Part shown: positions 1-24,880 of the stretch, piece after piece | Position numbering within the stretch: the stretch's first letter is position 1 | Layout: the number at the start of each line of letters is the position of its first letter | Origin: a virus | Length of the DNA stretch: 24,880 nt | IMG/VR virus record: IMGVR_UViG_3300047318_000398 | Coordinates: 1-24,880 of that record | Reading direction: 5' to 3' (one strand) | Notes under the pieces: model-generated | Databases searched by the model: none | What the model was told of the DNA's origin: nothing | Seen by the model: the letters and a program-made list of their open reading frames with translations, nothing else | Made by a program: the position numbers and the translations under genes

Positions 1-2429
1 CCGCCGGCCTTGTACACGAAGTCCCCGACCGGCCCGAACCCGAATTTCAGGCCACGGAGGAGACCGCTCATGAGGGCGACGCCTGCGGGGTGCAACAGGC
101 GCCGGTCCAAGCTGATGGGGCCCTTGTGCGCCTTGATCCAGCCCGCGATCCCCGACACCCACTTCTTGAGGGCCTCGTACGGACCCTTCATGCCCGAGAG
201 CAGCCCATTGATCACGGCCGCGCCCTTGCTGGAGAGCCAGCTGCCCGACCGGCTGAAGAACCCGGTCACCGGACTCTTCACATGACCGGACAGCCACCCG
301 CCGATGCCACTGGCAACGGACCCCGCACCTGACAGCAGACCGGAGACGATGCGCCCGCCAGCACCAGGAAGCCAGCCCCCGGCGCGACGGAACGCCCCGG
401 TGAAGGGGCTCTTCACGTGCGCCAGGAGCCAGCCGCCGATACCCACGGCGACACCCAGCGCACCCGACAGCAGCCCACGGATGATGTTCGCGCCGATCGG
501 CATCATCACCCTGGCCGGGGAGGCGATACCGAAGGAGTGCTCCAGCCAGCCCACCACGGCGTCCTTGATCCCGGAGAACTGACGGCCGAGCCCGCTCCAC
601 ATCGACGTCACGCCGGACCACAGGCCCTCGACGATCATCCTGCCGACGCCGTACAGCCAATGGTTCGCACCCGAGATCGCGTTGGACAGGGTGCCGTTCT
701 TCCGGTCGAAGAAGTGGGCGATGGCCCGGCTCGCAGTGGCCAGACCGCGGCCGATCTGCGCGAAGCCCTCGCCGAAGAACGTGAACATCCCGCCAAGGCC
801 CTGCCAGGCGCCCATCAGCCGGCCGATGACGTACGTCAGGCCCGAGACCGCGAGGACCGTCAGGCCGATCGGGCCCAGCGCCGCCAGCCACGATGTGGCC
901 ATGGCTCTGCCTAGGCCCTTGAAGGCAATAGTGAGTTGCAGGATCTTGTTCGTGATCGCGGTGGCGATCATGACGTCGACGATCGTCTGGAACACCGGAG
1001 CCGGCGTATGCGTGACGATGTCCATGAACGCCAGCGCGATGCCGCCAGCGGCCTTCGCCACCGGCGTCCAGTCCTTCACCAGATTGAGCGCGGTGTCGTG
1101 CAGCGCCTTCCCGAACTTCTGGGCCTGCGAAAGCGGCTGAGCCAGCGACTGGCCCTGTGGCACGCCCAGCTTCGGCGCCGGGATGACTGCCGGCCCCTTC
1201 CCCGACAGCCCGGCGAAGAAGCCCTCGAACGTCTTGCCCGCCGAGTCGAAAGCACCCTTCGGCAGCAGCTTGTCGACCAGGCCCTGCCCGAAGTGCACGA
1301 CCGCCGGTAGGGCCGTCTTGCTGAGGTACGACACGAACTGGGTGATCGGCGGCAGGATGGCCGTGCCGACCTTGACGCTGAGCACTTCGAGGTTGGAGAC
1401 CAGCAGCTTCCACTGCGCCTGCGCCGTCTTACGCTGCGCCTTCACCGCATCATCGAACCTGCCGACGGAGTCGTTGACCTGCTTCTGCTTCAGCTTCAGC
1501 ACGTCGAGGTTGTTGAGCAGCGTCATGATGCCCGAACTGGACCGGCCGCCGCCAAATGCCCGGGACAGCAACTGCGAGGTCTCCACCGCGTCCAGGCCGG
1601 AGGACTTCAGATGGTCGCTGAGCAGTTGGATAGCCATGATCAGGCCGTCCGGCGAATCCATGGCAACGCCGAGGGCACGGCCCGAGAGACCGATCTTCCG
1701 AAGCTGCTTCTCCGCCGCCGCCGATGGGGCGGCCAGCAGCGAGAAGCTCATGCGCAGCCGGGTCGCGGCAGCATCAGCCGGGATGCCCTCATCTGTCATC
1801 AGCGCGAGAGCGGAACCAACTGACTTCAGCGACAGGTTGAAGGTCTTCGCCGACGCGAGGATGCCGGTGCCGATGGCGGCGTTGAAGTCCTCCATACGCA
1901 TGTTGCCCGCGCCGATGATCGCGTTGACCGTCGAGACAGCGTCATGGAACGAACCGGCACCCTTGATACCCGTGCGCCAGGCACCCGCCAACGCGTTGGT
2001 GGTCTCCTCCATGTTGGCGCCGCCGACAGCGGCCAGGTCGCTCGCCTGCCGGAGTGCCTTCATCGCCTGCGCGTTGCCCATGCCGACGCTCTTGAGGTGG
2101 TACAGCGAGTCCGCGAGCTCCTTCGGGCCCTGCTGCGCCGTGCGGCCCATGTCGAGCACGGCCTTGCTCAGCACCTTGACGTCCTTGGCGGTGCCGCCGG
2201 CCTGCGTCGAGATCTTCGTCATCGACGCCTGAAACTCGCTCGCCTGCTTGACCCCCTCGGCCATGCCGACGACCAGAGCGCCGCCAACCGCCGCACCGGC
2301 GTACATCGCGGCCTTGCCCAGCTTGTGCAGCCCGCGGTCAAGCACCCCGGCACGGCGGCCGACATGATCCATCGTCCGAGACGCGCGGTCCCGGGCGATG
2401 AGGTCGTAGACAACAGCCTTCCCCACCAC
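1..2429 (-). CDS. Phage tail tape measure protein (TP901 type), 3' end cut by window
   Basis: This protein sets tail length and fills the tail tube before DNA ejection. The minus frame is open from GTG 2429 (or GTG 2426) to the window edge, giving at least 809 residues. An in-frame TGA lies 27 bases upstream, and a GAGAGGGGG ribosome site precedes the start. Residues about 55-300 match the TP901 tape-measure core: EFQASMTKISTQAGG, LAAVGGANMEETTNALAGAW and LNNLDVLKLKQKQVNDSVG. A hydrophobic stretch follows at about 480-570. The C-terminal part has near repeats of about 45 residues built on GLLSGxxxVAxGIGGWL and HVKSPxTG (bases about 200-490). It lies directly downstream of the tail chaperone pair, the expected position. 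Function is near certain; the true length and C-terminus are unknown. Confidence 0.95.
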   Translation of the reverse strand, partial: MVGKAVVYDLIARDRASRTMDHVGRRAGVLDRGLHKLGKAAMYAGAAVGGALVVGMAEGVKQASEFQASMTKISTQAGGTAKDVKVLSKAVLDMGRTAQQGPKELADSLYHLKSVGMGNAQAMKALRQASDLAAVGGANMEETTNALAGAWRTGIKGAGSFHDAVSTVNAIIGAGNMRMEDFNAAIGTGILASAKTFNLSLKSVGSALALMTDEGIPADAAATRLRMSFSLLAAPSAAAEKQLRKIGLSGRALGVAMDSPDGLIMAIQLLSDHLKSSGLDAVETSQLLSRAFGGGRSSSGIMTLLNNLDVLKLKQKQVNDSVGRFDDAVKAQRKTAQAQWKLLVSNLEVLSVKVGTAILPPITQFVSYLSKTALPAVVHFGQGLVDKLLPKGAFDSAGKTFEGFFAGLSGKGPAVIPAPKLGVPQGQSLAQPLSQAQKFGKALHDTALNLVKDWTPVAKAAGGIALAFMDIVTHTPAPVFQTIVDVMIATAITNKILQLTIAFKGLGRAMATSWLAALGPIGLTVLAVSGLTYVIGRLMGAWQGLGGMFTFFGEGFAQIGRGLATASRAIAHFFDRKNGTLSNAISGANHWLYGVGRMIVEGLWSGVTSMWSGLGRQFSGIKDAVVGWLEHSFGIASPARVMMPIGANIIRGLLSGALGVAVGIGGWLLAHVKSPFTGAFRRAGGWLPGAGGRIVSGLLSGAGSVASGIGGWLSGHVKSPVTGFFSRSGSWLSSKGAAVINGLLSGMKGPYEALKKWVSGIAGWIKAHKGPISLDRRLLHPAGVALMSGLLRGLKFGFGPVGDFVYKAG

Positions 2430-2487
2430 GGCCCCCTCTCGGTGGCGTGCCGGTCACAGCACGGCGGGTGTATGGGCTGGAAAACGG

Positions 2488-2515
2488 AAGAGGACCGCTG
2501 GTCAGCGGTCCTCTT
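2488..2515 (-). terminator. Perfect 12-bp hairpin between tail chaperones and tape measure gene
   Basis: AAGAGGACCGCT pairs perfectly with AGCGGTCCTCTT around a GACC loop. On the minus strand it is followed by CCGTTTTCC, so it looks like an intrinsic terminator or attenuator. The stop codon of the frameshifted chaperone (2502-2504) begins at the last base of the left arm and runs into the loop. It could lower tape-measure expression relative to upstream tail genes, or stabilise the upstream mRNA. Confidence 0.75.
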
Positions 2516-3049
2516 GGTTTGCTTCTGCGGCTTCTCGGTCTTCGGCTTCGACGCGGTAGAACGCCATCCACTCGGTCAGCTCACGGCTGGAGACGCGTCG
2601 GAGCATCTCCGCTACGGAGCAGTGGAAGACGTCTCGGGCGAGGATGAAGTAGAAGCGCCGGTGACTGTCGACGCTTCGGAGTTTCCCGCCATCTCCTCCT
2701 CGTCGTCGCCGGTGATCCCCGACAGGGACGCCGCGACGTCGTACAGCCGGTCGATGATCTTGCCGTTCTTCGTGCCGAGCGCGGGCGCATCCCGGTCGGT
2801 GAAGAGGCGCTCACCGGCCTCGTCGATGATGCACTTCACCAGCAGCGACGCCCGCGCGTTGTCGGAGATCGGCACGATCTCCATGTGCTTGGTTCCGGCG
2901 CCGCGGATCTGACGGCGGGACGCCTCCCAGGCGTCGCGTTCCTCGCCGGTCAGGCCGCGCAGGATGACGTCACCGCCCCACTCGGGCACGACGACCTTCT
3001 CGATCTGCACGTCTACGACGGTCAGGATGGCGTCACGGGACAGGGACAT
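2502..3049 (-). CDS. Tail assembly chaperone GT fusion made by -1 frameshift
   Basis: Most long-tailed phages make a second, longer chaperone by programmed frameshifting between the major tail protein and tape measure genes; lambda gpG/gpGT is the model. Here the 0-frame protein would shift to the -1 frame at GGGAAAC (2681-2687) and continue for about 60 residues to TGA 2502-2504, giving about 182 residues. The extension reads RRFYFILARDVFHCSVAEML and then ELTEWMAFYRVEAED. The LTEWMAFYR signature is typical of the T part. This frame has no good start of its own, which supports frameshift expression. The product should bind the tape measure protein and recruit tail tube subunits. Frameshift efficiency cannot be read from sequence. 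Confidence 0.88.
2612..3049 (-). CDS. Tail assembly chaperone G (0-frame product)
   Basis: This 145-residue protein starts at ATG 3049 after a GAGGAG ribosome site. It is the unshifted chaperone that coats the tape measure protein during tail assembly. The first 110 residues look folded and acidic, with segments such as VVVPEWGGDVILRGLTGEER and DNARASLLVKCIIDEAGERL that resemble the gpG-like family of actinophages. The last 25 residues are Ser/Thr-rich and lie downstream of the slippery site, where the GT product diverges. It follows the gp10-like gene by 12 bases and belongs to the late operon. The assignment rests on position, length and the overlapping -1 frame. Confidence 0.88.
   Translation of the reverse strand: MSLSRDAILTVVDVQIEKVVVPEWGGDVILRGLTGEERDAWEASRRQIRGAGTKHMEIVPISDNARASLLVKCIIDEAGERLFTDRDAPALGTKNGKIIDRLYDVAASLSGITGDDEEEMAGNSEASTVTGASTSSSPETSSTAP
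2681..2687 (-). other. Slippery heptamer GGGAAAC for -1 frameshifting
   Basis: On the minus strand the 0 frame reads GCG GGA AAC, which contains the canonical XXXYYYZ heptamer GGGAAAC. Slippage by -1 joins the G chaperone to the LTEWMAFYR-containing extension. A GAGGAGGAG stretch lies just upstream and could act as a stimulatory Shine-Dalgarno-like element, as reported for some bacterial -1 sites. Confidence 0.85.
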
Positions 3050-3061
3050 GGGTGAGGCTCC

Positions 3062-3550
3062 TCATCGGGTGATGTCGCGGGTGATGCCGTCCAGCACGTA
3101 GTTCACGGCCACACGGGACCGTGGACCGGCGGCCGGGGCCACGACTTTGTAGAAGTACGGCTGCGCGGGCTGCTGAGCCCACACCTGGCGGTTGCCGAAG
3201 ATGGGGTGCCGCCAGCGCGGTTTGGCGCCCTCGACGTACTGCGGCAGCGCCTTGAAGTGCGACGGCATCTTGCGGCCGTCCACGCGGATGGACACACGGG
3301 CCTTGCGGCCGGTCGTCTTGACCTCCAGCCGCGTGGCCTTGGACAGGTTGCTACGCAGGCCCCCGACGCCGTACGCACGCCCGGAGGGGATGTTGCGGAT
3401 CGACGCCCGCACGATCGGGACCAGGGGCTTCGCGGCCTTGCGCAGTTCCTTGCGCATTCGCTTGGTGACCTCTTTGTTGTCCATGCGCCGCAGTTCACGC
3501 GACAGCCGGGACAGGTCGCGGCTGTGGCGCAGCTCCCAGTCCGGCTCCAT
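3062..3550 (-). CDS. HK97 gp10-like putative neck/tail completion protein
   Basis: This protein has 162 residues. The start ATG 3550 shares one base with the TAA of the tail tube gene (TAATG). It is basic and begins with a charged helical region (RLSRELRRMDNKEVTKRMRK), followed by APLVPIVRAS-like and IPSGRA segments. This pattern recalls HK97 gp10-like proteins, whose members sit at the neck or tail end and often begin with helices carrying R/K-rich faces. The C-terminal half is aromatic (QPAQPYFYKVVAP). Its position after the tail tube gene is less usual than between connector and tail tube. A tail completion or tail-tip role is therefore possible. It is clearly a structural-module gene; the precise role is inferred. 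Confidence 0.6.
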   Translation of the reverse strand: MEPDWELRHSRDLSRLSRELRRMDNKEVTKRMRKELRKAAKPLVPIVRASIRNIPSGRAYGVGGLRSNLSKATRLEVKTTGRKARVSIRVDGRKMPSHFKALPQYVEGAKPRWRHPIFGNRQVWAQQPAQPYFYKVVAPAAGPRSRVAVNYVLDGITRDITR

Positions 3551-4029
3551 TACGGCACCGTCAGGTTCTCGACCGGGATGGACGTGATCGTGAACTGGAT
3601 CATGATCTGGCTGGGGTTTTCCACGTCGCGCTGCTTCGGCTGGCCGGCGACCCGGACCGGGAAGACGTCGTACTTCAAGCCCGCGGTGTCACCCTCGGGG
3701 AAGATGCAGACGAAACCGGTGATGTCGCGCGGCAGCAGCGTGCGGACGTCGTTGGACGTCGACGACAGGTACAGCGTGATGCTGGAGTCGTCGGCGGTGA
3801 TCCGGCCCGGGATCTTGCCGGTGAACCGGGAGCCGAGGTCGGGGGTGTCGGCCTGGTCCGAGGTCGTCGCGAAGCCGGAGACGGCCGCGATCTCCGCCGT
3901 CAGGTCCGAGCCGGCGTTCAGCTCCGACCGGGTCGGCGAGTTCTTGTTCGCGATCGTGGAGACGAAGTAGTAGCGCGTGGTTCCCGGCGGGATGTAGCGG
4001 GTCGTGGGGGTGATCGGGGTGGCGACCAT
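3550..4029 (-). CDS. Major tail tube protein
   Basis: This 159-residue protein starts at ATG 4029, two bases after the preceding stop. The N-terminus (TTRYYFVSTIANKNSPTRSE) followed by ELNAGSDLTAEIAAVSGF closely resembles major tail proteins of Streptomyces siphoviruses. The middle is rich in beta-strand patterns (GRITADDSSITLYLSS) and the C-terminal part (SQIMIQFTITSIPVENLTVP) fits a tube fold. It is expected to polymerise around the tape measure protein. It sits upstream of the chaperone pair and the tape measure gene, the canonical order. Confidence is high from sequence pattern plus position. Confidence 0.85.
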   Translation of the reverse strand: MVATPITPTTRYIPPGTTRYYFVSTIANKNSPTRSELNAGSDLTAEIAAVSGFATTSDQADTPDLGSRFTGKIPGRITADDSSITLYLSSTSNDVRTLLPRDITGFVCIFPEGDTAGLKYDVFPVRVAGQPKQRDVENPSQIMIQFTITSIPVENLTVP

Positions 4030-4031
4030 GG

Positions 4032-4328
4032 TTACTCGCCCTTCGTTTCAGGTGCGGACGCGGACTTCGCGCGGGACCGCGCGGGGGTGGGCTTCTCATC
4101 GGACGGGTCGGAGACCTGTGCGCTGGGAGCGGGCGCGCTCTGGTCTTCCGAGTCGCGCTGCGCCGTCAGGACGGCGGCAGCCTTGGCGGCTTCAGCCGAG
4201 CGCACCGCCAGCTCGTCGGCGGGGACGACCTGCCAGCCGGCGCCTGCGTGATGGGGGACGGCGCCCTCATCAACCTCGATCTCCTGCTCCGGCGGCAGCG
4301 TGGGGTGCCGCATAATCACGGTGCTCAC
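4032..4328 (-). CDS. Small phage structural-module protein, function unknown
   Basis: A 98-residue protein read from GTG 4328, whose GTGA overlaps the TGA of the upstream gene (4325-4327). The first 40 residues contain IMRHPTLPPEQEIEVDEGAV followed by PHHAGAGW. Similar RHP...VPESAVPHxxxAGW patterns occur in short proteins near tail tube genes of many actinophages. The last 50 residues are low-complexity (Ala, Ser, Pro, Lys), ending in SRAKSASAPETKGE, and are probably disordered. The tight spacing to the tail tube gene (2 bases) suggests co-production. No enzymatic motif is visible. Confidence 0.75.
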   Translation of the reverse strand: MSTVIMRHPTLPPEQEIEVDEGAVPHHAGAGWQVVPADELAVRSAEAAKAAAVLTAQRDSEDQSAPAPSAQVSDPSDEKPTPARSRAKSASAPETKGE

Positions 4329-4663
4329 GGGACCCTCACCACCGCGACGGTGACGCCGGAGGTGACCGAGTAGCTGGTGATGGTCGCCAGGCCGGTCGAC
4401 GAGCTCGCGTAGATCGGCAGCAGCGGGATCATCCCGAGGCCGCTGGTCAGGGGCACACTGAAGGTGCTGGACGCCGTGGTGAGACGCCCGTCGACGAGGG
4501 CCGGGCAGGCGAGCGTGACCACGCACGCGGCGGCGTTGGTGTTCTTGACGAAGAGGAACATCCCGGGCCCCGTGGCGGCGGTGTCGCCGTTCGTGGGAGC
4601 CACGAGCAGCGTGGAGATGTCCACCCCGACGTTCGGGACGACGTTGGTAACGAGCGCGGTCAT
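4325..4663 (-). CDS. Putative beta-rich virion protein
   Basis: A 112-residue protein starting at ATG 4663 with an AGAGAGG ribosome site 8-9 bases upstream; a longer upstream extension in the same frame has no ribosome site. It is rich in Thr, Val, Ser and Gly with alternating hydrophobic residues (GMFLFVKNTNAAACVVTLAC, then TGLATITSYSVTSGVTVAVV), suggesting a small all-beta domain. It resembles the protein at 8135-8410 in style. It could be a decoration protein or a tail accessory protein. It lies between the tail terminator-like gene and the tail tube gene, downstream of the divergent moron. I do not recognise the family. Confidence 0.72.
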   Translation of the reverse strand: MTALVTNVVPNVGVDISTLLVAPTNGDTAATGPGMFLFVKNTNAAACVVTLACPALVDGRLTTASSTFSVPLTSGLGMIPLLPIYASSSTGLATITSYSVTSGVTVAVVRVP

Positions 4664-4690
4664 GCGCGGTACCTCTCTCTGTTCTTCTGG

Positions 4691-4720
4691 TTGACGGCCA
4701 CTCGGCTCGGACTGGACGAT
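4691..4720 (+). promoter_or_regulatory. Candidate promoter for a leaderless moron transcript
   Basis: TTGACG (4691-4696) is followed after 18 bases by GACGAT (4715-4720). Transcription starting 7 bases after the -10 would begin exactly at the A of ATG 4727. The mRNA would then be leaderless, which is common in Streptomyces. No Shine-Dalgarno sequence is seen at the normal distance from that ATG, in keeping with this. Confidence 0.5.
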
Positions 4721-4726
4721 GCGGAC

Positions 4727-5077
4727 ATGCAGGCAGCGATGCTGATTTCTCTGGCGGTCCTCGCGACCGCACTCACCGTGGTCATCCGGGCAGCGCGGAT
4801 GCGCATGCTCGCCGTCGCGCTGTGCATCGCGGCAGTGGCGTTCCTCGCTCTGGTCGCCGGAATAGCAGCGAAGGCGCCGTGGCTGTCGGTGCTGGGATTC
4901 CTCGGCCTCATCGCCGCGTTCCCGGTGTTCATCGGGGGCCTGGTGACACACGGCCGTCCCAGGCCGGCATCAGCGCCCCCGCCGCTGCCAGCGCCATGGG
5001 GCCCGTCGGCCAAGGAGGACGTCCCGGGCTGGAGGCCCGAAGGCGCGCCGGCCTGGCGGCCGAAGGGCCCGAGCTAG
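4727..5077 (+). CDS. Plus-strand small membrane protein (moron) inside tail operon
   Basis: A 116-residue protein from ATG 4727; TTG 4691 would add 12 residues but is also the -35 hexamer. It has three clear hydrophobic segments (about residues 4-22, 28-50 and 54-76), separated by basic RAARMRM and a short KAPW turn. A Pro-rich cytoplasmic-type tail follows, with a near repeat PGWRPEG / PAWRPKG. Third-position GC is high in this frame and the opposite frame is low-quality, so the plus frame is the real gene. It runs against the late operon and ends in a CTAG shared with the convergent gene. Lysogen-expressed morons of this shape often block superinfection, but that role is inferred. Confidence 0.72.
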   Translation: MQAAMLISLAVLATALTVVIRAARMRMLAVALCIAAVAFLALVAGIAAKAPWLSVLGFLGLIAAFPVFIGGLVTHGRPRPASAPPPLPAPWGPSAKEDVPGWRPEGAPAWRPKGPS

Positions 5078-5538
5078 CGCAGGGTGTAGGCGTCACAGTC
5101 GACGGAGAAGATGACGACTGCCTGGAGGCCACGGTCCGTCTGGTCCTGCGACAGGGAGTGCGACCCGATCATGGCGCGCATGACGGTCCGCTGAAGGGTG
5201 CGGTCTCGGGCAATCGCCATAGCGGCGCCGGTCATCAGCTCGTAAGCACGGGTGCGGGCCGCCGCAACATCGGTGTTGCCCGCGAGGACGGCGGCCACGC
5301 AACGGATCGACGACACCTCGCGGTCCGGGTTGCCGCCCATGCCCTCGCCGACGAGCTGAGCCTCAATGTCCGTCTCGCCCTCGACGCCGGTCCAGCCGAC
5401 AGACAACACCTCCAGCGCGGCCGTCGACTCGATGGCCGGCCCGTCCCGGACGACGACGCCCTCCAGTTCCGGGGCTGCGGCGAGGATCCGCACGAGTGCG
5501 TCGATGATCCCGGGAACCGTCGACATCCACCCGGTCAT
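5074..5538 (-). CDS. Putative tail terminator / tail completion protein
   Basis: A 154-residue protein from ATG 5538, sharing one base with the connector gene stop (TGATG). Residues 1-60 include a helix (VPGIIDALVRILAAAPEL) and strands around VVVRDGPAIES and LEVLSVGWTG. This resembles phage neck or tail-terminator proteins (the small alpha/beta minor tail family) that cap the tube and join it to the head. The position directly after the connector supports this. It ends at TAG 5074-5076, in a CTAG that also contains the stop of the plus-strand membrane gene. Assignment is moderate, from order and fold pattern rather than a signature. Confidence 0.65.
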   Translation of the reverse strand: MTGWMSTVPGIIDALVRILAAAPELEGVVVRDGPAIESTAALEVLSVGWTGVEGETDIEAQLVGEGMGGNPDREVSSIRCVAAVLAGNTDVAAARTRAYELMTGAAMAIARDRTLQRTVMRAMIGSHSLSQDQTDRGLQAVVIFSVDCDAYTLR

Positions 5539-6080
5539 CAGGCGACCCCGGGAAGGGCCACGCCGAGCAACTCCAGCGCCCTGCGGGGGATAGCGAAGCC
5601 GCGGCCCGGAACGTATGCCTCATGGTCTCCGCCGAGCTGCACGCCCATGGTGCCGCGCTTGGTCTCCCACAGATGCTGAAGGATGATCAGCGCCGCCAGC
5701 TGAAAGTTCGCCGGCACCACCGTGTAGCCGGCCGTGTAGGTCCACGCGACCAGGCCGGTCAGCGGGGATCCGGACAGCACCGTGACCCGCCCGGACCGGC
5801 CATGGACATGCATGGCCGACGTGCTCCAGATCTGCGACCCGTCGACAGCAGCCACTGTGGTCAGGGAGATGACCGGCGCCGACTGGAGCAGGAACGATGT
5901 GGTGGCGCACCCGAACTGCACCTCGTCGGTGATCGACCGCTGGTCGATGACCTCACCGCGCGCCTTCTCCACTGCTGACGTCACGCCGTCCACGAAGAGG
6001 CTGAGCTCGATGTCCTGGCTGGTGTCGTCGGCGTCGATGTTGAGCTGCCCCTTGGCCGCACCGAGCGTGATGATCCCCAC
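5538..6080 (-). CDS. Head-tail connector protein (gp6-like)
   Basis: A 180-residue protein from GTG 6080. It begins ITLGAAKGQLNIDADDTSQD and contains ELSLFVDGVTSAVEKARGEV. This is the pattern of phage head-tail connector (gp6/gp15-like) proteins: short N-terminal helices beginning with a LxxAKxxLNI motif and acidic residues. A central region rich in strands follows (VISLTTVAAVDGSQIW, VAWTYTAGYTVVPANFQLAA), then a C-terminal helix ending in PRRALELLGVALP. It should form a ring under the portal. It lies between the head gene block and the tail terminator-like gene. Confidence 0.82.
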   Translation of the reverse strand: MGIITLGAAKGQLNIDADDTSQDIELSLFVDGVTSAVEKARGEVIDQRSITDEVQFGCATTSFLLQSAPVISLTTVAAVDGSQIWSTSAMHVHGRSGRVTVLSGSPLTGLVAWTYTAGYTVVPANFQLAALIILQHLWETKRGTMGVQLGGDHEAYVPGRGFAIPRRALELLGVALPGVA

Positions 6081-6104
6081 CGGTCTACCTGCCCTTCCGC
6101 GCGG

Positions 6105-7799
6105 TCATATGGCGAGCAGCTTCCGGACCGCGTTCGTCATCCACAGGGCCTTGGCCTTGTGTGCCACGTTTGTCGGGTGGACGGTGTCGGAGACGGTGTC
6201 GCCGATGAAGCGGTCCGCGCTGCCGTAGCCGGAAAGAGCGCCGACCCGGCCGGAGCCGGTGACCCAGGGGCCGATGGTGTCGACCAAGGTCCAGTTCTTG
6301 TCGCGGATGGCCCCGGTGATCTGCGAGATGTACGGGATCCCCAGCTGCTGAAAGACGCTCTGCTGCCAGGCATCCTTGGTGACGCTGGAGGCGAGCGGGG
6401 TAGCTACCGCAGTGGTGGCGTACGGCGGCCAGGTGCCCGAGGTGCTGTAGCAGCCGACGCCGATCACCATGGCGTTCGGCAGCCCGGCCTTGATGGCGGA
6501 GATCGTTGAGCTGACCGCCGTCTGGAACGCGGTCTGGTCGTTGATGGCGTCGTTGTAGCCCGCGTCCACGATGACCAGGTCGAAGGCCTTCCCGACGACG
6601 TCGAGGGCGACCCTGTTGGGGAGGGTCGTGTACGGCGAGTTCGTGGTGGTGTAGCCGGTGCCGCCTCTCGCCTGGTTCCACCTGTTTTCCCACCCGAGCA
6701 GGTCACAGAAGTAGGGGAACCACGTGCCGCCGCCCGCGCCGGTGTTGACCGACGATCCGCCGCTGGTGCTGTCACCGAGGACGGCCACTTTCGGGCCGTG
6801 CAGACCGACCATCCACAAGTCGTAGTTTGGGTGCTGGTAGACGCCGCCGAACCGGGCGGTGCCGATCTCGATCCGGATGCGCCGGGGCGCACTGGAGCCC
6901 AAGTTCACGGTCAGCATGTGGCCGTTGCCAGCCGCACCGTAGGTCGCGATGCTCGTCAGCAGAACGGGGAGGTCCTGGACAGGGGTGCCGTCAACGAAGA
7001 CCCGGATCGTGTCGGTGCCGGCCTGCGGAAGAAGCCGTACCTGGAAAATATCCGCGTCGGTGCCGAAGGCCACACTCAGGCAGCCCTGCGGGTTGGCCGT
7101 CGTGTGCGGGTCGATGCTCGTGCTCACCACGTAGTTGGCGGACTGCACCGACAGGGCGATCTCATCGGCCGCGTAGGTGAACGGGCCGTACTGGTCGGCG
7201 GTGTTGCCGGAACCGGACAGGGCGACCGGGCTCGGCGCGTACTTCACGTAGCCGCTGGTCGGGGTGGTCGTCTGGGCGATCGTGAGCGTGCAGGTGCCGC
7301 CGAGCTGCGAGTACAGCATCTTCTGAAGCGCCAGCGGCGGCATGTCCCGGCGCCGCCAGACCCCCGCCTTCGTGGACACATACGCGGCATCCGCGACCGT
7401 CGTCTTCACGTACCGGGCGTCGGCAGTTGCCTGGTCGAGCAGGGCCGCGACGACACCCGTTACCGGGTCGGCAATGAGGACGTCAGCTAGAGCCACCGAC
7501 GCAGTGGCCTGCGGCAGCGCGATGTACCGCACCCATCCTGGCGCGTTCGAGAAAATCCCTGTGACCCGACAGGTCCAGCCGGACGGCGACATGGTCGCCA
7601 CGTCGTTCGCGACGAGCGTGGCCGTGAATACCCCGCCATCCAACTCGGCCACCACACTGCCGCCCAACACGGCGTTCTGCCCAGGGACTGTCACCAGATC
7701 AGGCGCCGCGAAAACGAGCTTTCCCTCAATTGGCGTCACGCCGTCAGGCAGCGTCATCGGCTGGCCACCGGACGAGACGGTAACGGTCTGGAGGGTCAC
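6105..7799 (-). CDS. SGNH/GDSL hydrolase with N-terminal virion-fibre domain
   Basis: A 564-residue protein from GTG 7799, with GGAG 6 bases upstream. Residues 1-110 look like a small beta domain, followed by fibre-like segments (TADARYVKTTVADAAYVSTK). The C-terminal half is an SGNH hydrolase. Block I is VAVLGDSTSGGSS with nucleophile Ser344 in GDS. Block II is the glycine in RGGTGYTT. Block III is GYND with Asn416. Block V is DTVHP with Asp538 and His541. All catalytic residues are present, so it is probably an active esterase acting on acylated cell-surface polymer. The gene lies in the head block, before the connector, so the protein may be a capsid-attached fibre rather than a tail spike. 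Substrate is unknown. Confidence 0.85.
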   Translation of the reverse strand: MTLQTVTVSSGGQPMTLPDGVTPIEGKLVFAAPDLVTVPGQNAVLGGSVVAELDGGVFTATLVANDVATMSPSGWTCRVTGIFSNAPGWVRYIALPQATASVALADVLIADPVTGVVAALLDQATADARYVKTTVADAAYVSTKAGVWRRRDMPPLALQKMLYSQLGGTCTLTIAQTTTPTSGYVKYAPSPVALSGSGNTADQYGPFTYAADEIALSVQSANYVVSTSIDPHTTANPQGCLSVAFGTDADIFQVRLLPQAGTDTIRVFVDGTPVQDLPVLLTSIATYGAAGNGHMLTVNLGSSAPRRIRIEIGTARFGGVYQHPNYDLWMVGLHGPKVAVLGDSTSGGSSVNTGAGGGTWFPYFCDLLGWENRWNQARGGTGYTTTNSPYTTLPNRVALDVVGKAFDLVIVDAGYNDAINDQTAFQTAVSSTISAIKAGLPNAMVIGVGCYSTSGTWPPYATTAVATPLASSVTKDAWQQSVFQQLGIPYISQITGAIRDKNWTLVDTIGPWVTGSGRVGALSGYGSADRFIGDTVSDTVHPTNVAHKAKALWMTNAVRKLLAI

Positions 7800-7802
7800 C
7801 GG

Positions 7803-8126
7803 CTACTCCGACGACCCGGAGTTGACCGCCTTCTTCGCCGCGGCCTTCTTCGCGGGCGCCCGCCGAACGGGGCCGGTCTCGGTCGTCAGGCCACCGCGCT
7901 GCTCGGAAGACTCGTCCGGCACGGCCGTCTCCGTGACGCCGTCCGGGGAGAACGCTGTCTCCGCCGGGGCGTCGTCGACGCCCTGCTCTTCCTCGGCCGG
8001 CTCGGCGAGGCCGGACGCGCACAGGTCCGTGCCCTCAGCGTCGGACAGGTCCACAGTCCCGCCACGAGGCGGCCACGGGACGCCGTCGCGGGCGCCGCTC
8101 ACGTCGACCTTCATGCGTACGCGCAT
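7803..8126 (-). CDS. Small head-module protein with Lys/Ala-rich tail
   Basis: A 107-residue protein from ATG 8126; GAGG lies 6 bases before it, and a second ATG follows four codons on. The N-terminus reads MKVDVSGARDGVPWPPRGGT, followed by VDLSDAEGTDLCASGLAEP. This resembles short conserved actinophage proteins that follow the capsid gene and have a W-P-x-R-G-G motif with an AxxLxxxGxA helix. The C-terminal half is acidic, then basic and low-complexity (RRAPAKKAAAKKAVNSGSSE). It overlaps nothing but is spaced 3 bases from the hydrolase gene. A head decoration or head-completion role is plausible but unproven. Confidence 0.75.
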   Translation of the reverse strand: MRVRMKVDVSGARDGVPWPPRGGTVDLSDAEGTDLCASGLAEPAEEEQGVDDAPAETAFSPDGVTETAVPDESSEQRGGLTTETGPVRRAPAKKAAAKKAVNSGSSE

Positions 8127-8134
8127 CGGTTACC

Positions 8135-8410
8135 TCACTGGATGTAGAGAACGAGTTCGGCGCTGTTCGTGCCGTCGCGGTCCACAAAGACGCCTGTGGC
8201 GAAGTCGACGGCCGGGAGCAGACCTGCGGCGGTGCCGTTGGCGGCGAGACCGATGACGGCCTTGATGGCACCGCTGGAGTCGATGCCATCACGGAGGCGC
8301 ACGACAGTCGCGGCCGCTCCGGCTGCGGCAGCGAAGCCCACCAGAGTGCAGGCGCCGGTGACTCCCTGTACGTCCGTCGCGGCGGACGCGACGGGGAACG
8401 CGCGCGACAT
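8135..8410 (-). CDS. Small beta-rich head protein, possible decoration protein
   Basis: A 91-residue protein from ATG 8410, sharing one base with the upstream stop (TGATG). It is composed of short strand-like segments (GACTLVGFAAAAGAAATVVR, GVFVDRDGTNSAELVLYIQ) and a central SGAIKAVIGLAANGTA. The small all-beta character next to the major capsid gene suggests a decoration or fibre-base protein. No motif identifies an enzyme. It is translationally linked to the coiled-coil protein upstream, so the two may work together. Confidence 0.72.
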   Translation of the reverse strand: MSRAFPVASAATDVQGVTGACTLVGFAAAAGAAATVVRLRDGIDSSGAIKAVIGLAANGTAAGLLPAVDFATGVFVDRDGTNSAELVLYIQ

Positions 8411-8628
8411 CAGATGGCCACGATCCCCGCGTCGCGCAGGGCCTGCGTCAGCGCGTTGATGCGCTGCACGAGCGTCGCGAAGTTCGAGTTGATCGTGGTC
8501 TGCGTCGGTGTCGCGGTGACATCGACGGTGCCCGCCGCAGGCGTGCCTGCCGCGCTGGTCAGGTCGGTGAGGGCGGCGCGCACCGCCAGGGCGCCGTCGG
8601 TGCTGAGGACTTGCTGGCCCTTGGCCAT
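8410..8628 (-). CDS. Short head-fibre-like coiled-coil protein
   Basis: A 72-residue protein from ATG 8628 with GGGAG 6 bases upstream. The N-terminal half (GQQVLSTDGALAVRAALTDL) is followed by a Thr-rich segment and a C-terminal helix, INSNFATLVQRINALTQALR, ending in DAGIVAI. That last pattern is common at the end of short phage head-fibre or spike proteins (NFaxLaxKiNaLlxaLrxaGiI) and suggests a trimeric coiled coil. It lies next to the major capsid gene, which supports a capsid-attached role. The family call is tentative. Confidence 0.72.
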   Translation of the reverse strand: MAKGQQVLSTDGALAVRAALTDLTSAAGTPAAGTVDVTATPTQTTINSNFATLVQRINALTQALRDAGIVAI

Positions 8629-8664
8629 GGCGAACTCCCTGTTCTGAGATGGATGGAACGGGTA

Positions 8665-8697
8665 CCGCAGAGGCGGCCGTGAGGACCGCCCCTGCGG
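8665..8697 (-). terminator. Hairpin just after major capsid gene
   Basis: CCGCAG/CTGCGG and GGCGG/CCGCC arms pair with one A-C mismatch around a 9-base loop. It lies 14 bases past the capsid stop on the minus strand. No U-tract follows, so it may act as an attenuator or mRNA-stabilising structure that helps keep capsid levels high relative to downstream genes. Confidence 0.55.
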
Positions 8698-8710
8698 CTG
8701 AGCGGCCTGA

Positions 8711-9988
8711 TCAGGCAGCGTTGCCCTGGTAGTACTTGACCGCGCCGGTCAGGTCGACCAGCGAGCAGTCCGCGCGCAGCAGAGCCCGGAAGGTGACCAG
8801 GTCGGTGTTGAACGCGTAGTCGTCGCTGCGCTCGAAGCGAACGCCGCCGGCGAAGCGCACGAAGAACTGGCTGAAGTCGCCAAACAGGAGGGACTTTGCG
8901 CTCAGGGCGGTCGACGCCACGTTCGGGTCGGTGAGCACCGGCTTGCCCAGGATCATGTCCGGGGAGCCCGCCTGGAGACCCGGCTGCCACAGGTACTGGC
9001 CCGTGGTGTCCTTCAGCTTCCGCGCGTTGGCGACGGTCGCGTCCTTCATGATCCAGCGGCAGGACGCCGACGCCCGGTAGGGGGCGATCACGCTGAAGAA
9101 CAGGTCGATCAGGTTGTCGCCGGAGAACGCGCCGGTGACGCCCGCGCCGCCGGTGACGCCCAGCGTCGCGTCCGTGACGACGCCGCGCGGCTGGCTCGTG
9201 CCGGTGCCGGTGATCGCGTGCGCGCCGAAGGCGTTGCCCAGCGCCCGACCGGCCTGCATGGCGAGGTAGCCCTCCAGGTCGACACCCGTGTCGTCCAGGA
9301 GCTCACGGGAGACCTGGATCATCGTGCCGTACTTGTAGGCACCGAGCGAGACCTGACCGAACGTCGGGTCGGACGCACCGATCGCGTTGCCTTCGGTGAC
9401 GATCGCCGCCGTGCTGTGCGCGGTGGTCTTCGGAACCTGGATGACCTCGCCGCTGTTCGTGTTGAGGATCGTCGCCCCGGCCTGCATGATCGCGCTGACC
9501 TCGATCAGGTGCGCGATCAGCCGGTCGTAGAAGCTGGTGGGCACGGTGTAGCCGCCCGCCGTGGTGGTGCCCTTGACCAGCGACCGGTAGTCGACCGGGC
9601 CGCTCGGCGCGACGTCGTAGAACCGGCCGCGCTCGCCACGCAGGAAGCTGCGCAGCTCCTCGCTGCGGTCACCATCGCCGCCCTGGCCGCCCGCACCGCG
9701 CTGCCCGCCAGCCTGGCCGCCGACGCCACCGCCCTGGTTGCCGCCGCGCTGCCCACCGCCGTGCAGCCGGTTGAAGGCGTCGTCGGCGTCCTTGGCGCGG
9801 GCCTCGGTGTCCAGCGCCGACTTGATGCGCTCGTCGAGCCTGCCCAGCTCTTCGTTCATCGCATCCCAGGAGCCCTGCTCCTCGGCGCTGAAATTGCGGT
9901 TGTCCTCGGTCGCCTTGTCGGCGATCGCCTTCATCTGCTCCCAGACGTTGGCGCGGCGCTCCCGCAGCCTCTGGACCATCTCTGACAT
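8711..9988 (-). CDS. HK97-fold major capsid protein
   Basis: A 425-residue protein from ATG 9988, with GGGAG 7 bases upstream. An upstream extension of the same frame is not credible. Residues 1-75 are a coiled-coil scaffold (delta) domain (VQRLRERRANVWEQMKAIAD). Then comes an unusual Gly/Gln-rich linker (about 75-108). The capsid domain begins near YRSLVKGTTTAGGYTVPTSF and includes ILNTNSGEVIQVPKTT, the E-loop region, and TMIQVSRELLDDTGVDLEGY. It ends with DLTGAVKYYQGNAA. The delta domain should be removed by the protease encoded upstream. It forms the icosahedral head. The N-terminal linker is the only odd part. Confidence 0.95.
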   Translation of the reverse strand: MSEMVQRLRERRANVWEQMKAIADKATEDNRNFSAEEQGSWDAMNEELGRLDERIKSALDTEARAKDADDAFNRLHGGGQRGGNQGGGVGGQAGGQRGAGGQGGDGDRSEELRSFLRGERGRFYDVAPSGPVDYRSLVKGTTTAGGYTVPTSFYDRLIAHLIEVSAIMQAGATILNTNSGEVIQVPKTTAHSTAAIVTEGNAIGASDPTFGQVSLGAYKYGTMIQVSRELLDDTGVDLEGYLAMQAGRALGNAFGAHAITGTGTSQPRGVVTDATLGVTGGAGVTGAFSGDNLIDLFFSVIAPYRASASCRWIMKDATVANARKLKDTTGQYLWQPGLQAGSPDMILGKPVLTDPNVASTALSAKSLLFGDFSQFFVRFAGGVRFERSDDYAFNTDLVTFRALLRADCSLVDLTGAVKYYQGNAA

Positions 9989-10293
9989 GGGGGGACTCCC
10001 GTCCGCTCGAAATCGATCTCGAACGGGAGCCCTCGCGGTCCCACACCCCTCGGGGTGCCGGGGGCCGGCGCCTTTGCGCAACCGGCGGTCCGCTGATCAC
10101 TGCCTCGTGTCGCACGCTGATCCGTTGTGGGCTTCGCCCCACCCAGAGCGGACACCGACCGGGAGAGCCCAAGTCGACGCCGTGGCGGTGTGGCTACGCG
10201 GTCCAAGACCTTCGCGCCGCCCCCGCGAACGGGGGTCTTTCTCGTGCTGCCGTACAGGAGGCCAAAGCCTCAGACGTACGGGAGGCCAAAGCC
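9989..10293 (-). other. 305-bp non-coding leader between protease and capsid genes
   Basis: No credible gene fits here; frames on either strand are low-quality. It holds the 24-bp tandem duplication (10252-10299), a GC hairpin (10220-10235), a CACCC/GGGTG hairpin near 10052-10065, a GTGGG/CCCAC hairpin near 10127-10142, and two direct CGCTGATC copies 24 bases apart (10091 and 10115). This is long for a phage late operon and probably controls capsid expression, through RNA structure or an internal promoter. I could not identify a convincing -35/-10 pair. Confidence 0.6.
10220..10235 (+). terminator. GC hairpin with T-rich tail on plus strand
   Basis: CCCCCG and CGGGGG pair around CGAA, and TCTTTCTC follows on the plus strand. 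It looks like an intrinsic terminator for plus-strand RNA, although no plus-strand gene lies upstream. On the minus strand it is simply a hairpin in the capsid leader. Confidence 0.4.
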
Positions 10294-10299
10294 TCAGAC
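10252..10299. repeat. Tandem 24-bp duplication spanning the protease stop codon
   Basis: Copies 10252-10275 and 10276-10299 differ at one base. Each contains GAGGC-CAAA-GCCTC, a 5-bp hairpin. The protease stop (10294-10296) is in the second copy, so the duplication repeats the sequence around the last codons. The beginning of a third copy (GTACGG) lies inside the gene. Confidence 0.85.
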
Positions 10300-10971
10300 G
10301 TACGGGTCCTCCCTGCGGGCGAGCAGTGCCGCGGCTGCGGCCGGCCCGAACATTCCCTTCTTCACCGGCCGGGCCGGTGCGGTGCCGCCGCTCTTGACGA
10401 AGAACTTGCGGAGTTCGTCGGCCTGCGCCATCGACCGCACCTCTTCGAGGTCCGCGTCGAACTTCGTGGCCAGCGAGCGCAGGCCTGCGGAGGTGTCGGC
10501 GTAGGCGGGGGTGTTCACCGGGGCAACGTCGACCAGCTGCACGGCAGTGAGCCGACGCAGCGGATAGCCCTGGTCGGTGACTGTCCAGTCGTCTGAGACG
10601 GTCCGGAAGGCGAACGATGACTTGCGGACGTCGCCGCGCTCCACCAGCTCGGTGACGTGCGACATCGACGCCGGCGGCAGCACGTCGTACGACAGGCCAT
10701 AGCTGTCCAGGCCCATCCGCAGCGTGCCGGCCGCTGTCGTGCCGAGCAGCTGGTTGTCGTCGTGGTTGTACCGGGCGATGACGTCCGGCCAGCCGTCGCC
10801 GCGCGCCTGGTTGAAGGCCACCGGGTCGACGACCTCGATGAACCCTCCCAGGTTCTTCGACTGCCGGTTGAAGGTCGCCGCATAGCCGCCGATCCTCTTC
10901 TGGCTGCCGTCGGCCCGCAGTTCGGCCTTACCTGTGTCGCCGGAGGTGAACCGGCGCTCGATGTCCACCAC
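10294..10971 (-). CDS. HK97-type prohead maturation protease
   Basis: A 225-residue protein from GTG 10971, with GGAGG 7 bases upstream; the long upstream extension of the frame overlaps the portal gene and is a shadow. It matches the U35 prohead protease family: an N-terminal RRF...ADGSQKRIGGYAATFN strand region, catalytic His70 in ARYNHDDNQLLG, and Ser118/Ser119 in DVRKSSFAFR. These are followed by LRRLTAVQLVDVAPVNTPAY, typical of the family core. The C-terminus has a basic, Ala-rich tail. It should cleave the scaffold domain of the capsid protein and itself. Position between portal and capsid genes is canonical. Confidence 0.93.
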   Translation of the reverse strand: MVDIERRFTSGDTGKAELRADGSQKRIGGYAATFNRQSKNLGGFIEVVDPVAFNQARGDGWPDVIARYNHDDNQLLGTTAAGTLRMGLDSYGLSYDVLPPASMSHVTELVERGDVRKSSFAFRTVSDDWTVTDQGYPLRRLTAVQLVDVAPVNTPAYADTSAGLRSLATKFDADLEEVRSMAQADELRKFFVKSGGTAPARPVKKGMFGPAAAAALLARREDPYV

Positions 10972-11045
10972 GGTGCTGCCTCCAAGGGGCTGCTTTGGCC
11001 GCCGGTGCTTCCGTCGGCTCGTTGGTCGTGCGGGTGTTGTCCCGG

Positions 11046-12476
11046 TCAGCTGCTGAGCTGTCCTCGTCCGCCGACTACGCGGAGCCGGGGGTCGTCGTCG
11101 CTCCGGATCGCCGGGGTCGAGATCTTCTCGCCGGCCAGGATCGGCAGCGGCGTGTAGTCCTGGCCCAGACCGTTCGGCAGTGGCGGCATGTCCTCGCGGT
11201 TGCGGATCTCGTCGATGTTCATGCCGCCGATGAGCCGGGCCTTCTCCCAGATCGCCCACCGTGTTGCGGCGTCGGTCCGGATCAGGCAGTCGGCGTCGAA
11301 CTTGATGAACTGGCCCCGGGGCGTCTGCATCGAGAAGTGCGACTCGATCTTCGTCATCCACGGCAGCAGCGCGAACTGTACGAGCTCGATCTGCCGCTGC
11401 TCCGGGCTGCTGTAGGACATTGAGCCGCCGGTCTCGCCGCCGATCATCTCCGGCGGCAGTCCGTAGATCGCCGCCAGTTGCGTGGCGGTCAGCTTCAAGG
11501 TCTCGACGAATTTGGCCTCGTACGCGGGGATGGTGATCGAGTTGTAGTCCCAGTCCTTGCCGTAAACGATCGGCTGCCGAGTCCGGATCGCGTCGACCAG
11601 GCGGCCCTTGATGATTGCGGCGTCGGCCTGGTCGACGGTCTGCTGGGTGTTCTTGAACGTCCCCGGCGGGACGCCGCCACTCTCGAACCAGCTCTGCGTG
11701 TACTCCTGCGCGGCCAGGCCCGTCGCCACGGTCGACGCAAACGCGCCGATGGGCGAGAGACCCCAGACGCGGCCCGGGAGCGTGAACCACGGGATGTGGA
11801 CCAGCTCGGAAGCGTCGACGCGGTGCCCGAGCACATACCAGATCGGGTCGACGAAGGAGCCGGGGCCGTACGGCATGGTGTCCACGCACTGCACCCAGTC
11901 GATCGGCAGCCACTCGACCTGCGTCGGGTACTCCAGGTAGTCCCGGCCCGTGATCAGCCCGACGGCATTGCCCCGGTAGACCATGCTCAGGACGCAGCGC
12001 CAGATCCAGTCGTTGAGGTTCCCCTGCGTCGACGGCGATGCGAACAAACTCGACAGAGGCAGCCGCTGCGTGGCCTCCCCGACCTGCCGGTACTGCCGCA
12101 GCTCAGCCGCCGCCAGATTGCTCGCCAGCACACGCCCCGCCGCATACACCGGCGCCAAGCGCAGCGCCCGGTCAACGCTCACGTCCTGCGACGTCCCCGG
12201 GCCGCCCTCGATCCACGGCAGGCTGGTGATGGAGCGCTTCTCGGTGCCGCCACGGCTCTCGATGCCGAGGACCCAGGCGCCGGCCCGAGCCACTCCTCCG
12301 GCGACCAGCCCGAGCCGACGCCCCCACGTCGCTGCCGCCGCCCGCGTCCAGCTTCGCTGCGGAGCTCGGCCGCGGGCATCCATCCAGACATCGCCGACCA
12401 GCACCGGGCCGCCATCGCCCATGTCCCGGACTGGCCCAAGTCGCGTGCGCCGCCACCGCCAGAGATTCACGCGCAC
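11046..12476 (-). CDS. Phage portal protein (HK97 family)
   Basis: A 476-residue protein from GTG 12476, six bases after the large terminase stop; GTG 12470 is also possible. The portal forms the dodecameric ring through which DNA is packaged. Family features include TSQDVSVDRALRLAPVYAAG, LIWRCVLSMVYRGNAVG-like (here WIWRCVLSMVYRGNAVG), ELVHIPWFTLPGRVWGLSPI, TFKNTQQTVDQADAAIIKGR and LKLTATQLAAIYGLPPEMIG. It ends with RNREDMPPLPNGLGQDY and a short tail. About 75 residues before the conserved core are Arg/Ala/Gly-rich and look like an extension. The position between terminase and protease is canonical. Confidence 0.95.
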   Translation of the reverse strand: MRVNLWRWRRTRLGPVRDMGDGGPVLVGDVWMDARGRAPQRSWTRAAAATWGRRLGLVAGGVARAGAWVLGIESRGGTEKRSITSLPWIEGGPGTSQDVSVDRALRLAPVYAAGRVLASNLAAAELRQYRQVGEATQRLPLSSLFASPSTQGNLNDWIWRCVLSMVYRGNAVGLITGRDYLEYPTQVEWLPIDWVQCVDTMPYGPGSFVDPIWYVLGHRVDASELVHIPWFTLPGRVWGLSPIGAFASTVATGLAAQEYTQSWFESGGVPPGTFKNTQQTVDQADAAIIKGRLVDAIRTRQPIVYGKDWDYNSITIPAYEAKFVETLKLTATQLAAIYGLPPEMIGGETGGSMSYSSPEQRQIELVQFALLPWMTKIESHFSMQTPRGQFIKFDADCLIRTDAATRWAIWEKARLIGGMNIDEIRNREDMPPLPNGLGQDYTPLPILAGEKISTPAIRSDDDPRLRVVGGRGQLSS

Positions 12477-12482
12477 CGCTCC

Positions 12483-14000
12483 CTAGAAGACCGAGTCGAG
12501 GACGTTGTAAGCAGAACCGGCAAGCAGATGAGAACGAGTCACATAGGACCAGCGGGCAAGCGTCATGGCCACCAGTGGACTGATGTCGGTCTCGGCACCC
12601 TTTGCGGTCCACGCAATCGTGTCCGAGGTCTGCCGTGTCTTCGCGCCGGCCACGGCGACATCCAACTGCCGGCTCGGCACATACCGGAAACTCTCCTCAC
12701 GGATCGCCTCCAGCAACTGCCCGGCCGCCGCCGCCATATCCACGGCTCCCGTCACCGCCAGGGCCCCGGGCTCCGGCTGCTCCGGATCCTCGGGCTTGGC
12801 GAACCCGGCCTTGTCGAGGTCGGTCTCCAGGAACGCGTACGTCCCCCGGCCCATCGCGACCGCCACCGGTCCCAGCGCGTCTCGCAGTTCAGCAAGGCGC
12901 GGGATCAGCCACTTCGAGCCGGGACGGTAGTCGGCCAGCTGCACATGCCCGAGACCGTCCTCACGCACCCCGTACACGCAGATCGCGGCATAGTCCCGCA
13001 GCGGCGACAGATCCACGCCGAGCGCCACACCACCCGTACGCCGCGACTCGCCATCGGCAAGCCGCGCCCACACCCCGGCGTCGATGACGACGTTGCCCTG
13101 CGACTTACGAGGCCAGACACACAGCCGCTCACGCGCGAACCCGGCATCGCCCATCGACCGCCGCTCGCGCAGGATCGTCTCGATCGTCAGCCGGATCCCC
13201 AGCGCCGGATTGGAGCTGGCCCACAGGGCCCGGTCGTCCAGGTCGAGTTTGTCGAGGTGGTCGAGGTCGCCCTCGACACCCCAATCCCGGTAGCCAAGCG
13301 AGTCGTCGCCGCCGGCCTCCGCCCGCTCCCGCAGGGCGAACATCACCTCACCGCTCCCGCCGTCCAGCGGCGGCGACGAGGTGTAGATGATCTGCGGGTT
13401 GGGCCGGGCCGACATCGTCGGCATCAGCGCGTCCTGCTGGAGCAGCGTGTACGCGAACGCCTCATCGATGACGTTCAGATCGCCGGAGAAGCCACGGCCC
13501 GAGCCCTTCGACCGGGCGATGAACTTCACCCGGGCCCCGGTGTCAAGTCGCTCGAAGCCCTCTTCACCGTTGGTGTTGACGACCTTGACGAGCACGCCAC
13601 CCACGGTGATCAGATTCTCGGACACTGGCGTGCCAAGCCGCTTGAGCAAGGTCTTGAAGCGCCGGAACGCCTCCATCGACGTCTTGTACTCGTGCGCCGA
13701 CCACATGATCAGCTGCTCGTCCAGGAGCAAGAACCCGGCGAGGACCCGGGCCTCAAGCAGAGAGCCCTTGCCGTTCTGCCGGGCCACGAACTCGCAGTAC
13801 TCGAAGCACGCCCACTTGCCGTCGGCACGGCAGGCCAGCAGCAGATCGAGCGCATCGGCCTGCCACGGATCCAGCGTCAGCCCGCCCCGGCCGGCCAGTT
13901 CCCTCGCCTCCGGCCCCAGCGTGTACGCGTACGGCGGAGCAAGGTCAACCCTCGGCCTGCTGGCGCCTCTCAGCGATCCGCGCGGTGAGGTCCGAGACAC
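12483..14000 (-). CDS. Terminase large subunit
   Basis: The motor ATPase and nuclease that pumps and cuts phage DNA. I choose GTG 14000 (505 residues) because GGAGG lies 6 bases upstream; ATG 14027 and others lack this. The gene overlaps the small terminase by 56 bases. Motifs: Walker A-like ARQNGKG (73-79), Walker B VIDEA (177-181), a coupling YTSSP (207-210 region) and nuclease GVDLSP with Asp330. The HK97/phiC31-like Walker A lacks the usual Gly-rich loop, as in many Terminase_1-like proteins. The C-terminal part contains the RNase H-type nuclease. Together with the HNH gene and adjacent small terminase it forms the packaging set. Confidence 0.95.
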   Translation of the reverse strand: MSRTSPRGSLRGASRPRVDLAPPYAYTLGPEARELAGRGGLTLDPWQADALDLLLACRADGKWACFEYCEFVARQNGKGSLLEARVLAGFLLLDEQLIMWSAHEYKTSMEAFRRFKTLLKRLGTPVSENLITVGGVLVKVVNTNGEEGFERLDTGARVKFIARSKGSGRGFSGDLNVIDEAFAYTLLQQDALMPTMSARPNPQIIYTSSPPLDGGSGEVMFALRERAEAGGDDSLGYRDWGVEGDLDHLDKLDLDDRALWASSNPALGIRLTIETILRERRSMGDAGFARERLCVWPRKSQGNVVIDAGVWARLADGESRRTGGVALGVDLSPLRDYAAICVYGVREDGLGHVQLADYRPGSKWLIPRLAELRDALGPVAVAMGRGTYAFLETDLDKAGFAKPEDPEQPEPGALAVTGAVDMAAAAGQLLEAIREESFRYVPSRQLDVAVAGAKTRQTSDTIAWTAKGAETDISPLVAMTLARWSYVTRSHLLAGSAYNVLDSVF

Positions 14001-14304
14001 CCGTGACCTCCGGCCTGCTCGTGTCATCCGAGGACGCCGAATCCCGCCGGACATCGGCCAAGAGCGCCCGAAGAGCACCGGACTGCTGCCGGGATTCAGC
14101 CAAGAACCGCAGCATGTCGGCGTAGTGCGCCCGGTTCTCGGCGATCAGCTCATCGAGTACCTGGAGCCGGTCAGCGATCCGGCACGCCTCCTCCAGCAGC
14201 ACCAGATCGGCAGGGTTCGGGGTCCGGTCAGCGACAACGTCACGCCACAGCTTCTGGCCGCGTGCGTCGAGCCCCGGCGGCGCGTTGGATGCAAGCGTAG
14301 ACAT
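13945..14304 (-). CDS. Terminase small subunit
   Basis: A 119-residue protein from ATG 14304; TTG 14334 would add 10 residues. It is predicted to bind the packaging site and recruit the large subunit. Sequence: APPGLDARGQKLWRDVVADR followed by TPNPADLVLLEEACRIADRL, the P27-type small terminase pattern, then a long helix with EARQQSGALRALLAD-like repeats (ESRQQSGALRALLADVRRDS). The tail overlaps the start of the large subunit. Its place just downstream of the repeat region 14518-14590 supports recognition of a site there. There is no strong ribosome site. Confidence 0.9.
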   Translation of the reverse strand: MSTLASNAPPGLDARGQKLWRDVVADRTPNPADLVLLEEACRIADRLQVLDELIAENRAHYADMLRFLAESRQQSGALRALLADVRRDSASSDDTSRPEVTGVSDLTARIAERRQQAEG

Positions 14305-14342
14305 ATCGGTCAACTCGCAGTAGTCTGTGGACAATTGAAGAG

Positions 14343-14435
14343 CTAGGCCGCCGGACCGAGGTTGATCCGCTCAGCGAGATCCCCGCCAGCACCGACCAGC
14401 TCACCATCACCCGCCACGCAGACCACCATGATCAT
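14343..14435 (-). CDS. Possible 30-residue peptide ahead of small terminase
   Basis: A short open frame from ATG 14435 to TAG 14343. It is preceded by CAGGGGCAAG, a fair ribosome site, and reads VAGDGELVGAGGDLAERINL with a hydrophobic MIMVVC start. Codon use is G/C-biased at third positions. It lies between the repeat region and the small terminase, eight bases before the longest possible terminase start. It may be a real small phage protein or a translated leader. I do not recognise it. Confidence 0.4.
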   Translation of the reverse strand: MIMVVCVAGDGELVGAGGDLAERINLGPAA

Positions 14436-14590
14436 CTTGCCCCTGCCTAAAAAGTAGCGGGGGGAGAGGACTTTGAGGTGAGGGCGGGGTCAAAGGCCAT
14501 GATCACAAAAAAACGCATTTCCGCAGGTCAGGGGCATACGTGCAGGTCAGAAGCGTGATGGCCGGTCTCGTCCGTGTTTCCGCAGGTCAG
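14436..14590 (-). other. Probable packaging (cos/pac) region with three GCAGGTCAG repeats
   Basis: Non-coding gap of about 150 bases between the HNH and terminase genes. GCAGGTCAG occurs at 14523, 14542 and 14582, with the 14-base TTTCCGCAGGTCAG repeated exactly at 14518 and 14577. It also has an A-run (CAAAAAAACGC) and a G-run (GCGGGGGGAGAGG). Placement between a phage HNH enzyme and the small terminase is where cos sites lie in many actinophages. The cut position cannot be read from sequence. Confidence 0.55.
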
Positions 14591-14880
14591 AGCGCTGCCG
14601 CGTTGATCGTGAAGCCCGTCCGTGGTCGTGACCTGCCCCGAAGCCGGTTGGACTTGATCGTGTTGCAGCGCCGGTGCGCGAGCCGGCAGTTCTGCCGGTC
14701 GAGGGGATCGCCGCCTTGCCACATCTCGTGGATGTGGTCGACGGTGCGGCTCATCGGGTGCGTGCGCGGCAGTTCCTGGTCGACGTGCTTGCGGCACAAC
14801 CAGCAGTGGGTTTCTTCTGCGTAGACCTGTGCCTGCACCGTCAGCCATGCGGTGCCGGAGCGTCCGGGGCTGTAGGTCAT
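14587..14880 (-). CDS. Phage HNH endonuclease
   Basis: A 97-residue protein from ATG 14880 with a GGGGG site 5 bases upstream; GTG 14886 is an alternative. HNH signature: Cys26/Cys29 (CWLC), SRTVDHIHEMWQGGDP with His49, Asn64 in RQNCRLAH, His69, then RCNTIKSNR with Cys72. The two CxxC-type pairs form a zinc site. Stand-alone HNH enzymes next to terminase are needed for specific cos cleavage in several phages (HK97 gp74 is the studied case). The gene ends inside the third GCAGGTCAG repeat. Its place immediately upstream of the terminase supports a packaging role rather than a homing role. Confidence 0.92.
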   Translation of the reverse strand: MTYSPGRSGTAWLTVQAQVYAEETHCWLCRKHVDQELPRTHPMSRTVDHIHEMWQGGDPLDRQNCRLAHRRCNTIKSNRLRGRSRPRTGFTINAAAL

Positions 14881-14891
14881 GGCCACCCCCG

Positions 14892-15149
14892 CTACAGCAG
14901 GTCGTCGTCAGCGTCGTACCAGTCGATCGAGTGGAGGCTGATGTCCCCGGTGTCGCCTCGGGTGAACGTGGGGGTCATGGCGTGGGCGCCAGCGGGAGCG
15001 TTGGGAGCCTCCATCCAGTACAGGTACTGGCGTGGCCCGTCTTGTTCGCGGTGGTGGATGCGTGCTGGTGCGAGTAGGTGTGCGTGTTGCTCGAATGCGT
15101 CGGTGAGTTCGGCGGTGACGGCGAGGGCGATGAGTCGCTGCTCGGTCAT
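14892..15149 (-). CDS. Small hypothetical phage protein
   Basis: An 85-residue protein from ATG 15149, with a perfect GGAGG 5 bases upstream. It begins TEQRLIALAVTAELTDAFEQ, a helix, then has HLLAPARIHHREQDGPRQYL, and ends with the acidic SIDWYDADDDLL. It ends 11 bases before the HNH gene, so both are likely in one transcript that starts near 15211. I do not recognise a family. It may be the first gene of the late operon. Confidence 0.75.
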   Translation of the reverse strand: MTEQRLIALAVTAELTDAFEQHAHLLAPARIHHREQDGPRQYLYWMEAPNAPAGAHAMTPTFTRGDTGDISLHSIDWYDADDDLL

Positions 15150-15170
15150 GGTTGCCTCCGGACATGCCGA

Positions 15171-15190
15171 AGGCCCGGTCTCCCGGGCCT
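15171..15190 (-). terminator. 8-bp hairpin in leader of the late operon
   Basis: AGGCCCGG pairs with CCGGGCCT around TCTC. It sits between the candidate promoter (15218-15247) and the GGAGG of the gene starting at 15149. It may terminate transcripts from the gene upstream or act as an attenuator of the late transcript. The 10-base palindrome CCTCATGAGG (15188-15197) overlaps its edge. Confidence 0.6.
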
Positions 15191-15209
15191 CATGAGGCAA
15201 TACGTCCAA

Positions 15210-15247
15210 CATGACAGATCATGCGCTGCGCGCTGGGCCTGCGTCAA
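15210..15247 (-). promoter_or_regulatory. Candidate late promoter with overlapping operator
   Basis: On the minus strand TTGACG (15242-15247) is followed after 18 bases by CATGAT (15218-15223), five of six bases matching TATNAT-type -10s. The inverted repeat CATGA-TCTG-TCATG (15210-15223) covers the -10 and start site, a typical repressor-binding position. Predicted transcription start is near 15211, with the first gene at 15149. Confidence 0.6.
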
Positions 15248-15465
15248 GCGGCAACGCTGTGCTTGTCAAGGGCTTGGGCGATATCGGCGAGATCCCATAG
15301 GGCGGTGGCTTGGCCGCCGTTGGGGTTGGGTCGGGAGCCGGTGGGCTTGATGTGGTGGCGTACGGCCCAGCCGCGGAAGCTGCCGGGCTTCATGCCGAGG
15401 GAGTAGGCGGCGGCTGCGGTGTCGACGAGGGTGCGGCTGTCCCGGCCGGCGAGTGTGGTGGTCAC
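15244..15465 (-). CDS. Small helix-turn-helix DNA-binding protein
   Basis: A 73-residue protein from GTG 15465, whose GTGA overlaps the upstream TGA (15462-15464). It contains DTAAAAYSLGMKPGSFRGWA, a helix-turn-helix start as in excisionase/AlpA or phage MerR-like proteins, followed by VRHHIKPTGSRPNPNGGQAT and ALWDLADIAQALDKH. This layout (helix, recognition helix, beta-wing with GRxNPxG, then DLxxIxxAL) is common in small actinophage regulators. It could act on the nearby CATGA inverted repeat. Co-translated with the zinc-ribbon gene. Confidence 0.75.
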   Translation of the reverse strand: MTTTLAGRDSRTLVDTAAAAYSLGMKPGSFRGWAVRHHIKPTGSRPNPNGGQATALWDLADIAQALDKHSVAA

Positions 15466-16034
15466 GATGCGGCCGCCAGGTTGGTCGTCAGTAGGTACAT
15501 GCGGGTCCCGTCGTACCTCGCCGGACGCCCGTCCTCGTCCGCGCACTCGGGGTTCGTACACCAGGCGCGCGGCCGGTCATCGTCTGCCCGTCCGTATATG
15601 GTGCGGGCGCCGCAGATGAGGCACAGGGCGTGCCGGAAGTGCGTGGACGGCTGCCGCAACCCCAGCACGGTGAGACAGGTGCCGTGCCACTGCCCGACGG
15701 TGCGCATGGCCTCGGTGACGCGGTCGGTCTGCTCCGCTGTGGGCGGGATGGCGCGCATGGCCCGGTCCCAGCGCTGCGGGTGGCTGGAGGCGCGGAGTTC
15801 CATGTCGAGGATGACGGCCTCGGCTTTGATGCGGGTGGCCCAGTGGACGGCGTCGAGGCTGGCGGGTGGCCGGCTGCCGGGTGTGGAGTGTCCGCCGGTT
15901 TGCCGGGGTTGGGTGGTGCGTTGGGTGAGGTTGTCGAGGCGGGTGATGAGGCCGGGGCCGCCGTCGCCGGGGCGGTCGGTGTCGCCTCGGTAGGCGTCGA
16001 GTAGGTCGTGGATGAGGTCGTCAGGCGTCGCCAT
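15462..16034 (-). CDS. Zinc-ribbon protein of phage accessory region
   Basis: A 190-residue protein from ATG 16034 with GGAG 7 bases upstream. The N-terminal third is helical and acidic (MATPDDLIHDLLDAYRGDTD). A helical middle (DAVHWATRIKAEAVILDMEL, then RVTEAMRTVGQWHGTCLTVL) follows. The C-terminal part has a Cys4 cluster: CLIC ... CTNPEC with GRADDDRPRAW between, a zinc ribbon. Similar proteins occur next to phage HTH genes in actinophages, with no known function. It reads into the HTH gene through a 4-base overlap. Binding of nucleic acid or a partner through the zinc ribbon is the best guess. Confidence 0.8.
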   Translation of the reverse strand: MATPDDLIHDLLDAYRGDTDRPGDGGPGLITRLDNLTQRTTQPRQTGGHSTPGSRPPASLDAVHWATRIKAEAVILDMELRASSHPQRWDRAMRAIPPTAEQTDRVTEAMRTVGQWHGTCLTVLGLRQPSTHFRHALCLICGARTIYGRADDDRPRAWCTNPECADEDGRPARYDGTRMYLLTTNLAAAS

Positions 16035-16221
16035 GGGTTGCTCCGGGGTGCGGGTGGCGGGCTGGTTACCGGTACTCGTGGTGTGATGGTAACGGGGTTG
16101 TAGTGTGGGTGGTGGTGAGGCGTGGGGTTGTGGGCTCGTCTGCGGCGGCAGGCGGGCCCACTTCTGTGTCGGAGCGTCGTTATCTGATGGGAGACCCCAA
16201 CACCACCGAGGAGAGCTGACG
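16035..16221. promoter_or_regulatory. Divergent control region with GTTACC-N17-GGTAAC inverted repeat
   Basis: This 187-base gap separates the minus gene starting at 16034 from the plus gene starting at 16222. GTTACC (16065-16070) and GGTAAC (16088-16093) form an inverted repeat with 17 bases between. The minus-strand TACCAT (16086-16091) could be a -10 lying in the right arm. A plus-strand TAGTGT (16101-16106) is a weak -10 candidate. No clear -35 is seen for either. Confidence 0.4.
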
Positions 16222-16440
16222 ATGCCCGCCCCTAAATGTGAAGACTGCGGCAAGCGCACCACCCCGCAGGACCGCACCATCCGTCCCGCTGAGGTCGACG
16301 GCACTGGCACGCCCCGACCGCGCGAGGTGTGGCACAAGACCTGTCTGGAGGACGAGGCGGACGCAACCTCGGAACTCATGGGTGAGGACGAGATGACGGA
16401 AGAGGACGCCCTGCATGCGGACCACGTGTTCCGGATGTGA
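16222..16440 (+). CDS. Small plus-strand zinc-binding protein
   Basis: A 72-residue protein from ATG 16222 with GAGGAGAG upstream. It starts MPAPKCEDCGKRTTPQD with CxxC and later has WHKTCLEDEADAT, so Cys pairs and a His could bind zinc. The C-terminal half is strongly acidic (SELMGEDEMTEEDALHADHV). It is the only clear plus-strand gene between the late and transfer-like operons. It faces a strong hairpin terminator at 16464-16496. It could be a lysogen-expressed or early gene. I do not recognise it. Confidence 0.78.
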   Translation: MPAPKCEDCGKRTTPQDRTIRPAEVDGTGTPRPREVWHKTCLEDEADATSELMGEDEMTEEDALHADHVFRM

Positions 16441-16463
16441 TCTCCGCGCCCGGACACAGCAAA

Positions 16464-16496
16464 GGCCTCACCGCGACGGGGGAACGCGGTGAGGCC
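16464..16496. terminator. 12-bp bidirectional terminator between convergent genes
   Basis: GGCCTCACCGCG pairs perfectly with CGCGGTGAGGCC around a 9-base loop. It lies between the end of the plus gene (16440) and the end of the minus transfer-like operon (16522), and it can stop transcription from both sides. An AAA tract precedes the left arm, so minus-strand RNA ends in U. Confidence 0.85.
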
Positions 16497-16521
16497 CAGC
16501 TATGTTCAGTGTCGCAGGCGG

Positions 16522-16806
16522 TCAGCCCTCAGGCGGCTCGCACCGGCAATCCTCCGGGTCAGCGCCCTGCCCGATCACACACGCGCAGTAGACCGCGCCG
16601 AAAGGGCCAGTGGCAGTGACGCCGTTCTCGTCGCCGCCGTAGCAGTGATCGCACTCGCCGGGCTTCCACTCACCATCACCCGGGCAGTCACAGCCGCAGG
16701 GGCAGCCACCTCCACAGTCGCAGCGGCACATACCCTCGCCGCACGGCTGCTCGTCGTCCTCGTACTGGTCGGGGACGGCTTCGTCGGTGTTCGTCATGGT
16801 GCTCAT
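16522..16806 (-). CDS. Cysteine-rich small protein (14 Cys)
   Basis: A 94-residue protein from ATG 16806; ATG 16797 fits the GAGAGG spacing better and would give 91. It has an acidic start (TNTDEAVPDQYEDDEQP) followed by a dense Cys region, CGEGMCRCDCGGGCPCGCDC, then ECDHCYGG, VYCACVIG and DCRC. Fourteen cysteines in 94 residues suggest binding of several zinc ions, or possibly metallothionein-like metal storage. The YGG and CxxCxG-type spacing also recalls zinc-finger domains. It is the last gene of the minus-strand transfer-like operon, just before a strong terminator. I do not recognise a specific family. Confidence 0.75.
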   Translation of the reverse strand: MSTMTNTDEAVPDQYEDDEQPCGEGMCRCDCGGGCPCGCDCPGDGEWKPGECDHCYGGDENGVTATGPFGAVYCACVIGQGADPEDCRCEPPEG

Positions 16807-16817
16807 CCTCTCGCTGG

Positions 16818-16955
16818 TCACTTTCCGGTGGCCGGCTTCTGCGGGGCCGGGGTCTTCGGCGGCGGGTAGTAGCCGGCGCGCTTGGAGTCGTACGTGTCGG
16901 ATCGGTCGGTCTGCCGGTTGGGGTCGCGGGTCGGCAGGTTGTTGGGCAGGGCCAT
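16818..16955 (-). CDS. 45-residue hypothetical protein of transfer-like operon
   Basis: This short gene runs from ATG 16955, with GAGAGAGG about 10 bases upstream, to TGA 16818-16820. The protein reads MALPNNLPTRDPNRQTDRSD and then TYDSKRAGYYPPPKTPAP, a polar chain ending in a Pro/Lys-rich tail. The TRDPNRQTDRSD segment looks conserved-like rather than random, and codon use fits. It lies between the zinc-finger/TM protein and the Cys-rich protein. Function is unknown. Confidence 0.6.
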   Translation of the reverse strand: MALPNNLPTRDPNRQTDRSDTYDSKRAGYYPPPKTPAPQKPATGK

Positions 16956-16992
16956 GATGGTGGCGCCTCTCTCGATGATCGGGATGGGTTGA

Positions 16993-17034
16993 CCGGCGCG
17001 GCCGAGCTGCTTGGCGGTGGGACGGCCGCGCCGG
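16993..17034 (-). terminator. 12-bp GC hairpin within the operon
   Basis: CCGGCGCGGCCG pairs perfectly with CGGCCGCGCCGG around an 18-base loop, directly after the stop codon of the gene ending at 17037. It is likely a terminator or attenuator that reduces expression of the two short genes that follow. Confidence 0.7.
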
Positions 17035-17036
17035 AA

Positions 17037-17288
17037 TCAGTGGGGGCCCCAGCAGTTCGCCAGGACCAGGGCGAGCAGGACCAGCAGCGCCCACGGCCAG
17101 CCGGCGGGCAGCAGTCCGTCGCCGCGTGCTTGCGCGTGGACGTGCCGTACGCCGTCCCCCGCTGCCGGCGCCAGTCCTCCGTGCGCTACTCGGCGGTGTT
17201 CGGCGAGGTCGTCCTCGGCGTCCTCGCGGCGGTCGTGGCGCTCGGGTGAGGCGGCGTCGCAGGCCCGGCACTCGTACACGTAGGGCAT
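17037..17288 (-). CDS. Small C2H2-type zinc-finger/transmembrane protein
   Basis: An 83-residue protein from ATG 17288, sharing one base with the upstream stop (TGATG). The N-terminus MPYVYECRACDAASPERHDR has a CxxC, and EHRRVAH supplies two His, forming a C2H2-like finger. The middle GDGVRHVHAQARGDGLLPAG is followed by one hydrophobic segment (WPWALLVLLALVLANCWG) at the C-terminus. I recall proteins of this layout in Streptomyces integrative elements next to transfer genes. It is probably membrane-anchored with the finger in the cytoplasm. Exact role unknown. Confidence 0.75.
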   Translation of the reverse strand: MPYVYECRACDAASPERHDRREDAEDDLAEHRRVAHGGLAPAAGDGVRHVHAQARGDGLLPAGWPWALLVLLALVLANCWGPH

Positions 17289-18061
17289 CACGCAGCCCCT
17301 CTCCGCAGGAGCCGCCGAACGGCCGAGAGGGGCGTAGCTACGTCTGTAGCGGCATCTCCTACATCGCAGGTCAGAGCCGTAGCTACAGGGCCGCTACGCG
17401 CCTCAGAAGGGGTACCGGTCGCGGCCTGGGGGAGGGCTTGTTCCCAGGCCTTGAGGCCGTCCCGGTGGACCCCCTCATTCACCTTCCCGGCAGCATCCCG
17501 GACGGACCCCCGGACGGGGATGCCGAGGGCGGCCAGCTTGACCCTCACCTGGGCCCGGTCGACGGGTGTCTCGGGGGCTGCCGCCTGGAGGTGCTTCGTG
17601 AGGGTCTTGAGGTGCACGCCGGGGGCGTTTCCGATGAGTTGCCAGAGGACCGTGACGATCGGGATGAGGGGCTGCTCCTCCCCCGTCTCTGCGGTGTCCT
17701 CCGGCGTGGTGTCGCGGTGGCGTTCGCCGAGCTGCTCGATGGCGGCGGCGGCCCGCTCCAGGTGCTCGCGCGGGGTGAACAGCAGGACGGCCAGCAGCCA
17801 GACCAGCACGATCGTGACCGCCGTCCAGCCCCGGTAGAAGAAACACGCCCACAGGCCGACGAGGTGCGCGCCCCAGGCGACGCCGGTGCCAAAGCGGGCA
17901 GCCAGCCATGCGCCGGGGCCGCATACGCCGGCCAGGATGGCGGCCGTCCAGGTGCCGGGCACCTCCTCGACGGCTGCCTCGTCCTCCGGCTCTTCGGCAG
18001 TCTCGTCGAGGTCCTCGTCGACGGGCTCCGGCTCGGGTTTGCGCAGGCTGATGAAGCTCAC
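17288..18061 (-). CDS. Membrane protein with C-terminal winged-helix-like domain
   Basis: A 257-residue protein from GTG 18061, overlapping the upstream stop by 4 bases (GTGA). An acidic N-terminus (EPEPVDEDLDETAEEPEDEA) is followed by hydrophobic segments (TWTAAILAGVCGPGAWLAAR, then AVTIVLVWLLAVLLF). A soluble region ending in PLIPIVTVLWQLIGNAPGVH, LKTLTKHLQAAAPETPVDRA and QVRVKLAALGIPVRGSVRDA resembles a small winged-helix domain. The combination resembles Spd-like membrane proteins of Streptomyces plasmids, where such proteins assist spread of the element between hyphal compartments. The specific name is not certain. Confidence 0.75.
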   Translation of the reverse strand: MSFISLRKPEPEPVDEDLDETAEEPEDEAAVEEVPGTWTAAILAGVCGPGAWLAARFGTGVAWGAHLVGLWACFFYRGWTAVTIVLVWLLAVLLFTPREHLERAAAAIEQLGERHRDTTPEDTAETGEEQPLIPIVTVLWQLIGNAPGVHLKTLTKHLQAAAPETPVDRAQVRVKLAALGIPVRGSVRDAAGKVNEGVHRDGLKAWEQALPQAATGTPSEARSGPVATALTCDVGDAATDVATPLSAVRRLLRRGAA

Positions 18062-18462
18062 GACAGGCTCGTTCCGAGGTGGGCGATGGAGTCGGAGATG
18101 TACGACCAGGTCCCGCCCGCGCCTGCGGCGATGTACCAGAAGAAGATCCCGAGGTAGCCGAGTTGCTTGGTGGTCAGCTTCTTGAACAGGACGAACACCG
18201 CCAGGGCGAGTGCGAGCGCGGGCATGGTGACGTCGGGGATGAAGCCGTTGATGGTGCCGATGATGCTGCCCACGAAGTCTGAGACGACCTTGAAGAAGCC
18301 GCCTGCGGCCTTGTACGCGGACCCGGCGAGCATGCTGAGGATCAGGGTGGGCCACCAGCCGAGCGGCTTGAGTTTGCCGCCGCCGGGGATGCCGACGATC
18401 AGCAGCACGGTGAGCACCAGGGCGAGCCCGACCGGGCCGAGATTGCCGAAGACGCTGTTCAC
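18058..18462 (-). CDS. Integral membrane protein
   Basis: A 134-residue protein from GTG 18462, with AGGA 7 bases upstream. It has three or four hydrophobic segments: VGLALVLTVLLIVGIPGGGK, WWPTLILSMLAGSAYKAAGG, VTMPALALALAVFVLFKKLT and LGYLGIFFWYIAAGAGGTWS. It resembles small multi-pass proteins in Streptomyces transfer clusters. It is co-translated with the next gene and lies downstream of another membrane protein, so the four proteins could form one membrane complex. No catalytic motif is visible. Confidence 0.78.
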   Translation of the reverse strand: MNSVFGNLGPVGLALVLTVLLIVGIPGGGKLKPLGWWPTLILSMLAGSAYKAAGGFFKVVSDFVGSIIGTINGFIPDVTMPALALALAVFVLFKKLTTKQLGYLGIFFWYIAAGAGGTWSYISDSIAHLGTSLS

Positions 18463-18470
18463 GAGGGTTC

Positions 18471-19094
18471 CTAGTGGTGGTAGCCGGTGCCGTACAGCAG
18501 AACGCCGACGACGGTGGATGAGACGGGGACGGCGGCGGCCCATGCGACAGGCCACGTCCGGGACCGCGTGCGCTGGTAGAGGGCGACGGCACAGATCCCG
18601 AGCCCGTACAGCACCCATGACGACCGGGCCGTCCAGTGCCCGGCGGGAAACCAGGCCGCGGTGTTGGTAGCCCAGTGGACCCAGCCGAGCCGCCAGCCCG
18701 CTCCGGCCGCTGCGGCGTGGTAGGCAAGCCACTTCAGGCGGGGCGGGACGCGGCCCCAGGCGCCGAGGAGGGATTGGCGGGTGGCAGGCGGCCGGCTGTC
18801 GAAGGCGGTGCGCGGTGCGGCCGGGTCGTGGGGCGGGCGCTTCTTCCGCTTCTTGGGCTTGGCGGCCGGCGCCTTCGGTGCGGGCTCGGGCGCGGCCGGG
18901 GGCTTGGGTTCGGTGGCAGGTTCGTCCGGGGCCGGCGCGGGGGTGTTGCTGTCGAGGATGTCGTCGAGCCAGTCGCGGGGCGGCTTGGTGGGCTTCGGCG
19001 GGATCGGTCGCGGGGGCGTGGCGTCGGGGCCTACGCCGCGGGCGCGGAGGATGTGGCGGACGCGGAGCTCGTCCGCACCGGGGATGGTGGTCAC
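18471..19094 (-). CDS. Membrane protein with Lys/Pro-rich cytoplasmic region
   Basis: A 207-residue protein from GTG 19094, whose GTGA overlaps the stop of the SpdB-like gene. The N-terminal 90 residues are hydrophilic: DELRVRHILRARGVGPDATP, a Pro-rich linker, then AAKPKKRKKRPPHDPAA. The C-terminal half has hydrophobic segments (LKWLAYHAAAAGAGWRLGWV, WVLYGLGICAVALYQRTR, WAAAVPVSSTVVGVLLYG). It may link a membrane complex to DNA or a partner protein through the basic stretch. The family is not recognised. Position in the operon suggests a function in transfer. Confidence 0.75.
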   Translation of the reverse strand: MTTIPGADELRVRHILRARGVGPDATPPRPIPPKPTKPPRDWLDDILDSNTPAPAPDEPATEPKPPAAPEPAPKAPAAKPKKRKKRPPHDPAAPRTAFDSRPPATRQSLLGAWGRVPPRLKWLAYHAAAAGAGWRLGWVHWATNTAAWFPAGHWTARSSWVLYGLGICAVALYQRTRSRTWPVAWAAAVPVSSTVVGVLLYGTGYHH

Positions 19095-20209
19095 AGGTAC
19101 AGCCCCGTTCCATCGCTGACCCGGCCGCGCGCTTCCTTGAGTCGTCGGCCGGCGGTGGCCGGGCTCACGGCGAGGATTTCGGCGGCGGTGTTCTTGGTGA
19201 GCCGCTCGCCGCGCCTGAGCCGGGCGGCGAGTTCGGTGATCTGCTGCTCCTGCTCGCCGGCCTCCGGCTCACCGGCGGGCTCAGGATCCGGCTCAAGGGC
19301 GCTGAGGGTGGTGGGCTCAGCCGGGCTCAAGACCGGCTCACGTGAGATCACCTGGTCAGCGGGTGTGACGAGTGGCTGGACCGGGTCGGCGATGACGGCT
19401 TGCGGCTCAGTGCTGGTGACGGTGAGCGCGGTGGTGACCGTCGTCTCGAAGTCCGGCGGCTCAGGCTCACCGGGCTCGGGCTCAGGGCTCAACGACGGCT
19501 GAGCCGGGGTGAGCTCGGGGCGTACCGGGGTGCCGGTGAGCATCCCGGCAAGGGCCTCGTCCGCGCCCTCGGTGAGCCGGTCCCGCTGTACGGCGATGAG
19601 CCCGGCGCCGAGTTGGGTGTCGCCTTCTCCGATGCGGCTCATGAGCCGCCAGGCCTTCAGGGCGGACCGCTTCCGTACCCACGTCTTGGGGTGGCGTTCG
19701 GCGCGCGCCCGGTGGTAGGCGATCCGGCGCAGCAGCGTGGCATTGCGGCGCTGCGCCTCGATGTCCACTCCGGTGCGGTGCGCGACGATCCGGCGGGCGA
19801 GCAGGCCGAGGCCTTCCGCGCTGACGGTCATGGCCATGGGAGTAACGGCGAAGACGACGGCGTCTCGGAGGCCGGGCGCGACGATCGCGCCAGTGACGGA
19901 TGCGGTCGCGGGCAGCAGCCACAGGCCGGCGCGCACGGCCAGGGGGGCGGGCTGGCCGAGCATGGTGAGGCCGACGAGGACCAGGGCGAGGACGAGGGTT
20001 GCGCCTTCACCGGCGGCGACGACGCCGAGGGCGGTGGGGGCGCGGTGGAGGACGCTGGTGATGTTGGTGTAGGTGCCCCATGCGCCGAGTCCTCCGGCTG
20101 CGATCATGGGGAGGGTGGCGGCGGCGAGGATGGCTTGCTGGCCTCGGGTGAGAGTCGGTTCACCCCCGTCCTTCTGGTGGCTGGGGGCGCTGTGGCGGCG
20201 CGTGGGCAC
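19091..20209 (-). CDS. SpdB-like spread/transfer membrane protein
   Basis: A 372-residue protein from GTG 20209, with GGAAGG 6 bases upstream. It has four hydrophobic segments in the first 150 residues (AILAAATLPMIAAGGLGAWG, LVLALVLVGLTMLG, WLLPATASVTGAIVAPG, AVVFAVTPMAMTVSAEGLGL). A basic region (RRNATLLRRIAYHRARAERH) follows. A long Glu-Pro linker then leads to a C-terminal helix-turn-helix-like end, RLTKNTAAEILAVSPATAGR. Four N-terminal TM helices with a C-terminal DNA-binding region is the layout of SpdB/DUF2637 proteins of Streptomyces plasmids and AICEs. No TraB translocase is in the window. The annotation is inferred from layout. Confidence 0.65.
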   Translation of the reverse strand: MPTRRHSAPSHQKDGGEPTLTRGQQAILAAATLPMIAAGGLGAWGTYTNITSVLHRAPTALGVVAAGEGATLVLALVLVGLTMLGQPAPLAVRAGLWLLPATASVTGAIVAPGLRDAVVFAVTPMAMTVSAEGLGLLARRIVAHRTGVDIEAQRRNATLLRRIAYHRARAERHPKTWVRKRSALKAWRLMSRIGEGDTQLGAGLIAVQRDRLTEGADEALAGMLTGTPVRPELTPAQPSLSPEPEPGEPEPPDFETTVTTALTVTSTEPQAVIADPVQPLVTPADQVISREPVLSPAEPTTLSALEPDPEPAGEPEAGEQEQQITELAARLRRGERLTKNTAAEILAVSPATAGRRLKEARGRVSDGTGLYL

Positions 20210-20237
20210 GGTGGTCCTTCCGGGGTTTGGGTTGGGT

Positions 20238-20269
20238 GGCCGCACCCCGCCGGGTGGTGGGGTGCGGCC
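20238..20269 (-). terminator. 11-bp hairpin upstream of SpdB-like gene
   Basis: GGCCGCACCCC pairs with GGGGTGCGGCC around a 10-base loop, 30 bases before the GTG start at 20209. It may separate the upstream small genes from the membrane-protein genes. It may also act as an attenuator in the leader. Confidence 0.6.
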
Positions 20270-20328
20270 GTGCCGGGTCTACGCCGGTGGGGGAACGCGG
20301 CGGGCCCGGCGGTATGGGGCTGGATGGG

Positions 20329-20547
20329 TCAGGCGTGCCGGGGCTTCCAGGTGCCGTTGTTCGCGGTGTTCAGCTCGTCCAGCGCCTCGTCGGCGGCCTC
20401 GCCCATGCGGGCGGCCATCCCGTGCTGGCCGGCGGCCTGCAGGTCACGCTGTGCGCTGCGGGCGGATGCCACGTCGGCCTTGATGTCGCTCTTCAGCTGC
20501 TCGTCGGAAACGGTGCCGGGGGCGAAGAAGTGGCGGGCAGAGGACAT
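20329..20547 (-). CDS. 72-residue helical protein of mobile-element type
   Basis: From ATG 20547 with AGGAG about 10 bases upstream. It reads ARHFFAPGTVSDEQLKSDIK, then a helical segment ADVASARSAQRDLQAAGQHG and ends GTWKPRHA. Proteins of this shape recur in Streptomyces integrative elements and phages as small hypothetical proteins, without assigned role. The amphipathic helix suggests a partner-binding protein. It lies between the RapZ-C gene and the SpdB-like gene, so it is probably in the same transcript. Confidence 0.75.
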   Translation of the reverse strand: MSSARHFFAPGTVSDEQLKSDIKADVASARSAQRDLQAAGQHGMAARMGEAADEALDELNTANNGTWKPRHA

Positions 20548-20577
20548 GGGTGGGTGCTCCTTGGCTTGTGGGTTGGG

Positions 20578-20967
20578 TCAGCGCTGTACGACAGGGCGGT
20601 TGATGTCGCGGTGAATGACGGTCACGGTGTGTCCGCGGCGGCGGAGGCGGCGGGCGAGCTGGTCGGCGACGACGACGGAGCGGTGCCGGCCGCCGGCGCA
20701 TCCGGAGCCGATGACGATTTCCTGGGCGGAGGGTCCGGCGGTATATGCCTGTGCCTGTCGGGCGGTGGCGCGCAGGAGACGGCGGATGCCGGTGGTGGCC
20801 AGGACGGCGCGGCGGACGGGGCTGTCGCGGCCGGTGAGTTCGCGCAGGCGGGGGTTGATGTGGGGGTCGCGGAACGCCCTGCGCAGGTCGAGGGTTATGT
20901 CGGCTTCGGGGGCGGGGCCGTGGAGGTAGCCGAAGGAGATGATCCTGATGCTGATTGGGGCGTTCAT
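20578..20967 (-). CDS. Stand-alone RapZ C-terminal domain protein
   Basis: A 129-residue protein from ATG 20967, whose ATGA overlaps the upstream stop. It matches the C-terminal half of RapZ: RIISFGYLHGPAPEADITLD, LDLRRAFRDPHINPRLRELT, SGCAGGRHRSVVVADQLARR with the GCxGGRHRSV motif (89-98), then VTVIHRDINR (HRDI 119-122). The N-terminal P-loop kinase half of RapZ is absent. In E. coli the RapZ C-domain binds the sRNA GlmZ and RNase E partners. In this setting the ligand is unknown; it might bind a nucleotide, sugar or RNA. It is carried in a mobile-element operon, not next to glmS. Confidence 0.9.
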   Translation of the reverse strand: MNAPISIRIISFGYLHGPAPEADITLDLRRAFRDPHINPRLRELTGRDSPVRRAVLATTGIRRLLRATARQAQAYTAGPSAQEIVIGSGCAGGRHRSVVVADQLARRLRRRGHTVTVIHRDINRPVVQR

Positions 20968-21167
20968 GGCGGGTCCTCATCAGGTCGGTGGGTGGGGACC
21001 GGGCCACGGCGTGGGGGTTGACCGTGGCCCGGCCGTCTGGGGGGGTAGTCGTCGGGTGTGGTGTATGGGGGTTCGAGCTGGGTGCCGGTCTGCTGGCGGG
21101 CGTAGGCGTCGGCTGCCTGGCGTTCCTCGGCCGTGGTGAGGGTGGCGTCGTCGGCGGGCTCGGTCAT
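20964..21167 (-). CDS. 67-residue acidic/proline-rich protein
   Basis: From ATG 21167 (sharing one base with the preceding stop, TGATG) to the ATGA overlap with the RapZ-C gene. It reads TEPADDATLTTAEERQAADA, a short helix, then YARQQTGTQLEPPYTTPDDY and a Pro/Arg-rich tail. It is probably mostly disordered. Tight coupling on both sides indicates the gene is translated. No family recognised. Confidence 0.7.
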   Translation of the reverse strand: MTEPADDATLTTAEERQAADAYARQQTGTQLEPPYTTPDDYPPRRPGHGQPPRRGPVPTHRPDEDPP

Positions 21168-21418
21168 CAGTTGCTGCTCCCGTCCGTGTCGGCCTGGCCC
21201 AGGTGGCTGTGCATCCAGTCGGGCAGGGCCTTCGCGGGCCGGGTGGTGGGCTGGTTGGGGGTGTGCTGCTTGGTGTGGTTGGCCATGAAGGTCCGGTAGT
21301 GCTCGGCCTCGGCTTCGGTCACGCCCCGGAAGCGGATCTGCATGTCGCAGTCGAGGGCGGGGCAGGTGAGGCGCTTGTAGCCGCCGAGCCAGTCGGCGAG
21401 CCTGCGGATGATGGTCAT
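21167..21418 (-). CDS. Small C2H2-like zinc-binding protein
   Basis: An 83-residue protein from ATG 21418. It starts IIRRLADWLGGYKRLTCPAL with Cys pair C-x4-C (CPALDC), followed by HYRTFMANHTKQH, supplying His residues. The spacing resembles a C2H2-type finger. The C-terminus is polar (PDWMHSHLGQADTDGSSN). Such small C/H-rich proteins are frequent in Streptomyces mobile elements. It may bind DNA or a protein partner. It is coupled to the next gene by a one-base overlap. Confidence 0.72.
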   Translation of the reverse strand: MTIIRRLADWLGGYKRLTCPALDCDMQIRFRGVTEAEAEHYRTFMANHTKQHTPNQPTTRPAKALPDWMHSHLGQADTDGSSN

Positions 21419-21440
21419 ATGGGTTTGGCCTCCGGGCGGG

Positions 21441-21599
21441 TCAGCGCAGGTCGCGGGTTGCGGACTTGTCGAGTTCCGCGCGGGACCGGGCGGCGTCCGG
21501 GCGGTTGTAGTCGTTGGCGCAGTCCTGGACGGTGACGGGCTGGTCCCAAGGGATGTCTTCGGGGCGGACGTCGGCCGGCGGGTCGGTGCGGTAGCTCAC
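21441..21599 (-). CDS. 52-residue protein, hypothetical
   Basis: From GTG 21599, overlapping the upstream stop (GTGA), to TGA 21441. It reads SYRTDPPADVRPEDIPWDQP, then VTVQDCANDYNRPDAARSRA and ELDKSATRDLR, an acidic N-terminus with one helix at the end. The 4-base overlap and the steady codon use support translation. I see no known domain. Confidence 0.65.
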   Translation of the reverse strand: MSYRTDPPADVRPEDIPWDQPVTVQDCANDYNRPDAARSRAELDKSATRDLR

Positions 21600-21754
21600 T
21601 GGGCACCGCCGTTGGTGAAGCGGTGGCATGCGGCTGCGGCGGCATCGGCGGCCTTCGCAGCGGCGGTGGCGGCGGCGATCCGCTGCTGGGTCTGCGCGGC
21701 GAGTGCGCGGGCTGCGGCGCCCTGGTCGGCGGGGGCCTGGCGGGGGTCGCTCAC
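21596..21754 (-). CDS. 52-residue Ala-rich helical protein
   Basis: From GTG 21754 (GTGA overlap with the upstream stop) to TGA 21596-21598. It is very Ala-rich (ARALAAQTQQRIAAATAAAK, then AADAAAAACHRFTNGGAQ), predicted as one long helix. It could be an oligomerising or partner-binding peptide. Coupling on both ends supports expression, although composition alone gives no function. Confidence 0.62.
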   Translation of the reverse strand: MSDPRQAPADQGAAARALAAQTQQRIAAATAAAKAADAAAAACHRFTNGGAQ

Positions 21755-21966
21755 AGGGCACCGTCCGGGCGGGGCATGGCGCGGAGGATGTCGGTGACCA
21801 TGTCGGCGGGGAGCAGGCCCTTGTCGATGGCGGCGAGCGACGCGAACTCGCGGGCGATGCGTTCCCGGCCCTGGCCGAGCAGATCCTTGTAGCGGGCGTT
21901 CTCGGCCTCGTTGGTGTCGGCGGCCTTGCGGAGGAGCGTGGCGGCTTCTTCGAGGTAGCGGCTCAC
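21751..21966 (-). CDS. 71-residue coiled-coil protein
   Basis: From GTG 21966 (GTGA overlap with the upstream stop) to TGA 21751-21753. Sequence SRYLEEAATLLRKAADTNEA, then RYKDLLGQGRERIAREFASL and AAIDKGLLPADMVTDILRAM gives a long amphipathic helix followed by a shorter one. It is the first of three consecutive short coupled genes. It may oligomerise or bind the adjacent small proteins. I do not recognise a family. Confidence 0.68.
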   Translation of the reverse strand: MSRYLEEAATLLRKAADTNEAENARYKDLLGQGRERIAREFASLAAIDKGLLPADMVTDILRAMPRPDGAL

Positions 21967-22394
21967 AGGGCGCCGCCGGCGCGGAGGGTGGCGTGGGCGG
22001 AGGCGGCGCGGAGGCGGGTGCGCCAGGCGCGGGTGTAGCCGAGGGGGCGGCGGCGGTGGAGGAGCTGCTCGGCGGTGGAGAGGGTGGCCTTCGCGGCGTG
22101 GATGGTGCCGGCGGGGACGCTGCGGGCGGGGTGGCCGCAGTGGCGGAGGATCGACTCGGCGGTGGCCGGGTCGGTGTGGGGGACCCGGCGGGTGGTGTAG
22201 GTGCAGGCGGTGCAGGTGTAGTGCATGCCGGTGGCGTCGGCGTGGGCGTGGGGGGCGTGGGTGGGCTTGGCGGTGTCGCAGGCGATGCAGGTGGGGGCGT
22301 CGCTCCAGGTGTCGCACTGGGCGCACCGCCAGGTGGCGGCGGCGTGCGTCGGCACGGGGCTGTGCTGGCGGGCGGGCTGATCGGTAACCTGCAT
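21963..22394 (-). CDS. Zinc-ribbon protein, first gene of transfer-like operon
   Basis: A 143-residue protein from ATG 22394; upstream ATGs at 22445 and 22487 are possible but poorly supported. It contains TWRCAQCDTWSDAPTCIACD, a W-x-C-x2-C-x8-C-x2-C finger like RanBP2-type zinc fingers. A second motif, YTCTACTYTTRRVPHTDPAT, with LRHCGHPARS supplies a second Cys/His set. The C-terminus is Arg/Ala-rich and helical (STAEQLLHRRRPLGYTRAWR). It is the first gene after the divergent promoter region. A nucleic-acid-binding role is plausible. Confidence 0.75.
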   Translation of the reverse strand: MQVTDQPARQHSPVPTHAAATWRCAQCDTWSDAPTCIACDTAKPTHAPHAHADATGMHYTCTACTYTTRRVPHTDPATAESILRHCGHPARSVPAGTIHAAKATLSTAEQLLHRRRPLGYTRAWRTRLRAASAHATLRAGGAL

Positions 22395-22433
22395 GGCAAG
22401 ACCTGCCTCTTCGTGAAGGTTGCGGGTGGGTCT

Positions 22434-22473
22434 GGCCCCGGCCATATGGCGTTCGTAGCGCCGGGCCGGGGCC
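22434..22473. repeat. 10-bp inverted repeat in divergent region
   Basis: GGCCCCGGCC (22434-22443) and GGCCGGGGCC (22464-22473) pair, with GGCG/CGCC able to extend the stem inward. It lies in the leader of the minus operon, between its candidate promoter and first gene. On the plus strand CTCTTGTTG follows, so it could also stop plus-strand RNA coming from the left. Confidence 0.6.
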
Positions 22474-22491
22474 CTCTTGTTGTGCAATGCC

Positions 22492-22528
22492 AGAGTTGCA
22501 GAGCCTCTTTACAAACGTCAAGAGGCTC
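22492..22528 (-). promoter_or_regulatory. Candidate promoter and operator of divergent operon
   Basis: The perfect inverted repeat GAGCCTCTT-N10-AAGAGGCTC (22501-22528) covers a minus-strand TTGACG (22516-22521), followed after 18 bases by AACTCT (22492-22497). It ends right at the GGGGAGG ribosome site of the plus-strand regulator gene. A protein bound here could control both directions. No good plus-strand promoter was found. Confidence 0.55.
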
Positions 22529-22543
22529 GGGGAGGATGTTGCC

Positions 22544-22942
22544 GTGCCCAAGAGCCCTGAACCAGAGGGGAGTCCGCGCTTGATGACCGTCACCGAGATC
22601 GCGGCGGAGCACGGGGTCAGCCGCCAGTCGATCCACACGTACCGACGGACCGGTGTCTTCCCTCCGCCTGTCGAGGGTGAGGGCAGCACGCGCCTGCGGT
22701 TCCGTTCGGACGAGGTGGCCGCGTTCTTCGAGGCGAACCCAAAGCAGCCAGGCAAGAAGCGGGGGACCACTCCTCGGGAGCAGCAAGGAGGCCGATCAAT
22801 GACGGTGTATGTGGTGACGATGCGGGTTGAGGCGGAAGCCGAAGTCGATGCGACACAGATTCGAGAGGAGGTCTATGACGCCTGTCGTGACGTGTCGTTC
22901 GGCTTCGACATCACCAGCGTGACCGAGGGGGATGGTTCGTGA
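22544..22942 (+). CDS. Helix-turn-helix regulator, divergent from transfer-like operon
   Basis: A 132-residue protein from GTG 22544, chosen because GGGGAGG lies 8 bases upstream; the ATG at 22487 is upstream of the palindrome. DNA-binding segment: MTVTEIAAEHGVSRQSIHTY, a helix-turn-helix with recognition helix SRQSIHTYRR, then GEGSTRLRFRSDEVAAFFEA, a MerR/AlpA-type wing region. The last 47 residues (MTVYVVTMRVEAEAEVDATQ...) form a separate small alpha/beta domain and can also be made alone from the internal ATG at 22799. It probably represses the minus operon through the palindrome at 22501-22528. Confidence 0.82.
   Translation: MPKSPEPEGSPRLMTVTEIAAEHGVSRQSIHTYRRTGVFPPPVEGEGSTRLRFRSDEVAAFFEANPKQPGKKRGTTPREQQGGRSMTVYVVTMRVEAEAEVDATQIREEVYDACRDVSFGFDITSVTEGDGS
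22799..22942 (+). CDS. Internal in-frame start: 47-residue C-terminal domain made alone
   Basis: AAGGAGG (22785-22791) stands 7 bases before ATG 22799, in the same frame as the regulator. The resulting 47-residue product contains the whole C-terminal domain (MTVYVVTMRVEAEAEV, EEVYDACRDVSFGFDITSVT). Alternatively two genes were fused by loss of a stop codon. A shorter form could act as an inhibitor or partner of the full-length regulator. Confidence 0.55.
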   Translation: MTVYVVTMRVEAEAEVDATQIREEVYDACRDVSFGFDITSVTEGDGS

Positions 22943-23117
22943 GCGAGGACCTGGTGGCGTTCCTGCGGGAGCGCTTCAACTCGCCGAACGCGCCTACGAC
23001 TACCACGAGACCTTCACGAACGGCTCCGCCGCCGCCTTGGAAGGTGCACTCCGCCTGTTCGCGCAGGCCTACGCCGACCACCCCGACTACCGGCCGGAGT
23101 GGGCACCCGACGCCTGA
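22939..23117 (+). pseudogene. Frameshifted DUF6221-like gene remnant
   Basis: GTG 22939 overlaps the regulator stop by 4 bases and begins VSEDLVAFLRERF, the typical start of DUF6221 proteins of Streptomyces. The frame then becomes low-quality, while another frame continues as LQLAERAYDYHETFTNGSAA and ends RLFAQAYADHPDYRPEWAPD, the typical DUF6221 end. Restoring one base after CGGGAGCGC joins them into a protein of about 60 residues, shorter than usual for the family. The central part is also missing. ATG 22932 would read into the second frame but gives an unlikely N-terminus. The shift is real or a sequencing error. Function of the family is unknown. Confidence 0.65.
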
Positions 23118-23134
23118 CCGCCCCCGCACGCGAC

Positions 23135-23165
23135 GACGGCCCCGCCTGGGCAAGGCGGGGCCGTC
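23135..23165. terminator. 12-bp terminator between convergent units
   Basis: GACGGCCCCGCC pairs perfectly with GGCGGGGCCGTC around TGGGCAA. It stands between the end of the plus-strand unit (23117) and the end of the minus-strand kinase gene (23183), so it serves both. Confidence 0.85.
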
Positions 23166-23182
23166 TGCTGTCCGACGCGGGC

Positions 23183-23962
23183 CTACCGGCGCACTGCCGC
23201 CCGAACCTCCCCAGTCAGCGCCCGGTGCCGCGCATTGCTGTGCCGCGCCCCATGCTCACCCACAGCAGCAGCGAGCGCCCGGCACCGCACCTCACACCAC
23301 ACGGCCACGGCGTCAGGGTCAGCCGCGTCCCAGGCCGGAACCGTGCCCGCCCAGTCGCAGGCGTCCCGCGCGGTGTGCCCGTCCTCCATCAGCCGGACCG
23401 CAGCCTCGGCCGTGTCCGCCCACCCGGGGCCCCTGGAGGGCATGGCCCAGTCCACCAGCCACGCCCGGCTGTTGACGAGCAGGTTGTGGGGGTTGATGTC
23501 GCCGTGCACCAGCTGGCTGCCGCTGAGCAGCGCGCGCTCGTCCGGGGTGGTCACGTCCGCCCACTGGTCAGCCCACGCGGATAGCCTGCCGGGCGCGGCC
23601 AACATGCTGCTGCGGGCCAGGACTTCGGCGACGGCCAGCAGGTCGGGCGAGCCGGGGCCGAGGTCGGCGTGCCGGCCGGGGACCGCGTCGAAGGCGATCA
23701 GGTCCCAGCCGTCGGCCTCCGTGCGCCAACGGACCTGCGGGCCGACGCCGGCGGTGTGCGGGGCGACGGCGACCTCTCGGCCGTGGTCGTCGGAGTGGGC
23801 GCTGTTGCCCTTGACGAACACCTTGAGGACGGACGTGGTGAGCACGGCGGCGGTCTGGCAGTTGTAGCCGTACGGGACGTCGCGGGCCGCTGTGACGGGC
23901 CCGGTGTGGGCGGTGACGGCGGCACGGACGGCGGCGGGCAGGTCGGCCCAGAGCGTGCGCAT
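23183..23962 (-). CDS. Aminoglycoside phosphotransferase-family kinase
   Basis: A 259-residue protein from ATG 23962, sharing one base with the stop of the 26-residue gene upstream; the longer frame start lies inside that gene. It has the protein-kinase-like APH fold: possible ATP lysine in SVLKVFVKGN (Lys47/51), Glu63 in HGREVAVA, the catalytic loop LVHGDINPHNLLVN with Asp155 and Asn160, and metal-binding Asp171 in WLVDWAMPSRGPGW. All key residues are present, so it may be active. Substrate cannot be predicted; APH-family proteins phosphorylate antibiotics or small metabolites. It is a separate transcription unit, likely cargo. Confidence 0.88.
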   Translation of the reverse strand: MRTLWADLPAAVRAAVTAHTGPVTAARDVPYGYNCQTAAVLTTSVLKVFVKGNSAHSDDHGREVAVAPHTAGVGPQVRWRTEADGWDLIAFDAVPGRHADLGPGSPDLLAVAEVLARSSMLAAPGRLSAWADQWADVTTPDERALLSGSQLVHGDINPHNLLVNSRAWLVDWAMPSRGPGWADTAEAAVRLMEDGHTARDACDWAGTVPAWDAADPDAVAVWCEVRCRALAAAVGEHGARHSNARHRALTGEVRAAVRR

Positions 23963-24042
23963 CAGCCCTGGGTGGCTCCGCACTTGCGGCAGCGCTGTTT
24001 GCCGCTCCACTGCGTCCATTCATGATCGCAATTGGCGAGCAT
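23962..24042 (-). CDS. 26-residue zinc-ribbon-like microprotein coupled to kinase
   Basis: From ATG 24042 with GGGAGG 5 bases upstream, an ideal ribosome site, to TGA overlapping the ATG of the kinase gene. It has a CxH pair (NCDH) and CRKC near the end with WTQWSGKQ between, which could bind one zinc ion. Similar small C/H peptides are common in Streptomyces mobile elements. Its translation probably drives the kinase gene, which has no ribosome site of its own. A weak -10 (TACGCT, 24074-24079) lies upstream. Confidence 0.7.
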   Translation of the reverse strand: MLANCDHEWTQWSGKQRCRKCGATQG

Positions 24043-24224
24043 CGGAACCTCCCGGGTTGGCGGCAAGGGTCTCAGCGTAGCCAGGGCGGGCGGGGCGCGG
24101 GACGGCGCGAAGGGGGCGCGTGGGGGTACGACGAAGGCCCCGCTGGGCGAGCGGGGCCTTCTGCCCATCTTCGTCTGGCGAGGTGCACTCGGGGGCCAGG
24201 GCCACCGCACGCCAGACCATCAGG
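24043..24224. other. 182-bp gap with terminator and possible promoter
   Basis: Contains the terminator at 24133-24161, a possible TACGCT -10 for the kinase unit, and an 8-bp GTCTGGCG/CGCCAGAC inverted repeat with about 30 bases between in the 24170-24220 part. A low-quality frame crosses the whole stretch through the terminator, and I do not believe it is a gene. Confidence 0.5.
24133..24161 (-). terminator. 12-bp terminator downstream of minus-strand small genes
   Basis: GAAGGCCCCGCT pairs perfectly with AGCGGGGCCTTC around GGGCG. It ends the small-gene unit 24225-24880 and isolates the kinase unit. The minus strand continues with GTCGTACC rather than a U-run, typical of actinobacterial terminators. 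Confidence 0.8.
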
Positions 24225-24431
24225 CTACGCCGCCCGGTCCTTGATCGCGGCGGCCACCGCCAGGAGCGCCGAAGCCACCGCAAGCCGCGAGCGGACCTCG
24301 TTGACCGCGATCAGCTGGTCAAGACTCACATCGCGGGGGCGGCCGTCCGGCAGGGTGGCGACGGCGCGGATATCGCCGAGGGTGTCGTTGATCAGGCTGG
24401 CGGTGTGCTCGTCGGGCGGCAGTTCGTTCAC
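24225..24431 (-). CDS. 68-residue hypothetical protein
   Basis: From GTG 24431, chosen because AAGGAG is 8 bases upstream; GTG 24437 is too close to it. The protein reads NELPPDEHTASLINDTLGDI, then RAVATLPDGRPRDVSLDQLI and ends in an Ala-rich helix, RLAVASALLAVAAAIKDRAA. The TLPDGRPRDV...LIAVNEVRSRLA portion looks well conserved-like in style but I do not recognise a family. It closely follows the zinc-ribbon gene (the ribosome site lies in its end). Confidence 0.7.
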   Translation of the reverse strand: MNELPPDEHTASLINDTLGDIRAVATLPDGRPRDVSLDQLIAVNEVRSRLAVASALLAVAAAIKDRAA

Positions 24432-24433
24432 GG

Positions 24434-24565
24434 TCACTGCTCCTTGCTGGCGGGCTGTTGGCGGTACCTCTCGACGCGGTGGCCGCACATGCACTTCGGA
24501 TCAGCACAATGCGCGGTGCGGGGCAACTGCTGGTCAGCGGCGCGGGCGCACGGTGGGCAGATCAC
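24434..24565 (-). CDS. 43-residue zinc-ribbon-like protein
   Basis: From GTG 24565 with AGGAGG 7 bases upstream, overlapping the upstream stop by 4 bases (GTGA). It has CPPC, then CADPKCMCGH, giving a Cys/His set that could bind one zinc ion, and a polar end (RVERYRQQPASKEQ). It resembles other short zinc proteins in the window. Its real length is set by the ribosome site; the longer frame upstream is a shadow of the next gene. Confidence 0.72.
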   Translation of the reverse strand: MICPPCARAADQQLPRTAHCADPKCMCGHRVERYRQQPASKEQ

Positions 24566-24880
24566 TGGCCAGCCTCCTTCGTGTCGTCGGGGTTGTGGGG
24601 TGTTGCGCCGGCCGCGTAGTCGCCCCAGGCGTGGGTGGAGGCGGAGTTGGGGAGCGGGCCGCGGTGGATGCCGGGGCGGTGGTCGGTGCAGTGGATGACG
24701 GTCTCGAACATGCGCAGGGTCGCGGTGCAGCCGGGCGTCTCGTCCGGGGGCTGGTCGCACCAGTCGTCGATGTCCTCCGCCGGGTCCTCCGCCGGGTCCT
24801 GGCCGTCGAGGGCGGCTTCCAGGTGGGCGGTGTCGATGTCGACGGGGTAGCGGTCGGCGAGGCGTTGGATGGCGGCGAGG
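24562..24880 (-). CDS. Partial gene, acidic hypothetical protein (5' end outside window)
   Basis: The open minus frame enters at the window edge and ends at TGA 24562-24564, giving at least 105 residues: LAAIQRLADRYPVDIDTAHL, then EDPAEDIDDWCDQPPDETPG, CTATLRMFETVIHCTDHRPG and IHRGPLPNSASTHAWGDYAA. Its codon use is strongly G/C at third positions. A 12-base tandem duplication gives DPAEDPAED. Two Cys with Asp/His nearby (HCTDH) could bind metal. Not recognised; the start is beyond the window. Confidence 0.75.
   Translation of the reverse strand, partial: LAAIQRLADRYPVDIDTAHLEAALDGQDPAEDPAEDIDDWCDQPPDETPGCTATLRMFETVIHCTDHRPGIHRGPLPNSASTHAWGDYAAGATPHNPDDTKEAGQ

Follow-up and report, generated by a model that had tools for sequence, protein, structure and literature searches.

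How phages spread in septate multicellular bacteria is an open question; lysing a single compartment may leave the remainder of the hypha untouched. The locus described here bears on it, as it separates membrane proteins of the Spd type from TraB, the motor with which they nearly always occur in conjugative elements: a membrane module of the conjugation type lies inside a phage gene run with no motor adjoining. This arrangement is what is new, Spd clusters, with which plasmid-like elements move DNA along hyphae, being already known, and it offers a natural test of the role of Spd proteins alone. The window is the entire 24,880-bp IMG/VR record IMGVR_UViG_3300047318_000398, which has no end repeats and is thus a fragment. 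Does the module belong to the phage, and what might it do there?

The gene run and its surroundings

Between 22394 and 16522, gene calling finds a close-set minus-strand run of exactly 15 genes, in agreement with the count of about 15 in an earlier note made from the letters alone. The small overlaps described there are equally clear, many junctions sharing 1 or 4 bases (19094/19091, 18061/18058, 17288/17288, and 20967/20964, as well as 21167/21167, 21599/21596, 21754/21751, and 21966/21963). The protein with four N-terminal membrane helices and a helix-turn-helix (HTH) end is present (protein A, 372 residues, 19091..20209, with a GTG start codon at 20209), and the further membrane proteins, put at three by the note, are in fact four: B (207 residues, 18471..19094), C (134 residues, 18058..18462), D (257 residues, 17288..18061), and E (83 residues, 17037..17288), the last a small Cys-containing protein with one transmembrane helix. 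The order of the run recurs in independent contigs with relatives and B to E are under purifying selection, which places the gene run above chance expectation.

The run opens with a zinc-finger-like protein of 143 residues (21963..22394; 81% identical in the sister contig G001), whose substitution pattern is atypical. Between it and A lie small genes of 71 (21751..21966) and 52 residues (21596..21754), both resting on the gene call; of 52 residues (21441..21599; 76% in G001); of 83 residues (21167..21418), a high-GC3 open reading frame; and of 67 residues (20964..21167; 83% in G001 across the first 40 residues). These are followed by a RapZ C-terminal-domain protein of 129 residues (20578..20967; PF22740, E 4.5e-30; 50% identical to YDN12 gp54) and a 72-residue gene (20329..20547) that is again a high-GC3 frame, with no family. 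Downstream of E are a small soluble protein of 45 residues conserved 3' of the module (16818..16955; 88% in G001, 40% in G013) and the run's last gene, an open reading frame for a small protein rich in Cys, Gly, and Asp for which no relatives were found (16522..16806). Upstream and divergent, on the plus strand, is a MerR/HTH_17 regulator (22487..22942; PF12728, E 2.7e-7; PF13411, E 7e-6), whose HTH has 59–80% identity in G009 and G010, close to the same module; its position makes it a possible controller of the divergent transcripts.

On the same strand as the run, the interval to the terminase holds a DUF7341 protein (15462..16034; PF24030, E 7.7e-7; 95% in G001), small genes of 73 (15244..15465; 89% in G001, 61% in G005) and 85 residues (14892..15149; 96% in G001), and an HNH endonuclease (14587..14886; PF01844, E 6.9e-8; phrog_338, E 9e-22). 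The phage late operon then continues with the terminase small subunit terS (13945..14334; phrog_1496, E 1e-20) and large subunit terL (12483..14078; phrog_9, E 9e-70; 97% to G001), followed by portal, major capsid, major tail, and tape-measure genes, in the order of a tailed phage with an HK97-type head. We disregarded weak matches to Pfam models such as TPR_DENND3 and DUF134. Promoter and terminator scans were uninformative, the host being GC-rich. A search for a clt-like repeat array was negative: the module's tandem repeats are short and within genes.

One element and its kind

The earlier note had proposed a hybrid element and, as an alternative, a prophage beside an AICE. The hybrid holds and the alternative is refuted: G001 is colinear with the window across 14587–22394, with most shared genes at 70–99% protein identity through the supposed junction, the window contains no tRNA, and at least six other elements repeat the layout of module followed by terminase. 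Against this, the one sign that a prophage adjoins a separate AICE or plasmid is a mild left/right shift in composition (GC, GC skew), and we regard that reading as already contradicted and barely conceivable.

An AICE is defined by an integrase, a replication initiator, and an FtsK-type Tra protein together (PMC3218068). Integrase and FtsK were not found in the window or in G001, and HMMs for AICE rep proteins gave no match; the comparison was made on a fragmentary contig, though one with virion genes. Of the features of pZL12-type phage-plasmids, virion genes are present, and neither ParA, ParB, nor a recombinase was found in this fragment; ParA and ParB were likewise not found in G000–G003. 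Complete relatives include tRNA-integrated prophages as well as phage-plasmids of ~90 kb. Complete prophages carry the module, namely G012 (44-bp end repeats) and an S. typhae prophage (43-bp att repeats, tRNA-Val), and the two complete integrative prophages that do so are 50.1 and 56.7 kb long. The module is very probably a conjugation-derived set of Spd-type membrane proteins (A to E) that belongs to the genome of a temperate Streptomyces phage, placed in the gene run just before the terminase genes.

Protein A and its relatives

The AlphaFold2 (AF2) model of A is moderate overall (pLDDT 66) and predicts four membrane helices (residues 22–54, 57–83, 90–110, and 114–146), a cytosolic helical region (150–225), a disordered linker (226–316), and a C-terminal HTH (317–365; pLDDT about 89). 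A matches phrog_16651 (E 2e-55), and Foldseek relates its model to phiC31 gp25 (prob 1.0). A fold search of the PDB gave nothing convincing, the best match being TatC (E 0.22). At the DNA level, a search of phages gave no match and one of plasmids recovered the A gene of two phage-plasmids only.

Relatives of A are present in 65 of 296 Streptomyces genomes. A TraB/FtsK-type gene lies nearby in nearly all sampled Streptomyces loci with such relatives (39/40) and AICE replication or integrase genes in most (30/40), the AICE proteins of the A family being encoded directly upstream of the TraB/FtsK-type gene. Judged by this context, A is a membrane protein of a conjugation module, of the Spd-like kind. 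Several forms from phages and phage-plasmids share its HTH tail, that of G002 on an unrelated membrane domain, whereas all 40 chromosomal forms sampled, which are mostly of the AICE type, lack it. In a tree of the N-terminal part, the window groups with phages and phage-plasmids (support 0.98).

Relation to the DUF2637 and Spd families

The Spd/DUF2637 reading of the earlier note survives in part. Relatives of A adjoin TraB genes in AICEs, and DUF2637-type proteins fill position A in G002 (E 2e-39), G008 (E 1e-36), and phage VWB; A itself fails the DUF2637 model, with no match to PF10935 at the Pfam gathering cut-off. The closest phage relative, the A protein of G012, aligns with PF10935 in matching register at E 0.18, and hhalign finds no significant match between the A and DUF2637 profiles (E 0.003, probability 10%), nor any with both profiles enlarged (E 0.26); a direct DUF2637 assignment of A is set aside. 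The structural comparison that the note had suggested for 19091–20209 is similarly divided, Foldseek pairing A with two phage proteins labelled DUF2637 at prob 0.94, but at E 0.24–0.7.

The genes of spd clusters are often unrelated between plasmids, and such clusters consist of several (3–6) adjacent, mutually diverse small genes, some of them for membrane proteins (PMC4170104). A to E (17037–20209), five membrane proteins, form such a set, and A is homologous to TraB-adjacent proteins of conjugative elements (the 39 of 40 loci above); HMMs detect no adjoining TraB/FtsK-type transfer gene in the window or in G001. Judged by sequence and gene context, the Spd-like reading seems largely right.

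Proteins B to E

B combines a charged, disordered N-terminal part with C-terminal transmembrane helices and has relatives in G001, G002, and G007–G011 in conserved order. C, a hydrophobic membrane protein (phrog_38677, E 2e-29), is the best conserved of the five, with 58–87% identity in seven viral contigs. D has four helices in a transmembrane region and a winged-helix domain (127–216) in its AF2 model; the domain matches winged helices in the PDB (Z about 6), and Foldseek relates D to a protein of phage VWB (E 7e-6). We considered D as a shrunken TraB, with membrane helices plus winged helix. This is unproven: D has no ATPase domain, and larger D-like plasmid proteins have no recognizable one either. 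E has a Cys-containing N terminus and one C-terminal transmembrane helix, with relatives of 56–86% identity at the same place in seven related contigs. No regulatory domain is recognized in B, C, or E.

Between the window and G001, B to E evolve under purifying selection (dN/dS 0.2–0.5; B 0.34, C 0.31), and they are maintained in the further viral contigs G002 and G007–G011. Position A is exchanged among related phages while B to E stay, with differing membrane domains in the window, G001, G002, and G007–G010. Genes like those of B to E also occur in plasmids and one integrative element that are apparently non-phage.

The TraB/FtsK motor

The earlier note called the run a transfer operon; in the sense of a self-transmissible module that name is not supported, as neither the window nor several complete relatives yielded a TraB/FtsK motor. 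There is no HMM match to one in the window or in G001, which extends another 9.5 kb upstream, nor was a TraB-type motor found in the two complete integrative prophages or in phage VWB. Where plasmids, phage-plasmids, and AICEs were examined, their motor gene is close to A, upstream of the terminase, or both; that stretch is complete here, its largest gene between A and terS encoding 257 residues. Motors of this type are present in pZL12-type phage-plasmids and some relatives, for example, directly upstream of the terminase in G003 and G004, relatives by their head genes (terL 78–79%). We built the TraB HMMs from AICE genes because PF01580 was too insensitive, missing YDN12 and CP108822. TraB proteins are highly diverse, so these HMMs may miss some (the c72 model recovered none of the others), and motif-based absence is weak evidence because a P-loop scan recovers 32 of 46 known TraB-like members.

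Possible functions of the module

That temperate phages, the cultured VWB among them, conserve the module in the operon before the terminase suggests either a DNA rather than a particle route of spread or a means of keeping other mobile elements out. We favor, at a little under even confidence, a TraB-less Spd-type membrane complex that would aid phage DNA at hyphal cross-walls. A may insert its four membrane helices, oligomerize, and use its cytosolic helices and C-terminal HTH to tether DNA of the phage or prophage to the membrane, as reported for SpdB2 of pSVH1. B, C, and E could be additional membrane subunits, and D could contribute a second membrane-anchored winged helix that binds DNA or protein. 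The complex would be produced no later than the packaging proteins and located at cross-walls, so that replicating phage DNA might reach neighboring compartments of one hypha. As no motor is encoded beside the module, we assume a borrowed one, either host FtsK/SpoIIIE or TraB from a resident AICE. The data show the genes and the order they keep, their kinship to other genes, the selection on them, and no motor near the module; localization, DNA binding, spreading, and timing are things we infer, and the chain as a whole, from membrane complex through DNA binding to cross-wall passage with a borrowed motor, is somewhat unlikely to hold in every part. The boldest form, TraB-independent mycelial spread in which genomes would cross hyphal cross-walls without virions after induction or infection, is decidedly unlikely; there the position-A membrane domain would be exchangeable and the phage-specific HTH tail constant. 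Any spread reading is weakened by the dependence of plasmid transfer on TraB, a protein that neither the window nor the complete relatives examined yielded.

The main rival gives the module another meaning, a way of shutting out other mobile elements by superinfection or entry exclusion: a TraB-less Spd complex would occupy the cross-wall or entry site and block AICEs, conjugative plasmids, and other phages. The membrane and DNA-binding parts are kept and the motor is missing, the swapping of position A over a constant B to E is as expected for a specificity part, and the AICE-borne relatives of A, common in Streptomyces, mean that there is something to exclude. However, the place in a terminase-leading run points to expression in the lytic and not the lysogenic state, many exclusion functions need one gene whereas here there are five plus small partners, and the apparently non-phage elements with B-to-E-like genes also fit poorly; we consider exclusion unlikely. 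That the missing part of a pZL12-type phage-plasmid encodes its own TraB-like motor, making the module an ordinary conjugation cluster, is quite improbable. The order GntR, A-like, T4CP/TraB-like, terS, terL in pSLE1, CP108822, and pSAM1 (circular replicons of ~90 kb) and the motors of G003 and G004 point that way, but the usual motor stretch is fully present here, the additional upstream sequence of G001 has no motor, and the search for ParA and ParB in G000–G003 was negative.

A and D might instead be membrane-tethered one-component regulators that sense the state of the envelope and time the late operon. A clear HTH ends A, a winged helix ends D, and the HTH tail has the phage-side distribution described above; yet the AICE relatives of A belong to DNA-transfer modules, TraB-type proteins can themselves end in a winged helix, and B, C, and E have no recognized regulatory domain, which makes transcription control very unlikely. 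Still more improbable is a lysis cassette with the small membrane proteins as holins or spanins: several such proteins share the operon, and D matches Phage_holin_3_6 at E 0.15, far under the cut-off, but there is no endolysin gene among them, Pfam and PHROGs scans find no lysin domain near A to E, the position is before the terminase, and A relatives sit in AICEs, which are not lytic.

Comparison with known systems

The closest parallels among replicons are the phage-plasmids pSLE1 (S. leeuwenhoekii), pSAM1 (S. ambofaciens), and S. chartreusis CP108822, the type example being pZL12. As in the window, an A-like protein is encoded in an operon with small genes, followed by terminase and head genes; A of pSLE1 is 59% identical to that of the window, with the same HTH tail, and the membrane protein at that place in pSAM1 resembles the A protein of G001. 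Unlike the window, all three encode a T4CP/TraB-like ATPase in the interval from A to terS, BLAST finds no relation of their remaining module genes to B to E, and pSLE1 has ParA and ParB. Among pSAM2-type AICEs and 15-kb conjugative linear plasmids, A relatives have 44–74% identity, several small plasmids annotating theirs as "conjugal transfer protein"; these elements differ in having a GntR regulator, TraB, rep, and xis and/or int and no virion genes, and the sampled AICE forms of A are without the phage HTH tail.

The Woodruffvirus phages YDN12, TP1604, Mischief19, and Xkcd426 encode A relatives (41–48%) at the right end of the genome; in YDN12 and Mischief19, the two checked, the gene lies near an FtsK/TraB-type gene and, unlike in the window, not in a terminase-leading run. 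SpdB of pIJ101 and SpdB2 of pSVH1 are, like A, membrane proteins from regions for transfer or spread. SpdB2 forms oligomers, binds double-stranded DNA, and contacts TraB (PMC4170104), whereas similarity between A and pIJ101 SpdB is undetectable in sequence. Finally, gp24–gp26 of the temperate Streptomyces phage VWB (NC_005345) match the layout of the window, with a DUF2637-type protein (gp24, which matches our own HMM of DUF2637 proteins at E 6e-95), membrane proteins, a relative of D (E 3e-14), and then terL, and TraB was not found by the HMMs used there either. VWB differs in having the DUF2637 type at position A and equivalents of B and C without detectable sequence relation, and its equivalent arrangement, previously unnoticed, makes the role of the module testable in a cultured phage and in S. 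venezuelae.

A conserved membrane module upstream of phage terminase genes

Gene calling places 15 genes on the minus strand from 22394 to 16522, with 1- or 4-base overlaps at many junctions, bearing out the run of about 15 small overlapping genes claimed in the earlier note. Five encode proteins with membrane helices, all on the minus strand: A (19091-20209), B (18471-19094), C (18058-18462), D (17288-18061), and E (17037-17288). The structural model of A has four membrane helices followed by a helical portion in the cytosol, an extended disordered linker and, at the C-terminus, a confidently predicted helix-turn-helix (HTH), in agreement with the four-helix, HTH-ended protein first described. 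Farther left, the minus strand carries small genes, an HNH nuclease gene, terS, terL, and portal, capsid, tail, and tape-measure genes; a MerR-like regulator (22487-22942) is divergent from the run. The window comprises an entire 24,880-bp IMG/VR record lacking end repeats; it is thus only part of a phage genome and offers no flanking sequence for extension.

The sister contig G001 (36.8 kb, with 97% terL identity in the contig hit) shares the window's gene order from the tape-measure gene through the aminoglycoside phosphotransferase (APH)-like gene, spanning the proposed junction between two elements. The tRNA scan of the window found none, and a comparable module lies upstream of the terminase in the related contigs G009, G010, G012, and G013, in a Streptomyces typhae prophage, and in the phage-plasmids pSLE1, pSAM1, and CP108822. 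The alternative of a prophage beside an integrating conjugative element (AICE) is thereby refuted.

Within the run we also find a stand-alone RapZ C-terminal-domain protein (20578-20967; PF22740, E 4.5e-30), with a relative in phage YDN12 (gp54) labelled ATPase. The ORF at 21963-22394 shows more nonsynonymous than synonymous change against G001 (substitutions by codon position 21/14/8), so that either it is diversifying or the true coding frame is another. A 72-aa plus-strand gene (16222-16440) set among minus-strand genes is 99% identical in G001, above its neighbours (88-95%), and the APH-type phosphotransferase family gene (23183-24019) is 80% identical. A 24-bp direct repeat of 2.3 copies (10251-10306) lies between head genes.

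Protein A belongs to a DNA-transfer module

Protein A has no assignment in Pfam or NCBIfam and falls in phrog_16651 of PHROGs, which carries no function. Its family occurs in named phages (Woodruffviruses and relatives), in ~90-kb phage-plasmids, several large plasmids, and 15-kb linear plasmids, the last with the relative annotated "conjugal transfer protein," and in 65 of 296 Streptomyces genomes. We sampled ~20 kb around each of 40 such genomic places: a TraB/FtsK-type gene is near the A relative in 39, the remaining locus stopping at a contig edge, and 30 carry rep, int, or both, in the manner of AICEs. We therefore place A in the module that actinobacterial conjugative elements use for DNA transfer. 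Terminase and portal genes are present too in 2 of the 40.

The claimed Spd/DUF2637 relation stands in part, the link being indirect. Position A of G002 and G008 holds clear DUF2637 proteins, and Foldseek matches A to DUF2637 phage proteins at probability 0.94; the profile comparison of A with DUF2637 is not significant and similarity to pIJ101 SpdB was not detected, in keeping with reports that spd genes are diverse (PMC4170104). Foldseek also matches A to the function-unknown phiC31 gp25 (L200:36291-37007; probability 1.0, E 0.016), which shares its design of N-terminal TM helices, Pro/Glu linker, and C-terminal HTH-like end and has no match to Pfam DUF2637.

Position A is exchanged between related phages while B-E are kept. 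Between the window and G001, B-E are 71-88% identical with dN/dS of 0.2-0.5, and are under purifying selection; the membrane part at position A of G001 is unrelated to that of the window and finds its homologues in plasmids of ~90 kb, pSAM1 among them, and G002 there combines a DUF2637 membrane part with a C-terminal segment that shares 60% identity with that of A in the window. The HTH tail is found on A of the window, G012, G013, the S. typhae prophage, pSLE1, and CP108822 and on the DUF2637 protein of G002, weakly in G001, and in none of the 40 sampled chromosomal A proteins, mostly AICE-type; phage forms lacking it occur in L041-L043, G014, and Woodruffviruses. An N-terminal tree groups the window with phages and phage-plasmids (support 0.98), and places other phages among AICE forms, suggesting several captures.

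Modules with and without a detected motor

HMM searches found no TraB-type gene with the module in the window, G001, G002, G007, G008, G009, G010, G012, G013, the S. typhae prophage, or phage VWB, an absence that is no proof because such motors are very diverse. Two of these elements are complete, as their repeats indicate: G012 has 44-bp repeats at its ends, and the S. typhae prophage (202,719-259,444) is flanked by 43-bp repeats that match the 3' end of tRNA-Val. G003 and G004, related to the window through their head genes, have a TraB-like gene at the corresponding place, as do the phage-plasmids.

Left of the S. typhae att site (NZ_WPNZ01000002.1, ~197600-202719), phage-like genes resembling the prophage right end suggest a tandem prophage remnant at tRNA-Val. 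An integrative element in a Streptomyces genome (L193; G107:C13) has GntR, relatives of B, C, and E, a replication-type gene, and an integrase, with neither TraB nor virion match within 20 kb, and is possibly a non-phage element using a TraB-less module.

The cultured phage VWB (host S. venezuelae) carries the same kind of module (L201:16326-19508) 4-7 kb ahead of terL, making its role testable. Its gp24 is DUF2637-type (E 6e-95, with an HMM we built from DUF2637 proteins), and behind it our gene calls put three membrane proteins (17642-17791, 17801-18412, 18409-18918) and then a relative of D (18915-19508, E 3e-14); the deposited annotation labels these genes hypothetical. Our calls for the TM and D-like proteins differ from deposited gp25 and gp26, which may be mis-framed.

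Possible roles and known systems

Our data go no further than what the parts are, how their genes are ordered, the selection on them, and the failure to find a motor close by. SpdB2 of pSVH1 is an oligomeric membrane protein that binds dsDNA and contacts TraB (PMC4170104). By analogy, an A-E complex located at the membrane, and probably at hyphal cross-walls, would bind phage DNA and help it into neighbouring compartments with a borrowed motor. Nearly as plausible is that the module excludes other mobile DNA, which the exchange at position A fits well.

Our literature search, thin in subscription journals, turned up no description of an Spd/DUF2637 module lacking TraB in an integrating phage. 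The FtsK/SpoIIIE-like gene of YDN12 (L005:14425-16485) is closely related to the pIJ101 transfer protein Tra/TraB (HMM E about 1e-134), giving this Woodruffvirus a pair of A-type and TraB proteins like that of a small conjugative plasmid. The 89.7-kb S. ambofaciens plasmid pSAM1 (L199), with GntR, a protein like A of G001, a T4CP-like gene, and then terminase, looks like a phage-plasmid of the pZL12 type; pZL12 itself is, by the title of Zhong et al. 2010 (cited in PMC4487206), a known phage-plasmid that also has transfer functions.

What the first reader, a model, noticed from the sequence alone, without database searches (positions are those of the whole stretch)
22492..22942. Divergent switch: perfect 9-bp palindrome beside an HTH regulator with internal start
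Seen: GAGCCTCTT-N10-AAGAGGCTC ends at the regulator's ribosome site and covers a minus-strand TTGACG. Inference: autorepression and repression of the transfer-like operon by the same protein, a copy-control or transfer-control switch as in Streptomyces plasmid kor systems. The 28-bp site with 10-base spacer fits dimer binding on one face of the helix.
Basis: partly seen in the sequence, partly recalled or inferred. Interest (0 to 1): 0.65.

Follow-up and report, generated by a model that had tools for sequence, protein, structure and literature searches.

The report
Phage switch with swappable fused cargo
A small DNA-binding protein of a Streptomyces phage most likely controls two back-to-back promoters through a palindrome that relatives keep in step with the protein, and in its close relatives the regulator is joined in frame, through a conserved internal translation start, to one of many unrelated small proteins.

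Summary
The palindrome is real (22501-22528) and belongs to a conserved 27-28 bp dyad upstream of this HTH gene family: 77 distinct loci carry it; of those found by protein search alone, 29 of 31 and 19 of 19 have it. Best explanation: the HTH protein's own operator. Its core is TT-type with recognition-helix Gln and GG-type with Ser or Thr, though over only two independent transitions. The dyad centre is also the -35 of the divergent promoter, with TANNNT or CANTNT 17-18 bp further on, so autorepression plus repression of the divergent genes is likely. Binding is untested and the window's own promoter boxes are weak. The plasmid copy/transfer reading is not supported: the window is a phage. 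Unexpected: in 35 of 35 complete close relatives the HTH frame runs on, through a conserved internal Shine-Dalgarno and start, into one of 11 unrelated tails, always in frame; distant relatives are stand-alone. The divergent first gene is equally variable, and the ~390-bp core is shared by phages in which the window's terminase was not found. New variant of a known kind.

The parts
22501..22528 (.). Operator dyad GAGCCTCTTTACA-AA-CGTCAAGAGGCTC (11 of 13 pairs)
   Evidence: conserved in 77 distinct loci
22516..22521 (-). -35-like TTGACG of the divergent promoter, at the dyad centre
   Evidence: Same place in 77 of 77 loci as TTGACG/TTGACA/TGGACA (part of the hexamer was fixed by the search pattern)
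22492..22497 (-). -10-like AACTCT of the divergent promoter, spacer 18
   Evidence: Conserved position; weak here (no promoter-like hit)
22529..22536 (+). SD GGGGAGGA of the HTH gene, abutting the operator
22544..22942 (+). 132-aa ORF: winged-HTH head, low-confidence linker and tail
   Evidence: phrog_66, HTH_17
22622..22651 (+). Recognition helix, residues 27-36; Gln28 (22625-22627) is the residue that varies with the operator core
   Evidence: AlphaFold2 model
22785..22790 (+). Internal SD AAGGAG, inside the HTH reading frame
   Evidence: AAGGAG 6 of 6 in 34 of 35 relatives; codon bias
22799..22942 (+). Tail (47 aa): C-terminal part of the fusion and probable separate product from ATG 22799
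   Evidence: free-standing homologue in L136
21963..22394 (-). First divergent gene, 143 aa, CxxC motifs, short N-terminal motif typical of this slot
22434..22473 (-). GC-rich hairpin (10-bp stem) in the leader of the divergent transcript
   Evidence: Stem of 8 bp or more in 64 of 76 loci
23135..23165 (+). GC-rich hairpin after the HTH-tail unit, possible terminator without a T run
   Evidence: not scored as a terminator

Best explanation
The 22501-22528 palindrome is the operator of the winged-HTH protein encoded next to it. A dimer binds the two inverted half-sites, covers the -35 box of the divergent promoter and the start region of its own gene, and so most likely represses both (an autoregulated divergent switch of a Streptomyces phage). 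The gene makes two products: a fusion of the HTH head with a tail, and the tail alone from the internal SD and ATG. Tail and first divergent gene are swappable slots on either side of a conserved ~390-bp regulatory core. Shown by sequence: dyad conservation, residue-core association, promoter-box position, in-frame fusion, codon-level conservation of the internal SD, tail diversity. Inferred: binding, dimerisation, sign (repression), two products in the cell.
For: Dyad upstream of 29 of 31 distinct protein-found loci and 19 of 19 loci of a further clade. Core type against recognition-helix residue: TT-type with Gln 47, GG-type with Ser 8, GG-type with Thr 1, mixed core with Gln 1, of 57 rows; the further clade found by protein is 19 of 19 GG-type with Thr (includes the one Thr row). 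The residue lies at the start of the modelled recognition helix. On the minus strand TANNNT lies at spacer 17 (26 loci) or 18 (13) from the dyad-centre -35 and at no other spacer from 10 to 25, of 77 loci. Core identity 0.7-0.9 in most bins, falling to ~0.3 on both sides, 29 rows. 35 of 35 fusions in frame at six different offsets, all multiples of 3; 11 tail families. Gly codons over the SD are GGA 34 of 35 against 26 of 366 elsewhere; Gln CAA 25 of 25 against 24 of 242. Four tail families occur behind both operator types.
Against: No binding data. The residue-core association rests on two independent transitions (sign test p 0.5), and L016 has Gln with a mixed core. The dyad detector required ACA..[CT]GTC and at least 8 of 13 pairs, so part of the -35 hexamer is fixed by construction; the independent sign is the -10 spacing. 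The window's own promoter boxes (TTGACG, AACTCT) are weak and no promoter-like site was scored. No + strand promoter is clear. 30 of the 61 distinct rows were found only through a site pattern. Internal starts may lie in frame simply because tails recombine inside an ancestral fusion.
Confidence: 0.74

Rival explanations
1. The palindrome acts as an RNA hairpin in the 5' leader of the HTH mRNA (control of translation or stability), and its arms covary for pairing.
For: Arms covary. In the window's own clade all six single-sided changes at pairs 1-9 (27 loci) are G-U wobbles in the + sense. It sits directly before the SD.
Against: Other clades break the pairing: C-C and G-A or G-G mismatches in clades m and k, A-G, G-G and T-T in clade g, and 11 A-C in clade t. 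The core follows a residue of the recognition helix. The -10 of the other strand keeps its distance to the dyad centre.
Confidence: 0.1
2. The dyad is the site of another factor, host or phage, and the HTH protein acts elsewhere (for instance as an excisionase).
For: phrog_66 is named excisionase and transcriptional regulator. One clear site per phage.
Against: In VWB the HTH gene (gp21, 15321-15599) is ~15 kb from int and attP. The site goes with this gene across six clades and its core changes with the gene's recognition helix.
Confidence: 0.1
3. Plasmid-type copy or transfer control (kor-like).
For: Divergent regulator and operon with membrane proteins; some relatives lie on records filed as plasmids.
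Against: Phage structural genes in the window; the 6 plasmid records with a match are all typed non-mobilizable; no transfer gene identified; HTH_17/MerR-like protein.
Confidence: 0.03
4. The in-frame fusion is only translational read-through of a regulator that lost its stop, without a function of the fused protein (this can hold together with the operator reading).
For: The conserved core extends past the internal start, so new tails can be joined in frame passively; 12 of the 35 tails listed begin VTTT.
Against: Offsets 243, 246, 249, 252, 255 and 264 are all in frame and 11 tail families follow. Distant relatives have a normal stop at 81-93 aa (22 rows).
Confidence: 0.3

Closest known systems
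AcrIIA15 and other HTH-anti-CRISPR fusions (PMC10901769: abstract and section 15 read; PMC8934645: passages read)
   Same: N-terminal HTH that represses its own promoter at an inverted repeat, fused to a second domain
   Different: Here the HTH is HTH_17/MerR-like; 11 unrelated tails follow one conserved head through a conserved internal start; the operator also covers a divergent promoter; no anti-CRISPR activity is known
BldC (PMC5859096, passages read) and RdfS (PMC11963761, passages read)
   Same: Among the closest solved folds for the head; small winged-HTH; RdfS also represses its own promoter
   Different: BldC binds head-to-tail on direct repeats; the site here is an inverted repeat of up to 14 of 14 pairs
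VWB gp21 (hypothetical protein of Streptomyces phage VWB)
   Same: Homologous stand-alone head with the same dyad and a stronger divergent promoter TTGACA-N18-TACGTT
   Different: No tail: 82 aa with its own stop
KorSA/KorA-type control of Streptomyces plasmids (recalled, no call)
   Same: Autoregulated operator beside a divergent operon
   Different: Phage context, different HTH family, no transfer genes identified

Membership tests
BldC-like winged-HTH regulators | Small MerR-like winged-HTH fold without coiled coil | tested here: inconclusive
   Foldseek ranks BldC chains 2-4 at E 0.02; VIA Z 6.1 for 6ama_P, tied with many MerR proteins
BldC-like winged-HTH regulators | Binding site made of direct repeats | tested here: not met
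   Site is an inverted repeat; direct repeats for BldC from passages of PMC5859096
Excisionase (Xis/RDF) | Sequence family phrog_66 | tested here: met
   35 of 35 fused members match
Excisionase (Xis/RDF) | Gene next to int/attP | tested here: not met
   VWB gp21 ~15 kb from int and attP; in the window itself no integrase was specifically sought
HTH-anti-CRISPR (Aca-Acr) fusion | HTH joined to a second domain | tested here: met
   35 of 35, 11 tail families
HTH-anti-CRISPR (Aca-Acr) fusion | Autorepression at an inverted repeat | not testable with these tools
   Inverted repeat present; repression is inferred
HTH-anti-CRISPR (Aca-Acr) fusion | Tail inhibits CRISPR-Cas | not testable with these tools
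   No library of anti-CRISPRs searched; the widespread PADLOC matches concern the HTH head
Classical MerR regulator | Operator between -35 and -10 with a 19-20 bp spacer (definition recalled) | tested here: not met
   Dyad centred on the -35, spacer 17-18
Kor plasmid control | GntR-type HTH regulator (recalled for KorSA) | tested here: not met
   Pfam HTH_17 and MerR_1, no GntR match
Kor plasmid control | Control of plasmid transfer genes | tested here: inconclusive
   Phage genes in the window and no transfer gene among the proteins scanned, but no specific search for one

The most novel reading that the evidence does not exclude
The core is a bidirectional cargo platform of Streptomyces phages. 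Each tail is made twice, free as effector and fused to the HTH head as a sensor bound at the operator, so that the tail's host target (for instance a defence protein) changes repression and tunes the dose of the cargo on both sides. Tails are exchanged between heads of different operator specificity.
Probability: 0.2. Interest if true: 0.85.

Novelty: new variant of a known kind. Interest (0 to 1): 0.6.

Why it matters
Operators grouped by core, with a matching residue in the recognition helix, give a small and testable protein-DNA recognition code. The fixed internal start in front of many unrelated tails marks a slot where phages swap small proteins, so the head and dyad can serve as a bait for finding accessory and possibly anti-defence genes in Streptomyces phages and prophages. 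It would also suggest that an HTH-cargo fusion, which I know from anti-CRISPR proteins, can be a general platform.

Tried and rejected
RNA hairpin: six of six wobbles in the window's own clade looked convincing, but other clades break the pairing. Plasmid transfer control: no support. Excisionase position: not met in VWB. Further dyad copies in the same phages: CTTTACANYGTCAAG with up to 2 mismatches gave extra hits in 5 of 24 records (G397, G402, G407, G412, G413), each with 2 mismatches and not examined further; 2 of 24 records had no hit at all because their core differs. A host-genome pattern search of 391 genomes found 0, but my pattern had the outgroup spacing (N12), so it says nothing about the window's own clade, whose spacing is N11. 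A + strand promoter with TACAAT as -10 was considered; it is not kept in GG-core clades, so it stays open. The residue after FP in the wing seemed to follow the outer arm type in the window's clade, but clades m and k do not follow it (by eye). Function of the tails: Pfam gave only DUF6221, for 5 of 35; NCBIfam and PADLOC matches concern the head or are weak; the window tail and the L054 tail have no match in phages. VIA-align: Z under 8 throughout, so the fold match is only that of a common winged-HTH. Literature: nine of ten searches used; no paper on this operator, on VWB gp21 or on DUF6221 was seen in the listings; most subscription papers are not in that library.

Full report
Observation. 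As a bare 9-bp inverted repeat it is not unusual in this GC-rich window: 8 distinct structures, 24 nested hits, shuffle mean 3.6. What makes it more than chance is conservation.

Where it lies. The window is a virus record of 24880 bases with TerL, portal, HK97 major capsid and tail genes. Named relatives are in Streptomyces phage VWB and other Streptomyces records. With a profile of the head, 10 of 392 Streptomyces genomes have a match at E 1e-10 or better.

Conservation of the dyad. Among 61 distinct HTH loci, 59 carry the dyad; with 18 more from a clade found by protein search this is 77. Part of the set was found through the site itself; of the 31 distinct loci found by protein, 29 have it. 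The two without are a remnant and a distant Mycobacterium phage gene. L046/L047 at 36-41% identity also lack it. The full element is 27-28 bp: GAACCTCTTTACA-n-YGTCAAGAGGTTC in part of the window's clade and in VWB, GAACTTCTGGACA-T-TGTCCAGAAGTTC in a sister clade, GAGAAGTGTGGACA-W-TGTCCACACTTCTC in a third, the last with up to 14 of 14 pairs.

Who binds it. Core type follows one residue of the HTH. In 57 rows: TT-type with Gln 47, GG-type with Ser 8, GG-type with Thr 1, mixed with Gln 1. The third clade is 19 of 19 GG-type with Thr. In the model of the window protein the residue (Gln28) lies at the start of helix 27-36, the recognition helix (mean pLDDT 77.5, pTM 0.42). The tree shows two independent transitions, both concordant; two pairs cannot reach significance (sign test p 0.5). 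The association is thus strong in number and modest in independent events.

What it covers. On the minus strand the dyad centre reads TTGACG (27), TTGACA (21) or TGGACA (29), 77 loci in all; part of this hexamer was fixed by the detector, so the independent test is the -10. TANNNT follows at spacer 17 in 26 and 18 in 13, and at no other spacer from 10 to 25; the 27 loci of the window's clade and the 10 of its sister clade have mostly CANTNT there instead. A protein on the dyad would cover this -35, hence the inference of repression. The window's own boxes are weak. No clear promoter of the HTH gene was found.

RNA rival. In the window's clade all six single-sided changes at pairs 1-9 are G-U wobbles in the + sense. 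In the other clades pairing is broken by A-G, G-G, T-T, C-C, G-A and A-C. An RNA stem is therefore not the conserved property.

The fusion. In the window's clade and its sister, 35 of 35 complete distinct ORFs run in frame from the head through an internal SD (AAGGAG 6 of 6 in 34 of 35) and start into a tail. Start offsets are 243, 246, 249, 252, 255 and 264, all multiples of 3. Tails fall into 11 unrelated families by single-link blastp at E 1e-3; one is DUF6221, 5 of 35. Codons over the SD are the rare ones: GGA in 34 of 35 Gly against 26 of 366 elsewhere, CAA in 25 of 25 Gln against 24 of 242, which speaks for selection on the SD itself. Four families occur behind both operator types. Tail homologues also exist free: DUF6221-like copies away from a head in several of the same loci and in phage Kromp, and a 43%-identical homologue of the window tail in L136. 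The 22 outgroup rows counted are stand-alone, 81-93 aa.

The other side. The first divergent gene starts mostly 90-114 nt from the dyad, has a short similar N-terminus, and then one of 25 unrelated bodies among 61 (a gene was chosen for 69 of 77 loci by an SD rule, so some calls may be wrong). DUF2637 proteins were found in 17 of 39 records and relatives of the window's 19091-20245 protein in 7 of 39, itself included.

A shared core in unrelated phages. The window's TerL was found in 0 of 24 records and its capsid, distantly, in 2 of 24 (many records are fragments). Identity across 29 close relatives is 0.7-0.9 in most bins from ~22424 to ~22810 and ~0.3 outside.

Comparison. The nearest functional precedent is AcrIIA15, an HTH-effector fusion that represses its own promoter, and Aca-Acr fusions in Streptococcus elements. 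The nearest folds are RdfS, BldC, Xis and MerR proteins, at scores that do not separate them. BldC uses direct repeats, unlike this site.

Verdict. The operator reading is well supported by comparison and untested by experiment; the plasmid reading is not supported; the modular in-frame fusion at a conserved internal start is the new and more interesting part.

Noticed in passing
window 22434-22473 and the same place in relatives: GC-rich hairpin in the leader of the divergent transcript, stem of 8 bp or more in 64 of 76 loci, with changing stem sequence.
   Followed up: partly
window 22939-23119: ORF that starts in a GTGA overlap with the tail's stop; by eye it resembles the two ends of a DUF6221 protein in two different frames. 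Not searched.
   Followed up: no
window 20578-20967 (-): RapZ C-terminal domain protein (Pfam E 4.5e-30; phrog_18111) in a phage operon.
   Followed up: no
window 23183-24019 (-): APH-like phosphotransferase domain (Pfam E 2.9e-5), converging on the HTH-tail unit.
   Followed up: no
window 19091-20245 (-): Protein with hydrophobic stretches and an HTH-like C-terminal end in about the position that DUF2637 proteins hold in relatives; it does not itself match DUF2637.
   Followed up: partly
L017 4001-4276 (Mycobacterium phage prophi91-4): A distant head relative is annotated as antitoxin beside a toxin gene, without the dyad.
   Followed up: no
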